Assembly: GCF_012295575.1 (NCBI RefSeq) | Contig: NZ_CP051180.1 | Span: 2,294,001-2,358,000 of the forward strand | DNA from: Ferrimonas lipolytica | GTDB lineage: Bacteria > Pseudomonadota > Gammaproteobacteria > Enterobacterales > Shewanellaceae | Direction of reading: 5' to 3' | Length of the DNA stretch: 64,000 nt | Shown here: one piece after another, positions 1 through 64,000 of the stretch | Position numbering within the stretch: the first letter of the stretch is position 1 | Layout: each line of letters starts with the position of its first letter | Translations under genes and position numbers: made by a program | The notes under the pieces: generated by a model | Told to the model about the DNA's origin: nothing | The model's input: only the letters and a program-made list of their open reading frames with translations | The model's database searches: none

Positions 1-713
1 TAGTGAGCGACCTCATTAATCACCGCATCTTCCAATAATGTCGGTGCACCACTGGCTTGCAACGCAGCGGGACGGTCTTTGGAGCCCAACGGCGAGTACG
101 CAGTCAGGTGAACGTTGTTAACCTGACAACACTCAAGCAAAGCCCTTTGCTGTAAGTAAGGGTGGCATTCAACTTGGTTCATCTCTGGCTTTATCGTCGC
201 TTGATTACACAATTGAGTGAGCCGATTGGGCCCAAAGTTGGACACACCGATATGTCGTACTAACCCCTCAGCGTGTACTTCTTCCAGCGCTTGCCAGGTT
301 TCGATGATCGGAACGTCTTTGAGGCTAATAAAGTCGCTACCAGATTCGGGCATCTGCAAGTCCGATTTTATCGCCACCGGCCAATGGATAAGGTAGAGAT
401 CGAGGTAATCGGAACCTAAGTCAGACAGGGTCTTTTTTAACGCAGGAAGCACATCTTCAGGGTAATGATCGGCGTTCCATAGCTTTGAGGTTAACCACAG
501 TTGTTCACGCTTTATCTGCCGCAGTTGGGTACAGCGTTTTAGCGCCACACCAACCTCGTGCTCATTGCCATAGATCGGCGCACAATCAATATGGCGGTAG
601 CCAATTTCAATGGCATCGCTAACCGCTTTAGTTACCTCACCCGGAGCGGATTTCCATGTGCCTAACCCAACGATAGGCATGTGGTCGTTATTATTAAAAG
701 TAAGGGTTTGCAT
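1..713 (-). CDS. aldo/keto reductase, 3' end cut by the window edge
   Basis: NAD(P)H-dependent carbonyl reductase of the aldo/keto reductase superfamily; the substrate cannot be told. Translating the minus strand from the ATG at 711-713 gives a TIM-barrel start (MQTLTFNNNDHMPIVGLGTW) and the whole AKR catalytic tetrad in context: Asp43 in RHIDCAPIYGNE, Tyr48 in the same block, a Lys in TSKLWN and a His in LYLIHWP. The later VRHIGVSNF and NQVECHPYLQQ blocks, typical of the family, also follow. About 237 codons are visible of a usual 270-320, so the C terminus lies outside the window. Palindromes just upstream (736-792) may be operators. Family assignment is firm; the physiological role is not. 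Confidence 0.9.
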   Translation of the reverse strand, partial: MQTLTFNNNDHMPIVGLGTWKSAPGEVTKAVSDAIEIGYRHIDCAPIYGNEHEVGVALKRCTQLRQIKREQLWLTSKLWNADHYPEDVLPALKKTLSDLGSDYLDLYLIHWPVAIKSDLQMPESGSDFISLKDVPIIETWQALEEVHAEGLVRHIGVSNFGPNRLTQLCNQATIKPEMNQVECHPYLQQRALLECCQVNNVHLTAYSPLGSKDRPAALQASGAPTLLEDAVINEVAH

Positions 714-735
714 GGTCTCTCCCACCATCAACATT

Positions 736-792
736 GGATGCACTGCATCCGTTGTACGCCTATGGTGGTGGGGAATCATTGACATTAGTCAA
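736..792. promoter_or_regulatory. two perfect palindromes upstream of the aldo/keto reductase
   Basis: GGATGCACTGCATCC (736-750; 7-bp arms, 1-bp centre) and TTGACATTAGTCAA (779-792; 5-bp arms, 4-bp spacer) lie 23 and 66 bp upstream of the minus-strand start codon. Their symmetry and position suit binding sites of dimeric repressors or activators. No regulator gene is adjacent in the visible part, so this is inference from symmetry alone. Confidence 0.35.
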
Positions 793-799
793 CTTCAAC

Positions 800-1131
800 T
801 ATGGGAGAGTAATAAAGTCTCATACTGGACGGCACGGAAGGGGACATTCTACGTTCTTAAAAAAAGGCCGCAAAATAATAACGCATTCACGCAGTGACCA
901 ATGACACAGATAGGTTGGTGTATGGCGTCACAGAGAGCCAGCTAACTATCTATCAGTGTCGCTACCAATATTAAACGAAAAGATGAGGCTGCATGGGGTA
1001 GCTGTAGTCTCACCTATACTAGCTCTGCTAGTAGTCTTTGAAAAATAGCGCCGCTGACACGCTAAAACTTCCGTTCAGCGACTCGATGTGCATCGCGTAT
1101 TTCGAGTATGAGACTTTACTGCTCACCCACA
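800..1131. mobile_element. MITE-like element with 27-bp inverted ends and possible 5-bp target duplication
   Basis: A 332-bp non-coding segment. Its left end starts TATGGGAGAGTAATAAAG and its right end, read inward on the other strand, starts TGTGGGTGAGCAGTAAAG; both continue into TCTCATACT. The inner 13 bp (814-826 and 1105-1117) are perfect inverted copies and about 23 of 27 positions match overall. TCAAC occurs directly outside both ends (795-799 and 1132-1136), as expected of a 5-bp target duplication. No credible reading frame lies inside. It shares no ends with the 290-bp family elsewhere in the window and is seen once here, so its mobility is inferred only from the ends and the flanking repeat. 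Confidence 0.55.
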
Positions 1132-1235
1132 TCAACGCATGGCGCGGGCACAGCTAAATGAGCGATTTATGGTTCGGGGGTAAGTCGAAAACGAATCAAA
1201 GACGATTACTCCCCGCCGAAACAACAGCGCTGCCG

Positions 1236-1907
1236 TTAGAAAACCTTGGCTTTGTTGAAGAGTATATCCAGCTCATTGAGCGTTATCTTGCCTCGCTGGA
1301 TGGATATCCACTTACGTTGCTCAAACAACTTTAGGGTTTCGTTGACTCGCGGTCTCGTCATGCCAACCAGTTGACTGAGCTGCATTTGCGAAACGGCAAT
1401 AGTGCCGTCTTCTAAACCGTCGATTTTGCCGTTCAGCTTTTCATAATAGTTGATCAGGACTCGAGCTAACCGTTTCTCTCTATTGTACAAGCCAGCACAT
1501 GAAGCTCGTAGCCACTGCACGGTGATCAAACGAGACGCATGGAACAACAAGGTATAAACCTCAGGATTTGACTGAGCTAACTGCTCAACCTTTTTCCGAG
1601 GAAAATAAAGGATCTTTAGCGGAGCCAACTCAATAAATATGGGGTAATAGTTCACCTCACTGAAGATGCTGTTTGAACCCATCCAGTCGGTTGCACCTAA
1701 AATGGCTGACGCACTAAAGTTTGAATCCGGCGGACGAACACTTACCCCAACACCACCCTGGGAGATGTAATACAGGCCATCCATTTTCCAGCGATTACCG
1801 TCGATTTTGTGTTCTTCAAGATCAACGATCTCTACCGCGCACTGACACAACCCCTGTTTAACAATATCGCTCAATTCACACGGCCAAACGATCTCATTCC
1901 AATTCAT
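1236..1907 (-). CDS. Crp/Fnr-family transcriptional regulator
   Basis: A 223-residue protein with the Crp/Fnr layout: an N-terminal cyclic-nucleotide-binding-like beta-roll (about residues 20-120), a dimerisation helix, and a C-terminal winged helix-turn-helix whose recognition part reads QLSQLVGMTRPRVNETLKLF (about 174-193). There is no N-terminal four-cysteine pattern like that of Fnr, so it is unlikely to be an oxygen-sensing iron-sulfur protein. The effector is unknown. The gene stands alone on the minus strand, with a MITE-like element behind its stop and the divergent DUF1295 gene in front. Family assignment is confident; targets cannot be inferred. Confidence 0.85.
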   Translation of the reverse strand: MNWNEIVWPCELSDIVKQGLCQCAVEIVDLEEHKIDGNRWKMDGLYYISQGGVGVSVRPPDSNFSASAILGATDWMGSNSIFSEVNYYPIFIELAPLKILYFPRKKVEQLAQSNPEVYTLLFHASRLITVQWLRASCAGLYNREKRLARVLINYYEKLNGKIDGLEDGTIAVSQMQLSQLVGMTRPRVNETLKLFEQRKWISIQRGKITLNELDILFNKAKVF

Positions 1908-2069
1908 CTATTGGCCCTTCTCACCTATTCTTTCGATTCGCATTGAAAGTATGAAATATGTACTCCAATATTTGAGGCGGCAATCTACCACAGAGATCAA
2001 ATTAGTGCTCAACGATAATGAGACTAAGATCTAAAAATTGTTATTCGTCACAAATGCTTCAAGCTCAAT

Positions 2070-2084
2070 TGAGAATCATTACCA
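2070..2084. promoter_or_regulatory. possible Fur box in the 1908-2240 intergenic region
   Basis: TGAGAATCATTACCA matches 13 of 15 positions of the 7-1-7 Fur core (TGATAATCATTATCA). It lies about 157 bp upstream of the DUF1295 start and 163 bp upstream of the divergent Crp-like gene. The rest of this 333-bp gap shows no RNA gene or repeat; an open frame across 2018-2305 lacks a ribosome site and is not credible. Iron control is only suggested. Confidence 0.3.
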
Positions 2085-2240
2085 CAAATATTGTCTCGTC
2101 CCCGTTTCTATTTCACATCGACACTGAATATCTTTCATTGCCTTGCCATTGTGTTTTCAAGGGTAAATCATTGATCTTAGTTGCAGCGTTACCGCTAGCA
2201 ATAAATGCGCTTGCGACTGCCACCAACATTAAGGTTTTCA

Positions 2241-3194
2241 ATGAAATACATAACACCACTGTTGCCATTCCTTGGGGGCTGGTTAGTGCTCATGTTGAGC
2301 AATAACTTTGCCGCAATCAGTGCCATCAATGGCGTGTTACAACTGCTGCTATTTGCATTGGTAGTGTGTTGGCCTACCTGGACAACTGGACGCATGTCTT
2401 ATGTCGATATAGGTTGGCCTTGGGGCTTAGTCATTATTGCTTTGGTTACGATGACGTTTGCTCAAGGTGAAGCCCAGCGCGTTACTGCAGTTGTTTTAGC
2501 CTACGGCTTTGCCGGTAGCCGCATGGGGCTGGAAGCATTGCGTATGTGGCGTTTAGGCGAGTTGCAAACCGAACTGCCTCGATACCAGTACCAACACCGA
2601 CGTTGGCAACGTTTAGGTAAAACCAACGTCAAACTCACCATGCAGATAGAAACCATTCTGCAAGCCTTAGGCAACGCCTCTTTTCTGGCCCTACCTGCCT
2701 TTATTATTAGCGCTAACCCATCACCCACTATCTCGATTTTCGAGGTGATTGGTTTAGTTATCTGGCTGGCCGCCTTTGCAATGGAAGCGATGGCGGATCG
2801 ACAAAAGCAGCAGTTCGTTAAGTCGATGCAGGCCGCAGGCAAAACCAATCAAGTGTGTAATGTTGGTTTATGGCGTTACAGCCGCCACCCGAATTACTTT
2901 GCCGAATGGATGGTGTGGAACGGGCTGATTATTGCCGCTATCCCATCATGGCTGGCACTATACAACGGCGAAACACTGCTCATTTGGGCTCTGTGCGGGG
3001 CAGGCTTACTGTTTACATCACGCATCATGTATACCACCTTGGTTTACTACACGGGGGCAGTACCAGCGGAGTTTTACTCAGTGCAAAAGAGACCAAGCTA
3101 CCGCGCTTACCAACAGTCAACTAACCGCTTTTTCCCAGGTAAGCCACGGCATACGGTGGTCTCCACAAGTCCTACTCATACTCCAGCGGAATGA
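2241..3194 (+). CDS. DUF1295-family integral membrane protein (steroid 5-alpha-reductase-like fold)
   Basis: A 317-residue multi-pass membrane protein. The C-terminal signature GLWRYSRHPNYFAEWMVWNG (about residues 210-229) is characteristic of the DUF1295 / isoprenylcysteine methyltransferase-like superfamily, which binds a cofactor and lipid-like substrates in the inner membrane. At least six hydrophobic segments are visible, starting at the N terminus (ITPLLPFLGGWLVLML). I place the start at ATG 2241 because AAGG (2231-2234) sits seven bases before it; a longer frame opens upstream at 2205 without a ribosome site. The substrate is unknown for nearly all bacterial members. A Fur-like box upstream hints at iron control. 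Confidence 0.8.
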   Translation: MKYITPLLPFLGGWLVLMLSNNFAAISAINGVLQLLLFALVVCWPTWTTGRMSYVDIGWPWGLVIIALVTMTFAQGEAQRVTAVVLAYGFAGSRMGLEALRMWRLGELQTELPRYQYQHRRWQRLGKTNVKLTMQIETILQALGNASFLALPAFIISANPSPTISIFEVIGLVIWLAAFAMEAMADRQKQQFVKSMQAAGKTNQVCNVGLWRYSRHPNYFAEWMVWNGLIIAAIPSWLALYNGETLLIWALCGAGLLFTSRIMYTTLVYYTGAVPAEFYSVQKRPSYRAYQQSTNRFFPGKPRHTVVSTSPTHTPAE

Positions 3195-3288
3195 CCACCA
3201 ACATTTTGTTGCTCATGTTCATTAAACAAACCGCGTAAATTATGGTTTGATGGGCACTGTAAACCTAACCCTCGCAAAGGAGATATCG

Positions 3289-3669
3289 ATGGGTCTGTTA
3301 GATGGAATTATGGGTAACGCCAGTGAGCAAGACGTCAATGAAATCGCGGAAGAGTTGGCACCGATTATGGCCGAGCAAGAGCAGGTCGATATGGCGTACA
3401 AGTTCGTACGCGATATGTTTGTGTTCACCAACCGCCGGCTGATCTTGATTGATAAACAAGGCATTACCGGCAGCAAGGTCACCTACCAATCGGTACCTTA
3501 TAAGGCCATTACCCAGTTTTGCGTTGAAACCGCAGGACACTTCGATCTCGATGCCGAACTTAAGATCTGGATTTCCGGCCAATCCGAACCGATTAAGCAA
3601 GAGCTTAAGCGCGGCACCGACGTGGTCGCCATTCAAAAAGCACTCGCGACCCGAGTGCTATTTGGCTGA
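3289..3669 (+). CDS. bacterial PH-domain protein (bPH_1-like)
   Basis: A 126-residue cytosolic protein with no signal peptide. The body (about residues 35-125: MAYKFVRDMFVFTNRRLILI, then VPYKAITQFCVETAGHFDLD and LKIWISGQ) is the strand pattern of the short bacterial pleckstrin-homology family (Pfam bPH_1). These proteins form ring-like oligomers and have no well-established function. The start at 3289 is set by a strong AAAGGAG six bases upstream. It is a single-gene unit closed by the terminator at 3691. The fold assignment is fairly sure; the role is unknown. Confidence 0.8.
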   Translation: MGLLDGIMGNASEQDVNEIAEELAPIMAEQEQVDMAYKFVRDMFVFTNRRLILIDKQGITGSKVTYQSVPYKAITQFCVETAGHFDLDAELKIWISGQSEPIKQELKRGTDVVAIQKALATRVLFG

Positions 3670-3690
3670 CCGCTGGCGACTAACTTAACC

Positions 3691-3715
3691 AAAGCCCACT
3701 TCGGTGGGCTTTATT
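3691..3715 (+). terminator. rho-independent terminator of the PH-domain gene
   Basis: AAAGCCCAC-TTCG-GTGGGCTTT makes a perfect 9-bp stem with a stable TTCG tetraloop 21 bp after the stop codon, followed by TATTAT. The 290-bp element copy 1 inserted right behind it and duplicated part of its T tract. Confidence 0.9.
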
Positions 3716-3717
3716 AT

Positions 3718-4009
3718 GGTTGTGTACCAACTAAGTGTTGTTCTTTCCAAGGCAGTTAAAGCACTGGCTAGGCGAGTCGTGATACAAAGGATAAAGCACC
3801 ACCGCAGTTGATCTGCTGCCGCATTGGAGCAGTTCAGCGAAGCGTTTTAGACTGCGACCTAAGGCAAAGGGGGTTCCAAAGGGGGCGAAGCTCCCCGCTA
3901 ATGCATACCAGAATGTGCCGTCGCCACCGCGACATCACCCCTTAAAAGTACTGCAATCGGTAGAGCCGAAGGCTTACGATAAACTTCAACAGCTAACTAA
4001 GACACAGCC
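3718..4009 (+). mobile_element. 290-bp MITE-like element, copy 1
   Basis: A 292-bp copy with imperfect inverted ends: the left starts GGTTGTGTACCAACTAAGTG, and the right end read inward on the other strand starts GGCTGTGTCTTAGTTAGCTG. It is flanked by a perfect 8-bp direct repeat TTTATTAT (3710-3717 and 4010-4017), so it moved here as a unit. Inside are a GTCGC-CACC-GCGAC hairpin and a GGGGG...CCCC hairpin. It carries no transposase and no credible gene. Other copies are at 6871, 16347, 20107 and 29528. Confidence 0.85.
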
Positions 4010-4137
4010 TTTATTATTTATGGTTGCCGTTAATCGCCATTGGCTATTATCACAATCCAGCCGATAGCATTGCTTGTTAGTTTAAGTTAGCCGTATGCTG
4101 CAGGCTGATGGAGCTAGCCTGAGTTATCGGAAACGTT

Positions 4138-4692
4138 ATGACAGTTGTATCTAATGAAATTGAAGAGGTTTTACAAACCAAGCAATGGCTAGACGAGATA
4201 GTGATCCGTCTTAACTTTTGCCCCTTCGCTAAGAAGGAATTTGTAAACAACACCATTGCCTATACCGCCTCAGATGCGACCAAGCTCAACCAAGCGCTAA
4301 CTGATCTTCAGGACGAGTGCGATCGCCTCGCAGCAACGCCAGCGATTGAAACGTCACTACTCATATTTACCCATGGCTTCGCCCAGTTTGAGCGTTTCTT
4401 AGAGCTCGTCGAGGACGCCAGCGATCATTTGCTTGAGCTTGGCTATGAAGGCACCTTTCAGCTTGCTAACTTCCATCCTGATTACTTTTTCGATGATGAA
4501 CCCGCACAATCACCCGGTCATTACACCAATCGCTCGCCCTACCCAACCCTGCATATCATTCGAGAACAGAGCATGGAGAAGGTACTAAACCATTACCCCA
4601 ACCCTGAGCAGATCCCACTGAACAATATCGACGTAACGGAAGCTAAAGGCAGTGAATTTTTTGAACAGGCGTTGAAGCGGATCAAACGCTGA
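4138..4692 (+). CDS. DUF1415-family protein
   Basis: A 184-residue soluble protein. It carries the DUF1415 landmarks: an N-terminal block with VIRLNFCPFAKKEF (about residues 22-35), a central FHPDYFFDDE, and HYTNRSPYPTLHIIRE (about 127-142). The conserved Cys in NFCPFA and the TNRSPYP block suggest an active or binding site, but no activity is established for the family. The start follows GGAAA seven bases upstream. It is a lone gene between a MITE copy and the convergent Tag-like gene. Family identification is good; function is unknown. Confidence 0.85.
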   Translation: MTVVSNEIEEVLQTKQWLDEIVIRLNFCPFAKKEFVNNTIAYTASDATKLNQALTDLQDECDRLAATPAIETSLLIFTHGFAQFERFLELVEDASDHLLELGYEGTFQLANFHPDYFFDDEPAQSPGHYTNRSPYPTLHIIREQSMEKVLNHYPNPEQIPLNNIDVTEAKGSEFFEQALKRIKR

Positions 4693-4773
4693 TAGTACAC
4701 CCAGCATTGCAACGCCTCATAGAGGCTATTAGCCAAAGGTGCAGCCACTAACAGTTTGATACTAACTCGGCCT

Positions 4774-5448
4774 TTAAAGGCGATTATCACCAACGGAGCA
4801 GGCTATCACCCGTGAGATCTGTGCCATCGTCATGCCACTTTCATCCTGCCATTGGTTAAAGGCATCTTGTGCTTGTTGCATCCCTTTCTTCGAGGTTGGT
4901 GCCGCGTCCAGGATATGGTGTGCCTTAAGGTAAGCAACGATATCGGTGGTGAGTAAAAAGGTATCTTTGCCGATAGCCCGTAAAAAGTAGGGGCCGGTGT
5001 TACCGCCAAGGCGATTGCCCTGTTTTTTAAGCTGCTGCCACAACCCAACGATATCGCGACTATCCCAGTCCGCCAGCCACTGGACAAAGCTACCTTGCTC
5101 ATAACCGATATTGAGGATCATCTGCGCGTTATCAAAGATCGAATTGATCTTCTTAGCATGACGAATTAAGGCTGTATCACTGGCACGTTTATCAATCTGC
5201 TCAGGAGACATCATTAACAGCTTGGTGGGTTCAAAGCCCCAAAATGCCTGCTCAAACGCAGGCCATTTGTTATCGACAATGCGCCACACAAAGCCAGACT
5301 TAAAGATCTGACTGCTCATGGCTGATAACATTTGCGCATCGGTCATGGACGCTAGCTGGTCATTGGCTTGTGGCAACAACGCGGTTAAGCCTTCATCTCC
5401 GCCTTTACGCTCTGCGGCACGCTGCCAAATGGCGGCAAATTTTTCCAT
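4774..5448 (-). CDS. Tag-like DNA-3-methyladenine glycosylase I family protein
   Basis: A 224-residue protein of the Tag family (helix-hairpin-helix DNA glycosylases that remove 3-methyladenine). The core is recognisable in IFKSGFVWRIVDNKWPAFEQ, the central GNRLGGNTGPYFLRAIGKDT and the end AQISRVIACSVGDNRL. Classical Tag begins MxRCGW and uses N-terminal Cys/His and C-terminal His/Cys to bind zinc; those are missing, so this is the zinc-free branch and its substrate may differ. The open frame runs on to 5511, but that upstream part overlaps the terminator of the preceding peroxidase gene, so I use the internal ATG (MEKFAAIWQRAAERKGG), where homologues that I recall begin. Confidence 0.75.
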   Translation of the reverse strand: MEKFAAIWQRAAERKGGDEGLTALLPQANDQLASMTDAQMLSAMSSQIFKSGFVWRIVDNKWPAFEQAFWGFEPTKLLMMSPEQIDKRASDTALIRHAKKINSIFDNAQMILNIGYEQGSFVQWLADWDSRDIVGLWQQLKKQGNRLGGNTGPYFLRAIGKDTFLLTTDIVAYLKAHHILDAAPTSKKGMQQAQDAFNQWQDESGMTMAQISRVIACSVGDNRL

Positions 5449-5501
5449 CGTTACCGAACCCTTCACTTCAACTGGATGACTGGACTTTGCCACAGTCATC
5501 C

Positions 5502-5540
5502 GCAAAAACAAACAGACCGATTAGCGCGCTAACCGGTCTG
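5502..5540 (-). terminator. rho-independent terminator of the cytochrome c peroxidase gene
   Basis: On the minus strand CAGACCGGTTAG pairs with CTAATCGGTCTG around a GCGC centre (5513-5540, one mismatched pair), followed by TGTTTGTTTTTG. It lies 39 bp after the peroxidase stop and upstream of the Tag-like gene, so the two genes are probably separate transcripts. Confidence 0.8.
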
Positions 5541-5578
5541 CATTTGATTACGGAAGTTTATCCCTACTCGCTCAAGCC

Positions 5579-6565
5579 TTAGTCAACAAACGGCTGTGGC
5601 TGAGGAGTATTGCGGTTGGATGGCGGCAGAATTGGCATCACAATCTGCGGCTGTTTACCGGTTAAGGTTTGTAAGAATGCGGTGATTTTCTCCGCCTCTT
5701 CAAGAGGAAGATCCTTGCCACGCTGAACCTTCTGCATGGTGATAACCGCTTCGGTCAGATCGTAGGTCGAACCGTCGTGGAAGTACGGGTAGGTTAAATC
5801 GATATTACGCAGCGTTGGCACCTTAAACACCATACGATGGTACGACTTACCGGTTACATCAATACGTCCTTGGGCTGGGTTATCGGTTTCAAACGGTTCG
5901 CGTAATCCCATCTTTTGATACATGGTACCGCCTACCGCTGGGCCGCTGTGACAGCCAGCACAGCCGCTGCTCTTAAACAATTCGTAGCCTTCTTGCTCGT
6001 AAGCGGTGATAGCTTGCTTATCGCCTTTCAACCAGAGATCGAAGCGGCTGTCTGGGGTTACCAAGGTTTCTTCAAACTTAGCGATGGCATCAGTCACCTG
6101 ATCAAGGCTAATCGTTTCGTCGCCGTAAACTGCGTTAAACTCGGCACGGTAAGCTGGCATTGAGCGCAGTACGTCGAGTGCAACTTCGTGCTCTAGTGCC
6201 ATCTCTTTCGGATTCGCAATTGGGCCTGCAGCTTGCTCTTGCAAGTCAGCGGCTCGACCATCCCAAAACTGAGCCAGCATGTACTTAGCGTTAAGTACGG
6301 TAGGTGCATTAATAGGTCCCTGCTGCCAGTTATGACCAATCGAGGTTGGCAACAAATCGCCGCCGCCCAGCGCGAGGTTATGACAGCTGTTACACGACAA
6401 AAAACCCGATTTCGATAAGCGCGGCTCAAAGAACAACTTCTTACCCAGTTCGACTTTGCCCGGCTCAGTGATAACCGCTGCTTCAATCGGTTGAATAGGT
6501 TCACCAGCAAATGCCAGCGAGATGCCACAGGTAGATAAAATCGCTACTGCAATGCGAGATTTCAT
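5579..6565 (-). CDS. periplasmic di-haem cytochrome c peroxidase (CCP/MauG family)
   Basis: A 328-residue exported enzyme that reduces H2O2 to water with electrons from small c-type cytochromes. An N-terminal signal peptide (about 1-20, ending SLAFA) is followed by two haem c attachment sites, Cys58-Asn-Ser-Cys61-His62 and Cys202-Ala-Gly-Cys205-His206, at the spacing of the CCP family. FWDGRA (about 100-105) and FKVPTLRNI further on are also typical. The length matches bacterial CCPs (about 320-350). The enzyme is usually linked to low-oxygen respiration in this group. It is a single gene with its own terminator at 5502; I found no convincing Fnr or OxyR site in the short upstream region. Confidence 0.93.
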   Translation of the reverse strand: MKSRIAVAILSTCGISLAFAGEPIQPIEAAVITEPGKVELGKKLFFEPRLSKSGFLSCNSCHNLALGGGDLLPTSIGHNWQQGPINAPTVLNAKYMLAQFWDGRAADLQEQAAGPIANPKEMALEHEVALDVLRSMPAYRAEFNAVYGDETISLDQVTDAIAKFEETLVTPDSRFDLWLKGDKQAITAYEQEGYELFKSSGCAGCHSGPAVGGTMYQKMGLREPFETDNPAQGRIDVTGKSYHRMVFKVPTLRNIDLTYPYFHDGSTYDLTEAVITMQKVQRGKDLPLEEAEKITAFLQTLTGKQPQIVMPILPPSNRNTPQPQPFVD

Positions 6566-6815
6566 GGGTAAGGATCCGTGTAATTAAGTATGGCGCTATT
6601 CTAGAAACCTCGACTAAATAGGTATAACCGATTAAAAAGATTAATCCTATCGTCTTCTAGTTGAATATTACGTGCCACAGACGTGATCTATAACCTTGCA
6701 ATAAGTGTGGAAATGGAGCAGGTTTGAGCGCTCAGTGCAGCCGTGTTTGATGAGCAACTAAGATACCCTCTATGGGCCCGCCCGTTGGGCGATGGGGGCC
6801 GGTGCTAAGCCATCA

Positions 6816-6866
6816 TCAAAAATCGCGCCGTTGAGCGAGTTGTTACTCACTCAACGGCGCGATTAG
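6816..6866 (-). terminator. strong terminator of the beta-oxidation operon, separated from it by a MITE
   Basis: On the minus strand AATCGCGCCGTTGAG pairs with CTCAACGGCGCGATT (with further pairing towards the loop) and is followed by TTTTGATG, a classic rho-independent terminator. The gene it should serve, the acyl-CoA dehydrogenase, stops at 7167; element copy 2 (268 bp) now lies between. The stretch 6566-6815 between this site and the peroxidase start shows nothing else recognisable. Confidence 0.8.
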
Positions 6867-6870
6867 TTAT

Positions 6871-7138
6871 GGCTGTGTCACAGTTAAGTGTTGAGGTTTA
6901 TATCAAGCCTTCGGCTCTACCGGTTGCAGGCTCTTAAGGGGTTATGTCGCGCTGGCGACGGCACATTCTTGTATGCATTAGCGGGGAGCTTCGCCCCCTT
7001 TGGAATCCCCCTTGCCTTAGGTCGCAGTCCAAAGCGGCAGAAGGTCAACGGCGGCAGTGCTTAACCTCTGATATCGGCGCTCGCCTAGCCGGTGCTTTAA
7101 TAGCACCGACAAGAACAACGCTTAGTTGGTACACAGCC
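6871..7138 (-). mobile_element. 290-bp MITE-like element, copy 2 (inverted, 268 bp)
   Basis: It lies in the opposite orientation to the other four copies. It starts GGCTGTGTCACAGTTAAGTG and ends with the complement of the family's left end (TTAGTTGGTACACAGCC). It is flanked by TTAGTTAT (6863-6870) and TTAGCTAT (7139-7146), an 8-bp target duplication with one later change. It is about 24 bp shorter than copies 1 and 4. A short frame starting MSRWRRHILV inside it recurs in copy 5 and is a by-product of the repeat, not a gene. Confidence 0.82.
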
Positions 7139-7166
7139 TTAGCTATCACTAACATTTCAGCTAACG

Positions 7167-8315
7167 TTAGTCGTCTTTAATGAGATCACGGCCAATAATC
7201 AACTTCATGATCTCATTGGTGCCGCCGTAGATCCGCTGCACTCGTGCATCAACAAAAGCACGCCCAACCGGGTACTCCCACATGTAGCCATAACCACCGT
7301 GGAGCTGCAGACAAGCATCAATTAACTCTCCCTGTAATTCGGTTGAAACCAACTTAGCCTTAGCCGCTTCCACCGCATCGAAGCGTTTATTGATGTGCAG
7401 TTCCAAGCAGCGATCGATATAGACTTGCATCATCGACAGTTTGGCGTCCAGATCCGCCAGAGTGAACTGGGTATTTTGGAAGGTTGCCACGCTCTTACCA
7501 AAAGCCTGACGCTCCTTTACATAGGCTATGGTTTGCGTCATCACCCCTTGCATCGACCCAACTGCATTAATGGCGATGTTCAAGCGCTCTTGCGGCAGTT
7601 CTTGCATCAAGTAGATAAAGCCCTTGCCCTCTTCCCCTAACAATGCGGTTTTCGGTACGCGCACGTCATTGAAAAACAGCTCAGAAGTGTCTTGCGCTTT
7701 CATCCCAAGTTTGTGTAGGTTTTGGCCCTTTTCGAAGCCAGCAGTACCGGCTTCAATTAAGAACAGACTGGTACCACGGGCGCCAGCAGTAGGATCGGTC
7801 TTGGCAACCACAATCACCAAGTCGGCCATTTGACCATTAGTAATAAAGGTTTTGGAGCCGTTGATAATATAGTCGTCGCCATCTTTTACTGCAGTGGTGC
7901 GGATCCCCTGCAGATCGGAACCGGCGCCGGGCTCGGTCATGGCAATAGCGGTAATAATTTCACCACTGATGCAGCGAGGCAGATATTCCTGCTTCTGCTC
8001 TTCGCTGCCAAAGTTAACGATATAGGGCACGCCGATATCTGAATGCAGGCCAAAGCCGATACCGGTTAGACCCAATAACGCGATCTCTTCGTCAACGATG
8101 GCGTTGTAGCGATAGTCCAGCTCCAAGCCACCATAGGCCTCCGGCGTCATTGGCGCCAACATGCCAAGCTCACCGGCTTTGAGCCATAGCTCGCGAGAGA
8201 CCTGTCCTTCTTGCTCCCACTGGTGATGAAACGGCACCGCCTCATTCTCTAAAAATCGGCGCACACTAGTACGAAACTGCTCGTGCTCTTCGGTAAAGAT
8301 TGTTCTTGGGATCAT
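7167..8315 (-). CDS. long-chain-type acyl-CoA dehydrogenase
   Basis: A 382-residue FAD flavoenzyme making the first oxidation of the beta-oxidation cycle (acyl-CoA to trans-2-enoyl-CoA), passing electrons to ETF. Signatures are MTEPGAGSDLQGIRTTA (about 126-142, FAD/substrate) and LHGGYGYMWEYPVGRAFVDA near the C terminus. The catalytic base is placed as in long-chain acyl-CoA dehydrogenases: Glu243 in LPQERLNIA is present, while the medium-chain position near the C terminus reads IYGGTNEI, with Gly. It is the last gene of a minus-strand operon: thiolase, hydratase/dehydrogenase, then this gene 45 bp later. The substrate is probably a long or branched acyl-CoA. Confidence 0.9.
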   Translation of the reverse strand: MIPRTIFTEEHEQFRTSVRRFLENEAVPFHHQWEQEGQVSRELWLKAGELGMLAPMTPEAYGGLELDYRYNAIVDEEIALLGLTGIGFGLHSDIGVPYIVNFGSEEQKQEYLPRCISGEIITAIAMTEPGAGSDLQGIRTTAVKDGDDYIINGSKTFITNGQMADLVIVVAKTDPTAGARGTSLFLIEAGTAGFEKGQNLHKLGMKAQDTSELFFNDVRVPKTALLGEEGKGFIYLMQELPQERLNIAINAVGSMQGVMTQTIAYVKERQAFGKSVATFQNTQFTLADLDAKLSMMQVYIDRCLELHINKRFDAVEAAKAKLVSTELQGELIDACLQLHGGYGYMWEYPVGRAFVDARVQRIYGGTNEIMKLIIGRDLIKDD

Positions 8316-8360
8316 CTAACTCGTCCTTCTGTTATATGAATCGATTAACTCACTTAATCG

Positions 8361-10511
8361 TTAGCTAAACTGGCCTGAAGTTTTCAATGTTTGTGCCACT
8401 ATTTCAGGAGTACGGAAGCGTTCGCCATAGCGATCAGTAAGCTGCTGGCAACGGTCAATAAAGCGCTGCAAGCCATAGCCATTTACAAACTGCACATAGC
8501 CGCCGGTCCATGTTGGTGCGCCAATGCCCATGATGGAGCCAATATTGGCGTCAGCCACACTGGTTACCACGCCCTCCTGTAAACACCGCAACGCCTCTAT
8601 CACGTTGATAAACAGCAACCGATCCTTGATGTCATCATCGCTCACCTCTAGCTGAGGTTGGTAGTAGTGCTCAAGCAAGGGTGGCCACAATGTTTTCTCA
8701 CCATTGTGATAATCGAAATAGCCGCCGTCACCGTGGTAACGGCCCTTACGGTTATGCTTTTCAACCATAGCGCGGATCAACTCGCTCCCTTGAGGGAATT
8801 GGCTATCCTCCGCTGGCTTTAAGCCCATCTCCACCTGAGTATTACGGATGGTGTAACTGAGTTGTTGGCTCACCTCATCGTGAATGGTAAGTGGCCCAAC
8901 CGGCATTCCTATCGCTTTGCCAAGGTTATCAACCCGCAGTGGGTGTAGCCCTTCAGCCACCATCTGCGACGCTTCCGCTAGCTGCATGCCAAAGGTACGC
9001 GAAGTGAAAAAGCCAACGCTGTCATTTACCACAATCGGCGTTTTGCCAATTTGCTGCACGTAATCAAACGCTTTAGCTAAGGTTTCTGCAGAGGTGTGCT
9101 CACCGCAGATCAGCTCAACCAGCGGCATTTTGTCGACTGGAGAGAAGAAGTGAATGCCGATGAACCGATCTGGATTGGTCGCCGCTTGCGCCAGCGTGCG
9201 GATCGGCAAGGTCGAAGTATTGGAACCCCAGATCCCATCGGCCGCTAACCGGCTTTGACTCTGCTCGGTGATTTGATGTTTCAATGCCACCTGCTCAAAC
9301 ACCGCCTCGATAATCAGGTCGCAACCACTTAAATCATCAATCAACGCGGTTGGAGTGATGCGCTCGAGCAGGTGCTGTTTTTGCTCATCCGTGGCCCGGC
9401 CGCGACTGATGCGTTTATCCATAACGGTGCCACTGTACGCCTTGCCTCGCTGGGCGGCTTCGAGCGATACGTCCTTTAATACCACCTCGATACCAGCCTT
9501 AGCCGAAGCAAAGGCGATCCCTTGTCCCATCATCCCAGCGCCAATAATCCCCAGCTTTGTAATCGCTTGCTGTTTCACTGAGTTAGGGCGACTGGCACCA
9601 CCGTTAACCTGATTGAGCCCAAAGAAGAACGTCGAGATCATGTTCTTCGCTTCAGCGCTACGAACCAAGGTAACGAAGTTACGCGTTTCAACCTCTAACG
9701 CTAAATCAAACGGCAACTTTAGTGCCTCAATAGCGGTATCGAGGATCCGCTCCGGCGCAGGCAATAGCCCACGGGTTTTCTGGTGCAGCATAATCGGCGC
9801 AGCCATCGCCAGTTGGGCGATTTTGGGGTGCTGCAGATTACCACCGGGGATCTTATGCCCTTGGCTATCCCACGGTTGCAATGCCGCTTCAGCTCGGCCT
9901 TGCTGGGCAATGATCCATGCCTTTGCTGCTGGTATCAGCTGCTCTTGCTCATTAACAAGTTGGTCAAGCAGCCCCTGCTGTTGGGCTTGGCTGGCGCGAA
10001 GCGGTTTACCCTCCAACAAGTATGGCAGTGCTTGTTCAATACCGAGCAGGTGGGTCATCCGCACCACGCCGCCAGCACCGGGCAGCAGCCCTAAGGTGAC
10101 TTCAGGTAATCCGAGCTTGAGCGCTGGGTTGTCCCAACCGATACGATGGTTGCACAGTAAACACAGCTCCCAACCACCACCGAGTGCCGCGCCATTAATG
10201 GCTGCAACTGTTGGTACCGGCAACTGTTCGAAGCGACGCAGCAGCTTCTTGTTACTCTGAAACTGTTCAAATAGCACCGCAGCAGGTTGGTCATTGGCGG
10301 CCAACAATACCTGTAGATCACCACCAGCAAAAAAGGTTTTTTTGGCCGAGGCTAATACCACCCCCGCCAAGTCGGTTTCCGCTTCTAACTGAGCAACTGT
10401 AGCCGCCATCGCTTGATCAAACTCAGCGTTCATGGCGTTAACCGGCCCACTCATATCCATGGTGACGGTAACGATGCCATCGGCGTCCTTGTGATAATCA
10501 AATACACTCAT
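8361..10511 (-). CDS. bifunctional enoyl-CoA hydratase / 3-hydroxyacyl-CoA dehydrogenase (FadB/FadJ-like)
   Basis: A 716-residue multifunctional beta-oxidation enzyme. Residues 1-190 form a crotonase domain with the oxyanion-hole block AALGGGWELCL and the catalytic region GLPEVTLGLLPGAGG. A linker leads to an NAD-binding 3-hydroxyacyl-CoA dehydrogenase domain beginning at LGIIGAGMMGQGIAFASAKA (about 320-340), with the signature GIHFFSPVDKMPLVELI and a C-terminal helical domain. Length and domain order match FadB/FadJ (about 715-730). The thiolase stops only 9 bp upstream and the acyl-CoA dehydrogenase follows, so the operon encodes a full cycle. Which named paralogue it is cannot be decided without a tree. 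Confidence 0.92.
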   Translation of the reverse strand: MSVFDYHKDADGIVTVTMDMSGPVNAMNAEFDQAMAATVAQLEAETDLAGVVLASAKKTFFAGGDLQVLLAANDQPAAVLFEQFQSNKKLLRRFEQLPVPTVAAINGAALGGGWELCLLCNHRIGWDNPALKLGLPEVTLGLLPGAGGVVRMTHLLGIEQALPYLLEGKPLRASQAQQQGLLDQLVNEQEQLIPAAKAWIIAQQGRAEAALQPWDSQGHKIPGGNLQHPKIAQLAMAAPIMLHQKTRGLLPAPERILDTAIEALKLPFDLALEVETRNFVTLVRSAEAKNMISTFFFGLNQVNGGASRPNSVKQQAITKLGIIGAGMMGQGIAFASAKAGIEVVLKDVSLEAAQRGKAYSGTVMDKRISRGRATDEQKQHLLERITPTALIDDLSGCDLIIEAVFEQVALKHQITEQSQSRLAADGIWGSNTSTLPIRTLAQAATNPDRFIGIHFFSPVDKMPLVELICGEHTSAETLAKAFDYVQQIGKTPIVVNDSVGFFTSRTFGMQLAEASQMVAEGLHPLRVDNLGKAIGMPVGPLTIHDEVSQQLSYTIRNTQVEMGLKPAEDSQFPQGSELIRAMVEKHNRKGRYHGDGGYFDYHNGEKTLWPPLLEHYYQPQLEVSDDDIKDRLLFINVIEALRCLQEGVVTSVADANIGSIMGIGAPTWTGGYVQFVNGYGLQRFIDRCQQLTDRYGERFRTPEIVAQTLKTSGQFS

Positions 10512-10520
10512 ATGGCCTCC

Positions 10521-11726
10521 TTAAACCCGTTCGATAATGGTAGAAATTCCCATGCCGCCGCCGACACAGAGGGAGATCATGGCGGTATTAAGATCGCGAC
10601 GTTCTAACTCGTCGAGCACCACGCTTAGAATCACACCTCCGGTAGCACCAAGGGGGTGCCCCATGGCGATAGCTCCACCGTTAACGTTGGTGATCTCTGG
10701 GCTGATATCGAGATCTTGCATATAACGCAATGCCACCGAGGCAAAGGCCTCGTTGATCTCCCACAAGTCGATATCGGCTTTGCTCATGCCCGCCAGTTGC
10801 AACGCCTGTTGCGCCGCGGGACCTGGACCGGTGAGCATGATTGAAGGTTCGGTTGCTAATACGGTGCCCATAGTGATCTTGGCGCGAGGCTTGAGTTTAA
10901 GATCTCGCCCAGCTTGAGCCGAGCCAATCAGTACCGCACTGGCACCATCAACAATGCCAGAGGAGTTACCTGGGGTATGCACGTGCTTGATGGCGTTAAC
11001 TTCAGGGTACTTAGTCAAGATCATCTCATCTGCGCCCATCGCTCCCATCTTGGCAAACGACGGTTTTAACCCCGCCAAGCCTTCCATCGTGGTATTGGGT
11101 TTAATGAAATCGTCCTGCGCCAAGATAACGATGCCGTTGCTGTCAGTTACCGGCACTACCGAGCGTTCGAAGTAGCCATTAGCTTGAGCAAAACTCGCCC
11201 GTCGTTGCGACTCCAACGCAAACTCGTCTACATCCTGACGCGACCAACCGCCAAGGGTGGCAATAAGATCGGCACCGATCCCTTGCGGCACCGATTTTTG
11301 GCTAACAACAAAATTCGGATCGGTAAACATCGCACCACCGTTGCTCCCCATCGGCACCCGCGACATCGACTCCACTCCGCCTGCAACCATCAGCTGAGTC
11401 CAGCCAGACATCACCTTTTGCGCTGCAGTATTAACCGCTTCTAAGCCCGATGAGCAGAATCGGTCTAGCTGCACACCGGCGACACTCTCATCCCAACCTG
11501 CGTGCATAGCAACCGCCTTGGCAATACATGAGCCTTGCTCGCCTATCGGGGTAACACAACCCAAAGCAACGTCATCGACGTAGGAAGTATCGAGGTTGTG
11601 GCGCTGCTGTAGTTGGCGCAGCAACCCTGCAGCTAATTCGATCGGCTTTACCTGATGGAGGCTGCCATCGGCTTTGCCTTTACTGCGTGGGGTACGCACT
11701 GCGTCGTAGATATAGGCGTGATTCAT
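10521..11726 (-). CDS. acetyl-CoA C-acyltransferase (3-ketoacyl-CoA thiolase)
   Basis: A 401-residue thiolase, cleaving 3-ketoacyl-CoA to acetyl-CoA and a shortened acyl-CoA. The nucleophile is Cys91 in [13 protein letters not shown]; the catalytic His is in the GHPLGATGG block and the second Cys in SLCVGGGMG at the C terminus. I use the ATG at 11726 ([18 protein letters not shown]), the universal thiolase start, preceded by AAAGGG; a 13-codon extension upstream is not supported. It is the first gene of the three-gene beta-oxidation operon, 134 bp from the divergent AraC regulator. Confidence 0.93.
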
Positions 11727-11860
11727 CAACGGGTTCCCTTTATTGCTGAATTCGGCGGCAAGCAAGTTGCTCGCATTTTATTCATTTTGGGATACTACCG
11801 ATGGCCAAACAATGACAAGATAGAAGCTATAAATGGACAGTAAGTGACAGTGGTGAGCTG

Positions 11861-12940
11861 ATGGAACAGGTCAACAACAGTGCCAATAACCCTCTGTACG
11901 GGAGCAATGGCACCACGGTGAGCTCACTGCGGCGATTAACCATCTCCGCACCGCTGCTAAACCACTCACTAACTGCAGTACGCCAAGCAGATATTGATCT
12001 CCACCGGGTACTGGCCAAATGCCAGCTTAATGCCGAGCAACTGACCGATCCCAAACAGCGAATTGATGTCGATAAGGTAGTAATGTTGCAGCGCTATCTT
12101 GCCGGAGCGATGCAGTGCGAGCTATATGGTCTGCTGCACCGCAAGGTTCCGTTAGGCACTTTCGAATTTTTTGCTGTGGCTGCGGTGCATTGCCGCACCA
12201 TTGGCGACGTATTAACGCGCTTGGTGCAGTTCTACAATCTGTTCGACAATAGCTTCCGTTACCATATTGATTGCAAGGGTCGTCAAGCCTCACTGCGGCT
12301 GGAACGACTGCAACCGATAGCGGACAACTACGCCGTCGATTCTTTACTTACGGTGTTTCATCGCTTTTGCAGTTGGCTCTGCAACGATCGGATTTTACTT
12401 AATCAAGTCACCCTGGATTTTGCACCACCGGAGTACGCCGATGAATATCGCTATATCTATTACGGCGCTCCGGTGCTGTTTTCACGACCACAGATAAGCT
12501 TATGGTTTGATCGCAGCTACTTGGATCATCTGGTGGTACAAAACGAGAGTCGCTTAGCCAGCTATCTGCGCCGAGCGCCACTGGAGATCTACTTACCGTT
12601 AGATGCCGCCGGTGATGTCACCATTGCGGTACGGCAGCAACTTAAAGAGCAATTCAGTCGCGATGGCAGCTTATTAGGACTAGATGCGGTGGCCTCCGCA
12701 CTGGAGTTTCATCCGCAAACCCTGCGGCGCCGATTAAAAGGGGAGCAAACCAGCTTTGATGTGGTGAAAGCTCAGATCCGGCGTGATATCGCCATCCACT
12801 TCCTCAGCGATCCCGACATGCGCATCGATGTCGTCGCCGAGCGCTGTGGCTACAGTGAGCCCAGCGCCTTTATCCGTGCCTTCAAACATTGGACCGGTTA
12901 CACGCCGCTGCAGTTTCGTAAGGGGCTTGTTGGAGTTTAA
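11861..12940 (+). CDS. AraC-family transcriptional regulator (OruR/arabinose-binding-like N domain)
   Basis: A 359-residue regulator. The N-terminal two thirds resemble the ligand-binding domain of OruR/ArgR-type AraC proteins (HRKVPLGTFEFFAVAAVHCR, about 86-105, is typical). The C-terminal 90 residues carry two helix-turn-helices (LDAVASALEFHPQTLRRRLK and MRIDVVAERCGYSEPSAFIR) and the AraC signature ending GYTPLQFRKG. It is transcribed divergently from the thiolase operon and converges on the racemase gene with an 11-bp gap between stops, so it most likely controls that catabolic set. The inducer is unknown. No clear ribosome site precedes the ATG. Confidence 0.88.
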   Translation: MEQVNNSANNPLYGSNGTTVSSLRRLTISAPLLNHSLTAVRQADIDLHRVLAKCQLNAEQLTDPKQRIDVDKVVMLQRYLAGAMQCELYGLLHRKVPLGTFEFFAVAAVHCRTIGDVLTRLVQFYNLFDNSFRYHIDCKGRQASLRLERLQPIADNYAVDSLLTVFHRFCSWLCNDRILLNQVTLDFAPPEYADEYRYIYYGAPVLFSRPQISLWFDRSYLDHLVVQNESRLASYLRRAPLEIYLPLDAAGDVTIAVRQQLKEQFSRDGSLLGLDAVASALEFHPQTLRRRLKGEQTSFDVVKAQIRRDIAIHFLSDPDMRIDVVAERCGYSEPSAFIRAFKHWTGYTPLQFRKGLVGV

Positions 12941-12951
12941 GGCTTTGGCCG

Positions 12952-14097
12952 TTAAATGGTGCCGCTGTGACGAAGCTGTTGTTGCAGCTCAGCATCGATC
13001 TCAAATCGACGCAGCAATTCATCGTTATGGCCACCGACTGCTGGCACTGAGCCTACCTCCGTTGTGCTGTGGCTAAAACGCGGTGCCGGTGCAGGTTGGG
13101 TAAGTTCGTTCACCTTAACGAAGGTATTGCGTTGCTGATTATGAGGATGCTGTGCCGCCTGTTCAAAACTAAGCACTGGGCCAACACAAGCATCGCTACC
13201 ATCAAACAACTCGCACCAATGCTGTTGTGGCTGCGCACGGAAGATTTGGCGCAAGAGCGAGGTCGCCTCTGGCCACTTTGTTCTGTTCCACTGCTGTTGC
13301 AATAACGGTTCGCTGGTTAGCGCTAGTCCCTGCAGCAGTGCTTGGTAGAACGGCGGTTCGAGTGCACAAACCGTAACGTATTGGCCGTCACTGCATTGGT
13401 AGGTTTGATTCCAAGGAGCGGCACCGTCAGCCCAACCATGGCCAAATTGCTCGTCGATGTGACCTGCATGTTTAAGCGTCCACATCAAGGTAGATAAGTA
13501 GGCAGAACCGTCACTGATGGCGGCATCAACGACTTGGCCTTGGCCCCCTTTACTGACATGCAGCAAGGCGCTCAAGATCCCCATAATCAACACCATTGAG
13601 CCGCCGCCAACATCGCCCATGGTAGTGAGCGGCGCCGTTGGTTCATGCTGTGGGCGGCCGCCGTACCAAAGCGCACCAGATAAGCCGGTGTAGTTAGGTT
13701 CATGCCCCGTTGCTTGCGCTAACGGACCAGACTGGCCGTAACCGGTCAAACGAGCGTAAATAAGATTGGGGTTGGCGTTGATGCATGGCTCTGGCCCTAA
13801 GCCTAAGCGCTCCATCACATTCGGTCGGTAGCCCTCAAGCAGTACATCCGCTTGGCTGATTAACTGCAGCAGTAGTTGTTGCGCTTGTGGCGATTTTAGA
13901 TCCACCGCCATCGATTTTTTGCCACGATGAAATAGTTCGGTTCGCCGTTGGCAGTCATTACTACCGGCATTGCCATTAGCGGGTTTGCGCTCAATCAGGA
14001 TAACTTCGGCGCCAAGATCCGCCAGTGCCATACCAGCGAACGGCGTCGGCCCAATCCCAGCCATCTCAATAACGGTGATCCCAGCTAACGGCCCCAT
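12952..14097 (-). CDS. alpha-methylacyl-CoA racemase (CaiB/BaiF family)
   Basis: A 381-residue member of the CoA-transferase III family. It looks like a racemase rather than a transferase: His132 (GHEPNYTGLSG), Asp162 (GDVGGGS) and Glu247 (CALEPPF) all lie exactly six residues beyond the catalytic His126, Asp156 and Glu241 of mycobacterial MCR. The enzyme epimerises 2-methylacyl-CoA so that branched chains can enter beta-oxidation. The start is fixed by AGGGAG upstream of ATG 14097. It sits next to the AraC regulator and beta-oxidation operon, suggesting joint breakdown of methyl-branched or sterol/isoprenoid side chains. Confidence 0.88.
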   Translation of the reverse strand: MGPLAGITVIEMAGIGPTPFAGMALADLGAEVILIERKPANGNAGSNDCQRRTELFHRGKKSMAVDLKSPQAQQLLLQLISQADVLLEGYRPNVMERLGLGPEPCINANPNLIYARLTGYGQSGPLAQATGHEPNYTGLSGALWYGGRPQHEPTAPLTTMGDVGGGSMVLIMGILSALLHVSKGGQGQVVDAAISDGSAYLSTLMWTLKHAGHIDEQFGHGWADGAAPWNQTYQCSDGQYVTVCALEPPFYQALLQGLALTSEPLLQQQWNRTKWPEATSLLRQIFRAQPQQHWCELFDGSDACVGPVLSFEQAAQHPHNQQRNTFVKVNELTQPAPAPRFSHSTTEVGSVPAVGGHNDELLRRFEIDAELQQQLRHSGTI

Positions 14098-14192
14098 GGC
14101 GTCTCCCTAACAAAACAGAAAACACCATTGTGGCAGGCGAAAGCTGGGACTCAATGACCGCAGAGATGGCTGAAAATAGACTCTAACTGACT

Positions 14193-14666
14193 TTAACCAT
14201 CAACCTTCATCTTGGTTTGATACGCTTCCGAACCCCACAATGACACCGTTGATAACGAGTGTTTGTAGCTGCCTTCAGTCTCTTTGGTGGAGTAAGAGAG
14301 ATACAACAGAGTTTGGTTTTCTTGATCAAATATCCGACGCACCTTAAGCGATTTAAACAAAATCGATTTACTCTGTTTAAACACCAACTCGCCATTATCA
14401 GATTTATCGATATCGTTAATATTGGCCAAGAAAATCTCACCGGTTTGACGACAGGCGATGCTGGAGTTAGACGGATCAGCTAACGACAGATCCGCTTCAA
14501 TCGAGGCGATATGGCAGGTGACGCCCGGAACCTTCGGATCTTGGAAGTCCTTAATAACCACATCCTTGGTGGTAAACCAACCCAAGCTGACTTCACCTTT
14601 GTTATCACTACAGCCAGTCAACATGGCGGCCATTACTAAAGCGCTTCCGGCTAATTTCCAATTCAT
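14193..14666 (-). CDS. creA: CreA-family lipoprotein
   Basis: A 157-residue secreted protein. The N terminus is a lipoprotein signal with lipobox LTGC at about residues 16-19. The rest matches CreA: SLGWFTTKDVVIKDFQDPKV, then GVTCHIASIEADLSLADPSN and SIACRQTGEI, with two conserved Cys that could form a disulfide. CreA has no established biochemical role. In Escherichia coli it neighbours the CreBC two-component genes, but here it stands alone. The family is clear, the function is not. Confidence 0.88.
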   Translation of the reverse strand: MNWKLAGSALVMAAMLTGCSDNKGEVSLGWFTTKDVVIKDFQDPKVPGVTCHIASIEADLSLADPSNSSIACRQTGEIFLANINDIDKSDNGELVFKQSKSILFKSLKVRRIFDQENQTLLYLSYSTKETEGSYKHSLSTVSLWGSEAYQTKMKVDG

Positions 14667-14842
14667 TATTTTATCTCCAGGGACTGCAATTCGTTATCAA
14701 CTCGCGGATGAAGTTAACATTTTTCCATTTTACTGACATTGAGTCGTGACTAAGCTAACATTTCTTGGACATCAACCAAGACAACGACATAGGGCGCTGA
14801 TTGAATAAGCGACCTATATAGTATGACAGCAAGGGTATTCCT

Positions 14843-15145
14843 GTGATCAAGACCATTTTAAAACTGGCTAGCGTAGCCATCTTTGCATTTTCGACTGCAG
14901 TATCAGCGATGGATCTGCCTCACCAAGGCGAAGTACTAGAAACCGTAAACAGCGGCGGCTACACCTACGTTAAAATTAACGAAGCCGGTGAAGACGTTTG
15001 GGCTGCTGGCCCGCAAATGGAAGTGAAGAAAGGCGATGTAGTTCGTTTTAGCGAGCAGATGCGCATGCCTTCTTTCACCAGCAAAACCTTAGATCGCACT
15101 TTCGCCCCACTGATTTTTGCTGGCGACTTTAGCATCCGTAAATAA
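14843..15145 (+). CDS. small exported NrfJ-like protein
   Basis: A 100-residue protein with a signal peptide (residues 1 to about 22, ending VSAM) and a compact beta-rich mature part: GEVLETVNSGGYTYVKINE, then EDVWAAGPQMEVKKGDVVRF and LDRTFAPLIFAGDFSI. This resembles small periplasmic NrfJ-related proteins of gammaproteobacteria, which have no proven activity and no conserved Cys. The start is GTG at 14843, chosen because AAGGG lies seven bases upstream. It is a single gene closed by the terminator at 15170. The assignment is from memory of the family and is moderate. Confidence 0.6.
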   Translation: MIKTILKLASVAIFAFSTAVSAMDLPHQGEVLETVNSGGYTYVKINEAGEDVWAAGPQMEVKKGDVVRFSEQMRMPSFTSKTLDRTFAPLIFAGDFSIRK

Positions 15146-15169
15146 TGACCTAGGTTGTTATTAACGAAC

Positions 15170-15199
15170 AAAGCCCGAGTGAATCGCTCGGGCTTTGTT
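15170..15199 (+). terminator. rho-independent terminator of the NrfJ-like gene
   Basis: AAAGCCCGAG-TGAAT-CGCTCGGGCTTT forms an 8- to 11-bp stem 25 bp after the stop codon, followed by GTTGTAT. Confidence 0.85.
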
Positions 15200-15402
15200 G
15201 TATCTAAAACATATAAAATTAGTATGTTATTCAAATAGATAAAGATAAGTTAAACAGAGCTAACGCTCGCATCACCGTGGCACCTACTACGCCATTTAGC
15301 ATCTGTTATCACCCCATTGATAACACTGACTCGCACCGTTTACAGCCAACAGTTACCATCCTATATCAGTCGTTAAACCCCTTAACCGATAAGACCTAGC
15401 CG

Positions 15403-16275
15403 ATGTGGATCCTGTTTACCCTGCTTGCGGCTTTCGCCCAATCTTGGCGCAACGCCCTTCAAAGCAAACTGAGCGTTGACGTAAAAGCCAGCGGGGTAAC
15501 CCTAGCACGCTTCATTTATGCCGGGCCCATCGCGGCATTGTATCTGGTCGCGCTGTACTGGTGGCAACCAACATCCCTCATTAGCTATAACCCGTCGTTA
15601 GCAAGATTCGTTGTGGGCGCAGCACTGATGCAGATCCTCGCTACCGGCTTAATGGTGCGGTTGTTCCAGATGAAAAACTTCGCCATCGGCGCCGGCTTGG
15701 CCAAAACCGAAGCGCTGGTTGCAGCGATACTGGGGGTATTGTTTTTCGGCACCAGCTTATCGCCACTGGGTTGGTGTGGGGTTGTAATTGGCGGCATCGC
15801 AGTGATGTTGTTATCGAGCAAAGGTGGCTTTAAGCAACTTTCATTACCAACGCTGTTAACCGGCCTAGCATGCGGTAGCGCTTTTGCGCTTACCTCGCTG
15901 TGGGTGCGTGAAGCCAGCTTGCATATTGACCTGCCCTTTCCCCACCGTGCCGCTTGGGTACTGCTGTTGGTGATTTCACTGCAAACTTTACTGCTGTTGC
16001 TCTATCTGCAATGGCACGATAAAGACACCCTAAGACAACTGTTTAAACGCCCTAAGCTCACCTTCGCGGTGAGCTGCGCCAGTTGCATCGGCTCTATCGG
16101 TTGGTTTAGCGCAATGGCGTTAGAAGCGGTGCCATTGGTAAAGACGCTTGGTCAGATTGAGGTGTTTTTTACGCTAATAATCGCCGCTTATTGGCTCAAA
16201 CAGCGCCCTAAGATACAAGACGTAGCAGGGCTAATATTGATTGGTGTTGCCGCAGTTCTGGTGATGTGGTCTTAG
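15403..16275 (+). CDS. DMT-superfamily (EamA-type) permease
   Basis: A 290-residue integral membrane protein with about ten hydrophobic segments in the two-fold pseudo-repeat of drug/metabolite transporters. The first repeat starts MWILFTLLAAFAQSWRNALQ; the second begins near LLTGLACGSAFALTSLWVRE and ends with ALEAVPLVKTLGQIEVFFTL and IAAYWLKQRPKIQDVAGLIL, typical EamA features. The direction of transport and the substrate cannot be told. It stands alone: the NrfJ-like gene ends in a terminator upstream, and element copy 3 lies about 70 bp downstream. Confidence 0.85.
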   Translation: MWILFTLLAAFAQSWRNALQSKLSVDVKASGVTLARFIYAGPIAALYLVALYWWQPTSLISYNPSLARFVVGAALMQILATGLMVRLFQMKNFAIGAGLAKTEALVAAILGVLFFGTSLSPLGWCGVVIGGIAVMLLSSKGGFKQLSLPTLLTGLACGSAFALTSLWVREASLHIDLPFPHRAAWVLLLVISLQTLLLLLYLQWHDKDTLRQLFKRPKLTFAVSCASCIGSIGWFSAMALEAVPLVKTLGQIEVFFTLIIAAYWLKQRPKIQDVAGLILIGVAAVLVMWS

Positions 16276-16346
16276 CCAACTTTGCTCGCTGATTTAATAC
16301 CAGCTCCAGCGCAGCATTTGGGAGCTAGGGCTAAAGCCTAAATCTG

Positions 16347-16597
16347 GGCTGTGTACCAATTAAGTGTTGTTCTTTCTAATACAGTTAAAGCACTGGCTAG
16401 GCGAGTCGCGATACAAAGGGTAAAGCACTATCGTAATTGATCTTCTGCCACATTGGAGCAGTCCAGCGAAGCGCTTTAGACTGCGACCTAATGCATACAA
16501 GAATGTGCCGTCACCACCGCGACATAACCCCGTAAAAGCACAACCGTTGGCAGCACCAATGCCTTAAGACAAACCTCAACAGCCAACAAGCACAACG
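16347..16597 (+). mobile_element. 290-bp MITE-like element, copy 3 (internally deleted, eroded)
   Basis: It starts GGCTGTGTACCAATTAAGTG like copy 1 and follows it throughout, but about 40 bp are missing: after ACTGCGACCTAA the sequence jumps straight to TGCATACAAGAATG, skipping the G-rich hairpin block. CTAA occurs at both edges of the missing part in the full copies, suggesting a slip between short direct repeats. The right end is worn (CACAACG instead of GACACAGCC) and no target duplication is visible, so this looks like the oldest copy. Confidence 0.75.
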
Positions 16598-16625
16598 ATT
16601 CATGCTACTGCTATCGCTCTAGAGT

Positions 16626-17288
16626 TCATCCTTGTGATGGAGTTTGCAGCTGCGCCAAAATAGTGCCAGCGTTATTCGGGTAAATTATGAATTCACCGTG
16701 ATATTTTACCAGCGACTTATAGTCGGTGATCTTATGCAGCAGTAACCCATGTTGGTAAGCAACATGGATTAGCTGGCTTACATCGCCACGGGCGTAAACC
16801 GACAGCGGTTTGATTAAAGTGCCAGTGTTGGCATCGATGCTTTGTTGCCACTGCTCGCTGCACACCACCAAGCTCGCCTTACCATCGGTATGGTGGGTTA
16901 CCTTTCTCGATACTGGGTAGCCTCGCTCCACGTACCAGTCATGCTCATCCAGTGCGGCAAACAGCTGTTCGAGCTGAGTGGAACTCACCGCAGCCATGTT
17001 GCTGCTGGCGTCAACTAACGGTTGATAGGTTGCGCAGATCTGCTCGAAGATAGGCTTTAAGCCAGCATTCGCCCCTTGAGTACGGGCGGCCTTTTGCCAT
17101 GCCAGCAACTGTTTGGCTACACAATGAGGAAAGCGTTGTTGCTTAATGGCACGAGTAACCCATGCACTGAAAAAGTGCGCTTCTGAACTTGGATTACACG
17201 GCACCTTGCCGCTTTGTTGCCCCTGTACCAATTCATCTAAGCCGGTTTTCGCCAGCATTAAAATGGCAATATTAAAACCTTCAGCCAT
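16626..17288 (-). CDS. DUF2913-like protein of unknown function
   Basis: A 220-residue soluble protein with no signal peptide or membrane segment. The sequence has conserved-looking blocks (SSEAHFFSAWVTRAIKQQRF, HTDGKASLVVCSEQWQQSI, and AYQHGLLLHKITDYKSLVKY) that I associate with DUF2913, a family confined to gammaproteobacteria. No catalytic motif is apparent. It is a single gene facing element copy 3. The family label is from memory and should be treated as tentative; that it is a real gene is well supported by its length and codon use. Confidence 0.55.
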   Translation of the reverse strand: MAEGFNIAILMLAKTGLDELVQGQQSGKVPCNPSSEAHFFSAWVTRAIKQQRFPHCVAKQLLAWQKAARTQGANAGLKPIFEQICATYQPLVDASSNMAAVSSTQLEQLFAALDEHDWYVERGYPVSRKVTHHTDGKASLVVCSEQWQQSIDANTGTLIKPLSVYARGDVSQLIHVAYQHGLLLHKITDYKSLVKYHGEFIIYPNNAGTILAQLQTPSQG

Positions 17289-17558
17289 GAGTTCGCCTTA
17301 TACATCGTACTAACGTTGATTTAATGAGTATCTAAAAAGCAGGTTAACTTACAAAAACAGCCGCCCCAGCAATGATTATCTCTCAAATCTCTATTTATAG
17401 TGATAAACCTAGAACAAAATGGAACATTTTGATGTAGTTCACATTGGTGGTGTTTATAAGCTGCGCTATCACTAGTTTCTGACATTAGTCTAATTTTGAG
17501 AGTGCTAATTTTTGCACAGATCACAGTTAATGCCTGCTACAGCTGGCAAAATCGGCTT

Positions 17559-17678
17559 ATGAATACCAAGAAATCACAACACATTCAGTATCAGCAAGCA
17601 CCAAAGAAGTCTATGTCAGACCGCTTAGACTATGCTTTTTTGCAATTATCTCGCGCTTTACGATTTAGCGTCGTCTGA
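17559..17678 (+). CDS. possible 39-residue small protein
   Basis: ATG 17559 opens a short frame reading MNTKKSQHIQYQQAPKKSMS and then DRLDYAFLQLSRALRFSVV: a basic N terminus followed by an amphipathic helix. An imperfect hairpin (GCCACTCAA...TTGAGTGTGGC, 17704-17727) follows the stop. There is no good ribosome site, so it may be chance. It is the only item of note in the 444-bp gap 17289-17732; a 67-residue frame on the other strand (17321-17524) looks like noise. Confidence 0.3.
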   Translation: MNTKKSQHIQYQQAPKKSMSDRLDYAFLQLSRALRFSVV

Positions 17679-17732
17679 TCTGTAAAAGTATATACAGTTG
17701 AGCGCCACTCAATCCCTTGAGTGTGGCTTCAA

Positions 17733-18272
17733 TTATGCTGCTGATCGATTTTTCATCTTCTGACTAATGTAGTGCATTAGCCACGTTTCTCGTTGCAAAC
17801 TCAACCCTGCTTTATCGCTTCCAGCCATTACACGCTCGTTATGGGCAATCGCCTGCTCTAGCTCTATCCATACCGGTTTCATGCCGTTAGCCTGCTCGTA
17901 ATCCTCTAATTGGGTTTGTCCCAACTTTGGATCAGCCGTACACCAGTAACAGTATGAATACATACGGACGTTATCGTGACTTTCTTTATACCAAGGTCGC
18001 AGCTCGTGATAGATCCCAAGCTCTGCATTGATAACAACATTGCGTGCGCCAGTCTCCTCTTCCACTTCGCGAATAACCGCTGCAGCCAATGACTCGCCTT
18101 CGTCCACACCGCCACCGGGCAAACTGTAGTCGTCATACCGAGCGGTATACAGCAACAATATCTTATCGGCGTGGGTGATAACGGCGCGAACTGAGTGGCG
18201 GGTAAATTCGCTACCACCAGCAACCGCTTTAGGGTGTTCGCTGTATTGGAGGGTTGGCATGGTGCTATGCAT
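17733..18272 (-). CDS. Nudix hydrolase
   Basis: A soluble protein of about 179 residues that hydrolyses a nucleoside-diphosphate derivative; the substrate is unknown. The Nudix box is complete: GGGVDEGESLAAAVIREVEE followed by ETGA fits G-x5-E-x7-REUxEExGU. The frame stays open upstream to 18347, but the proline-rich N-terminal extension this would add is not family-like, so I use an internal ATG at 18272 (a second one at 18260 is possible). It is divergent from fadD, with the FadR-like operator at 18368 between the two genes. Confidence 0.87.
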   Translation of the reverse strand: MHSTMPTLQYSEHPKAVAGGSEFTRHSVRAVITHADKILLLYTARYDDYSLPGGGVDEGESLAAAVIREVEEETGARNVVINAELGIYHELRPWYKESHDNVRMYSYCYWCTADPKLGQTQLEDYEQANGMKPVWIELEQAIAHNERVMAGSDKAGLSLQRETWLMHYISQKMKNRSAA

Positions 18273-18367
18273 TGGCGATTCCGAGTTTGAACGACAAAGG
18301 CGGGGATTGTACGGATTTAATCCAACGGGTGCATCCTCTGGTGGCAAATAATCTACGCTGACAATTC

Positions 18368-18384
18368 TGCTGATCAGACCAGTC
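18368..18384. promoter_or_regulatory. candidate FadR operator upstream of fadD
   Basis: TGCTGATCAGACCAGTC contains CTGATC-A-GACCAG, a 6-1-6 inverted repeat with one mismatch. It matches the FadR consensus core CTGGTC-N-GACCAG at 11 of 12 arm positions. It lies about 80 bp before the fadD start, where FadR blocks transcription in Escherichia coli. FadR control is known for fadD in enterobacteria and vibrios; here it is inferred from the site. Confidence 0.6.
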
Positions 18385-18465
18385 TGTGAATAAAAATCGC
18401 TAGGTTAAGAATTAAACAGTTGTTTGAATGCAGTCAAGTTACTTCAAAGCGAGGAATACAAGGGA

Positions 18466-20037
18466 ATGGCAATGCAAAATGATCTGGCAAAATTGTTTCA
18501 AGAAAGCTGTCAAAAATATGCGGCACTACCCGCCTTTAGCTGCTTAGGCCACACCCTAACCTTCGAGGAAGTTGGCCAACAAGCACAAGCTTTTGCCGCT
18601 TGGCTGCAACGCCATACCGATCTTGAGGTCGGTGATCGCATTGCCATCCAGTTACCTAACATTCTGCAATATCCGGTTGCCGCTTACGGTTCGCTGTTGG
18701 CTGGATTGGTGTTGGTTAATACCAACCCTATGTATACCCCGCGCGAGATGCGCCACCAATTTATCGACAGCGACGCTAAAGCGGTAGTGATTTTGGGCGA
18801 TCTGCTACCAAACCTCGACAAGATCATTGCTGATACCGAGATCCGTACCGTGATAGTAACTGATCCGCTTGATCTCAGCGGCGGCCCTGCACGGTCACTA
18901 AGCAACAAGATTCACGTTGGCATGCAGCAGGTATTAGCTGAGGGCGCCAAGCTTTGTTGTAATGTTGTCTACACCGACAATCCAGAACAGCTGGCAATTC
19001 TTCAGTACACCGGAGGTACAACCGGGCCATCAAAGGGGGCGATGTTGTCCCACGGCAACGTAACTGAAAACGTCAATCAGATGATGGATTCCATCGGCGT
19101 GCGCTGTCGTGAAGGCGAAGAGATCTTTATTGCGCCGCTGCCGCTTTATCATATCTATGCCTTCAACCTAAATATGGTGATGTTCTTTAGTCGTGGCAGC
19201 TTAAATGTATTGATCCCTAACCCGCGAGATATTGATAGCTTCGTAAAAACAATGGCCGCCTATCCGTTCACCGCCTTTGCAGGGCTCAATACCCTCTTTG
19301 TTGGGTTATGCAGCCACCCCGACTTCGCTAAGCTCGACTTCAGTCAACTGGCGCTCACCTGCTCTGGCGGTACCGCTCTCACCGAGGCGGCCGCCAAGCT
19401 GTGGCAAGACACCACCGGTTGCGTTATCAGCGAAGGCTATGGGTTATCGGAAACCTCACCGGTAGTGACCTTCAATCCGGTAGATGGCGAACGTTTGGGT
19501 TTTTGTGGTATTGCGCTATCGCGCACTGAGATAAAAATGGTCGATGCATTAGGGCAAGAGGTACCTCAAGGGGAGCCTGGTGAGTTGTGGGTACGGGGCC
19601 CACAGGTAATGCAAGGCTATTGGAAGCGTCCAGACGCAACAGCCGAAGCGATGGAAGACGGCTTCTTTAAAACCGGTGACATCGCCCGCTTTGATGAGCT
19701 GGGTTACATTCAGATCGTCGATCGTAAAAAAGACATGGTGATTGTCTCCGGCTTCAACGTCTTCCCCAATGAGGTAGAAAACGTGCTGGCACTGCACCCA
19801 ACTATTCTCGAGTGTGCGGTAGTAGGGGTACCCGATGAGCAAACCGGCGAGGCGGTTCGAGCTTATGTGGTACTCAAGCCCGGCGTTACACCAGATAAAG
19901 CTGGCCTGATCGATTACTGCCGCGAACAATTGACAGCATACAAAGTGCCTAAACAGGTAGAGTTTATCGCCGAACTGCCTAAATCTACGGTGGGCAAAAC
20001 TTTGCGTAATAAACTACGTCAGCAAGCAACTGCTTAG
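18466..20037 (+). CDS. fadD: long-chain fatty acid-CoA ligase
   Basis: A roughly 523-residue AMP-forming ligase activating fatty acids to acyl-CoA at the inner membrane. The P-loop block YTGGTTGPSKGAMLSHGN, the SEGYGLSETSPV block, the hinge GFFKTGDIARFDE and the C-terminal PKSTVGKTLRNKLR with its catalytic Lys are all present in the FadD layout. I use ATG 18466, behind GAGGAA and AAGGGA; an upstream TTG frame at 18424 is unlikely. The FadR-like site upstream supports the fadD role: it would feed the beta-oxidation operon at 7-12 kb. The length is slightly below E. coli FadD (561) but normal for related ligases. Confidence 0.88.
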   Translation: MAMQNDLAKLFQESCQKYAALPAFSCLGHTLTFEEVGQQAQAFAAWLQRHTDLEVGDRIAIQLPNILQYPVAAYGSLLAGLVLVNTNPMYTPREMRHQFIDSDAKAVVILGDLLPNLDKIIADTEIRTVIVTDPLDLSGGPARSLSNKIHVGMQQVLAEGAKLCCNVVYTDNPEQLAILQYTGGTTGPSKGAMLSHGNVTENVNQMMDSIGVRCREGEEIFIAPLPLYHIYAFNLNMVMFFSRGSLNVLIPNPRDIDSFVKTMAAYPFTAFAGLNTLFVGLCSHPDFAKLDFSQLALTCSGGTALTEAAAKLWQDTTGCVISEGYGLSETSPVVTFNPVDGERLGFCGIALSRTEIKMVDALGQEVPQGEPGELWVRGPQVMQGYWKRPDATAEAMEDGFFKTGDIARFDELGYIQIVDRKKDMVIVSGFNVFPNEVENVLALHPTILECAVVGVPDEQTGEAVRAYVVLKPGVTPDKAGLIDYCREQLTAYKVPKQVEFIAELPKSTVGKTLRNKLRQQATA

Positions 20038-20106
20038 TTAGCCATCACTTCCCCCTCCCAACCGAGCCGGATTTTCAATTCGGCTTGGTTCTCTAGCCCA
20101 CTTTTA

Positions 20107-20398
20107 GACTGTGTACCAACTAAGTGTTGCTCTTTCCAATGCTGTTAAAGCACTGGCTAGGCGAGTTCTGATACAAGCGGAAAGCACTACTGCCGTTGAT
20201 CTTCTGCCGCATTGGAGCAGTCCAGCGAAGCGTTTCGGACTGCGACCTAAGGTAAAAGGGGATTCCAACGGGGGCGGAGCTCCCCCCTAATGCATACAAG
20301 AACGCGCCGTAGCCACCGCGACATAGTCCCCTAAAAGCACCAGAATTGGTGAAGCCGAAGGCTTAAGATAAGCTTCAACAGCTAACTACGACACAACC
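20107..20398 (+). mobile_element. 290-bp MITE-like element, copy 4
   Basis: A full-length copy (292 bp) starting GACTGTGTACCAACTAAGTG and ending TACGACACAACC, flanked by a perfect 8-bp direct repeat CACTTTTA (20099-20106 and 20399-20406). It lies between fadD and the TonB/ECF operon. Together with copy 1 it defines the full-length form of the family. Confidence 0.85.
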
Positions 20399-20406
20399 CA
20401 CTTTTA

Positions 20407-20746
20407 GCATTTCCCGGAAGTGTTAACTAGCAAATATTACGAGCTAATATTGTGTTGCTACCACTGAGTAAACCAACCACTGATGTTGTTAGCGCGGGCG
20501 TTGCCAATGGCAGCAGCGCTTGTAAAAACAGTTCGAACCGTCCACACCGCACTCACCCCGACCATCTGTCGCAACAATGCGCTGCAAACTGTCAAAAATA
20601 GGACATTATGTCCACAAGGCTAAGATCATCATCACAAAAGCAAGCCTTAGCCGGATTACTCCGTTATTTTGTCAATTTTTTAATTTAACCTGTCGGCAAA
20701 TTATAGGCGGTCACTGTACTGCCCAATTCGTCGATGGAGAGAGAGA
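20407..20746 (+). promoter_or_regulatory. leader region of the TonB/ECF operon with palindrome
   Basis: GGACATTATGTCC (20601-20613) is a perfect 6-1-6 palindrome 134 bp before the first gene. Just downstream, GGCTAAG (20619) and CTTAGCC (20646) can pair in a 7-bp stem, followed by the T-rich TTTTGTCAATTTTTTAATTT. No B12, TPP or FMN riboswitch consensus and no Fur box is visible. The region may hold an operator plus a structured leader, but this rests only on symmetry. Confidence 0.35.
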
Positions 20747-22798
20747 ATGGATATGATGTCTGGCCGCATCAGTATTATTGCGGCAGCCGTTATCATGGCA
20801 ATGCCAGTTATGGCAGAGCAAAGCACGGATTTTGGTGATATTGAAGATGTGATCGTTGTTCGCGGTGAAGCTCCGACAGCACAACAACTAGCAACCACCA
20901 GCTACACGATTGACGCCGACGCCATTGCCCAGCAAGGTGCCCTCTCTCTCGATCAGGTGCTTGCTACCGTTCCTGGTGTATTTGTTCGTACTGGCGGCCA
21001 AGGCCGACCATTAATCGATATTCGTGGCTTTAAAACCCGCCACGCCTTACTGCTGATCAACGGTGTTCCAGCCAACGCCAGTTACGATGGTCAGTTTGAT
21101 ACCCGTTCTATCCCGGCATCACGCATTGAGCGTGTAGTGGTTTCAATGGGCCCTTCGTCGTTGCTATACGGCAACGGTGGTAACGCTGGCATCATCAACG
21201 TTATCACCAAACGTGGTAACGACGATGCACCAACAGTGGCGGCACAAGTTGGCGGCGGTAACGATGGTCGCTGGTTAGCGGACGTAAGTGCGGCAACCCA
21301 AACCGATGCTACTGACTTTATGATCTCCTACAGCGGCACTGGCAGCGATGGCAGCAATATGCCTGACGACTTCGATTTCAGTGATAACGAAGACGGTGGT
21401 CGTCGAGACAACAGCGACGATGAAAACCATAAGATTTATAGCAGTGCAGGTTGGCAAGTTAACAGCGCAACGAAGTTGGCGTTAACCGTTGAGTATCAGG
21501 AGTCTGAGTGGGGGATCCCATCTTCATTGGAGGAGCTATCAGACAACAAAAGCAAATCGAAGTATGAGCGTATCGATGAGCAGAACAGCGGCGGAATTCA
21601 ACTAAGTGGCGATCATCAGCTCAACGGCAATATGGCGCTGCGAGGCTACGTTTACTACAACCAGCTCGATGAGATCGCCAACGCCTATGAAGATGGCAAC
21701 TACGAAACCATCACTGAAACCACTGATTCTCGCTCTAAGAACCAAGGTGCTAACCTACAGTTCTTGATTGAGAATGGAGCCCACCTATTTACCACCGCCT
21801 TTATTTATGAGAATCAGCGTTACCAAGCGTCGTTATGTGAGCCTACAACGATAAGCATTAGCGGTGATGGCAGCGGTGGGGGTTCTGGCGGTGGCAGTGG
21901 TTCTGGCGGTGGTGACGGTTCAGGTGGCGGCTCTGGTGATAATGACAGCAGCAACTGCAGTAACAGTAGTCATTCAATGGATCTCTATAATGTTGTTGCT
22001 GAATACCAATGGCAGCCGACTCAAAGCTACGGCGCAACCGCTGGCGCAAGTTGGCACTATAACGACATCTCAAAGGAGAGCGATTACTCCGGTTTAGTGT
22101 CTGGCTACCTGTACCTAACCGACGTCACCAAACTGAGCACCTCTGTTGCTCGTAAGGTTCGGTTTGCTACCTTGAAAAACCTGTTCGAACCGAGCAAAGG
22201 TAACGAAGATCTTGAAGCGGAAGTGACCGAGCACCTTGAAATCGGCCTAGCGCACCAGTTCAACCCGTCGAACCAAGTTGAGTTGTCGCTTTACCATAGT
22301 GATATCGATAACTACATCGAAAAAGATGAACTCAATGGCAATATCTACCGCAACTTCGCCAAGTACCGCTTCCAGGGCGTTGATGCAACCTGGCGCAACC
22401 GCGACCTATCCAAACTCGATATTGATATTGCCTACAGCTACCTCGATGCGGAAAACCGCGATCCAGAAGATTCTAGCCGTGATCAGTTGCAAAACCGCCC
22501 TAAGCATCAGATCCAAACCAGCTTTGTTGGTTACTTGCCGTGGGATATCACCACTCGTCTAGATGCTAGCTGGGTGATGGATGTGGTTGATTACTACGAA
22601 AACAAAGATAAAGAGATGGTTAAGATCGACTCTGGCGATTACACCGTAGTTGACTTAACCGTGTCACAACCACTGCCAATGAAGGGGTGGTCTTGGCAAG
22701 CAGGGATCACCAACTTACTGGACGAAGAGTACAGCCAAAGTGTTGATCTGCTGTCACCGGGGCGCGAATGGTTAGTCAGCATCAAAGCTGAGTTCTAA
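20747..22798 (+). CDS. TonB-dependent outer-membrane receptor
   Basis: A 683-residue receptor. The signal peptide (about 1-24, ending PVMA) is followed by a TonB-box-like EDVIVV (about 33-38), then the plug (LDQVLATVPGVFVRTGGQGR, IDIRGFKTRHALLLINGVPA, VVSMGPSSLLYGNGGNAGII) and a 22-strand-type barrel ending in Phe (VSIKAEF). An extracellular loop near residues 366-410 is replaced by a Gly/Ser/Asp-rich stretch, GDGSGGGSGGGSGSGGGDG and onward, bracketed by two Cys. The start has a strong GGAGAGAGAG upstream. The gap to the ECF ATPase is 2 bp, so it imports the substrate of that transporter into the periplasm. The ligand is unknown. Confidence 0.93.
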   Translation: MDMMSGRISIIAAAVIMAMPVMAEQSTDFGDIEDVIVVRGEAPTAQQLATTSYTIDADAIAQQGALSLDQVLATVPGVFVRTGGQGRPLIDIRGFKTRHALLLINGVPANASYDGQFDTRSIPASRIERVVVSMGPSSLLYGNGGNAGIINVITKRGNDDAPTVAAQVGGGNDGRWLADVSAATQTDATDFMISYSGTGSDGSNMPDDFDFSDNEDGGRRDNSDDENHKIYSSAGWQVNSATKLALTVEYQESEWGIPSSLEELSDNKSKSKYERIDEQNSGGIQLSGDHQLNGNMALRGYVYYNQLDEIANAYEDGNYETITETTDSRSKNQGANLQFLIENGAHLFTTAFIYENQRYQASLCEPTTISISGDGSGGGSGGGSGSGGGDGSGGGSGDNDSSNCSNSSHSMDLYNVVAEYQWQPTQSYGATAGASWHYNDISKESDYSGLVSGYLYLTDVTKLSTSVARKVRFATLKNLFEPSKGNEDLEAEVTEHLEIGLAHQFNPSNQVELSLYHSDIDNYIEKDELNGNIYRNFAKYRFQGVDATWRNRDLSKLDIDIAYSYLDAENRDPEDSSRDQLQNRPKHQIQTSFVGYLPWDITTRLDASWVMDVVDYYENKDKEMVKIDSGDYTVVDLTVSQPLPMKGWSWQAGITNLLDEEYSQSVDLLSPGREWLVSIKAEF

Positions 22799-22800
22799 CA

Positions 22801-24090
22801 ATGACGGTGATGTCGGTATCGCAGCTTAATGTGATACGCAATGGGGTGCCGTTATGGCGCCCCATTGATCTTTCTATTAAAGCGGGCGAACTGATATTGC
22901 TGTTGGGGGATACCGGCACGGGCAAAAGTACCTTGCTTACCGCCATGGCCGGGTTACTCAAACCGGACGGTGGTGCAATTCGCTGCAATGGACGCTGTGG
23001 TTTGGTATTACAAGATCCCTGCATTCAGCTTATTCGCGACCAAATCGGTCCCGAAGTTGCGGTATTGCTGGAGTGTCTTCAGGTACAACCGGAGCAGATG
23101 CAGGCTCGTGTTACTGCGGCGCTTAAGCTGGTGGATCTCGACTTGCCGTTAGATCAACCGACGCAAAGCCTATCCCAAGGCCAGCGTTATCGTTTGTTGA
23201 TTGCAGCCCAGCTGGTAGCCACTCCGCAACTGCTGCTACTGGATGAGCCGTGGGCACAGATGGACGATGACTCCTTTATCCAGCTACAACAAGTTCTCAA
23301 AACCTTACTGCAACAAGGCGTCAGCGTTGTAGTCAGCGAACATCAAGCTGAGCCTTGGGCTGCGCTTGCAAGCCAAACCCACCAACTAAGTGCGGAAGGG
23401 CTTAACCCACCTAAAGCCGTCAGCAGCAAGCCAATTAGGTCCGCACAGCCATCAACTGCCTCCTTAGTAAAGCTTAGCAGTGGCGAGTGCACCCTTGCAG
23501 TAGGGCAACGTAAGTTGTCGCTACCCCCATTAACATTGCATCAAGGTGAACGCGCTTTGCTTTGCGGTAGCAACGGTTGCGGCAAAAGTACCTTGTTGGG
23601 CGCCATGCTTGGTTTAACGGCTGAGATTGAAGGTGACTTCAGGTTACTGCCTGATCTTGATAGAGAGTCGGTTAAGCACCATGTTGGGCTGGTATTACAG
23701 CAACCAGCGAAACAGCTGTTTGCCACTACCGTACTGGAGGAGCTGTGTTTCTCGCAACTGCGCCAAGGGATTAGTGCAGCAGCGGCGGAAGCGGAATCGA
23801 TGGCACTGTTAGCACGGCTCAAACTGGACAATTTGGCTGAGCGTTCACCCTACACCCTCTCCTATGGGCAACAGCATCTTGTTGCCATTAGTAGTCAGCT
23901 ACTGCGTAAACCACAGCTGTTGTTACTCGATGACCCGTTTGCTGGCCTTGATCATCACAGCACTGAAGTACTGTGGCAGTTGCTGGATGAACATACTGAT
24001 AGTTGTGCCACCGTTATCGCTAGCCACAGGCCTATCGCAGGTGTGCATAGCCATTGGCAGATAGAACAGGATCGTCTTTATGTGGCCTAA
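22801..24090 (+). CDS. fused two-domain ECF transporter ATPase (EcfA-EcfA')
   Basis: A 429-residue protein with two ABC ATPase domains in one chain. Domain 1 has Walker A LLGDTGTGKST (about 36-46), signature LSQGQ and Walker B LLLLDEPW. Domain 2 has Walker A LCGSNGCGKST, signature LSYGQ and Walker B LLLLDDPF. Asp replaces the usual catalytic Glu after Walker B in domain 2, so the two sites may differ in activity. The fused layout is that of YkoD-type energy-coupling-factor modules. The gene starts 2 bp after the receptor stop and its end overlaps ecfT by 11 bp. Confidence 0.9.
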   Translation: MTVMSVSQLNVIRNGVPLWRPIDLSIKAGELILLLGDTGTGKSTLLTAMAGLLKPDGGAIRCNGRCGLVLQDPCIQLIRDQIGPEVAVLLECLQVQPEQMQARVTAALKLVDLDLPLDQPTQSLSQGQRYRLLIAAQLVATPQLLLLDEPWAQMDDDSFIQLQQVLKTLLQQGVSVVVSEHQAEPWAALASQTHQLSAEGLNPPKAVSSKPIRSAQPSTASLVKLSSGECTLAVGQRKLSLPPLTLHQGERALLCGSNGCGKSTLLGAMLGLTAEIEGDFRLLPDLDRESVKHHVGLVLQQPAKQLFATTVLEELCFSQLRQGISAAAAEAESMALLARLKLDNLAERSPYTLSYGQQHLVAISSQLLRKPQLLLLDDPFAGLDHHSTEVLWQLLDEHTDSCATVIASHRPIAGVHSHWQIEQDRLYVA

Positions 24091-24724
24091 GCAACTGCAG
24101 CCCAAGCCAGTAACATGGGTGCAGATAAAACTAGTACTAAGCCCACTTTTTGTCGCCTTAGCGTTTGCGTTACCGCCGCTGCCACTGGCTGCTTTAGCGC
24201 TACTGTTAACCTTGTTGGTGTTGCGTTCGCCCGATGGTTGCAAGCAGATGCTAAGACTGACCAAATTTATGTCAGTGCAGTTTGCGTTGGTGCTGCTGTT
24301 TTATTGCATCCGTTTTGGTTTTGATAGCTGGCCCCAAGCATTGCTTATTTCTAGCCGGCTCTATCTGGCAGTGTTGCCAGGGCTGTGGTTTTTTCTTTCC
24401 TGCCCTCAGCATTATGTGGTGCAAGCCATTAAGCCGTTTCTGTCTAACCGCAATGCGGTCGTGATTGCGGCTACCTTGGCATTACTGCCTCGGCTTACCA
24501 GCGAGGCCCGCCAGCTTTATCAATTGCAGCAGCTTCGTGGCGCTAAGATCGCTCCGCAAGATCTGTGGCGGATCGGCGCTTGGCATGATTTGGTCACCAC
24601 TGTCCTTACTCCATTGCTAATCCAACTGGTACGGCTAACCCAGCAACAAGAACTCGCGTTACGAGCTCGCGGTTATCACGACCACACCAACCCTACTCAT
24701 TACCCTATTGATGAAACCCAATGA
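24080..24724 (+). CDS. ECF transporter transmembrane component (EcfT/CbiQ family)
   Basis: A 214-residue membrane protein. Four to five hydrophobic segments precede a long cytoplasmic C-terminal region that carries the two coupling helices of T components: QLQQLRGAKI (about 148-157) and ELALRARGYH (about 193-202), corresponding to the paired Arg-Gly signatures that dock into the ATPases. It overlaps the ATPase gene by 11 bp and the next gene by 4 bp (ATGA), indicating translational coupling. With the ATPase it forms the energising module of the transporter. Confidence 0.87.
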   Translation: MWPKQLQPKPVTWVQIKLVLSPLFVALAFALPPLPLAALALLLTLLVLRSPDGCKQMLRLTKFMSVQFALVLLFYCIRFGFDSWPQALLISSRLYLAVLPGLWFFLSCPQHYVVQAIKPFLSNRNAVVIAATLALLPRLTSEARQLYQLQQLRGAKIAPQDLWRIGAWHDLVTTVLTPLLIQLVRLTQQQELALRARGYHDHTNPTHYPIDETQ

Positions 24725-25260
24725 ATAAACTCAAACTGGCCGATGCTCTGCTCATTGGCGCGCTATCTTTGCTGCTTTTGAGCTTTAAAGCCGCAGTGAA
24801 ACTGAAGCTTGGATTAAGTGGCCACACCATGTTCTTAATGGTGTTGGTGTTCCTGTTAGCCCGCGGTTTGGTGCCGGTGCGAGGCTCAATAATCTATTGC
24901 GGTTTGCTAACCGGCATACTAGCAATGCTACTTGGCATCGGTAAGGGCGGACCATTGATATTACTTAAATTCCTTCTACCTGCTGTCGGCATAGAGCTGG
25001 CCTGCTTGCTGTTGCCGTTTGCACCGTGGCATCGGGTAACCGCCATTGCTGCCGGAGCCGCAGGGCTTATTGCTTGGGTGATTAAGGGGGCCACCGAGAT
25101 GGCGCTGGCCGGTGCCGACATCGACATTATCCTCATGCAGATGGGCTGGAAATCCTTCGGCGGCGGGATCTTTACCGTGCTCGCCGCACTATGCGTGCCG
25201 TTGCTATTGCAACGACTAGCTCACCACCAACTTATTCCAACCGAGCGACAGCCCCAATGA
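24721..25260 (+). CDS. putative S component (substrate-binding membrane subunit) of the ECF transporter
   Basis: A 179-residue, very hydrophobic protein with about five to six membrane helices, the usual size and topology of S components (170-220 residues). Its position directly after EcfT with ATGA overlaps on both sides makes it the likely specificity subunit. I could not match it to the S components for thiamin, riboflavin, biotin, folate, cobalt/nickel or queuosine precursors; GHTMFLMVLVFLLARGLVPV and GGPLILLKFLLP are its most distinctive stretches. Substrate unknown. Confidence 0.65.
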   Translation: MNKLKLADALLIGALSLLLLSFKAAVKLKLGLSGHTMFLMVLVFLLARGLVPVRGSIIYCGLLTGILAMLLGIGKGGPLILLKFLLPAVGIELACLLLPFAPWHRVTAIAAGAAGLIAWVIKGATEMALAGADIDIILMQMGWKSFGGGIFTVLAALCVPLLLQRLAHHQLIPTERQPQ

Positions 25261-25982
25261 AGCTATTTATCTGTATTGATGACACCGACATTATTGGGTC
25301 GAAAGGCACCGGCGAGATCGCTGAGGAGATCGGCGCGCTGCTGCAACAAAAACAGCTAGGCCAAGCCAGCTCAGTCAGTCGTCACCAGTTGTTTGTGCAC
25401 CCAGACATTCCCTATACCTCACACAACAGTTCGATGTGTTTTGAACTAAAGACCCAAGCTGAGCATCTGCCCGCGATCACTCAATGCTGTATTGAGCATC
25501 TATTAGAGCAAAGTGCAGAAGGATCGGATCCTGGCCTCGCTATCGCCACTGAAGAGGGCTGCGACTGGCCGCGATTAATTGATTATGGCCAACAAGCCAA
25601 AAAACGGGTGCTGACCAAAGCACTGGCCTACGATCTAGCCAAACAGCTTGGGGTGCACTTATCTGAACATGGTGGCAGCGGCGACGGCATTATCGGCGCG
25701 CTAGCGGGGATTGGTTTGCGAAAATACGGCAGTGATGGCCGCCTAAAAGGTCAGATCCAACTGCCGCAGCACTGCAGCTCGATGCTAGTTGCCGAGTTAA
25801 TTGAGCAAACCGCTATCGAACAAGTACTGGATTTGGCCCATCAACCACTAAGCTCAACAGCACAAATTCAACTACAAGGTAAGATCAAAGCGGTTCGCTG
25901 GCACGGACAAAGCTGTTTACTCGTAGATAAGCAAGATGGGCTCTGGCATAACGTGGGCCGCCAGCAGTTGAAGGATTACTGA
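25257..25982 (+). CDS. TiaS-like (tRNA-Ile2 agmatinylcytidine synthetase catalytic-domain-like) protein
   Basis: A 241-residue cytoplasmic protein. The N terminus FICIDDTDIIGSKGTGEIAE and the block HGGSGDGIIGALAGIGLRKY (about 138-157) correspond to the IDDTD and G-x-GxGxxGALAAIG motifs of the ATP-using kinase-like domain of archaeal TiaS, which puts agmatine on C34 of tRNA-Ile2. The zinc ribbon of archaeal TiaS is absent. Bacteria use TilS/lysidine for that tRNA, so the domain has probably been recruited for something else, perhaps modifying the imported compound. The start is ATG 25257, overlapping the preceding stop by 4 bp. Family resemblance is good; function is unknown. Confidence 0.7.
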   Translation: MKLFICIDDTDIIGSKGTGEIAEEIGALLQQKQLGQASSVSRHQLFVHPDIPYTSHNSSMCFELKTQAEHLPAITQCCIEHLLEQSAEGSDPGLAIATEEGCDWPRLIDYGQQAKKRVLTKALAYDLAKQLGVHLSEHGGSGDGIIGALAGIGLRKYGSDGRLKGQIQLPQHCSSMLVAELIEQTAIEQVLDLAHQPLSSTAQIQLQGKIKAVRWHGQSCLLVDKQDGLWHNVGRQQLKDY

Positions 25983-26206
25983 TGATGAAGCAGTTCGTCG
26001 ACGATAACGGCAAGTGGTTATTTAGCGGTAATAGAGATGATTTGCAGTTAAGTCGAATGGTGGCGAAGGCGTGTGAGTCGTTTGCAGAAGACGATGAAGA
26101 CGAGCAAATTGACGATATAACGCGCTCCTGCTTTAACTGCGCCTATCGACGCTGGAGTGTCGACAGTTTTCACTGTCTGGCACCTAATTGCCGCACGGAC
26201 CAATGA
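25982..26206 (+). CDS. 74-residue four-cysteine protein (possible zinc ribbon)
   Basis: A small acidic protein whose C-terminal third contains C-x2-C-x11-C-x4-C (CFNCAYRRW ... FHCLAPNC), the spacing of a zinc-ribbon or a small iron-sulfur site. The central part (FAEDDEDEQIDD) is strongly acidic. It starts one base inside the stop codon of the TiaS-like gene (TGATG), so the two are translationally coupled, and it is followed by the operon terminator. Archaeal TiaS carries a zinc ribbon in the same chain; this protein could supply that part in trans. That is inference; no homologue is recognised. Confidence 0.7.
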   Translation: MMKQFVDDNGKWLFSGNRDDLQLSRMVAKACESFAEDDEDEQIDDITRSCFNCAYRRWSVDSFHCLAPNCRTDQ

Positions 26207-26207
26207 G

Positions 26208-26243
26208 ATAAAAAGAGAGCTGAATTCAGCTCTCTTTTTATAG
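26208..26243. terminator. bidirectional terminator between the ECF operon and the sigma-factor gene
   Basis: A perfect palindrome, AAAAAGAGAGCTGAA and its reverse complement, 26211-26240, with A runs on the left and T runs on the right. It therefore works for the plus-strand operon ending at 26206 and for the minus-strand sigma gene ending at 26255. Confidence 0.9.
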
Positions 26244-26254
26244 CCACCAACCGC

Positions 26255-27238
26255 TCAACCAAAGTCAAAAATGACCTCAGGAGATAGTCCTTCATTCACC
26301 AGCCTATTTCGCAGTCTGGCTAACGCTTGCGCTTGGATCTGCCGCACCCGCTCGCGAGTCAGGCCAATCTCCGCACCAAGCCTAGCTAAGGTCATGGGTT
26401 CATGCCCGAGCAAGCCAAAACGACGGGCTATCACCTCGCGCTCCCGCTCGGGTAACGACAGTACAATATCGGTAAGCGATCGATTCACTTCGTTTCGCTC
26501 TAGTTCACTGCTGAATCGAGCTTCGTCCGACACTTGATCAACAAGATTACGAGAATTATCTTCCGCCACCGGCAAATCCAGTGAGGTGGTCTTTTCTCGT
26601 AACTTGAGGATTTTGCTGACCTGCTCTACTGGCTTTTCGACCTCGCGGGCGATCTCTTCAATGGTGGCTTCATGATCGCCATTTTGCGATAAGCGCCGCG
26701 ACGCTCTAAGGTATGTGTTGAGCTCTTTAACCACATGAATCGGCAAGCGAATGGTGCGGGTGGTGTTCATGATTGCCCGCTCGATACTCTGACGGATCCA
26801 CCAAGTTGAATAGGTAGAGAAACGGAAACCGCGCTCAGGATCAAACTTCTCCACCGCGTGCATTAAGCCAAGGTTACCCTCTTCGATAATATCAAGGATA
26901 TCCAAACCTCGGCTGCTATAGCGGCGGGCGATCTTAACCACTAACCGTAAGTTGCTTTCGATCATGCGATTGCGCGACCTAACACACCCTTTTTGAGCTC
27001 GACGAGTGAAATACACCTCCTCCTCCGCCGTTAACAGCGGTGAGAAACCAATTTCACTCAGATACAGTTGGGTTGCATCAATATTTTTAACTAGGTCCTG
27101 CTTTGCCTGCTCTGCCTGCTCTGCCTGCTCTGCCTGCTCTGCGACCATAGCCGGCTCGCTATGATTGTTCTGCGCGCTATTGGCTACCTCAATATTCGCG
27201 TTAAATTTTTGAAATTCGAATTCCATTTCGCTTTCCAC
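26255..27238 (-). CDS. RpoS-like group 2 sigma-70 factor
   Basis: A 327-residue sigma factor with region 1.2 ([20 protein letters not shown]), region 2 ([20 protein letters not shown], then [20 protein letters not shown]), region 3, and region 4.2 ([20 protein letters not shown]). Regions 2.3-2.4 ([31 protein letters not shown]) are of the RpoS kind, predicting stationary-phase or stress promoters. RpoS normally follows nlpD and pcm/surE; none is here, and the C terminus ([24 protein letters not shown]) differs, so it may be an extra paralogue. The N terminus contains a run of Ala-Glu-Gln repeats coded by a 9-bp tandem repeat. Confidence 0.85.
27097..27141. repeat. five 9-bp tandem units inside the sigma-factor gene
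   Basis: CCTGCTTTG is followed by four exact CCTGCTCTG units, coding (minus strand) for a run of Gln-Ala-Glu around residues 33-47, ahead of region 1.2. Units of nine bases keep the frame, so slippage would change the length of an unstructured N-terminal spacer without breaking the protein. Confidence 0.8.
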
Positions 27239-27443
27239 CTTACCCGATCAATTCGAAACCAGTTTAAACTCGCCCGTGTAGCATTTGTATGACAACAACG
27301 ATCTTTGTTGGGCCAATTTATTGGTAACAATCACGATTAATATAAACGTCCTTGGAGCTGACAAAGATAAAACGGGTCACAAGAACAACCACTTTGATTT
27401 AGGCGAAATAACACCCTGTCCCACAGGCCGCCTCTTGGTAGAG

Positions 27444-27836
27444 TTACTGTAAATCTCGATGAATCGACACTGGCTTTAATTGCCGTTGGTTTAATTGTTG
27501 CTGCTCCTGGTCGAGCAACTGTTGTGCATCGAGCGTGGCAATGGGTTCAATCCCATCACGATTGAGTACCCCATCCGCCGCAAGTGACAAATAACGCGAA
27601 CAGCACACTCGTAAGAATGAAGTGAAGTTTCCCATATCATGCTCTGCGTCGAGCGACTCTAAATAGAGCTTGGTTATCAGCTGCGTCGCGGTCATGTCGT
27701 CACGAACTGCAATCTCTTCCAATACCCCCCAAAAAAATCGTTCAAGTCGAATTGAGGTGACCATGCCGTTGATGCGAAGTGAACGGGTTTTGCTTCCCCA
27801 GAGACTACTGTCTGATTGTATAAATAGCTGGCACAT
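27444..27836 (-). CDS. ribbon-helix-helix domain protein (RHH_4-like)
   Basis: About 130 residues. KTRSLRINGMVTSIRLERFF and GVLEEIAVRDDMTATQLITK (about 16-56) make a ribbon-helix-helix unit of the type in Pfam RHH_4, whose members are small DNA-binding or adaptor proteins of unknown targets. The C-terminal part is Gln-rich. GAGGG lies nine bases before ATG 27836 and three before ATG 27842; the former spacing is better. The preceding PfpI gene ends only about 20 bp upstream, so they are probably co-transcribed. Confidence 0.75.
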   Translation of the reverse strand: MCQLFIQSDSSLWGSKTRSLRINGMVTSIRLERFFWGVLEEIAVRDDMTATQLITKLYLESLDAEHDMGNFTSFLRVCCSRYLSLAADGVLNRDGIEPIATLDAQQLLDQEQQQLNQRQLKPVSIHRDLQ

Positions 27837-27855
27837 GGGCATGGCCCTCAGTCAA

Positions 27856-28413
27856 TTAAAATAACGCGACAAACTGCTTGAGCATCGCCGGATGGGCTGG
27901 CCATGCTGGAGCCGTCACCAAGTTACCGTCGGTGACTGCCTGATCGACCGCTAAGCAAACGTATTCCGCTCCGGATTGTCTCATTTCGGGTTCACAAGCT
28001 GGGTAAGCCGAAACGGTTCTTCCTTCGAGCACACCAGCGGCAGATAAGATTTGCGGCCCATGACAAATGGACGCGACCGGTTTATTGGCGCTAAAAAATC
28101 CACGCACTAATTCGAGCACTTTAGGGTTTAACCGCAGGTATTCAGGGGCTCGACCGCCCGGTATATAAAGTGCGTCATAGTCACTGCTATTAACGCCTTC
28201 AAAATCGGCATTGAGTTGGAAATTATGACCCCGTTTTTCGGTATAGGTTTGATCCCCCTCAAAATCGTGGATAGAGGTTGGGATCACCTCCCCGGCCACT
28301 CGATCCGGGCACACTGCATCAACCTCATAACCCATTGCGAGCAAGGCTTGGAAAGGCACCATATTTTCGTAATCTTCGACAAAATCACCGGTAACCATTA
28401 ACACGCGAGTCAT
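27856..28413 (-). CDS. DJ-1/PfpI-family protein
   Basis: A 185-residue member of the DJ-1/PfpI superfamily of glyoxalase-, chaperone- and protease-like proteins. The nucleophile elbow [13 protein letters not shown] (Cys at about 117) with the upstream [12 protein letters not shown] and the N-terminal acidic region of the first strand-helix unit ([15 protein letters not shown]) are typical. The length is normal. The first gene of a two-gene unit with the RHH protein. The activity within this superfamily cannot be predicted from sequence alone. Confidence 0.87.
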
Positions 28414-28818
28414 ACTGAACTCCTTGTGGTAGCTGCTGACATGGGCTCAATAATTAGACTATGCCTATGCAAGGCAAATTACAGTCGCCCGTTACGTCTA
28501 TTGAAACATACCAAAATCAGTGTTAGGTATTAACGCATTACTACAACCCATTAACATTTTCGGTTGGCCGCACTACTTTTCACAGCATAACTAACGGTTT
28601 TCAGGAAATAGAATTCGCTGCTGAGAATAAATTATTGGAGGGGGGTTAATTGGAGCGGGGTAAATTGACGTTAAGCCTTCGTGCTTGATACTTAACGCTA
28701 AGGCTAAGCTAATGGCGATTTGATAATGGGTACCGCGCGAGGATTATCGATACTGCAGCGCCATGAGCTAAACTCTCACGCGGTAAACTAACGCTGATTT
28801 AAGTCAGCAACACGCTAA
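28414..28818. other. 405-bp intergenic region, nothing recognised
   Basis: It lies between the PfpI start and the stop of the four-helix membrane protein. G-rich tracts (GGAGGGGGG near 28637) and AT-rich DNA are present, but no hairpin with a T tract, no RNA gene and no repeat shared with the rest of the window was seen. Confidence 0.5.
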
Positions 28819-29274
28819 TTAGGAGAGTACGCCCGCCTTGTTTAGGGAATGGGCATACCATGCTAATAGGCCAGCGATAATAAAAATGGTCGCAGTGAAG
28901 GCTAGCGAAATAGGATCTCCAATCACCTCCATACCATTACTAAACACGTAGTTACGCACAGCAGTAATGGTCATGCAGATCCACGATAGTAACAATACCG
29001 GTGCGGCCCACTTTTTTTGAAGTAGCAGCAGCAAACAGCCGAGCACGCCGCCCCAAACCGCAATCGCCCAACAACAGACAATAAATGTTGGCATCGCGTA
29101 GAAAAACTCTAACTGGGCAGGGGTGAATTGCGCCATATAATCGGCGGACTTGGTCTGGGTCATGTAGTAATCAAACCCACCGCCACTGTTCCAGAGCACC
29201 CCAACAACCGCCACGATATAGAGGTGCCAAGGGGTCTTAACGTTATCTTGGTTGTTCAATATTTGCTTCTCCAC
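28819..29274 (-). CDS. small four-helix integral membrane protein
   Basis: A 151-residue inner-membrane protein with four hydrophobic segments (about 17-32, 62-85, 90-109 and 125-143). HLYIVAVVGVLWNSGGGFDY, MTQTKSADYMAQFTPAQLEF and AIAVWGGVLGCLLLLLQKKW are landmarks of a conserved family often labelled sugar transporter in databases, without experimental basis that I know of. It is a single gene; no partner nearby suggests a role. Confidence 0.7.
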   Translation of the reverse strand: MEKQILNNQDNVKTPWHLYIVAVVGVLWNSGGGFDYYMTQTKSADYMAQFTPAQLEFFYAMPTFIVCCWAIAVWGGVLGCLLLLLQKKWAAPVLLLSWICMTITAVRNYVFSNGMEVIGDPISLAFTATIFIIAGLLAWYAHSLNKAGVLS

Positions 29275-29527
29275 TCATTCAATCCTTGCAGCAGTTTGTT
29301 AGTACGGATCAACACACTAGCTTTAAAAGTAACCGTACTATTCCGATTCCGCCAGTGTTAACCAGGCGATGCTAGCGCGAACATAAGCGGATGTGATATC
29401 GACGTGAGAGATAGAATAAATAAGAAGAGCAAGAGCGGGTGATACACTCAAAGTTTGATGGCTGTCTACGTTATGACTAAATTGCCCCGATGCACCAACC
29501 ACTGCACCGGGGAAGCGCTATTTCAAA

Positions 29528-29814
29528 GGCTGTGTATCAACTAAGTGTTATTCTTTCCAATGCTATTAAAGCACCGGCTAGGCGAGTTTTGATACAAGAG
29601 GAAAGCACTACCGCCGTTGCTCTTCTGCCGCATTGGAGCAGTCCAGCGAAGCGCTTTGAACTGCGACCTAAGGCAAAGGCGGATTCTAAAGGGGGCGCCC
29701 CCCCTAATGCATACAAGAATGTGTCGTCGCCACCGCGACATAACCCTTAAGTGTAGTGCAATCGTTACAGCCGAAGGCTTGGTATAAACCTCAACACTTA
29801 ACTATGACACCGCC
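29528..29814 (+). mobile_element. 290-bp MITE-like element, copy 5
   Basis: A 287-bp copy starting GGCTGTGTATCAACTAAGTG and ending ACTATGACACCGCC, flanked by ATTTCAAA (29520-29527) and ATTTCAAG (29815-29822), an 8-bp target duplication with one change. The G-rich block is slightly shortened (GGGGGCGCCCCCCC). It sits about 25 bp behind the stop of the threonine aldolase gene, which is read towards it. Confidence 0.83.
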
Positions 29815-29839
29815 ATTTCAAGGCGCAGTTGTCTCATCG

Positions 29840-30850
29840 CTAGTTAACTTTGCCTTCAAAAGCCGCCAGGCTGGACAACAGTTTTTCAACGCCAGCCTTA
29901 TCGATATCTTTGTGAAGTACCAGACGCATCTGTTTAGCGATAGAAACCTTTATTTCATCATTAAGCAAATGCTGCTCCAGCGCTTGTAAATCAACATGGT
30001 TAAAGGTGGCGAACACCATATTGGTTGCACTGTACTGCAGCTCAACTTGATTCAATTTATTCAAGCCCTGAGCCAATAGCTGCGCATGGTGATGATCCTC
30101 AATTAGTCGCGATGGCTGCTCTGATAACGCCAATTGCCCTGCTGCGGCGATGATCCCAGCTTGGCGCATGCCGCCACCAAGCATTTTTCGCCATCGACGC
30201 GCCTTGGCAATTAGCAGCTCGTCGCCAACCAACAGCGAGCCTACCGGCGCCGCCAGCCCTTTGGATAAGCAGATGGTAAAGGAGTCAAAGTGCTGAGCAA
30301 TATCCGCTAACGGAACACCCAACTCGGCACAGGCGTTAAATACACGGGCGCCATCCAGATGCAGCTTCAGCCCTTTCTCAAACGCCAGTTGCTGCACCTG
30401 AGCCATATACTCTAGCGGCAACACTTTGCCGCCAATGGTATTTTCTAGGCTGATCAATCGCGTTTGGGCGAAGTGGATGTCGTCGGGTTTGATTGCCGCT
30501 TCGATATCCGCCAGCGAAATGGTGCCATCATCGTTATTGGCTAGAGGCTGTGGTTGAATCGAGCCCAATACTGCCGCACCGCCACCTTCATACTTATAGT
30601 TATGTGCCTGCTGGCCGCAGATGTATTCATCGCCACGGCCACAATGCGCCAGTAATGCTAGTAGGTTAGCCTGGGTTCCCGAACTGGTGAACAGAGCCGC
30701 TTCAAATCCAGACATCTGGGCCGCTTGCTGCTCAAGTGCGGCCACGGTTGGATCGTCCCCGTAGACATCATCACCAACAGGTGCTGTGGCCATTGCTTGG
30801 CGCATCGCTGCGGTGGGTTGGGTTACGGTATCTGAGCGAAAGTCATACAT
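29840..30850 (-). CDS. ltaE: low-specificity L-threonine aldolase
   Basis: A 336-residue PLP enzyme splitting L-threonine or L-allo-threonine into glycine and acetaldehyde. The N-terminal [19 protein letters not shown], the active-site region [20 protein letters not shown] with the PLP-binding Lys (about 197), [16 protein letters not shown] and [20 protein letters not shown] are diagnostic of LtaE. The length is normal. It is a single gene with element copy 5 behind its stop. Confidence 0.93.
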
Positions 30851-31312
30851 GGTAATAATCTACAAGAAAAGGGGGGAGGCAGATTACCACAGCCCAAGTT
30901 TGTAGCGTCAGTCATAGTCGAAGGTGGATAGATAGTATTTTCGCGTTAACTAAACTGATTTAGCAAGATCGATACGTGTACGGGTTATAGCACCAAGTTT
31001 ACTCCGCCAGAGCGGATCTGCTCCAAAGGTATACGCATGAGGTTAATGCTTGTGATAGAGCTTAATTCTGCCATTTTGTCGATTAACCGATTGAATTATT
31101 GTTTTACTCCACCGGCGGATTACATCAATTCATGTGAAGGTGATGCTTTATCATTGTCGCCTCACTGTCGACTAAGGCATACTTCGTTTTGTCGGTAGTT
31201 CAGCGGTTGTGCTGGCCAGTTATCATCCTTATAGATTCGAGTTAGCGCTGAATTTATACATGCCAGCCACAACCTCACTCTGTGCCGTAGTTAGTCGAGC
31301 TACAGCACAATC
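30851..31312. other. 462-bp intergenic region, nothing recognised
   Basis: Between the ltaE start and the terminator behind mscS. It must carry the ltaE promoter, but no clear -35/-10 pair, operator, RNA gene or shared repeat could be supported. Confidence 0.5.
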
Positions 31313-31344
31313 AACAAGGCCCCATCCTAGGATGGGGCCTTGTT
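31313..31344. terminator. terminator behind mscS
   Basis: A perfect palindrome with arms AACAAGGCCCCATCCT and its complement, 42 bp beyond the mscS stop. The GC-rich stem flanked by A on one side and T on the other fits a rho-independent terminator for the minus-strand gene. Confidence 0.8.
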
Positions 31345-31385
31345 GTATCTAGCGGATAATAACTTAACTGCGCATAACGCAGATA

Positions 31386-32216
31386 TTACTGCTTTGGCAG
31401 TTGCTGCACGTGCAGATCCATTTGTGGGTATGGAATACCGATACCAGCTTTATCCAGCTCAATCTTTATCGCGGCGTGAAGGCCGAAGTAAACGGTCCAG
31501 TAATCTGCCGTCTTAGTCCAAGGACGTACCACAAAGTTAACGGAAGAGTCTGCTAACGCGCCCACCTCAATGGTTACACCTGGGTTATCCAACACCAGTT
31601 CGTTCTCCGTTACAACGCGAGTAAGCACCTCTTTTACCTGCTGTAGATCCGCGTCGTAGGACACACCAATAGTGAGGTCAACTCGACGAGTATCTTTGGC
31701 GCTGTAGTTAACAATAACTCCATCCATAATGGATGAGTTAGGACAGGTAATGCGTTTATTGTCTGGCGTAATCAGCGTGGTGGAGAAAATGCTGATCTCT
31801 TCAACGACACCAGCAACACCAGCAGCTTCAATATAGTCACCGGCTTTGGCAGGGCGGAACGCCACCAACAGCACGCCTGAAGCAAAGTTCGATAGTGAGC
31901 CCTGCAACGCTAGACCAACCGCTAAACCGGCCGCACCAAGCACTGCAACCAAAGACGCGGTTTGCACACCAAGCTGACCAAGCACCGCAATTAACGTCAT
32001 TACCGTAACAACGGCACTGACGATGTTGCCCATAAAACCAACAACAGTGATATCTAAACCACGTTTGGTTAGAATGCTACGCACAATGCGAGCCAAAATC
32101 TTGGCGACCCAGCGACCGATAATAAAGATCACCAATGCCAATAGGATCTTCGTGCCGTAGGTAATAATTAGATCTGGCGCTTGCGCAAGATACTTTTCGT
32201 ATTCAATTTGTTCCAC
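31386..32216 (-). CDS. mscS: small-conductance mechanosensitive channel MscS
   Basis: A 276-residue channel that opens under membrane tension to release solutes on osmotic downshock. There are three N-terminal membrane segments; the third is the glycine/alanine-rich pore helix VLGAAGLAVGLALQGSLSNF (about 92-111), followed by the beta domain (GDYIEAAGVAGVVEEISIFS, TPDNKRITCPNSSI) and an alpha/beta C-terminal domain. Length and motifs match Escherichia coli MscS (286). Single gene. Confidence 0.93.
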   Translation of the reverse strand: MEQIEYEKYLAQAPDLIITYGTKILLALVIFIIGRWVAKILARIVRSILTKRGLDITVVGFMGNIVSAVVTVMTLIAVLGQLGVQTASLVAVLGAAGLAVGLALQGSLSNFASGVLLVAFRPAKAGDYIEAAGVAGVVEEISIFSTTLITPDNKRITCPNSSIMDGVIVNYSAKDTRRVDLTIGVSYDADLQQVKEVLTRVVTENELVLDNPGVTIEVGALADSSVNFVVRPWTKTADYWTVYFGLHAAIKIELDKAGIGIPYPQMDLHVQQLPKQ

Positions 32217-32568
32217 TATCTATCTCCATGTAAAAATCATCGACAAAAACGAGCTGGGAATGCCCATGGCTGTACAGCCCATCAGCCCTGTCGAATAAGA
32301 CACGCGATCTGAAACGAAACGACGACTTCCAACCGCGATCTTCAACATGTGAACGATACACGTTACACAAGCTGAATTCTCGTTAATTTTTAGTGATAAA
32401 CAAGAGCTGTTTATCGTATGACCAATGGAATATTGGAATTGGAATAAGATATGTTGCTGCTTTTGCGGCGCGCCTATAGCGACAGTTGCAATTAGCCTGC
32501 GCTAAACGACCAATCACTTTACATGTATGGGCGTCTAGCGCCTTAGATGAAAACGGGCTAACGCTGAG
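32217..32568. other. 352-bp intergenic region, nothing recognised
   Basis: Between the mscS start and the galE stop. It is expected to carry the mscS promoter and the galE terminator, but no hairpin with a T tract or repeat stands out. Confidence 0.45.
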
Positions 32569-33588
32569 CTAGTTATCATAACCATTAGGGTTATTAGCCT
32601 GCCAGCGCCAGGTATCTGCCACCATCTCATTGATGCCCCGTTGGGCTTGCCAACCCAATTGCTCGAACGCTTTACTCGGATCAGAGTAATAGGCTGCTAT
32701 ATCGCCACTCCGTCGTTCTACGATTTGATAAGGCACCGATTGACCGGTTTCCGCCTCAAAAGCGTTAACCATATCGAGCACCGAATAACCGATCCCGGTG
32801 CCGAGATTATAAGTAACCACACCCGGCTGCTGTTGCAGCTGTTTAAGTGCCTTTAGATGGCCCACAGCCAAGTCGACCACATGGATGTAATCTCGCACTC
32901 CGGTACCATCATGAGTGTCGTAATCATCTCCAAAGATTTGCAGTTGCTTGCGCTTGCCAATGGCGACCTGACTAATAAACGGCATTAGATTATTGGGAAT
33001 ATCATTTGGGTCTTCGCCAATCAAGCCACTTTGGTGTGCACCAACTGGGTTAAAGTAGCGGAGAATAGCGATTTGCCATTGAGTTGATGACAGTTGCAGA
33101 TCGTGCAGCACCCTCTCAACCATATATTTACTGGTTGCATAAGGGCTGGTGGTTGCCCCGGTTTGAAAGTTCTCTTTAAGCGGTAACGTGCTTGGTTCAC
33201 CGTAAACCGTTGCCGATGAAGAAAAAACCAACTTAAACACGCCAGCTTGAGCCATTGCATTACACAGCGTTAAGGTGCCACCAAGGTTAGTTTGATAGTA
33301 ACGCAGCGGCTCCTGAACCGACTCCCCCACCGCCTTCAAGCCTGAGAAGTGGATAACAGCATCAATGCTATGCTCAGCGAATATGGCATCCAACGTGGCG
33401 CGTTCTAAGATGTCACCTTGATATAAGGTTATCGGGCAGTCACAAATCTGCTCAACGCGGCGTAACGACTCTCGGGATGAGTTACTGAAATTGTCCAACA
33501 CAACCACTTCCAGCCCAGACTGCAACAGTTCCAACACCGTGTGGCTGCCAATATAACCGGCTCCACCTGTCACTAGCACCTTAGTCAT
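32569..33588 (-). CDS. galE: UDP-glucose 4-epimerase
   Basis: A 339-residue extended SDR enzyme interconverting UDP-glucose and UDP-galactose. The NAD-binding [11 protein letters not shown] (6-16) and the catalytic Ser124 (FSSSATVYG), Tyr150 and Lys154 ([11 protein letters not shown]) are present, with the GalE-specific [20 protein letters not shown]. It may supply UDP-Gal or UDP-GalNAc for envelope polysaccharides; the capsule locus begins 3.3 kb away but no galactosyltransferase is evident there. Single gene on the minus strand. Confidence 0.95.
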
Positions 33589-33678
33589 CGCTTGCCTCTC
33601 CTTTGTTTAGCACGCCCAGACAACTGCTTCAGCGTAAGCACAAACCTACGCTTGTTACCGCAGTACACGCCCACTTAA

Positions 33679-35232
33679 TTAAAAATACGTTCTTGCTTCA
33701 GCACGCCACTCCCAAGAATCGACGTTATCGTTGTCGCTAATTGGGTGGGCCACATCAAAATGCAGTACGTTGCGCCCGCCATGGCTGATGTATAAACGGA
33801 CACCAACTCCTACGCTTTGCAATATGCCCTTGGGATTATTGCTATATGGTGAGCCACCGGTCGCTCTGGCGGCATCATAAAACACGGTTGCCCCTAACTC
33901 AGCCAGCTGCCACAAATTGATATTTGGGTAATAACGGAGCTCAGTGGTAACCAAATTTGAGCGCTTACCATGCTGATAACGGTTGGGGTAACCCCTTAGA
34001 TCAGTAAAGCCACCGACCGTAACGGGCTGCTCTAATGGCTGGTTATCGCTAAATTTAGTTAACCACTTGCCGTACAGACGCCAGCTATCAGTGACCGACC
34101 AAAACAGCTCGTTTTTCCAACTGCTGTAAAACGACTGCTGCTCAGCGTTAGGCTGAGTCACAAAGAACAAGTCGCTAAGCCACAATAGATCCGGTTGAAT
34201 TTGACTGCCCTTGGACGCCGAGGCTTCAATAAACTCACCTTGTTGGCCCCCTTCAGTGTTCCAGCCTAATTTCAGTTCAGCAGTCCAACCAAGGTTCACA
34301 TCCTCTGTGGTGTTGATCAAAAAGATGTTTTGCATCCGTTCATACTGATCTTGCTGATAGCGCACTCCGCCCCAAGGAACCGACAGAGTCCGATTGCTAG
34401 GAATGACCGTCGACAGTGACGAAACCGGCTGATATTGGTGCTGCTCATAGAAATAGCCAATATGATAACGAAGACTTTTATGGCGCCATAAAGATGGAGC
34501 AAAACCGTACCAGCCTTGGTACTGATCGATGTCGTGGGAGAACTCATTTACATCGGTATCATTTTGCTCAATGGTGTCGACTCGGGTTTCAAAGTTAAAC
34601 CCTGCCCACATCGCCTCATCAGAACTAACGCCAAAAAACGGCTTATTGACCGACATTGCCAAACGCTCGCCGTCGTCCGCGTCTTCAATTGCAATAGAGC
34701 CGTAATGTTTGGGCCACATATAGAGTGGCGTTCTTAGTCTTAGCTCGTAGCCACTGCGCCAATAATCATCGTAATAAAGCAGTTCGGCATTAACACCATA
34801 ACCCAACAAATTGCTGTCTTTAATGCCGGCAGCCAGCTCATTCTCACCGCCGGCCCGGGAAAACTCGAGTACCGGCAACAGCGACCAGGTATCCCAGGTT
34901 TCTACCAGTACTTTGTTATCTTGATGGCCGCTGACTTTAGCGTCTCGGAAATAGCGCTTATTGCGAAGGTGTCGCTCCACTTCGTATAGGGCGTCATCGC
35001 TAGGCTGGCATAGTTCAAAGCCATCGAGTTCGTTTTCGATGGTGAGCTCTTTAGTCTGGAAGTGAACCTGATTAGCGAAACGGTGGAGCCAAGTAAAACT
35101 CTTGTCGTTCGGATCAAAGACGCTATTGCGCTCAAGCTTGTACTCTATGTCGGCACAGGCAAAGTCTGAGCTGTGTGGTTCAGCAATAACCGCAGTTGCC
35201 CAAAAAGCTGTTGCTAACCACAAACGCTTCAA
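33679..35232 (-). CDS. Omp85/BamA-like outer-membrane protein
   Basis: A 517-residue exported protein: signal peptide (about 1-17), one N-terminal POTRA-like region (about 75-115, including EVERHLRNKRYFRDAKVSGH) and a C-terminal barrel with alternating strands ending WEWRAEARTYF, a beta-signal with terminal Phe. Barrel landmarks include TVGGFTDLRGYPNRYQHGKR and ATVFYDAARATGG, as in surface-antigen D15 proteins. It is shorter than BamA (five POTRAs) or TamA (three), so it belongs to a reduced subgroup, possibly a lipid or protein translocator. Substrate unknown. Confidence 0.8.
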   Translation of the reverse strand: MKRLWLATAFWATAVIAEPHSSDFACADIEYKLERNSVFDPNDKSFTWLHRFANQVHFQTKELTIENELDGFELCQPSDDALYEVERHLRNKRYFRDAKVSGHQDNKVLVETWDTWSLLPVLEFSRAGGENELAAGIKDSNLLGYGVNAELLYYDDYWRSGYELRLRTPLYMWPKHYGSIAIEDADDGERLAMSVNKPFFGVSSDEAMWAGFNFETRVDTIEQNDTDVNEFSHDIDQYQGWYGFAPSLWRHKSLRYHIGYFYEQHQYQPVSSLSTVIPSNRTLSVPWGGVRYQQDQYERMQNIFLINTTEDVNLGWTAELKLGWNTEGGQQGEFIEASASKGSQIQPDLLWLSDLFFVTQPNAEQQSFYSSWKNELFWSVTDSWRLYGKWLTKFSDNQPLEQPVTVGGFTDLRGYPNRYQHGKRSNLVTTELRYYPNINLWQLAELGATVFYDAARATGGSPYSNNPKGILQSVGVGVRLYISHGGRNVLHFDVAHPISDNDNVDSWEWRAEARTYF

Positions 35233-35444
35233 TCGCTATTCCTTTTAATTAATGACTAATTAAAAGTGGCTGAAGCTTGCCTAAAAGACAACTCTGACGA
35301 GAAATTTACTTGTGAAAACCGAGCGTTAACCATAACCCCGAGAAGCGGTTGCTATCTCTTAGTGGCTTACGGGGAAATGACTAAACTGCTGATACCCCAA
35401 CTTGCAGACAAATACTCTATATAGGCGCAAGCAAACGTTTAAAA

Positions 35445-36215
35445 CTAACTTAACGCGATTTGGGTATCAGACACGACATAGCGCTGCCACGCCTCTTCAT
35501 AAAGGGCGCGACTGTAACGGCGCAAGCGAGCAACCTTTGCTTGTTCCCACACACTGAGTGGCCTGCACTCCAGCTCTGCTTTGCGTTGAATGCACTGTAA
35601 CTGCTGATAGGCACGATGCTCTTCACCGTTTTTTACCGTTTGAATCGCTTCTAAGTGCAATTGTACCTCGGCTAACATGCCGGTGGCAGACAAGCGCACC
35701 AGCGCTTTCAGATCGCGGTAACCGTTGGCTTTAGGCCGTTGAAAACGATTGAGCAACGATACAATCTCAACCCGTTCAGCAAGGGCTGCAAAAGTCGCCA
35801 CTAACGTAGATAAATTGGTTACCACCAGAGTCGCTCGCGCCAGATCGGTTAGGCGGCGAATATTACCCTGTAATTCGGTTTCAATCTTACCCTGTGCTCG
35901 CTGAAAGCTTTTAACTCCAGGGTTAACCAGCACACAGCAATTACCTTTAATCAGCGACGTTAGCGCTTCTGCGAGCTCCTGTTGAGCTTCAAAGGCGAGT
36001 TGATGCAGTTGCGGTAACGGCAGATCTGGTTGCAGTGCGGTTTTAGGTTCAAACGTTGGTAGCTGGCACAGCTGCTGATAGTCCGCTTGATACTGCTGAT
36101 ATTGCTTGAGAGCTCCATTTCTATTATGACACCGGCGCATACCATTGGCGGTGGATGGTGTCCGAGCGAACGGCACCATAACAACTAGTGATGACATAAC
36201 TTGAGTGACCAACAA
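35445..36215 (-). CDS. RelA/SpoT-domain protein, possible small alarmone synthetase
   Basis: Up to 256 residues. Residues 100-190 follow the (p)ppGpp synthetase fold: GVKSFQRAQGKIETE (Arg/Lys-rich ATP site), LTDLARATLVV (Asp124 at the Mg-binding position), ANGYRDLKALVRL (GYR block) and MLAEVQLHLEAI (Glu183 at the catalytic position). No HD hydrolase, TGS or ACT domain is present, so it would be a stand-alone synthetase or a related nucleotide pyrophosphokinase. Start uncertain: Met1 (36215), Met7, Met13 and Met27 (36137) are all possible, none with a good ribosome site. A palindrome at 36233 lies just upstream. Confident on the fold, not on activity. Confidence 0.7.
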   Translation of the reverse strand: MLVTQVMSSLVVMVPFARTPSTANGMRRCHNRNGALKQYQQYQADYQQLCQLPTFEPKTALQPDLPLPQLHQLAFEAQQELAEALTSLIKGNCCVLVNPGVKSFQRAQGKIETELQGNIRRLTDLARATLVVTNLSTLVATFAALAERVEIVSLLNRFQRPKANGYRDLKALVRLSATGMLAEVQLHLEAIQTVKNGEEHRAYQQLQCIQRKAELECRPLSVWEQAKVARLRRYSRALYEEAWQRYVVSDTQIALS

Positions 36216-36232
36216 ATACTATCCAATACAAC

Positions 36233-36249
36233 TTGGTCATTACGACCAA
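36233..36249. promoter_or_regulatory. palindrome upstream of the RelA/SpoT-domain gene
   Basis: TTGGTC-ATTAC-GACCAA is a perfect 6-5-6 inverted repeat 17 bp before the longest possible start of the gene, a suitable place for an autoregulatory operator. In the rest of the 721-bp gap to Wzi (36216-36936) no RNA gene, terminator or shared repeat was found; the last 250 bp before wzi are AT-rich. Confidence 0.35.
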
Positions 36250-36936
36250 ACTAGATACAGCGTACTCATTAAGAGATAGCTGAGAAGGGCAGCATAAGTC
36301 GACCGCATACAGGTTCAAGCACAAGTAAACGAATCTTTGATTCTTATCGCAGGGCAAATCATCAGAAAGTGACATGCTCGAGATTATGAACCGTATTGCC
36401 TCCTAATTATCCAGCTTGCTTAACCTTGATGACCCCTCTTCACCGCTTGCGGTAATAGCAGCCACATAACTCACCTTTAAGCAGCTTACCCAGAATTTAC
36501 GTTAAGGTTACCGTTCAACACTAAAACCAGAGGCTAGGTAAGCTCGCGCCACAAGCGGGGGTTAGTTGTTTGCCCTACAACGAGCAAAAGCAAAAAAGCT
36601 GATAGTGCTAAACATATTGCGGTGAAGTACAGCGGTGAGGTGAAATTCGATATCAGGTAACTCACGAGAGCGTCATACTTAAGAGTAAAACCCACTAATA
36701 TTTCGCGATTGGTTCATAAACCATAAATATTTATTCCAAACTGCGTATTTTTTGCCTGATGAGATAAAAGCAACCTAACTATAAATTTCAATACTTTACG
36801 TATGGCAGCTGCAAAGCAAAGTCAACGGAACCCATTGCCTTATGACATTTAAGAGATTGCCCTGTACCCAACGGACACCAGAACTCTTATAATGCGCAAC
36901 TAACTTTTGCTTTATTTCTAACTATAAGTCGATTTG

Positions 36937-38415
36937 ATGAAGAACTGCGCTGTTGCTCTGATTTTGAGCATGTTGGCGGCTCCCCTTTTAGCTGCCCCAT
37001 GGATTTCCCCTTCTGATTTGCACCTACGCGCCGATCTACAACGGCTAGCCGACGAAGGTTTCATTACCGTCCCGCTAACCACCTTCCCGTTAATGTGGGC
37101 GGGCATTCAAGACAATATCCAAAGCAACAGTGATGCAGATCTTTCAGACGGTGGACTTGAATCACTTCGCCGTGTTCGCCATCGCATGACGGTAGAAACA
37201 GGCAAAGGCTTTATTGGTTCTGCTTCGTTCGGAGCTGGCACTGATACTCCCCGTTTTCAGCACTTTGGTAGCGACAACCGCGAACAGGGTGAAACTCAAC
37301 TGTCAGCAGAATACATGGGCGATCGATTTGCCGGTAAGCTGGCAGTAACCTATGCCTTTGATGCGCAAGACGATGAAGACTTCCGCCTAGATGGAAGCTA
37401 CGTAGCTGCCGTTTGGGGTAACTGGGTATTCAGCGCAGGCCAGATTGAGCAGTGGTATGGCCCAGGAATGGATACCTCGTTGCTTATGAGCACCAACGCT
37501 CGACCAATGCCGGGATTACACCTAACACGCAATAACCCCAAGGCATTTGAAAGCAAATGGCTGTCGTGGATAGGCCCATGGACCCTCACCACCGGCGTAA
37601 GCTGGATGAATGATGACGAACGTGAAGTACAAGACACGTTACTGTATACCTTCCGCGCCACCATTAAGCCTATTCCACAGTTAGAACTGGGCGTGTCACG
37701 TGCGGCGCAGCTATGTGGTGATGGCTATTCCTGTAGTGCCAGTGTTTGGGGCGACATGTTGACGGGTAAAGACAATACCGGCAGAGATGGCATTGATGCC
37801 GACAACGAGCCAGGAAACCAAATAGCAAGCATTGACGCACGCTGGGGCGACACACTTTATGGGGTTCCGTACGGTCTGTATGTTGAGAGTATGGGTGAGG
37901 ACGGTTTTGGATTAGATAAATTCCCCCCATTCCAAGCCAAAAGCTACCTATGGGGTGCGGATGTATCCTACGAGCTGCTGGGGCAACAGATTAGAACCTT
38001 TTTCGAATACAGCGACACCGCTGCTTGGTGTAACGATAGATATGACTGTGCTTACGAGCACCATCGCTACAAGAGCGGTATGCGTTACAACGGCCGTGTT
38101 ATTGGCAGCACCTATGACAACGACACCTTTGCATACGTACTTGGCAATATTGGTTTCGCCCCTAACGGCCACCAATGGAAACTTAACTTACGATTCTTAG
38201 ATATTAACCACGATAACAGCAACAGCTCTGCCCCTGGTGGCAACCCAGTTTCTGATGTGGCGGAAGAAACCTATCAGCTTGAAGCGGGTTACATTATGCC
38301 ATTGGGCGAGGGGCGTTTATCTGTTACTGCAGAGGTATCGCGCTCAACCTTTAAAGATGACATTGATTCCGATACGGATGCCAACCTGTGGGCATCTTGG
38401 GAAATTAAGTTTTGA
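36937..38415 (+). CDS. wzi: Wzi-family capsule assembly outer-membrane protein
   Basis: A 492-residue beta-barrel protein that anchors or organises surface polysaccharide. Signal peptide (about 1-19, ending LLAAP), then the Wzi block ISPSDLHLRADLQRLADEGF and strands including AGQIEQWYGPGMDTSLLMST and TRNNPKAFESKWLSWIGPWT, which are characteristic; it ends NLWASWEIKF with terminal Phe. The start is ATG 36937, just after a TTG in the same frame. It heads a plus-strand unit with wecA and marks one edge of the polysaccharide locus. Confidence 0.88.
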   Translation: MKNCAVALILSMLAAPLLAAPWISPSDLHLRADLQRLADEGFITVPLTTFPLMWAGIQDNIQSNSDADLSDGGLESLRRVRHRMTVETGKGFIGSASFGAGTDTPRFQHFGSDNREQGETQLSAEYMGDRFAGKLAVTYAFDAQDDEDFRLDGSYVAAVWGNWVFSAGQIEQWYGPGMDTSLLMSTNARPMPGLHLTRNNPKAFESKWLSWIGPWTLTTGVSWMNDDEREVQDTLLYTFRATIKPIPQLELGVSRAAQLCGDGYSCSASVWGDMLTGKDNTGRDGIDADNEPGNQIASIDARWGDTLYGVPYGLYVESMGEDGFGLDKFPPFQAKSYLWGADVSYELLGQQIRTFFEYSDTAAWCNDRYDCAYEHHRYKSGMRYNGRVIGSTYDNDTFAYVLGNIGFAPNGHQWKLNLRFLDINHDNSNSSAPGGNPVSDVAEETYQLEAGYIMPLGEGRLSVTAEVSRSTFKDDIDSDTDANLWASWEIKF

Positions 38416-38552
38416 TACACCACGGCCAAGCAAAGCAAGTACTGGTAGAAGTAACTGACTACAACGAGCAGTTGCTAAATGAAGCTCGTCTAAACCAATT
38501 CGCACCATTAGCAACACAAATGAACATTTGGGTGAAACACCATGATTATTGA
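38412..38552 (+). CDS. possible 46-residue coupled small ORF between wzi and wecA
   Basis: A TTG codon overlapping the wzi stop (TTTTGA) opens a frame that begins IHHGQAKQVLVEVTDYNEQL and ends WVKHHDY, with its stop inside the start of wecA. Composition is protein-like and it fills exactly the gap between the two genes. It could be a coupling peptide or the remnant tail of a lost gene. No ribosome site or homologue is recognised. Confidence 0.25.
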   Translation: MIHHGQAKQVLVEVTDYNEQLLNEARLNQFAPLATQMNIWVKHHDY

Positions 38553-39609
38553 ATTAACCTTTGTCTTTCTGCTGTCATTTTCTTCATTACTGGTGATGAG
38601 AAAAGTTGGCAAAAAAATCGGGTTAGTCGATCAACCCAATGCACGTAAGCATCATGTTGGTGCTGTGCCACTTGTTGGCGGCATATCGATATGCATCTGC
38701 ATTACCGCGTACTTACTTACTACCCCAAATGTTCTCGAGCACTACAACCTTTACCTAAGCTCTATTGTGTTATTGACGTTCATCGGCGCCCTGGATGATA
38801 AGTTTGATCTGAGTTTTAAGGTAAGGCTGATTTTGCAAGCAGGCTTATCGCTGTGCATGATCTATTTTGCTGAGATTGAGCTAAACACCTTAGGCAACCT
38901 ATTTGGCCTAGGAGAAGTTAGCTTAGGAATTGTTGCTCCGCTAGTTACTATTTGTGCGGTAATTGGTGCTATCAACGCCTTTAACATGGTTGATGGTATT
39001 GATGGCTTATTGGGGGGGTTATCCATTGTAACCTTTGGCGCCATAGCCGTTTTACTCGGGATAGATAAACAGTTCGGCCTAGCTTATATGTGCCTAATTA
39101 TTGTTACGGCAATGCTGCCGTACATCTTTATGAACCTTGGCATTTTAGGCAAAGAACGAAAAGTATTTATGGGCGATGCTGGAAGCATGATGATCGGCTT
39201 CACCGTCATCTGGTTGTTACTTGACGCCAGCCAAGATCCTGTTGCGCCACTAATGCGGCCGGTAACGGCGTTATGGCTAATTGCAGTGCCATTAACCGAT
39301 ATGGCCACCATCATGATCCGTCGGATCCGTCGTGGAGATTCTCCTTTCAAGCCAGATCGCGAACATCTTCACCATATCTTCCAACGATTAGGTTTGAGCT
39401 CGCGCCAAACCCTAGTGGTGATCTGCTCAATCGCTACCGCCTATGCGGCATTTGGCCTTTATGGTGAGTATGCCAAAATCCCAGATATTATAATGTTTAT
39501 TCTGTTCGTTTTATCTTTCATTGCTTACGCCGTTATGATGAGTAACATCTGGAAGATAACCAGCGCTATTCGCCGCTGGCGTGGTGTTCCAGAAAGAGTT
39601 TACGAATAG
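38542..39609 (+). CDS. wecA: undecaprenyl-phosphate N-acetylglucosaminyl 1-phosphate transferase
   Basis: A 355-residue polytopic enzyme (about 11 helices) that starts the lipid-linked glycan by moving GlcNAc-1-P from UDP-GlcNAc to undecaprenyl phosphate. Catalytic and Mg-binding motifs are all seen: Asp85-Asp86 (GALDDKFDLSFK), NAFNMVDGIDGLLGG with Asp151 and Asp154, VFMGDAGSMMIGF, and the cytoplasmic His-rich REHLHHIFQRLG. It follows wzi by 126 bp and ends in a terminator. Together with wecB, wecC and wecG on the other strand, it shows an ECA-like backbone for the polysaccharide. Confidence 0.93.
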   Translation: MIIELTFVFLLSFSSLLVMRKVGKKIGLVDQPNARKHHVGAVPLVGGISICICITAYLLTTPNVLEHYNLYLSSIVLLTFIGALDDKFDLSFKVRLILQAGLSLCMIYFAEIELNTLGNLFGLGEVSLGIVAPLVTICAVIGAINAFNMVDGIDGLLGGLSIVTFGAIAVLLGIDKQFGLAYMCLIIVTAMLPYIFMNLGILGKERKVFMGDAGSMMIGFTVIWLLLDASQDPVAPLMRPVTALWLIAVPLTDMATIMIRRIRRGDSPFKPDREHLHHIFQRLGLSSRQTLVVICSIATAYAAFGLYGEYAKIPDIIMFILFVLSFIAYAVMMSNIWKITSAIRRWRGVPERVYE

Positions 39610-39758
39610 AACCTTTATATGAGGGACGGCTATTTGTGAGATTAAACGCCTTCTTGTAGTTAGCTTAGTTATTGGGTTGATACGACGTGTATCAAGTCAA
39701 CTCAACGATTGAAATGGGCGGATAGTGCCGCCTATTAGTATTGAGTCTCCCCTCTCCC

Positions 39759-39785
39759 AAACGCCCGCACCGCGGGCGTTTTGCT
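39759..39785 (+). terminator. rho-independent terminator of wzi-wecA
   Basis: AAACGCCCGC-ACC-GCGGGCGTTTT, a 9- to 10-bp GC-rich stem with a T run, about 150 bp behind the wecA stop and 40 bp before the IS3-family element. Confidence 0.85.
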
Positions 39786-39895
39786 GCCAATTCGATTTTT
39801 ATCTGGGCCAAAAGCCAGCCTAAAAAGGTAGTCCCCCGAAAACTAATTACTGTCAAAGTAGAATTTTCTCGTAAGTTACACGTAGGAGATTCGAA

Positions 39896-40147
39896 ATGAA
39901 AAAATAGCGATACACGGACAGTCAGATCATGGCTATTCTCAAGCAAGCAGAAGCTGGCACGCCGATTACTGAGCTTTGCAGCGAGCATGGTATGAGCAGC
40001 GCGACCTTTTACAAATGGCGTGTGAAATACGGTGGGTTGTACGCCTCTTTGATGGCGAGGATGAAGGAGCTAGAAGAGGAAAATCGGCGGTTGAAAAAGA
40101 TGTACGCCGGGGAGCGCCTCAGGCCGCAATCATCTAGCAAACCATGA
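39896..40147 (+). pseudogene. IS3-family orfA with a nonsense codon at position 4
   Basis: The sequence codes MKK-stop-RYTDSQIMAILKQAEAG and continues through a helix-turn-helix (ITELCSEHGMSSATFYKWRV) and a leucine-zipper-like ELEEENRRLKKMY. IS407-type orfA starts MKKSR, so a Ser codon TCG became TAG. Apart from this the frame is intact. The protein would have bound the IS ends. Confidence 0.85.
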
Positions 40148-40378
40148 CAAAAAAGTGGTGATTGCTCAGCAGTTAGTGGCGCGCCATGAAATCAGTATCG
40201 CTTTGCATGTCGGGTCTTTTCGGTCAGCGAAACCTGCTACCGATATCAACCTAAGTTAAGCAGTGAGAACGCCGAAATTGAATCTTGGCTTATCAAGCTA
40301 ACCGAGGCTGGGAACGACTGGGGCTTCGGCCTCTGCTTTGACTACTTGCGCAAACAAAGTGAAGAGGAAACCATGGAA

Positions 40379-41674
40379 GGTAGTGTTCAGATTTCTGTGT
40401 CATTTGCTTAAAATCAATCCAAAAGGAATAGCGAATGACCAAACCTACTTTCGACATGGAAGCCGCCATTGAGGCACTTCGCTCAGGCCAAGACCTGACC
40501 GGTAAAGATGGCATCCTGACGCCCCTCATCAAACAACTCACCGAAGCTGCCCTCAAGGCCGAGCTGGACCAGCATCTGGCTGAGGATGGCTCCAATAATC
40601 GCAAAAACGGCAAGACTCCCAAAAGGGTCAAAACCGCAGCGGGTAGCTTTGAACTCAATACACCTCGAGACCGAGACGGCACATTTGAGCCTCAGTTGGT
40701 GAAAAAGCATCAGACCCACCTGACTGATGAAATGGAACGCAAGATCATCGCTATGTTTTCGTTGGGCACTAGCTACCAAGATATCCGTGCTCATATCGCG
40801 GACATGTACGACATCGAGGTCTCTAACGGCACGATTAGCGCCATCACAGACAAGTTGCTACCCGAGCTACAGGCTTGGCGAGAACGGGATCTTGAAGCCC
40901 TGTACCCCATTGTCTGGCTTGATGCTATCCACTACAAAATCAAAGAAAATGGCCGCTACGTCACTAAAGCGATTTACACAATTCTTGCTTTGAATGTTGA
41001 GGGAAAGAAAGAGCTTTTGGGCTTATACCTGTCTGATAATGAGGGCGCCCACCACTGGCTCAGCATCCTGACCGATCTCCACAATCGTGGGATTAAAGAT
41101 ATCATCATCGCCTGCGTAGACGGCCTCAAAGGCTTCCCTGAAGCCATTGCGACTATCTTCCCGAAAACCGAAGTCCAGCTCTGCATCATCCACCAGATCC
41201 GAAACTCAATGAAGTACATTGCCTCAAAGAACCAAAAGGCCTTTATGGCTGATCTGAAATGCGTTTATAAAGCTGCTACGCTCGCCGCAGCAGAAACAGC
41301 TCTGGACGAACTGGAAGCCAAATGGGGTGAAAAATATCCCGTCGTTATCAAGTCCTGGCGAAGCAAGTGGGCGCTGCTCTCAGCGTACTTTAGATACCCG
41401 GACTACGTGCGACGAGCCATATACACCACTAATGCTGTTGAGGCCGTGCACCGCCAATTTCGGAAGCTGACCAAAACCAAAGGTGGCTTTGCCAGCGAGA
41501 ACGGTTTACTCAAGCTTCTCTACGCCGGTATATTGAAGGCGTCGGAGCGCTGGTCGCACCCCATCCAGAATTGGAATTTGACGCTGTCTCAGTTGTCGAT
41601 CCACTTTGAGGGTCGATTGGACGAATACATCGACTTGTGAATTAGATTACTGACACAGAGTTATGAACACCCTC
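40379..41674 (+). mobile_element. intact IS256-family insertion sequence with 8-bp target duplication
   Basis: 1296 bp. Ends: left GGTAGTGTTCAGATTTCTGT, right (read inward) GAGGGTGTTCATAACTCTGT, both then GTCA. It is flanked by a perfect 8-bp direct repeat CCATGGAA (40371-40378 and 41675-41682), the usual duplication size of this family. The single transposase frame is intact, so the insertion is younger than the decay of the surrounding IS3 element. Confidence 0.9.
40435..41640 (+). CDS. IS256-family transposase
   Basis: A 401-residue Mutator/IS256-type DDE transposase. After an N-terminal DNA-binding part (KAELDQHLAEDGSNNRKNGK) the catalytic acids are in context: Asp in VWLDAIHYKIKENGRYVTKA (about 158), Asp in IIACVDGLKGFPEAI (about 224) and Glu in TTNAVEAVHRQFRKLTKTKG (about 335). 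C-x-x-H is present in QLCIIHQIRNS. The start has AAAGGA eight bases upstream. The length is typical (about 400). It appears functional. Confidence 0.95.
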   Translation: MTKPTFDMEAAIEALRSGQDLTGKDGILTPLIKQLTEAALKAELDQHLAEDGSNNRKNGKTPKRVKTAAGSFELNTPRDRDGTFEPQLVKKHQTHLTDEMERKIIAMFSLGTSYQDIRAHIADMYDIEVSNGTISAITDKLLPELQAWRERDLEALYPIVWLDAIHYKIKENGRYVTKAIYTILALNVEGKKELLGLYLSDNEGAHHWLSILTDLHNRGIKDIIIACVDGLKGFPEAIATIFPKTEVQLCIIHQIRNSMKYIASKNQKAFMADLKCVYKAATLAAAETALDELEAKWGEKYPVVIKSWRSKWALLSAYFRYPDYVRRAIYTTNAVEAVHRQFRKLTKTKGGFASENGLLKLLYAGILKASERWSHPIQNWNLTLSQLSIHFEGRLDEYIDL

Positions 41675-42324
41675 CCATGGAACCACAAACGTGTGTACCG
41701 CATCTACTGCGAGCTGGCACTGGACCTAAGAATTCGTCGAAAGCGAAGACTGAAACGTAATGCGCCTGAACCATTGAAGGAGCCGGTGCGAGCAAACCAA
41801 GTTTGGTCTGTAGACTTCATGCATGACCAACTGGCTGATGGCCGCAGTTACCGTTTATTTAACGTCATTGATGATTTTCGGCGAGAAGGACTGATGAGCA
41901 AAGCTGGGTTTTCATTGCCCGCATTGCGGGTGATCCGAGCCCTAAACCAGCTGTTAGAGCAACGACCGAAACCCGCAACCATTCGATGTGATAATGGGCC
42001 AGAGTTTATCAGTGCTGAGTTCGTCAATTGGGCTAAGAGCCAAGAGATCTTGATTCAGTACATTCAGCCAGGTAAGCCTTAGCAGAACGCTTATATCGAA
42101 CGGCACAACAAGACGATGCGATACAGTTGGGTCAGCAAGCACTTGTTCGAATCGAACGAAGAGGTCCAAGGCTATGCGACTGAGTGGCTTTGGTTGTACA
42201 ATAATGAATAGCCACGCAAAGCCAATAATGGGCGACCACCATCGATGGTCACTTAGCCTCTACTTTTAACTGTGGTTAAAAAGAGGAGGACTACCAAACA
42301 AATGCTAATCATAACATCCTGAAA

Positions 42325-43038
42325 TCAAACCTTATTCATAACAACCAAAAATAAATATTTTACTAGCTTAAACTGCCTCGTAATTCTTGTTGGCTGTGAA
42401 ACTAAACGGTAAAGCCACTCTAAGTTATACTTCTGCGCCCATTGTGGTGCGCGTTTAACTCGGTCAGTAAACACATCATAAGTGCCCCCTACTCCCATAT
42501 AGAAAGCGTCAGGGTGAAATTCGCGGCACCGATTAATAAAATTCTCTTGCCGAGGTGAACCTAGTGCAACTGTTACTATTTTCGCCTGACTCCTCTTAAC
42601 TCTATCGATCAGCTCCGATTCGTTATCAAAATAACCATCACAAGCACCAACAACTTTAACGCCAAACTCATTTTTTAACTTTTCAACAGTTTGCAAGTTT
42701 ACTTCTGGTTTAGCACCAACAATAAAGACCGGAAGATTGAACGAAGCAGAACCTTTCATGAGCTCCACCCATAAATCACACCCAGGAATCCTAGCGCTAA
42801 CGCAACCACGCTTCGCCATAACTAAAGAAACACCAGCTCCATCTGGATAGCGAAAACTTGCAGACTCTAGAATGCTTTTTACATCTTCCCTTTCGTAACT
42901 TGAAACTATTTTTTCAGCGTTGACAGCAATGGCACAACCACTAACGACATCACCTTCATGTAGAATAGAATCGATAGCATGTCCCATATCATCAAATGCT
43001 GAAATTTCTAGCCCGTTAATTATACATTTATTATTCAT
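42325..43038 (-). CDS. wecG: WecG/TagA/CpsF-family glycosyltransferase (probable ManNAcA transferase)
   Basis: About 237 residues of GT family 26. Landmarks are GCAIAVNAEKIVSSYERED, FRYPDGAGVSLVMAKRG, IPGCDLWVELMKGS, VFIVGAKPEVN and VALGSPRQENFINRCREFHP followed by GVGGTYDVFTDRVKRAPQWA. WecG adds ManNAcA to GlcNAc-PP-undecaprenol; wecA, wecB and wecC are all in the window, which supports that activity. I use ATG 43038 (MNNKCIINGLEIS); it overlaps the acetyltransferase stop by 8 bp. It is the last gene of the AT-rich cassette. Confidence 0.85.
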   Translation of the reverse strand: MNNKCIINGLEISAFDDMGHAIDSILHEGDVVSGCAIAVNAEKIVSSYEREDVKSILESASFRYPDGAGVSLVMAKRGCVSARIPGCDLWVELMKGSASFNLPVFIVGAKPEVNLQTVEKLKNEFGVKVVGACDGYFDNESELIDRVKRSQAKIVTVALGSPRQENFINRCREFHPDAFYMGVGGTYDVFTDRVKRAPQWAQKYNLEWLYRLVSQPTRITRQFKLVKYLFLVVMNKV

Positions 43039-43564
43039 TCTTATGCTTTTTCTCATTTCTATATTTCAATACTTTAGCAGGCACACCGCCAACAATAGCG
43101 TAGCTTGGAACATCTTTTGTCACTAAAGAGCATGCCCCGACAACTGCCCCCCTCCCAATGGTCACTCCATGCCTTATAACTACACTTCGACCAATCCAAA
43201 CGTCATCTTCAATAATTGGAGTAAGACCAAAAGTATCTTCTTGGTCAACCATCGGAATATCTAGCCTTTCGTAGCTATGCGTACTAGAAAGTATTGCTAC
43301 GTTGGGTGCAATCATTACATTGTTGCCGATTATGGCACTTTGAATAAAAACATTTTCGTTGATCCGAACATTTTCACCCAACTTAAGCTCAGAAGCATCA
43401 GAGATATAAACCTGATTTTCAAACCTGTTTTTGGGGTGCGCACTCATGATTCCAAGCACCCGACTTAAATACCAACAACGAAGTTTACTAAATAAAGGTA
43501 GGTATCTCGAATTAGGCAGGTTATACAAAAAAACATAATAAATTGCGAGCTTTAATTTTTTCAT
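43031..43564 (-). CDS. left-handed beta-helix (hexapeptide) acetyltransferase
   Basis: A 177-residue O- or N-acetyltransferase of the hexapeptide-repeat class, using acetyl-CoA. Repeats run from about residue 55 (LKLGENVRINENVFIQSAII) to 160, with the usual WIGRSVVIRHGVTIGRGAVV and GACSLVTKDVPSYAIVGGVP AKV end. The His in SSTHSYE is the likely catalytic base. It probably decorates a sugar of the repeat unit before export. It overlaps wecG by 8 bp and is 15 bp behind the putative glycosyltransferase gene. Confidence 0.85.
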   Translation of the reverse strand: MKKLKLAIYYVFLYNLPNSRYLPLFSKLRCWYLSRVLGIMSAHPKNRFENQVYISDASELKLGENVRINENVFIQSAIIGNNVMIAPNVAILSSTHSYERLDIPMVDQEDTFGLTPIIEDDVWIGRSVVIRHGVTIGRGAVVGACSLVTKDVPSYAIVGGVPAKVLKYRNEKKHKNE

Positions 43565-43579
43565 ATGGAAATTTTAGTA

Positions 43580-44842
43580 TTATATATCCGTAATTTGAGA
43601 TGCATTAGTAATGAAAATTATATTTTCATCTTCACTACCGGTCTTCATTATGCTGTCCTCAACAACATCAAGCACATAAGTTCGACCTAGAAGCTCAAGA
43701 GCCTCAAAATGACAAGAAGAAAATATTGAAAAATGAGCCTTAGATGCGCCAATTAGCGCTAGAGTATCTTGATAGACATCTCGGTCTACAACCTTAAAAC
43801 TTTCACTTTTTACCAAAGCTGAAATTTGAGTATAGTTTTGATATTCCCTCGGGTGTGGTCGATAAAAAACAGCGTAACCTGGAAACTTTTCTATGAGACC
43901 CAAAACAAAATCAGCCACCTCTTCGTAGCAAATACCTTGCCCTGTAAAAATAAAATAGTCTTCATTTCCAGTTAAGTTAAATATCTGCTTCTTTAATATT
44001 TCACTCACTTTAGGCAAAGCACCATTAACCTCTAGTGCATCATTGGCTACAAAATTAGCTTGGCACATTTTCTTTTTCCAAAAGCTCGAAGAAAGCCTTA
44101 ATCGAGTTGGCAACATGCTACTTCGCCACAATTCACTACCACTATAATGGTAAGACGGGTGATAAGGAGCTAATAAGCCATGTTGGTACTCAAGTGTATT
44201 AAGACTCAGTTCATTTGCTGCACTAACTATTGCAGGTTTGGTATAAGCAGAGACAACTTCAACATTACTAACCCGCAACCATTTAAGTAATTTTTTATAC
44301 GCTTTTTTCTTACATTCATAGTCCAGCAAAATCGCAACAACTTCTCGCTTGGTAACACCGTACTCTTGGTTTAGTAATTCAAAAAAACTCCCTGAAATTT
44401 CAGGAACTCGAGAGTGCCAACCAAAACGCTCAATCAATATTGCCAATACCTTAATGGTAATATTTTCAAAAACAACCCCACTTTTCAAGCATACAAAAAA
44501 ACTGACAACTTCAAAATTTGAACAATGATATAATGAAAACGAATTTTTCTGCTTGGTTATTGAAACAAACTCGTCATGAATATTACCATCACTAATTGAT
44601 ATTCTAGAAAAAGCCCCAAAGTAGGCAGTTTTTTTTGTATATACCCTAGCTCTTAATAAGTTTATAAAACTCAGTAACAAAGCGACAAAAAGTGGAATGT
44701 ACGAATTGGATTTATAACGTTTATCTGTAACTCCTTTAGAATGAAGAACTATCCTAGTCATCTGATTCTTCAGCAGAGGCCAAACCTCAGACTCATTTAC
44801 TAAGTTATTATCCAAAATGTACTGCTCTATATTTTTATGCAT
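43580..44842 (-). CDS. putative glycosyltransferase of the polysaccharide locus
   Basis: A 420-residue protein with no signal peptide. Two blocks suggest a GT-B type transferase of the capsule/sialyl kind: LEYQHGLLAPYHPSYHY (about 218-234) and the C-terminal YAVFYRPHPREYQNY (about 328-342) followed by FSIFSSCHFEALELLGRTYV. These resemble nucleotide-sugar-binding motifs of capsular and polysialyl-type transferases. As the locus encodes CMP-sialic acid synthesis but no other obvious sialyltransferase, this is the best candidate for adding it. It starts 8 bp inside the end of wzy. Family assignment is tentative. Confidence 0.55.
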   Translation of the reverse strand: MHKNIEQYILDNNLVNESEVWPLLKNQMTRIVLHSKGVTDKRYKSNSYIPLFVALLLSFINLLRARVYTKKTAYFGAFSRISISDGNIHDEFVSITKQKNSFSLYHCSNFEVVSFFVCLKSGVVFENITIKVLAILIERFGWHSRVPEISGSFFELLNQEYGVTKREVVAILLDYECKKKAYKKLLKWLRVSNVEVVSAYTKPAIVSAANELSLNTLEYQHGLLAPYHPSYHYSGSELWRSSMLPTRLRLSSSFWKKKMCQANFVANDALEVNGALPKVSEILKKQIFNLTGNEDYFIFTGQGICYEEVADFVLGLIEKFPGYAVFYRPHPREYQNYTQISALVKSESFKVVDRDVYQDTLALIGASKAHFSIFSSCHFEALELLGRTYVLDVVEDSIMKTGSEDENIIFITNASQITDI

Positions 44843-46097
44843 TATTTTGCCTTGGAATAAACATAGAATTATTAGATGTAATTACACCTAGTAGAAAAAA
44901 AAGAAGTAACCCTACCATATTCCCCATAATTGGTACCATTGAACCGATCCCAACAAGCATCAAAAATGCATTAATACGGAGCAAACGAACGTGAGCAACT
45001 TGCTCAACACAACTATCTTTTTTGGAAAAAAAAGGTTGAAAAATAAAAAGCATAACAAATATAACACCAAGACCATATTCTGCGATCAATGACACAAAAA
45101 ACAAATCAAAAATAGGACCTTCGATTTGCTCCCCATATCCAGTAATAGCTTTATCTACATTAAAAAAAGCGTAGATGTCAGTATAAAACTTAGACATGAC
45201 CGTTCCATAAGTTCCAGGACCAGACCCGAATGGGAAATTATATTCAAATATTTCCATAGCATAATAAAAAATTTTATAGCGCACATAATTTTCATTAAAA
45301 TTAGCTTCTATTGACTCACCGAAGACCAACCATAAACCAGCCAAAATAACTGGTCCAATAATAATTAGGCCAGTAACTCCGAGTAATCTATTTATTCCCT
45401 TACCCTTGAAGATAATGGCGACCCAATATGCAATAAAAAGAATCACAAGCTCTTTTCTAGAAAATGTTAGAAACAGCAAGACAAAAGAAAACAATAACAG
45501 TGACCAATAAATCCTATAATTAAAGATGAAATATTTTCTCGAACCACTATCATATTTAAAAGACAGAAGTAAAATACTGTATAAGAGAAGAAAACCAGAG
45601 TATAAAACTCGAGACCCGAAAAAAGATCCTGGTGTAACACCCATAATACCACGACCATCACTAGATAGTGTGTATAATAAGTTTGGAAATAAGTAATCAA
45701 AAAAAACAAATAATGACGATAACAACAAAATTAAAGTAAGTGATTTCGTAAACTTAGCTAGCAATAATACTCTATCCATGTTGAAAGCATAAGCAATCAC
45801 AAAAAAAACAAACACATACTTTAGAGTAAAAAATGTCTGCAAAATATTTATCCATGGCAACCCACCTCTAATAATCATAAAAATAGAATATAAAAAAAGG
45901 ATCAACGATAGATAAATGAATTTACGTTTTACTGGTCTAAAAACAATAAATGTAATAAATGTAATTATAAAAAGTAATATATAAACATGTTGAAAGTAAG
46001 ATAAAAAACCCAGATTTATCAGGTTTTGCCGAGAAATGAAAAATAAAGTTAACGTAAACAACAAAAAATTTAGATAACCTTTAGATGTAAATATCAT
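44835..46097 (-). CDS. wzy: Wzy-type polysaccharide polymerase
   Basis: A 420-residue protein with 11-12 predicted membrane helices and one large periplasmic loop (about 265-320, beginning VFGESIEANFNENYVRYKIF). This topology, the low GC and the position beside wzx and wzz identify an O-unit polymerase of the O-antigen ligase/polymerase superfamily. There are no recognisable catalytic motifs, as usual for Wzy, so the call is by topology and context. It overlaps the next gene by 8 bp. Confidence 0.75.
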   Translation of the reverse strand: MIFTSKGYLNFLLFTLTLFFISRQNLINLGFLSYFQHVYILLFIITFITFIVFRPVKRKFIYLSLILFLYSIFMIIRGGLPWINILQTFFTLKYVFVFFVIAYAFNMDRVLLLAKFTKSLTLILLLSSLFVFFDYLFPNLLYTLSSDGRGIMGVTPGSFFGSRVLYSGFLLLYSILLLSFKYDSGSRKYFIFNYRIYWSLLLFSFVLLFLTFSRKELVILFIAYWVAIIFKGKGINRLLGVTGLIIIGPVILAGLWLVFGESIEANFNENYVRYKIFYYAMEIFEYNFPFGSGPGTYGTVMSKFYTDIYAFFNVDKAITGYGEQIEGPIFDLFFVSLIAEYGLGVIFVMLFIFQPFFSKKDSCVEQVAHVRLLRINAFLMLVGIGSMVPIMGNMVGLLLFFLLGVITSNNSMFIPRQNNA

Positions 46098-46158
46098 ATC
46101 GATACCAAGTATAACCTAAAGACTTATGGAGACAACAAATGTACCAAAGTCAATATTT

Positions 46159-47235
46159 TTAATTGTTAAAATAGCGGCGATTAACACGCTTAGACACCCC
46201 TGTTAGAAGCTCATAAGGAATCACTCCGGCACACCTAGCTATGTGTTCAATAGGTAAAGCTCCTCCCCATAAAACTACTTCGTCTCCCACTTTAACCTCG
46301 GAATCGTTACCAATATCGACACAAATCAAATCCATAGAAACTCGCCCAACCAAAGGGTACTCCACACCATGAATAAGTACTGGTGTGCCACTCTTTGCAC
46401 TTCTTGGATAACCATCAGCATAACCAATCCCAATAACTGCTAGATTTGTATCTTGCTCAGAAATCCAAATCCCATCGTAACCTACAGGCTCATTTTTGCA
46501 ATGTTGACGTACAGAAATAACATAAGCATTTAATGTTTGGGATGCACGTAAGCCAAAATCATAACCAATTTTATTACTGAACGGAGATACACCATATAAT
46601 GACAAGCCAATTCGCGCATGGCTTTGCTCTCTAAAGTAACCTTGTAAGAGCCCTGCTGAATTAGTTATTGATGAATTAATATCTATATTTGACACAGCGC
46701 ATTCAAACTTATCTAGTTGTAAAAGGCTTCGTTCTGAATCACTGTCAGCTGAAGAATAATGACTCAGAACTCCATTGACCTTGATATAAGGCATATCATT
46801 TAAAGCACTAAGAGTGCGACTGAGCTCATCTATGTGCAACCCTAATCGGTGCATGCCACTATCGAACTTAACCCAACAATTTAACTCACAACATGCAGGA
46901 AGAGCCCTCAAAATATCGAGCTGACTTTCAGTATGGATTACGACTGTGAGCTCATGCTCAAGGGCTTGCATTAGCTCTCTATGCGTATTTATTCCTGAAA
47001 AAACCAAAATATCTTTCTTTATTCCCGAAGCCTTTAAAGCAACTCCTTCAGAAAGACGAGCAACAGCAAAAACATTTATAGACTCTAGAGCCTGACATAC
47101 CTCGAGAGCACCATGTCCATAAGCATCAGCCTTTATTATAGCAATAAGTTCACATTCTCTATTTGTTTTTGAACTCAAAAGCATTGAATTATATTTTATT
47201 GATTCTAAGTTAATGGATAAGTAAGGTTCGGACAC
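46159..47235 (-). CDS. alr: alanine racemase inside the polysaccharide locus
   Basis: A 358-residue fold-type III PLP enzyme making D-alanine from L-alanine. The PLP Lys35 is in LIAIIKADAYGHGALEV, the catalytic Tyr in VIGIGYADGYPRS, and the substrate/PLP blocks MHRLGL, RIGLSLYGVSPF and VGRVSMDLICVDIG are present. Its base composition matches the AT-rich neighbours. The gene sits 18 bp behind wzx and ahead of wzy, an unusual place for a housekeeping enzyme. It may supply D-Ala for the glycan, perhaps used by the AsnB-like ligase two genes upstream. The enzymatic call is firm; the link is inference. Confidence 0.9.
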   Translation of the reverse strand: MSEPYLSINLESIKYNSMLLSSKTNRECELIAIIKADAYGHGALEVCQALESINVFAVARLSEGVALKASGIKKDILVFSGINTHRELMQALEHELTVVIHTESQLDILRALPACCELNCWVKFDSGMHRLGLHIDELSRTLSALNDMPYIKVNGVLSHYSSADSDSERSLLQLDKFECAVSNIDINSSITNSAGLLQGYFREQSHARIGLSLYGVSPFSNKIGYDFGLRASQTLNAYVISVRQHCKNEPVGYDGIWISEQDTNLAVIGIGYADGYPRSAKSGTPVLIHGVEYPLVGRVSMDLICVDIGNDSEVKVGDEVVLWGGALPIEHIARCAGVIPYELLTGVSKRVNRRYFNN

Positions 47236-47253
47236 AGTTGTCTATCTCTTTTG

Positions 47254-48612
47254 CTAAAATATTTTTATCTGCGTATTTAGAACCACAAAAAAGATTGCAG
47301 TTGTACTTGCCACAAAAACAAAGATAAGGCTATCTTTTAAAAGATAGTGGCGCTTCACTCTTCTATTAACCAAAGAATAAAGAATGGATGCAGCAAAAAT
47401 ACAGCTTAGCATTGTTGATAATGCCGCTCCTAAAATACCAAACTTCAATGTTAGAATATAACTTAGCGGGACGTTTAAAATTGTAGCAGATATAAACCCA
47501 AACATTTTATATTTTGCTGTCTGCTCTTCTAAAGAAAGTACATTTGTATATAGTATATACAAAGTATTAAAGAGAAAACTTAAACTGAGGACAACAAATA
47601 CATTGTAGCTAAACTCTATCTTATCACTGTATATATATTTAAAAACGAATGGCAAAATAATAATACAAAATATAAAAAACAAATAACTAACTAGCATTAA
47701 GCTCTTAGTTCTATTTTTTATTTTATCTAAAGAAAGATATCCATGCAGTGAGTATAGCTTTAACAAACTAGGCATATATGACTTATTCATGGCTAATATT
47801 ACAACCTGAATAGCCCCCGCCAATAAAAAAACAGATGTGTAATTAGCTAATTCTTTTAATGGAAGCAGAGATGTAATATATATTTTATCTATCATAGAGT
47901 TAATGACAGAGAATATACTTACAGGTAAAATTATTGTAGAGTATTTTATTAGCCTAACATAAGAATCCCTGTTAAATAAAAACACTTCACCAAAGAATCC
48001 AACCAACCCAAACACTCTAGAAACAATAATGATAAAAAACGTAAAGTTTAGCAACAATATAGAATTTAAATAAGCATCAGAACTCTCGAATAAGTAGATA
48101 GCACCGAGGCCAACAAAAAACTTTACTGCAAAAAATAATATAAACCAACAAAAATATCCAACCTTATCAAAATTAAGGCGATTGGATAATAAATATAAAT
48201 TCATAAAGTATTCAAAAAATACAATCAAGAGCATTTTTGTCATTTGATACTTTAATGAAACGACACTAAACAATAGGTTGTCATCAATTAGTGACAGCAA
48301 TATATTAACAAAAGAAAATATAATAAGGCCCGTTGTTGCGACATGCACACTATCGATAAACAACCTTTTCTTATTTAGCCCTAATTCTTGATTATAGAAT
48401 ATAGCATAAGCGGATTCACTTGATAGACTTACCATAGGAACTAATGCAGTGAGCAAAGCTAAAAAAATAGTTAGCTGTGCATACTCTGGAATACTAAGAA
48501 AATGAGATGCTGCTGGCATTAATAAAAACTGCATACATTTCACTATAATATCTGCCAAAAGATATATAACAACTGGACTAATTAACAACCCCCTAATTTT
48601 ATTATAGATCAC
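47254..48612 (-). CDS. wzx: Wzx-type lipid-linked repeat-unit flippase
   Basis: A 452-residue membrane protein with 12-14 hydrophobic helices in the MATE/PST arrangement; VIYLLADIIVKCMQFLLMPA opens the first helix. It is strongly AT-rich with many Ile, Leu and Phe. With wzy and wzz it defines a Wzx/Wzy-dependent pathway: it turns the undecaprenyl-PP-linked unit to the periplasmic side. It starts 4 bp after the AsnB-like gene, so they are coupled. Function is deduced from topology and context. Confidence 0.8.
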   Translation of the reverse strand: MIYNKIRGLLISPVVIYLLADIIVKCMQFLLMPAASHFLSIPEYAQLTIFLALLTALVPMVSLSSESAYAIFYNQELGLNKKRLFIDSVHVATTGLIIFSFVNILLSLIDDNLLFSVVSLKYQMTKMLLIVFFEYFMNLYLLSNRLNFDKVGYFCWFILFFAVKFFVGLGAIYLFESSDAYLNSILLLNFTFFIIIVSRVFGLVGFFGEVFLFNRDSYVRLIKYSTIILPVSIFSVINSMIDKIYITSLLPLKELANYTSVFLLAGAIQVVILAMNKSYMPSLLKLYSLHGYLSLDKIKNRTKSLMLVSYLFFIFCIIILPFVFKYIYSDKIEFSYNVFVVLSLSFLFNTLYILYTNVLSLEEQTAKYKMFGFISATILNVPLSYILTLKFGILGAALSTMLSCIFAASILYSLVNRRVKRHYLLKDSLIFVFVASTTAIFFVVLNTQIKIF

Positions 48613-48616
48613 AACA

Positions 48617-50290
48617 TTACATCTTTAACAAAATGGTTTGCATTTTAAGAATGTTCTGCTGAATTCCAGGGTGAACACGATGTTCTCCATAATCAAAGCT
48701 TAAGTCCAGCTTAGTTTGAATGTTTTTAGTGTCGTTATCCAATCGTAATTTCAGTTTTTTAAACTCACTAGAATTAACCCAATTCTCATAATTCATAACG
48801 CCATTCCCCCTAATAACAAAATTACCCATCGCGAATATTTTCTTTGAAACATTCGTTATTGGATTAATATTTCCAGACAGGGTAGGCTTGAAGCTTTGGC
48901 CTTGAATCGAATTTAACTCAGGTAACCTATTTGCAATAAACTCCTGAAATAACTGCCTATCTAGCAGCTCAGCTTCGTTAAATTGCTGAACTGTATCTAA
49001 GAAAAATGGTGTATAAATACTATAAGATTCCTTTTGCCCTAAAAAGCTTTCGAAAGCTCCTTTCGAATTATTTCTCCCGAGACCGAAAATTGCATAGTTC
49101 ATTAGCTTTTCAGAGTCAGAGATAGTTTCAAACTCAGTATAAAAAGTTTCAATATCAGCGATACATTCATCCAGCTCATCCTTTGTAAAAAAGTCACCAA
49201 AACCAGACGCACTTAATTTAGGCATAAAATCCAAAGCTAAACCAGTTAATGAGCTTATTGCTTTCTTTGCTTTAGCTGCTTTTGGCTTTACACCAAGTAG
49301 AGATTGATGCAATAACGTATGCTCTATAAGGGGGCTCTGTTTAATTGACTTATAGAGTGGAGATGCACCAATAATAAAACCACTAGCACCAGTGAGTAAA
49401 ACATTTGATTTTAATTCACTAACATCTACTATCTTAAAAATTTGAGAACAAACTTCAGGAGCAAGTTTTGATTCCATATTTAATTGTGTTTCAAAAGGAA
49501 TAGAGTTGTAATTTAAGGTTCGTCGCTCTAAACCAAAATGATCTGCAATTTTATTTGCGCTATTGAAATCATTAGATAGAAATAACTTCCTAGGCTTTTC
49601 CAAACCAATTGTGAAGCCTTCAATCTGCATTCCATTTTTCTTCGCGTAATATGGAATTATTCGAGAATCAAGGCCACCACTGATACCTACCGCAAAACTA
49701 GGCTCTTCCGGATTCAAAGCCCTGATTGCACCAAGCGCATTTGTAAAAGTTTCATCAATCAGATCAAGCTTGTCATCATATGAAAGTTGGTTATTAATGT
49801 AACTAAACTGCCAGTACCTTTTTGTTGTTACCGTATCCTTTGTTAAATCTATAGTCAGAATTGTAGCAGCAGGTACTGTCTTTACACCTTTCAGTATAGT
49901 CCGGTTATTTAGTCCCGTTGAAAAGACTATTTGTTGCTTAATCCCTGTTATATCAAGGTCATCAATTCCAAGTGATAAAGCATTTTTTATTTCCCAGAAA
50001 TCATCAGATATCGTTAGTACGCCTTCATTTATATAATGAAATATATTTTTCTTACCTGGTCGATCTGAGACAATTTTTACACTTCTGAACGTCGAATCGA
50101 GAACAACAATAGTAAAATCACCAACTAGTTTTTCCAAATAACGATGATTATCGTCTTGTATAGCTTTAATGACTTCAGTTTCGTTTTCTAAGTACAAACT
50201 ACCGAAAATATGGTAATAAAATACTTCATTCTTGAAGTCTACTTTCTTTGTTAGTCCGTCTTGCGACGTCTTATTTACTCTTATGATCAT
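48617..50290 (-). CDS. asparagine-synthetase-like amide ligase lacking the glutaminase cysteine
   Basis: A 557-residue protein. The C-terminal ATP-dependent synthetase domain has the PP-loop SFAVGISGGLDSRIIPYYAK (about 196-215). The N-terminal half has the fold remnants of a class II glutaminase (YLEKLVGDFTIVVLD, KIVSDRPGKKNIFHYIN), but the chain begins MIIRVNKTSQ, so the essential Cys2 is absent, together with about 20 residues usually before the first strand. It therefore probably does not use glutamine; like beta-lactam synthetase it could join another amine. In this locus the amine or acid could be D-alanine and an amino or uronic sugar. Family sure, reaction inferred. Confidence 0.75.
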   Translation of the reverse strand: MIIRVNKTSQDGLTKKVDFKNEVFYYHIFGSLYLENETEVIKAIQDDNHRYLEKLVGDFTIVVLDSTFRSVKIVSDRPGKKNIFHYINEGVLTISDDFWEIKNALSLGIDDLDITGIKQQIVFSTGLNNRTILKGVKTVPAATILTIDLTKDTVTTKRYWQFSYINNQLSYDDKLDLIDETFTNALGAIRALNPEEPSFAVGISGGLDSRIIPYYAKKNGMQIEGFTIGLEKPRKLFLSNDFNSANKIADHFGLERRTLNYNSIPFETQLNMESKLAPEVCSQIFKIVDVSELKSNVLLTGASGFIIGASPLYKSIKQSPLIEHTLLHQSLLGVKPKAAKAKKAISSLTGLALDFMPKLSASGFGDFFTKDELDECIADIETFYTEFETISDSEKLMNYAIFGLGRNNSKGAFESFLGQKESYSIYTPFFLDTVQQFNEAELLDRQLFQEFIANRLPELNSIQGQSFKPTLSGNINPITNVSKKIFAMGNFVIRGNGVMNYENWVNSSEFKKLKLRLDNDTKNIQTKLDLSFDYGEHRVHPGIQQNILKMQTILLKM

Positions 50291-50495
50291 TTAATTTCTC
50301 GATAATCAATCATGTACAATATAACAGTTGATTAAATTAATATTTTTTGGGCAAGAGCCATGCACTTAAGCATGACTCTTATAATATAAAACTCTACAAC
50401 ATTATCGATATTGATAGTTTTCGAAATAGCTATTATTATGGTAGCCAACATTGCCAAAAAAGTTGCAATTTTGTGATAAAAAAGGAAAGTAGTTA

Positions 50496-51764
50496 TTATT
50501 TCCAGATCCCTTTAGTATCGATCAAGTAAGGCAAACTTAATGGCTCAACTTCAAATTCTTTATGATCTACTAACATCACATGAATATCGGCTGTAATCCT
50601 GGCTATTTCAAACTCCTGAAGTTCAACTTTTTCTAACGAAACTGGTAATTTTTGGATGTTAGGTTCAACAGCTATCACGTTGCCTATATGAAAAGAAGCA
50701 ATTTCTTTCACAATTTGCATTGCTGGACTTTCACGCAAATCATCGATATTAGGTTTAAAGGCTAAGCCATAACAAGCAATTGTTATATCTTTCGTAGTTT
50801 TGTCAGCATTCTCTTGTAAGAAATCTGCAATAGCTATTTTAGTTTTACCTATTACCCAGCTAGGTTTATTGTCATTAACTTTTCGTGCAGTATGAATAAT
50901 CTGAGCCTCATCTGGCGTTTTTGCAACGATAAACCAAGGGTCAACTGCAATACAATGTCCACCGACACCAGGCCCTGGCTGAAGAATGTCCACACGCGGA
51001 TGACGATTTGCCAACCCAATCAGTTCCCATACATTAATATCTAATTTATCACAAATAACTGAAAGTTCATTTGCAAATGCAATTTGAACATCACGAGAAC
51101 TATTTTCTGTAAGTTTCGCCATTTCTGCAGTTCTAGCATTAGTAATAACACATTCACCTTGTACAAAGGTTTGGTATAATTCAACCGAGCGTTGTGAGCA
51201 TTTAGATGTAAGTCCACCAATAACGCGATCGTTCTCAACCAACTCCCTTACAACATGGCCTGGTAATACTCGTTCAGGGCAATGAGCAATGTTGATATCA
51301 GACTCTTCCCCATGGGTTTGAGGAAAAGAAAGATCTTGACGCAGCGCCGCTAGCCATTCAGCCACCTGTTCTGTTGCACCAACAGGTGAGGTCGACTCCA
51401 AAATAACCAAATCGCCTCTTTTTAATACTGGAGCAATAGCTCTTGTGGCTGCTTCAATATAAGAAAGATCAGGTGCAGGTATTTCATTATCTTGAATAGG
51501 TAAGAATGGCGTCGGTACAGCGATTAAAAAAGCATCCGCAGGTTCAGGATAAGTTGTTGCTTTTAGATATCCTTCAGTAACTGCAGCATGAACGATCATA
51601 TCTAACTCTGGTTCAACAATATGTATCTTACCCTGATTGATAGTATCAACTGTATGCTGATCTATATCAACACCAATTACATTCTTCTTTCTCGATGCAA
51701 ACATAGCAGCTGTTGGTAAACCAATGTAACCAAGACCGACTACTGACACAGTTTCAAATGACAT
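50496..51764 (-). CDS. wecC: UDP-N-acetyl-D-mannosamine dehydrogenase
   Basis: A 422-residue NAD-dependent four-electron dehydrogenase turning UDP-ManNAc into UDP-ManNAcA. N-terminal Rossmann SVVGLGYIGLPTAAMFASRK (8-27), the ESTSPVG block, and the catalytic Cys in GPGVGGHCIAVDPWFIVA are present. It follows wecB by 15 bp in one transcription unit. The GC is higher than in the cassette that follows at 50.3 kb. WecC specificity is supported by the coupled wecB. Confidence 0.93.
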   Translation of the reverse strand: MSFETVSVVGLGYIGLPTAAMFASRKKNVIGVDIDQHTVDTINQGKIHIVEPELDMIVHAAVTEGYLKATTYPEPADAFLIAVPTPFLPIQDNEIPAPDLSYIEAATRAIAPVLKRGDLVILESTSPVGATEQVAEWLAALRQDLSFPQTHGEESDINIAHCPERVLPGHVVRELVENDRVIGGLTSKCSQRSVELYQTFVQGECVITNARTAEMAKLTENSSRDVQIAFANELSVICDKLDINVWELIGLANRHPRVDILQPGPGVGGHCIAVDPWFIVAKTPDEAQIIHTARKVNDNKPSWVIGKTKIAIADFLQENADKTTKDITIACYGLAFKPNIDDLRESPAMQIVKEIASFHIGNVIAVEPNIQKLPVSLEKVELQEFEIARITADIHVMLVDHKEFEVEPLSLPYLIDTKGIWK

Positions 51765-51779
51765 GATAAATTCCTAACC

Positions 51780-52904
51780 TTATTTTGCTAATTCGTCTAA
51801 AATTCTCTGGCACGCTTTACCATCGCCGTATGGATTATGAGCAAAGCTCATTTTTTTATACTCCTCTGAACTTTCGAGCAATATAGTCAGGCTTGATGTA
51901 ATTTTATCTACATCAGTGCCAACCAACTTTACGGTACCTGCTTCTACCGCTTCTGGACGCTCAGTGGTATCGCGCATCACTAATACAGGCTTACCCAAGG
52001 AAGGGGCTTCTTCTTGAATACCACCTGAATCAGTTAAAATAATATGTGCTTGTGTCATTAAGTATACAAATGGTAAGTACTGTTGTGGTTCAATTAAATA
52101 GACATTATCGACATCAGATAAAACACGGTTAACAGGTTCACGTACATTAGGATTCAAGTGCATTGGGTAAAGGATTTGTACCTCAGGATGTTGTTTAGCT
52201 ACGGTAGCTAATGCATCACAAATACGCTCAAAACCACCGCCAAAACTTTCTCTTCGATGGCCTGTGACTAAAATCAATTTTTTATTTTCATCTAAAAATG
52301 GAAACTGTTCAGAGAGAACTGTATGCAATTCGAGATCTGAGTTAATTTTGTCTTTGATCATTAGCAACGCATCAATAACGGTATTACCTGTCACACAAAT
52401 GTCATCTGAATTGAAATTTTCATTTAAGATATTTTCTTTAGATGTTTCTGTAGGAGCAAAATGATATTTTGTTAACGTACCAGTCAAACGACGATTAGCT
52501 TCTTCTGGCCAAGGAGAGTAAATATTACCTGTTCTTAATCCTGCCTCAACATGCCCAACGTCAATTTTTTCATAGTAAGCAGTAAGACTTGCAGCAAAAG
52601 TTGTAGCTGTATCGCCATGAACGAGTACCACATCTGGCTTGAACTCCTGAAGTACAGGTTTAAGTTCAATCAATATACGAGCAGTTATATCATTAAGAGC
52701 TTGGCCTTGCTGCATTAAATCAAGGTCGTAATCAGGAGTAATTTTGAAAAGTTCAAGTACTTGATCTAGCATTTCTCTGTGTTGTGCGGTTACACAGCAT
52801 TTAGATTCGAAACGCTCATCTGATTTCAATGCATGTACTAATGGAGCCATTTTTATGGCTTCCGGTCTTGTACCAAAAACCGTTAAAACTTTTTTTTTCG
52901 ACAT
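51780..52904 (-). CDS. wecB: UDP-N-acetylglucosamine 2-epimerase (non-hydrolysing)
   Basis: A 374-residue enzyme interconverting UDP-GlcNAc and UDP-ManNAc. The signature [53 protein letters not shown] and the C-terminal [20 protein letters not shown] are diagnostic. The start is ATG 52904 (a TTG precedes it). It supplies WecC. Upstream lies a 1.9-kb decayed region, so the promoter of the wecBC unit is presumably in that DNA. Confidence 0.94.
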
Positions 52905-54849
52905 CAATCTAGCCTACTTTTTTACTATGCTTCTTCACCAAGAAGTGAAGCTTTTGACGATTTCAGTATCTATCAAACCTCTAAGATACTTCATTAATTT
53001 GGAACTGTGATTTCTCATTAACCAATGAGACAGAAAAGAGTAAAAAGCCTCTCCCGCTGCACGAACTTGCGCTAGATTGCTGGATCTCATTGCTGCCTTA
53101 TTTTTGCTTGCGTTTCGAGTCTGCTTTGAACGTTTGGCCTGAGTTCAGCAAATTGACTGCTACCTGCAGTATACCTGACATGATTGAGGTGCTTCCCCTC
53201 ACCGGATCCGATATCGGTGCGAAACGAGACAGCGATGCCGAGTGTTTTATATCACTTCCATCCAAAAGAAGATCCGACAGTTCAATAAAAATAGTGCTGA
53301 CACAACTAATTAGAATTTATAACCTACCATTGATTTTTCTTTAGTGATAAATGAATAACTTTGCCACACCTTCAAAATCGCAATACAGAAGTATTGCTTA
53401 AGTAATTTCTCTAAATTCCCTTGATTACACTTTACTTCCAAAAGGTAGTCTACAGTCATTAGCAACGATGATTTCCGATCTCTTTCGGGCACCCATAACA
53501 TCAATCATGACCATGCCCCCATTGATTTCCAATAGATTTACAAATCTCCAGAAATTACTTAATTAACTTGGCACTTGAAACTTTTAACCAATTTGGGACA
53601 AAATTACTTATTTTAGATGATACACTCGCCATTGATTGCGCCTTTCCATCAACCTGATTAACCTCGTGGTAGGCTCTCATTCACTCAGAGAAAACGAGTT
53701 AGAAGTCTTTGCACTGATGTAACGACTTGGGTTGTAGCACCGTGGGCAGGAGTACTGCACGCAAATAATCAGTAGTAATATTTCGCTAAGTAAATGTTAA
53801 ATCTTCTAAGGTTGTTTAGGGCTCTAAATTACCTAAAGTTGCTCACTCAATGTATTTGCGTTCATCCGCGACTTCTCTATCTAACAACAGGTATGAGATC
53901 AAAAGTGGTTCCTCATTGGAATATTTTTCTAAAAATATCATCTAGAAAACTAACGAGAATAGGGTTATTTTTACATTCCCCTAGGCCAGTTACTAAGACA
54001 ATCATTAAGTTAAAAGGATTCCTCAAGGTGCTAGCTTCTATCACTTATTGATTTAATCGGCGTCGTCATGACCGTTAACGGAATTTTAGGTTTAAAAATT
54101 AGCAATCATAGCTTGATTATTTACCGCCTATACCTGATATGGGGAGTCGAAATAAGTTGAAGTTGAAAATTTATTGCTTCCTTTGAAAACAGGCAATTTT
54201 GATCAATCATACATTTGCCGATTCACTGCCAAAGGCCTGTTCTCTTAATCACCTCTTTGTGGAAGCGCATACGCAACCATCTAACATGATTTATGGCCTT
54301 GACGCTAACACCTCAGCAACTTAATGTTAATGAAAAGCAGGCTGAGCTTAGAACTAATTAGTTATTTGTAGAGTCCCAGTTCGATTCCTGAAAGGAAGCA
54401 CTAATATTCGGTCGCTATTCCGTTTAGCTTTGCAATTACAATTCAGCGCTTTAACCAATTTCTTTTTGAGTAAACGCCAAAACATCTTGCACCCCATTCT
54501 CAATAAAGCTGACCATACTAACTTTGGCAGCATTTATTTCATGGATAACAACACAGTTCGCACAGTACAACTTACGCTAGGTTGACCACTTTTTTTGTGA
54601 TATTGGAATGCTTTTCACTCGTCTTCACGTTAAACCTAGGTGTGTTTTCCACTAGAGTATAATCCGCTTCAACATTTAATGTTGTGAAAGTATTTGCCAT
54701 TATACCTATGAATTTAAACTTAAAATTTTGATACCAACTGAATTATCTATTTTGGAGCATATTAGAATTACACTATTGAATTCATGAATTTTGGTCACTC
54801 CATAAAAATATTATTATAAATAAGATTAAAGTAATCAGACTAAATAAAC
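52905..54849. other. about 1.9 kb without a supportable gene: decayed part of the locus
   Basis: No frame longer than 85 codons and no coherent domain on either strand. Coding-like traces exist: on the minus strand VVIHEINAAKVSMVSFIENG running to a stop at 54451; VMIDVMGARKRSEIIVANDC near 53450-53515, broken by a frame change into NLEKLLKQYFCIAILKVWQS. These look like remnants of one or more genes. No insertion-sequence ends were recognised. It separates neuC from wecB. Confidence 0.55.
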
Positions 54850-55968
54850 CTATCTATCTATAAATATTTTTTGTGTCGGAGTAGTCCAAAATTCACTTGA
54901 TTTGATGGCATGAGCAAACAACTCCTTACTGTTACCATTTCCAAATTCCCGTACAGGTTCGAAGTTAGAGTTAAAAGCTTTCTCAATTGCTTCAACCACA
55001 TCTGAGCTTTCATTAGACACATTGATAATTGAGTTTGAACTTGCTCGGTTGTTTTGCCGCGTCCCTATATTCACCGAAGGCAAGCCATAAAAGGGAGCTT
55101 CTCGCACACCAGCACTCGAGTTACCTATAATGCATTTGGCATTCTTAAGTAATCTTAAAAAACTTTCAAACCTCAAGCTAGGAAAAACCCTAACATTTGA
55201 TTTACCTTCCAACCTTAAAAGTCCATCAAGAATAACTTTCGACCCATGATCATTATTTGGATAAACTACGACAAAGTTTCTATCACTTTTCTCGATAGCG
55301 CTCATCAAAGCATCAACATGATCAGGTAGTTTTGCTAATTCGGTAGTGACCGGGTGATACATAACTATTCCATAATCATCGAAAGGAATTTGGTAGTAAC
55401 GTTTTACCTCTTCAATAGTCGGAAGCGTATCGGAATTCATAACATCGAGGTCGGGAGAACCGATGACATGTATAGATTCATTCTTTTCTCCTAACTGGAG
55501 CAACCGGCTTCGCGCAGACTGATTACAAACAAAATGCAAATGGGCCATTTTGCTCACTGAATGGCGGATTAGTTCGTCAATTGTCCCCGAGACTTCACCC
55601 CCCTCAATGTGTCCAACCAAAATGTTATTGAGGCTGCCAACAATTGCACCAGCCAAAGCCTCCACACGGTCACCATGTACAAGAATTAAATCTGGTTTGA
55701 GTTCCTTTACATAGTCACTGAGGCCTGCAATTGTCTTGGCTAAGACAACGTCCATGGAATCTTCGGAATTTTGGTTAATATATTTGTATATAGAACTATA
55801 TTTACCCCGCTCAACCTCAATTGCTGTCATCCCGTATTTGGAAAGCATGTGCATACCGGTGACAAACAAATGAGCATCCACATTGGTCATTTCGTTGACC
55901 ATGCTAATAAGACTTTTTAGTTTTCCGTAGTCCGCTCTAGTGCCCGTAATAAAAAGTATCTTTTTCAT
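54850..55968 (-). CDS. neuC: UDP-N-acetylglucosamine 2-epimerase (hydrolysing), NeuC
   Basis: A 372-residue GT-B-fold enzyme producing free ManNAc and UDP from UDP-GlcNAc, the first step to N-acetylneuraminic acid. It reads ILFITGTRADYGKLKSLISM at the start, LILVHGDRVEALAGAIVGSL, GHIEGGEVSGTIDELIRHSV and IIGNSSAGVREAPFYGLPSV later, as in NeuC/LegG rather than WecB. It follows neuB by 2 bp. LegG uses a different sugar, but no legionaminic-acid dehydratase or aminotransferase is in the window, which favours NeuC. Confidence 0.9.
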   Translation of the reverse strand: MKKILFITGTRADYGKLKSLISMVNEMTNVDAHLFVTGMHMLSKYGMTAIEVERGKYSSIYKYINQNSEDSMDVVLAKTIAGLSDYVKELKPDLILVHGDRVEALAGAIVGSLNNILVGHIEGGEVSGTIDELIRHSVSKMAHLHFVCNQSARSRLLQLGEKNESIHVIGSPDLDVMNSDTLPTIEEVKRYYQIPFDDYGIVMYHPVTTELAKLPDHVDALMSAIEKSDRNFVVVYPNNDHGSKVILDGLLRLEGKSNVRVFPSLRFESFLRLLKNAKCIIGNSSAGVREAPFYGLPSVNIGTRQNNRASSNSIINVSNESSDVVEAIEKAFNSNFEPVREFGNGNSKELFAHAIKSSEFWTTPTQKIFIDR

Positions 55969-55970
55969 TA

Positions 55971-57014
55971 TTATTCGACAAATTCTTTCTTTAACTGAAC
56001 ATCAGCAGGAATGGTTTGCTTAGCGATTTTACCTAGTAAAGCCTCATAATCCTCTGCAAGAAAATCGCCTGTGCCAGGTCGTTTCACCCACAGGTTATCG
56101 CGTGTTAACTGCTCACCTTCTTTGATTGTAGCGATTGTCACTACACTCGCATAAGCAAAGTCGATTGTGACTTGCTCTTCTTTTGCAGCTTCCTTCTTAC
56201 CACCACGCATCTGGGCCATGCGTTTTGACTGAGCAATCAGTTCTGCACACTCGCTAGAGTCCATCGAACAAACGATATCGGGGCCTGACCGGTCTTTACT
56301 ATCGGTAAAGTGTCGTTCAAGCACAGATGCACCAGCAGCAACTGCACCTAAACATGCTAAGTTATCAATGCTGTGGTCTGACAAGCCTACAACTGCATCG
56401 GGAAAGGACTCTTGAAGCTGTTCCATTGCACCAATACGAATTAGGTGATCAGGAGTTGGATATAGATTTGTGGTATGCAATAAGCAAAATGATGTCTCGT
56501 GTTTACGGAAGATTTTCACCGCCTTCTCAATCGAAGGGATATCATTCATACCAGTGCTTAGAATGACAGGCTTCCCAAAGCTTGCTATCAAATCAAGCAG
56601 CGGGTAATTATTACACTCCCCAGAACCAACCTTGTAAGCCGGCACGTTCATACGTTCCAACCGAAGCGCCGCCGCGCGAGAAAATGGCGTACTAATGAAT
56701 ATCGCCCCTTTCGACTCTACGTACTCTTTCAGTTTTGTTTCATCTTCTTCATTTAACGCGCAACGCTCCATGATCTCATAGATGGAAACGTCCGCATTAC
56801 CTGGTACAACCCTTTTTGCTTCACCACTCATCTCGTCTTCTACGACATGGGTTTGATGTTTAATTACCTCAGCACCACCTTCAATCGCGGCATCTACCAT
56901 CTCGAATGCGACTTTAAGTGAACCTTCGTGATTAATCCCAATCTCAGCAATAACAAGTGGGTCGTAATCAAGACCAACCTTGCGCCCACAAATTTTAAAT
57001 ACAGGTTTTTTCAT
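55971..57014 (-). CDS. neuB: N-acetylneuraminate synthase
   Basis: A 347-residue synthase condensing ManNAc with phosphoenolpyruvate to give sialic acid. A TIM-barrel domain ([77 protein letters not shown]) is followed by a C-terminal SAF/antifreeze-like domain (about 290-347) containing [19 protein letters not shown]. Its start overlaps the neuA stop by 4 bp. Specificity for Neu5Ac rather than another nonulosonate is inferred from the gene set. Confidence 0.92.
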
Positions 57015-57706
57015 ATTTTTAATTCCTTGATTTTTTTTTCAACAACCAGCAAATCCGCAAGAGTATCTACATCAGCAGATTCAGATTCTGGCATCACATA
57101 TGCAAAAGTATTTTTTCTAGGAAAATGATCATTCACCTTAAATTCATCTATATCAAAAACATAGATTGCACCATTAGGCTGATATGCTCGTGGCAAGTCC
57201 TGTCTTCGCATATAGGGCGCTTCATTACTGTACAGCCCTTCAATCGAGCCATCAGCATTTTCGATATATGACTTAACTGGAGTATGTAAAGGTTCGAAAA
57301 CACTTATTACACATTCAGCGTTCTGGCACTCATAAAGGCCAAGAGCTTCACTTAAGTGATTTGCAGTTCTAAGTGGTGAAGTCGGTTGTAGTAAGGCTAA
57401 CTGCTCGCAGCTAATGCGATGCTCTTCAAGCCAAGAAATTGCATGAGACACTACATCGGTACTGCTAGCAGTATCAGTTGCGAGTGCACTTGGCCGAGGA
57501 ATAACCTCAGCACCAAACTTTGCGCTAATCGTAGCAATCTCCGCATCTTCTGTTGATACAAACACACGTTCAATTTGTGGACAATCCAATGCTGCTTGGA
57601 TTGTCCAACCAATGAGCGGCTTTCCTCCTACTGGAAGGACATTTTTTCTTGGCAACCCCTTAGAGCCACCACGAGCGGTGATTAATGCAACAACTTTCAT
57701 TGACAT
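57011..57706 (-). CDS. neuA: CMP-N-acetylneuraminate cytidylyltransferase
   Basis: A 231-residue nucleotidyltransferase that activates sialic acid with CTP. The CTP-binding signature [20 protein letters not shown] (7-26), the block [14 protein letters not shown] and [20 protein letters not shown] are diagnostic. It is the first gene of neuABC, whose members overlap or are 2 bp apart. A second ATG two codons in (57700) is equally possible. Upstream 317 bp (57707-58023) to wzz show no terminator or RNA gene, so the two may still be one transcript. Confidence 0.92.
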
Positions 57707-58023
57707 GAACTACTTGATTTTTAGGGTAAGTATACGATTAACTGCAACATTATTTTTGCAAGCCAACTGCTTAATTAGAATTCTAAAGATGTAAGAACAA
57801 CAAGTACTTTTGTGCTCAACCGTGACCAACTTACTTTGCAGTTTATTTCTTGTTTGCACGAATTGGTTAGTTAAATATCAGCACCTCCCATTGACAAAAG
57901 TGAATGATTTATCGCAACTTCCCACCTTCGACTTTTCGCCCTGCATGAGTCATGCTTTTTCGAGAAATGATTCACTCCATCAAGCTTCGCGCCCAATTAG
58001 CGAGATTAAAATACGTTTTAAAA

Positions 58024-58986
58024 TTATTTTTCTTTCCGCATTGCGAATCTAACCACAACTATCATTATCCCTAAGAGCCCACCAAGGAAAGTTGCTAACA
58101 CACAGATTAACGCTCTCTTAGGATCTGATTTTTCTTCTGGTACAACAGCAGGGTCGATAGTCTTAAATGAAAATTCACTTTCAACCTCAGCTAACATCAG
58201 ATTCTTAGTTTGCTCTTCAATTAACTGATAAAAAACAGTTTGCATACCAGTTATTGCTGTTTTTTCCAACTGCTGATTTAGGTAATCGATGTTTCGTTGC
58301 GTTTCAGTTAGTGACTTATTTTTCATCCATAAATTTAAGTCTGCAACTAACATTGTTGCCCACTGTTGGGCAATCAAAGGAGAAAAGTGGGTTATTTCTA
58401 AAGTGACTAAGCCGGTATCTTTCGCTTCGTTTACAGAAAGAATTTCTTCTTTAAAGTGTTTATAGGCTTCCCAATCTGATGGTACTACTGACTTTGGTGC
58501 TTTAACTTCTCTAATCCATTGTTGCGCAGAAGCGTCATAAAGCTCAGCATCTAAAATTAGCTCACCTGTTGCTTGGTTCCACTCTTGGCTAGCTATTAAC
58601 GGTACTAACAATTGGTGCTTGGTTATAAATGCATTAAGAAACTTACGAGACTGCAACGTTGCTAATGCTATCGCCTTACCGTCACCACCACCGCCGCCGA
58701 TATTGATTCCAGCAAGAGATGCTAAACCACCAAGTTGTCCTGCCATTCCAGCAAGGCCAGATTTTCCATCTTGGCTCGCTGGGGTTAACACAACTTCAGC
58801 CTTATAGGTATTCGGCTGCGATAGTGCGAAGGCAACGCCACCGATGGCAAAAACGGTTGTAATTGCGATGATTAACCACTTGCCAGCCCAAATAGCGCCA
58901 AACAGCTCACGCAAATCAATTTCATCATCTGCTGGAGCAAATCCAATATTCGAGTTTTGATTTGTTATTTGATTTTGTTGATTCAT
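58024..58986 (-). CDS. wzz: Wzz-type chain-length regulator (polysaccharide co-polymerase)
   Basis: A 320-residue inner-membrane protein with two membrane helices (about 37-56 and 290-312) around a periplasmic coiled-coil-forming domain. It has DDEIDLRELFGAIWAGKWLI at the N terminus and the proline-rich DPAVVPEEKSDPKRALICVL before the second helix. A Gly-rich loop, GLAGMAGQLGGLASLAGINI followed by GGGGGDG (about 78-104), is notable. It sets the modal length of the Wzy product. No kinase domain is fused. The 26-bp tandem array lies just upstream, between it and the exporter gene. Confidence 0.88.
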   Translation of the reverse strand: MNQQNQITNQNSNIGFAPADDEIDLRELFGAIWAGKWLIIAITTVFAIGGVAFALSQPNTYKAEVVLTPASQDGKSGLAGMAGQLGGLASLAGINIGGGGGDGKAIALATLQSRKFLNAFITKHQLLVPLIASQEWNQATGELILDAELYDASAQQWIREVKAPKSVVPSDWEAYKHFKEEILSVNEAKDTGLVTLEITHFSPLIAQQWATMLVADLNLWMKNKSLTETQRNIDYLNQQLEKTAITGMQTVFYQLIEEQTKNLMLAEVESEFSFKTIDPAVVPEEKSDPKRALICVLATFLGGLLGIMIVVVRFAMRKEK

Positions 58987-59166
58987 ATTATTGATGATAC
59001 TCCATACGGTTTATGCTTCCGCTGGTAGATGATTTCTGTAAATTCGGTCGATTTACGGGGCTCGCGTAACGTATTTCGGTCACACGAGTGTGCCCCGACA
59101 AGAACAACCGGCCCAGTTAATATGCGGCCATGGTACTTGTGTAGGGATGCATGTGGCCCAAGTTTC

Positions 59167-59502
59167 GGTCACACTTGTGTGTCCTTGCTTTCGGTCACAC
59201 AAACTTGCCGTTACTTTCCGGTCACACTTGTGTGCCCCTACTTTAGGTCACACTTGTGTGCCCCTACTTTAGGTCACACTTGTGTGCCCCTACTTTCGGT
59301 CACACTTGTATGTCCCTACTTTCGGTCACACTTGTGTGCCCCTACTTTCGGTCACACTTGTGTGCCCCTACTTTCGGTCACACTTGTGTGTCCCTACTTT
59401 CGGTCACACTTGTGTGTCCTTGCTTTCGGTCACACTTGTATGCCCCTACTTTCGGTCACACTTGTATGTCCCTACTTTCGGTCACACTTGTGTGCCCCTA
59501 CG
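59167..59502. repeat. array of 13 tandem 26-bp units between the wza-like gene and wzz
   Basis: Each unit is GGTCACACTTGTGTG plus CCCCTACTTT(C/A). Units start at 59167, 59193 (27 bp), 59220 and then every 26 bp to 59480; changes are few (GTGTG/GTATG, CCCC/TCCC, CTAC/TTGC). A degenerate outlying unit is at 59077 (GGTCACACGAGTGTGCCCC). The core CACAC-TT-GTGTG is a palindrome. Units are contiguous, without spacers. The array occupies most of the 570-bp gap between the exporter and wzz and would be transcribed if they form one operon. Confidence 0.95.
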
Positions 59503-59556
59503 AGAGCGGACAGAACGCAGGTGTGCTGCCCTACGCGGGTAAAAAATGGGTACCCG

Positions 59557-62295
59557 TTAGATCCCGCCGATTGCAGCAATGGCAATAGCACTATTATAAA
59601 TAATCTGCGTGATATCACCCCAGTAGGTCATTCCATCTCGATAGTTGGTTTCAAGTGGCATGATTACGGTGTCGCCAGGGCGAAGTTGTTGGGCACTGCT
59701 ACCAAACCAGAAGTTTTGTTCTGGCAACATTACCGAGCCATCAGCTCTTACTACGTAAACACGGCTATCGTCGGCACGGCGCGTTGCGCCACCAGCAAGC
59801 TTCAAATAGCCTTCTAGACTAATGGTCTCATTAAAGCGATGAGAGCTAGGGTGTTGAACCTCACCCATTACCGCTACGGTCTGTTTCTGTGTTGGGATAT
59901 AAACAACATCGCCATCTTCAGCCATAAGGTTGTGACGAGGGTTATTGTTAACAACCTCTTCAAAGTCGATAACCATACGCCCAGTCGCTTCAACACTTTC
60001 TAGTTGGTATAGAACCGTCTCAGTATCTTCTACTGTCGCGAAAGTGCCTTGCTCACTTAGGGTACGGTTAGCCATCTCTTTACGTAAGCTGGTTACCGCG
60101 CGCTGAATTTCCAGTTGCTCTTGCGCCCGCACTGATTCGCGGGTAAATACACCACCGTAAGTGTAAGCATATTCGGTGAATCCACCGGCGCGCTTAATTA
60201 CATCAGCGAGGGTCTCACCTTTTTGAATTGCGTATTTACCTGGGAAGCGAACTTCACCATGCAATTCTACCATCGCCGTTTCTTGCCATGCTGGTGTGGT
60301 CAATACGTTTAAGCGGTCGCGGCTTTGCAACAAAATTGCACCGTTATTGGCCAGTTGCTCAGTCAAGTCCACACTAATGTGCTCAACCATCTGAGCTTGG
60401 TTTTGGTTGCGAATAGTACGGGTAATTTCAGCATTTTGGCTAAAGGCGCTCTCTTTTAAACCGCCCGCCATGGCGATTAAATCTTTCACCGTGCCGTTTA
60501 CAACAAGAGGGTAAGCCCCCGGGTGAGCTACCTCACCAGCAACAGAAACCGCTTGTAATTTACTGTTCAAACGAGCTTGGTCATTCAACTTAGCCAACAC
60601 CGGATAGAGTAATTCTTCACGCTGTAACTGCGGAGAAAGCTCAATCAACTCACGATGCTGAAACAGTTGCAGCAATACCATTGAGCGAAGTTCTGCTTTT
60701 TTCTGCGCTTGTTCATCAAGCTCATCTTGGTGACTGACGGCAACACCGGCAATACTTTTACGATTACTCAGCGTTGATTTGTTATCTAACTTATTCAGGC
60801 CGGCATCGAGTGCTTCTTCATCAGTTAGCTCGGCGTCCTGAAGTCCCTCTTCTTTAGCAAGTTTATTGGCAAACTCACCCAAGGCGCGACGATCCAGCAC
60901 TTCATTTCGAAGTGAGAATATAATGAGTTTGTCTGATGGCTGTAAAACAAGATCTTGCTCGCCCTTGGGAGTTCTCAGGGCCAATTCTAAGTCAAAACCA
61001 AATACTTCAATGTCACCACGAACGTTGATTTCTCTTACCAATAACGCATAAGACAAATCCGTATTCCAAGTTAAATCCGCTTCCGGTGACGGCAATAGGT
61101 TGCTCACCGTCATTCCCGGTTGCCACTGGTAAGAGCCTGGGCGGGTTACAGAACCAACAATGGTGATGGCACCATCAATCTCTTCACTGGTTGACCGTAC
61201 CGTAAGGTAATCACCATCATTAACATCCATCGCTTTGCCGTTAGCGGAGGTTAGGTCAACGTTTACAATAGAGCGTTGGTGGCGATTATTAAAGCGTTCA
61301 ACATTAGATGCTGATGGGTATGCTCCAGCCATTAGCCCGCCAGCCATACTGACAATATCTGCCATCGTCTCGTTGCCTGACAATTCATATATCGCCGGAC
61401 GACGTACTTCACCGTCAACAGATACCGTTGCAGCTACTGGCGGAATAAAAACCACGTCTCCGCTTTGCAAGCGCACATCGCCAGAGGCATCACCGTGCAT
61501 CAACAGATCATACGCATCAAAGTGACCAACCACTTTACCAGAACGCTTAACTTGAATATTACGCAAAGAGCCAATCTCGCTGAGGCCACCAGCTAACGTG
61601 ACTGCGTGCGAAACCGTTGATAATGCGCTTAGGGTATATGAGCCAGGCTGAAACGCCTCTCCAGCGATAAACACTCGAATGGAGCGTAGCTCTCCCATAG
61701 TTAGGTTGCCATTAACGCCAATCATTTGGGCTTTAATCGTTGCCGCAATAGCCTGTCGCGCGTCAGCAAACGTCATCCCGGCTAAATGAATAGGGCCAAG
61801 TTCAGCAATAACTACACTGCCGTTTCTTGCAATGGTGAGCGTTTCATTAGAAACGCTTTTACCAAACAATTGCAGCTGCAGTTGGTCGCCAGGGCCTAGA
61901 ACATAATCAGACGGAATTGGAATGTCTGTAGCTGGAGCAAAGGTGGTTGGTTGGCCAGCAAATAACTCGTAACCATAAGGTTTTAGTTCTTGTTCATCTT
62001 CCGCTTCCAGCTCTTCGCCTTCATCTTCTTGAAAACGCTGATTTGACTGCTCACGCTCATCCATTAGCGGTTGGTCAGAATAGTCGCTTTGCGAGCTGCT
62101 GGCGCCACTTGCGCCTGAAAGCATGGCCGGATCTATCCCATACTGTTGTGCTAGTCGTTTTTGCTCAGTAGGTGGTAACTTTTTGAACTGTTCAATCATC
62201 TCAGGAGAGATTGACATCGCGTCAACAGATACTGTCATCAGCAACGGCAGAGTAGCGACCATTACGGTCAACCATTTGCGGAGTGTGTGCTTCAT
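59557..62295 (-). CDS. large Wza-like polysaccharide export protein with several SLBB domains
   Basis: About 912 residues, more than twice Escherichia coli Wza (379). Signal peptide (to about residue 26), a low-complexity acidic linker (EDEGEELEAEDEQELKPYGY), then the Poly_export domain (DYVLGPGDQLQLQLFGKSVS and ELGPIHLAGMTFADARQAI) and several SLBB beta-grasp repeats (for example VSVDGEVRRPAIYELSGNET, VSVAGEVAHPGAYPLVVNGT, VELHGEVRFPGKYAIQKGET, VAVMGEVQHPSSHRF). There is no lipobox Cys. Such long SLBB proteins export capsule, O-antigen or exopolysaccharide in marine gammaproteobacteria. I use ATG 62295 (MKHTLRKWLTVMVATLPLLM), since this gives a proper signal peptide. First gene of the minus-strand locus. 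Confidence 0.87.
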   Translation of the reverse strand: MKHTLRKWLTVMVATLPLLMTVSVDAMSISPEMIEQFKKLPPTEQKRLAQQYGIDPAMLSGASGASSSQSDYSDQPLMDEREQSNQRFQEDEGEELEAEDEQELKPYGYELFAGQPTTFAPATDIPIPSDYVLGPGDQLQLQLFGKSVSNETLTIARNGSVVIAELGPIHLAGMTFADARQAIAATIKAQMIGVNGNLTMGELRSIRVFIAGEAFQPGSYTLSALSTVSHAVTLAGGLSEIGSLRNIQVKRSGKVVGHFDAYDLLMHGDASGDVRLQSGDVVFIPPVAATVSVDGEVRRPAIYELSGNETMADIVSMAGGLMAGAYPSASNVERFNNRHQRSIVNVDLTSANGKAMDVNDGDYLTVRSTSEEIDGAITIVGSVTRPGSYQWQPGMTVSNLLPSPEADLTWNTDLSYALLVREINVRGDIEVFGFDLELALRTPKGEQDLVLQPSDKLIIFSLRNEVLDRRALGEFANKLAKEEGLQDAELTDEEALDAGLNKLDNKSTLSNRKSIAGVAVSHQDELDEQAQKKAELRSMVLLQLFQHRELIELSPQLQREELLYPVLAKLNDQARLNSKLQAVSVAGEVAHPGAYPLVVNGTVKDLIAMAGGLKESAFSQNAEITRTIRNQNQAQMVEHISVDLTEQLANNGAILLQSRDRLNVLTTPAWQETAMVELHGEVRFPGKYAIQKGETLADVIKRAGGFTEYAYTYGGVFTRESVRAQEQLEIQRAVTSLRKEMANRTLSEQGTFATVEDTETVLYQLESVEATGRMVIDFEEVVNNNPRHNLMAEDGDVVYIPTQKQTVAVMGEVQHPSSHRFNETISLEGYLKLAGGATRRADDSRVYVVRADGSVMLPEQNFWFGSSAQQLRPGDTVIMPLETNYRDGMTYWGDITQIIYNSAIAIAAIGGI

Positions 62296-62454
62296 TGGTC
62301 GTTTAGTCCGGCATTTAAGAAAGATGTTAGTACACACCAACTTATAACCAGTTGATTTAATAAATAATTAATATTTAACCTGGCATATTTTAGACACGCT
62401 TTCGCCCTTAGGTTTGGCTCCTAAACAGCACAAAGCATTGTTGGTATGTTAAAC

Positions 62455-62499
62455 GCACAAATGCCAGCGACGATTCCTTTACGGCGCTGGCATTTGTGC
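62455..62499. promoter_or_regulatory. large stem-loop in the leader of the wza-like operon
   Basis: GCACAAATGCCAGCG and CGCTGGCATTTGTGC are perfect 15-bp arms around a 15-base loop. Both neighbouring genes start away from it, so it is not behind any gene; on the minus strand it is followed by GTTTAAC and lies 160 bp before the exporter start. It could be an attenuator or the end of a small RNA. Farther upstream on the minus strand GGTAGC (62798-62803) resembles the core of an RfaH ops site, but the match is short. The rest of the 770-bp gap 62296-63064 is AT-rich and otherwise featureless. Confidence 0.45.
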
Positions 62500-63064
62500 T
62501 GTTGTAATTTTATTTATACTGAAACAAAGGCTTAGCTGTAACCTCAGTATTCAGTCACTTTCAAAGTGGTTCGAAAGGGATTGCAATGTTAACAAGCCAA
62601 GACACAGACGCAAGGCTTTGTGTCGTTATTATTAACGAAATAACATTCATACTTGTCTGACTGGATAAATAAAAATCGATACCTATTTACCCTATAGCGA
62701 ATAAGGGGCAATCTCTTACAACAATTATCTTGGATAAGATGTTGATATATACATCCAGAATATGGCCATTCCTTATAAAAATTAAAGCAACAATTTAGCT
62801 ACCGTTTACAAACAAATAAAACCAGCCCCATTGACTGTACGCTTTTACAGCAGCAAAAGTGTTGCGCAACGCACATACTCCCGCTTTTGGAGTAAACAAT
62901 GGCTAACAGGTGCCTCTAGCGACTTCAAATCTTGGCTTTTTCTCGTTATGGTAGTGCAATCTACCCTATGGACGGGGTGACAAAAAATACAAGAACCAAC
63001 GGAATTCTATATGGAGCCGCTCGCTCCATCGCTAAAACTATAAATATTCAAGGTAAATTCGCAG

Positions 63065-64000
63065 ATGAGCTCAAACATCAATCGCGGAGAGTTTCTAGGC
63101 CATCCTAAAGGCCTGTTCCTCCTGTTCACCACTGAGTTGTGGGAACGCTTCTCTTACTACGCTATGCGTGCCATTTTGGTATTGTACCTCGTAGACCAAG
63201 TTACCACTCAAGGCGGCCACGGTTTAGGCTGGAGCCAAGCAGACGCTCTTTCCTTATACGGTACCTTTACTGGTTTAGTATACATTACCCCACTTATCGG
63301 TGGTTGGTTGGCAGATAACTACTTAGGCCAACGTAAAGCCATCTATATTGGTGGTTTCTTAATGGCGGCTGGCCAATTCTTGTTGGGTACCCCACATGCG
63401 TGGATCCCTGGCATGGAAACCGCGGTATTTTACTTTGGTTTGGGCGTACTGATTTTAGGTAACGGTCTGTTTAAACCAAACATCTCTACCATGGTTGGCG
63501 ACTTATACGAAGAAGGCGATCACCGTCGTGACGGTGCATTCACCATCTTCTACATGGGTATCAACGTAGGTGCTTTCCTTTCTGGTATTGTGGTTGGCAA
63601 CGTTGTTGCTGCTTACGGCGGTAGCTTCCAAGCTGGCTTCGTTTGTGCTGGTATCGGTATGTTGCTGTCTCTGGTTATTCAGTTCATGTTTGCGCAAAAG
63701 CTGTTGGGCGACATCGGTACCGTGCCTGCAGCTAAACTAGACAAACTGCAGCAAACCGAAGTTCGTAATGAACCTCTAACAGCAGTTGAGCGTGATCGCA
63801 TTAAAGTGATCATGGTGCTTGGTCTGTTTACTATCGTTTTCTGGGCTGGCTTCGAGCAAGCTGGTGGCCTGATGAACTTGTTCACCAACAACTTCACCGA
63901 CCGCATGCTGGGTGATTGGGAAATCCCAACCACTTACTTCCAGTCTCTAAACGCCTTCTTCATCGTTGTATTTGCACCAGTAATCGCTTCCCTTTGGGTT
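63065..64000 (+). CDS. POT/PTR-family proton-coupled peptide transporter, 3' end outside the window
   Basis: The first 312 residues of a major-facilitator oligopeptide symporter. The POT signatures are clear: FTTELWERFSYYAMRAILVL (ExxERFxYY motif, about 20-40), GGWLADNYLGQRKAIYIGGF (about 79-98) and the second signature GAFTIFYMGINVGAFLSGIV (about 158-177). Di- and tripeptides enter with protons. The start is ATG 63065 with AAGG about 12 bases upstream. It is divergent from the polysaccharide operon and seems to mark its outer border. Confidence 0.93.
   Translation, partial: MSSNINRGEFLGHPKGLFLLFTTELWERFSYYAMRAILVLYLVDQVTTQGGHGLGWSQADALSLYGTFTGLVYITPLIGGWLADNYLGQRKAIYIGGFLMAAGQFLLGTPHAWIPGMETAVFYFGLGVLILGNGLFKPNISTMVGDLYEEGDHRRDGAFTIFYMGINVGAFLSGIVVGNVVAAYGGSFQAGFVCAGIGMLLSLVIQFMFAQKLLGDIGTVPAAKLDKLQQTEVRNEPLTAVERDRIKVIMVLGLFTIVFWAGFEQAGGLMNLFTNNFTDRMLGDWEIPTTYFQSLNAFFIVVFAPVIASLWV

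Follow-up and report, generated by a model that had tools for sequence, protein, structure and literature searches.

An operon of six plus-strand genes occupies positions 20747-26206 of the window, the 64-kb stretch of DNA analysed here (Table 1). The original prediction had described six same-strand genes closed by a terminator; all six were found, and a palindrome lies at their 3' end that, as read from the sequence, is likely to be a bidirectional terminator. It is missing from the hairpin scan because it lacks a loop of three or more bases. The junctions were said to be 2-bp gaps or ATGA overlaps, and this holds for TonB/ecfA, the sole 2-bp gap in the operon, and for ecfT/ecfS and ecfS/TiaS-like, which overlap by 4 bp each (ATGA), but not for ecfA/ecfT (an 11-bp overlap) or TiaS-like/cys4 (a 1-bp overlap).

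Table 1. Genes of the operon and associated features, in window positions.
Feature	Position	Strand	Basis
TonB-dependent outer-membrane receptor, 683 aa	20747-22798	+	PF07715, 1.4e-23
EcfA, fused double ATPase, 429 aa	22801-24090	+	two PF00005 stretches, 3.2e-49
EcfT, 214 aa	24080-24724	+	PF02361, 27.2 bits (cut-off 25)
S-component-like membrane protein, 179 aa	24721-25260	+	PF09819 below cut-off, GKGGP motif, hydrophobic windows
TiaS-like kinase-domain protein, 241 aa	25257-25982	+	TIGR03280 and NF040849 (sub-cut-off), PDB profile, AF2 and Foldseek
CYS4, acidic four-Cys partner protein, 74 aa	25982-26206	+	conserved Cys and acidic residues, co-occurrence
Palindrome, perfect	26210-26239		direct reading of the sequence
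Putative operator dyad, perfect, GGACATTATGTCC	20601-20613		conserved GGACA-N3-TGTCC; first base 146 bp 5' of the TonB start codon

The transport components are those that had been predicted: TonB plug, fused ABC ATPase and CbiQ/EcfT all exceed their family cut-offs. The plug domain scores 83.9 bits against a cut-off of 23.9 in the profile search, while every match of the receptor to a receptor family, TIGR01779 included, falls below its cut-off. A pair of ATPases, fused here, and a T component are both present, as expected of an ECF module; EcfA is marginally short of the TIGR01166 cut-off (210.9 against 211.8 bits), and EcfT is barely above the cut-off for PF02361 and drew no match in the NCBIfam search. 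A known vitamin S component in the fourth position would have told against the original prediction, but neither a known vitamin S family nor any other matches the S-like protein above cut-off. Its score for PF09819 is 20.1 bits (cut-off 25.2), its relatives at loci L104 and L077 reach 22.2 and 20.9 bits, and those at L031 and L106 gave no PF09819 match. It has seven hydrophobic windows, partly overlapping, and its G74-K75-G76-G77-P78 stretch is invariant among six aligned sequences, the window's included. The CbiQ, PF09819 and BtuB-type matches raised the possibility of cobalamin, cobalt or nickel uptake; this candidate was set aside, a cobalamin riboswitch being absent at gathering score from the window and from the 34 loci scanned.

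The product of the fifth gene had been likened to archaeal TiaS, a likeness that structure prediction was to uphold or overturn. The AF2 model (pLDDT 93) came out TiaS-like, and its nine top PDB matches in Foldseek are all TiaS entries (5.4e-11 for 3amu; 157 columns at 2.5 Å for 4rvz). Profile matches to 3u02, 3au7, 4rvz and 3amt lie at about 2e-4, and in two profile alignments D8, D9, T10 and D11 of the IDDTD motif stand in register with TiaS, together with T18, which we take to be the catalytic residue of TiaS. All five residues are invariant in the 38 aligned TiaS-like rows. On this model the protein is a TiaS-type kinase domain (TCKD fold).

The likeness to TiaS nevertheless has limits. 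The tight structural match covers 153-157 columns only; longer alignments, of 191-214 columns, deviate by 6.7-10.5 Å, the one to the TiaS chain of 3u02 (209-214 columns) by about 10 Å. Sequence matches to TiaS end at residue 155 of 241: the TiaS model NF040849 scores 33.7 bits against a cut-off of 600 (1.5e-8) over its positions 1-152 of 422, and PF22641 reaches 15.2 bits (cut-off 27). At 241 aa the chain appears to lack the extra RNA-binding domains and zinc ribbon that TiaS carries in a single chain of about 420 aa, a contrast tempered by 3u02, a TiaS chain of just 252 aa. The best family match is TIGR03280, methanogenesis marker protein 11, at 2.8e-11 (43.1 bits, cut-off 255.8), over model positions 134-283 of 292. 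The TiaS-like protein does not stand in for lysidine synthase in this genome, which has its own TilS (G000:C1:2425058-2425606, 165.9 bits against a cut-off of 93.6). The presence of TilS, together with the end of the sequence matches at residue 155, argues against a role at tRNA-Ile2 and led us to reject a tRNA function as the main reading; very probably the protein carries out chemistry other than the tRNA modification performed by archaeal TiaS.

The CYS4 protein of the window reads C-x2-C-x11-C-x4-C, as had been noted, but the last of these cysteines is unconserved in relatives, where the conserved set is C31, C50, C53 and C65. These four, like D37, E39, D40 and E41, are present in every one of 24 aligned rows; because the motif used to pick the rows already required C50, C53 and C65 and most of the conserved residues, only C31 and the unconserved last cysteine are independent findings. 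Among 80 loci, the best of 361 and weighted to close relatives, CYS4 was recognised in 72, as the predicted pairing with the TiaS-like gene would have it (52 by a strict motif, and 20 more by a less stringent one applied downstream of the TiaS-like gene), and not in the other 8; cysteine conservation is here partly by construction, since both patterns ask for conserved cysteines. Within the window's family a small Cys protein accompanies the TiaS-like gene at 54 of 54 loci. As a replacement for the zinc ribbon of archaeal TiaS, the role first proposed for it, CYS4 is a candidate whose conserved cysteines differ from the pattern given and whose low-confidence model (pLDDT 73) drew no PDB match below an E-value of 8.

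The neighbourhood could have been peculiar to this strain; it is not, for the gene order recurs across other genera and phyla, and so the arrangement is not due to chance. The predicted co-occurrence was found in the relatives: ecfA, ecfT, ecfS and cys4 are present in all 14 others with a TiaS-like gene, and the TonB receptor in 11 of the 14. The system has relatives in Firmicutes, Geobacter relatives, Kiritimatiellota, Oceanospirillum, Shewanella and Ferrimonas, and haloarchaea have one that is less closely related. In the window's family 94 of 152 genomes carry the TiaS-like gene, three of them as broken copies (G448, G484 and G499). The importers that surround the TiaS-like/CYS4 pair are of two unrelated kinds, TonB/ECF and a FecCD type with an HI_1472-related binding protein; most Firmicutes versions have a FecCD permease, an ATPase and a class III binding protein, and a complete importer is absent from 7 of the 26 loci outside the window's family. 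These 26 loci represent 24 genomes, since L097 and L098 share theirs with L090 and L092, to judge by the record titles.

The relatives place the system in a molybdenum/tungsten context. The Moco/Tuco riboswitch RF01055 reaches gathering score at 12 of the 26 outside loci, in 16 copies, and at 11 of these 12 (11 of 26 overall) a copy precedes the transporter genes or the TiaS-like gene in the same orientation. L100 and L108 each have a copy immediately 5' of the TiaS-like gene, which cys4 follows, and another 5' of the ECF genes; the sole copy at L049 sits between the TiaS-like gene and an AOR gene. RF01055 was not found in the window, in any of the 8 Shewanella/Ferrimonas loci scanned or in 14 of the 26 outside loci; L106, one of these 14, has its genes in the same order as the window. 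The P3 hairpin is missing from 14 of the 16 copies (6 by alignment, 8 by eye), and P3-less RNAs were proposed as tungsten-cofactor sensors by Regulski et al. (PMC2408646). Both riboswitches at L104 have P3, so molybdenum is a possible ligand metal too.

Molybdenum or tungsten genes adjoin the system at 6 of the 26 outside loci (L049, L055, L067, L077, L091 and L100). Pfam matches identify AOR, MoeA-PBP, MOSC, MOT1 and TupA-like or SBP_bac_11 binding proteins among them, and MoeA, MogA, MobB and a ModE-like HTH_1 protein were assigned partly by reading; MOT1 and the ModE-like protein are neighbours at L055 and L091. In 2 of 4 Shewanella regions tupABC-mobA-mobB/moeA-moaA is found upstream of the operon, at a distance of 7-8 kb, and in the other two no tup genes were found in the stretch read around it; one of the latter, the third region, has modE-modABC and moa-modABC 16-21 kb to either side. 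By eye, no molybdenum or tungsten genes were seen elsewhere in the 64-kb window. Given this context, the amine or nucleoside-like ligand of the original prediction is unsupported. In its full form that reading had such a compound imported and then activated, perhaps for use on tRNA, by a bacterial TiaS whose zinc ribbon had become a separate protein; it draws on the fold of the TiaS kinase domain, IDDTD and Thr18 included, and on the small Cys protein beside the TiaS-like gene at all 54 family loci, and we regard it as highly improbable in the face of TilS, the absence of a TiaS sequence match past residue 155, the Moco/Tuco context in several phyla and in Shewanella, the CYS4 cysteine pattern and the lack of a PDB match for CYS4.

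The binding protein of the FecCD-type importer at L055, the one such protein compared, has HI_1472 (3psa, 3psh) as its second-best PDB relative, which it resembles more closely (1.1e-23) than it does the B12-binding protein (2.9e-4). We take HI_1472 to be MolA, a binder of molybdate and tungstate; MolABC of Haemophilus influenzae is a FecCD-family importer of these oxyanions. This relationship bears on whether the ligand might be an organic cofactor rather than a metal. TonB receptors working with FecCD or ECF importers serve ligands of cobalamin size, a kinase-domain fold is present, and the riboswitches at relatives' loci sense cofactors: a pterin, whether molybdopterin, Moco/Tuco or a degradation product that has lost phosphate, could be taken up and then re-phosphorylated or activated by the TiaS-type kinase, much as vitamin ECF importers are paired with salvage kinases. 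The HI_1472 likeness of the L055 protein makes such salvage unlikely, as does MoaA, which is above cut-off in 21 of the 24 outside carrier genomes (G555 and G565 have partial matches, G551 weak ones only); carriers thus make their own pterin, no cofactor auxotroph was found among them, and purely auxotrophic salvage is not supported.

The distribution of AOR is in keeping with a tungsten link. It is present in 23 of the 24 outside carrier genomes, Oceanospirillum being the exception, and in 5 of 14 control genomes, which were not matched to the carriers. Within the window's family 30 of the 91 carriers have AOR and so do 4 of the 57 non-carriers, as raw counts that ignore shared ancestry and assume that the AOR search drew on the same 148 genomes as the ModA search (carrier calls for 94 of 152 genomes were applied to these 148, which dropped G477, G484 and G508 and left 91 carriers). 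With 61 of 91 carriers lacking it, AOR was rejected as the sole client in this family. ModA is present in 146 of the 148 family genomes; basic molybdate supply therefore does not depend on the system, and replacement of ModABC by the operon was likewise rejected. Carriers more often have ModA-type matches beyond the first (72 of 91, against 13 of 57 non-carriers).

The same importer might instead be specific for molybdenum, or unselective. P3 in the L104 riboswitches, the MOT1 and ModE-like neighbours at L055 and L091 and the many family carriers without AOR would fit this; we think it quite unlikely when set against the predominance of P3-less riboswitches, the near-constant AOR of the outside carriers, the tup genes that two Shewanella have in its vicinity and the near-universal ModA of the window's family.

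Upstream of the TonB gene Shewanella and Ferrimonas share a dyad. We compared 53 mutually related upstream regions, 48 from the window's family and five from outside it, and GGACA-N3-TGTCC, with at most one mismatch within 450 bp upstream, is present in 35, the window included, with 26 of the 35 copies at -145 to -155; single-base shuffles reach this criterion in 0.8% of cases. All 35 are among the 48 family regions, and the five others (L031, L077, L100, L106 and L108) have 3-4 mismatches. With one mismatch allowed the chance expectation is 1.3 per 64 kb, and the 4.13-Mb genome has a single copy of the flanked form WGGACANNNTGTCCW, about the number expected by chance, so the weight of the dyad rests on its conservation and not on its uniqueness. 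We infer that it is an operator. A ModE-type box was rejected as the shared operator, none being prominent among the shared words and dyads where GGACA-N3-TGTCC was. Away from this upstream site, an exact copy of GGACA-N3-TGTCC is present in G540, within an efflux-pump gene.

We consider it probable that the operon encodes a high-affinity importer tied to tungsten, possibly molybdenum, cofactor metabolism, with the TiaS-like/CYS4 pair carrying out ATP-dependent processing of the ligand; of these, the connection with the two metals is the strong part. That ligand would be a scarce tungsten or molybdenum compound, most likely the metal oxyanion, bound or complexed. The TonB receptor would take it across the outer membrane and the ECF module across the inner membrane, a step that in most Gram-positive relatives would fall to the FecCD permease together with its ATPase and a binding protein like HI_1472. 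The TiaS-type domain may then spend ATP on the release, activation or hand-over of the imported ligand, with CYS4 as its metal- or cluster-binding partner, and the product would enter the assembly of a molybdopterin-type cofactor. Tentatively, and with more doubt than attaches to the importer, the pair might be an undescribed tungsten-cofactor enzyme in which the TiaS fold acts on a small molecule containing metal or pterin instead of tRNA, served by interchangeable importers (TonB/ECF or FecCD), with methanogenesis marker protein 11 as a relative of similar molybdenum/tungsten role.

To our knowledge few tungsten-uptake systems are known, and none is based on TonB or ECF components. The operon brings an enzyme-partner pair without an assigned reaction. 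It also suggests a testable role, away from tRNA, for an enzyme of TiaS fold, and a lead towards the function of methanogenesis marker protein 11, an orphan marker of methanogens. The original prediction knew of no described system of this composition, and the titles, abstract openings and passages of the open-access literature searched by us agree with it: a TonB/ECF system with TiaS-like and CYS4 proteins is not described in those parts of PMC13119186, PMC3543383, PMC2408646, PMC2667191 and PMC3400609. The nearest published hint among them is a remark in PMC3543383 that in Pelobacter TonB channels lie close to riboswitches responsive to molybdopterin, for which metal transport was suggested.

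Several known systems resemble parts of this one. With archaeal TiaS (tRNA-Ile2 2-agmatinylcytidine synthetase; 3amt, 3amu, 4rvz) the fifth protein shares the N-terminal TCKD kinase fold, IDDTD and Thr18, but it is little more than half as long as the chain of 4rvz, is far from the family cut-off and has a molybdenum/tungsten context. Methanogenesis marker protein 11 matches it through the C-terminal half of the family model, whereas the protein here is bacterial, lacks the N-terminal half and is below cut-off. TonB/ECF uptake systems for vitamins or metals likewise combine a receptor with a fused ATPase and with T and S proteins in a single operon; the window's operon adds the TiaS-like and CYS4 proteins, its S protein matches no family above cut-off and its relatives stand among molybdenum/tungsten genes. 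TupABC would handle the same nutrient and lies near the operon in two Shewanella, but it is a classical ABC importer with neither TonB nor a TiaS-like protein. MolABC is matched by the FecCD permease, ATPase and HI_1472-related class III binding protein of most Firmicutes versions, whereas the window's version is built on TonB and ECF, and the TiaS-like gene goes with both kinds of importer.

Successive genes of the operon, which lies in a genome of 4.13 Mb on one contig, overlap by 11, 4, 4 and 1 bp and are separated in one place by a single 2-bp gap. The original prediction of joins by 2-bp gaps or ATGA-type overlaps thus holds for the gap and the 4-bp overlaps and fails for the 11-bp and 1-bp overlaps. 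Its co-occurrence of the TiaS-like gene (for a kinase-domain protein resembling the archaeal tRNA-Ile2 enzyme TiaS) and that of its small Cys-rich partner, CYS4, with ECF and TonB genes recurs in other genomes. The TiaS-like gene is present in 15 of the 60 genomes searched as relatives (the window genome counted), and in all 14 other carriers ecfA, ecfT, ecfS and CYS4 lie in the same stretch, with a TonB match in 11; at one locus, L016, CYS4 is placed before ecfA, unlike in the other carriers. The gene was found in 94 of 152 genomes in a search across the Shewanella/Ferrimonas family and in 4 of 369 in a class-wide draw that counted the window genome.

Features of the window, the window genome and the loci around TiaS-like genes
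Feature	Sequence	Positions	Strand
Six-gene operon: TonB receptor, fused EcfA, EcfT, S-like protein, TiaS-like, CYS4 (74 aa)	window	20747-26206	+
Perfect palindrome ending the operon	window	26210-26239	
Transposase-like genes adjoining the polysaccharide cluster	window	40435-42082	
Gene cluster for surface polysaccharide, NeuA/NeuB/NeuC-like genes included; by eye, of sialic or legionaminic acid type	window	about 42325-57706	
Tandem array, 26-bp unit, 13.4 copies, 88% matches, between chain-length-type and large outer-membrane-type genes (by eye)	window	59152-59501	
One gene of the AOR family, preceded by a ferredoxin-like protein with TAT-type start	G000:C1 (L126)	1893621-1896495	
Second TiaS-like gene, IDDTD changed to IDDSR or IDDSL, IPYTSHN motif altered	Syntrophomonas L090; L109; L092	9957-10706; 6913-7674; 9757-10506	
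Short TiaS-like fragment ahead of the riboswitch of the Thermincola operon	L055	1001-1369	
Distant TiaS-like gene; just two other annotated genes, both hypothetical	L120, Pimelobacter simplex plasmid pC-N39 (3.8 kb)	1441-2178	
Relatives of the L055 Big_5 Ig-like surface protein, opening Firmicutes versions	L052; L055; L083; L094; L099	5480; 1890-5888; 2934; 4994; 1021-5931	
Sigma-54 response regulator and histidine kinase adjoining tup genes and operon	L034; L129; L131	2-3235; 677-4255; 7925-11465	

The TiaS-like protein matches the methanogenesis marker 11 family at 2.8e-11 and TiaS at 1.5e-8, both far below cut-off, and its membership of TiaS is not supported. In a profile search it matched four PDB sequences at about 2e-4, all TiaS by entry title, with D8, D9, T10, D11 and T18 in register, and all 38 rows of the TiaS-like alignment share these five residues. 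The predicted structure (pLDDT 93.1) has TiaS entries as its nine best PDB matches, superposing closely along 153-157 columns (2.5-2.8 A) and more loosely when extended to 191-214 (6.7-10.5 A); the next matches are PII-type proteins, from E 7e-4. Profile and model matches together therefore indicate a TiaS-like fold, as the original prediction had it. The window genome also encodes TilS. The second Syntrophomonas gene is possibly an inactive partner paralog; L109 holds a third copy that retains IDDTD.

CYS4 has C31, D37, E39, D40, E41, C50, N52, C53, R56, W58 and C65 in all 24 aligned proteins, an invariance that is partly by construction, since the rows were selected by a motif requiring most of these residues (C31 not in every case). 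The last cysteine of the C-x2-C-x11-C-x4-C motif proposed earlier is not conserved among them. A weak model of CYS4 (pLDDT 73) gave no structure match; the protein may bind a metal or cluster.

A scan of named genomes gave 361 TiaS-like relatives, and the best 80 of the 361 were made into loci, 54 from the family and 26 from outside it (Oceanospirillum, Firmicutes, Desulfuromonadales/Geobacter, Kiritimatiellota and others). All 54 family loci have ecfA, ecfT, ecfS and TiaS-like genes, 49 with a TonB match, and CYS4 was recognised in 72 of the 80 (54/54 family, 18/26 outside). Among the outside loci, five have ecfA/T/S, 13 have FecCD and its ATPase, and no complete importer was seen in seven; Oceanospirillum L031 has TonB, ecfA and ecfS matches. 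TiaS-like proteins that come with ECF and those that come with FecCD are intermixed on a tree of 38 sequences, where each importer type changes at least three times on well-supported branches. From this scatter we read two unrelated importers as having been exchanged around one TiaS-like/CYS4 pair. The division mostly tracks phylum, and Desulfosporosinus L104 is a Gram-positive with ECF. In the haloarchaea, a Natribaculum longum plasmid carries a relative (36% identity, 56% query coverage) that is oriented divergently from a FecCD/ATPase/binding-protein set (ATPase by reading). The surface proteins that open Firmicutes versions, among them at L055 an S-layer-domain protein, are perhaps a capture device for the ligand.

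Riboswitches link some of the outside loci to molybdenum and tungsten. RF01055, the Moco/Tuco riboswitch, reaches its gathering score in 12 of the 26 (16 copies), and in 11 of the 12 a copy stands upstream of transporter or TiaS-like genes; at L049 it heads a gene of the tungsten-linked AOR family behind TiaS-like, and at both L100 and L108 the TiaS-like/CYS4 genes and the ECF genes each have a copy of their own in front. The P3 hairpin is present in both L104 copies and absent from the other 14 (six P3-less and both L104 calls from alignments, eight by eye); Regulski et al. 2008 propose P3-less forms as tungsten-cofactor sensors (PMC2408646). No RF01055 was found in the window or in eight Shewanella/Ferrimonas loci scanned; the window genome's single copy has P3 and stands before moaA.

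Neighbouring genes point the same way. Six of the 26 outside loci have AOR, MoeA-PBP, MOSC, MOT1 or TupA-like neighbours by Pfam, and MoeA, MogA, MobB and MoaA/MoaC-like genes also occur (mostly by reading). In two Shewanella genomes, G018 and G033, the operon is preceded, 7-8 kb upstream, by tup genes, which occur together with mobA, mobB/moeA and moaA. NCBIfam cut-offs are passed by MobA (G018), MobB/MoeA and MoaA but not by TupB (G018 only, 180.9 bits against 320) or TupA (222.5 and 196.5 against 400), and TupC was named by reading. Of two further Shewanella genomes, G429 has no tup or Mo-cofactor genes in the 12 kb read, and in G540 modE-modABC and moa-modABC lie 16-21 kb to either side (mostly by reading). 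AOR is present in 23 of 24 outside-family carrier genomes, Oceanospirillum being the exception, a count with no matched background, and in 5 of 14 controls; within the family it occurs in 30 of 91 TiaS-like carriers versus 4 of 57 genomes without the gene (Fisher p 2e-4, uncorrected for ancestry). At least two ModA-type binding proteins were counted in 72 of 91 carriers versus 13 of 57 non-carriers (148 family genomes). The L126 AOR-family gene and its ferredoxin-like neighbour resemble the ydhV/ydhY pair of E. coli. For the one Firmicutes binding protein tested, from L055, PDB relatives start with 4ovk and HI_1472 (MolA).

A GGACA-N3-TGTCC dyad with at most one mismatch lies upstream of TonB in 35 of 53 operons examined (16 exact, 19 one-mismatch), at -145 to -155 in 26 of them, versus 0.8% of single-base shuffles, a figure that is not a probability because the sequences are related. 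It is absent from the five of these operons that come from outside the family. Its flanked form, WGGACANNNTGTCCW, has a single genome copy, in front of the window operon; with about one expected by chance, this shows only that there is no second exact site. Six of the 80 loci have a relative of the histidine kinase that adjoins tup genes, counted over the sequence covered at each. A table in PMC2667191 assigns S. oneidensis SO4718, as a sigma-54 regulator, to tungstate (molybdate) transport.

Beside the observed parts, conservation and context of the operon, we propose a working in which a scarce tungsten or molybdenum ligand would be imported through TonB and ECF and then processed by the TiaS-like/CYS4 pair in an ATP-dependent step for cofactor assembly. 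The use of a TonB receptor with FecCD or ECF carriers suggests that the ligand is bound or complexed, though it may also be the free oxyanion. Salvage of the cofactor, in place of metal-ligand uptake, is the leading alternative, made less likely by the carriers' own pterin synthesis: MoaA is over cut-off in 21 of 24 carrier genomes. In the titles, abstract openings and passages of the open-access papers that our searches listed, we found no description of the operon combination or of the TiaS-like/CYS4 pair. The importers and the riboswitch are of known kinds, and the known category here is metal/cofactor uptake; within it, we regard the combination and the TiaS-like/CYS4 enzyme pair as the new part.
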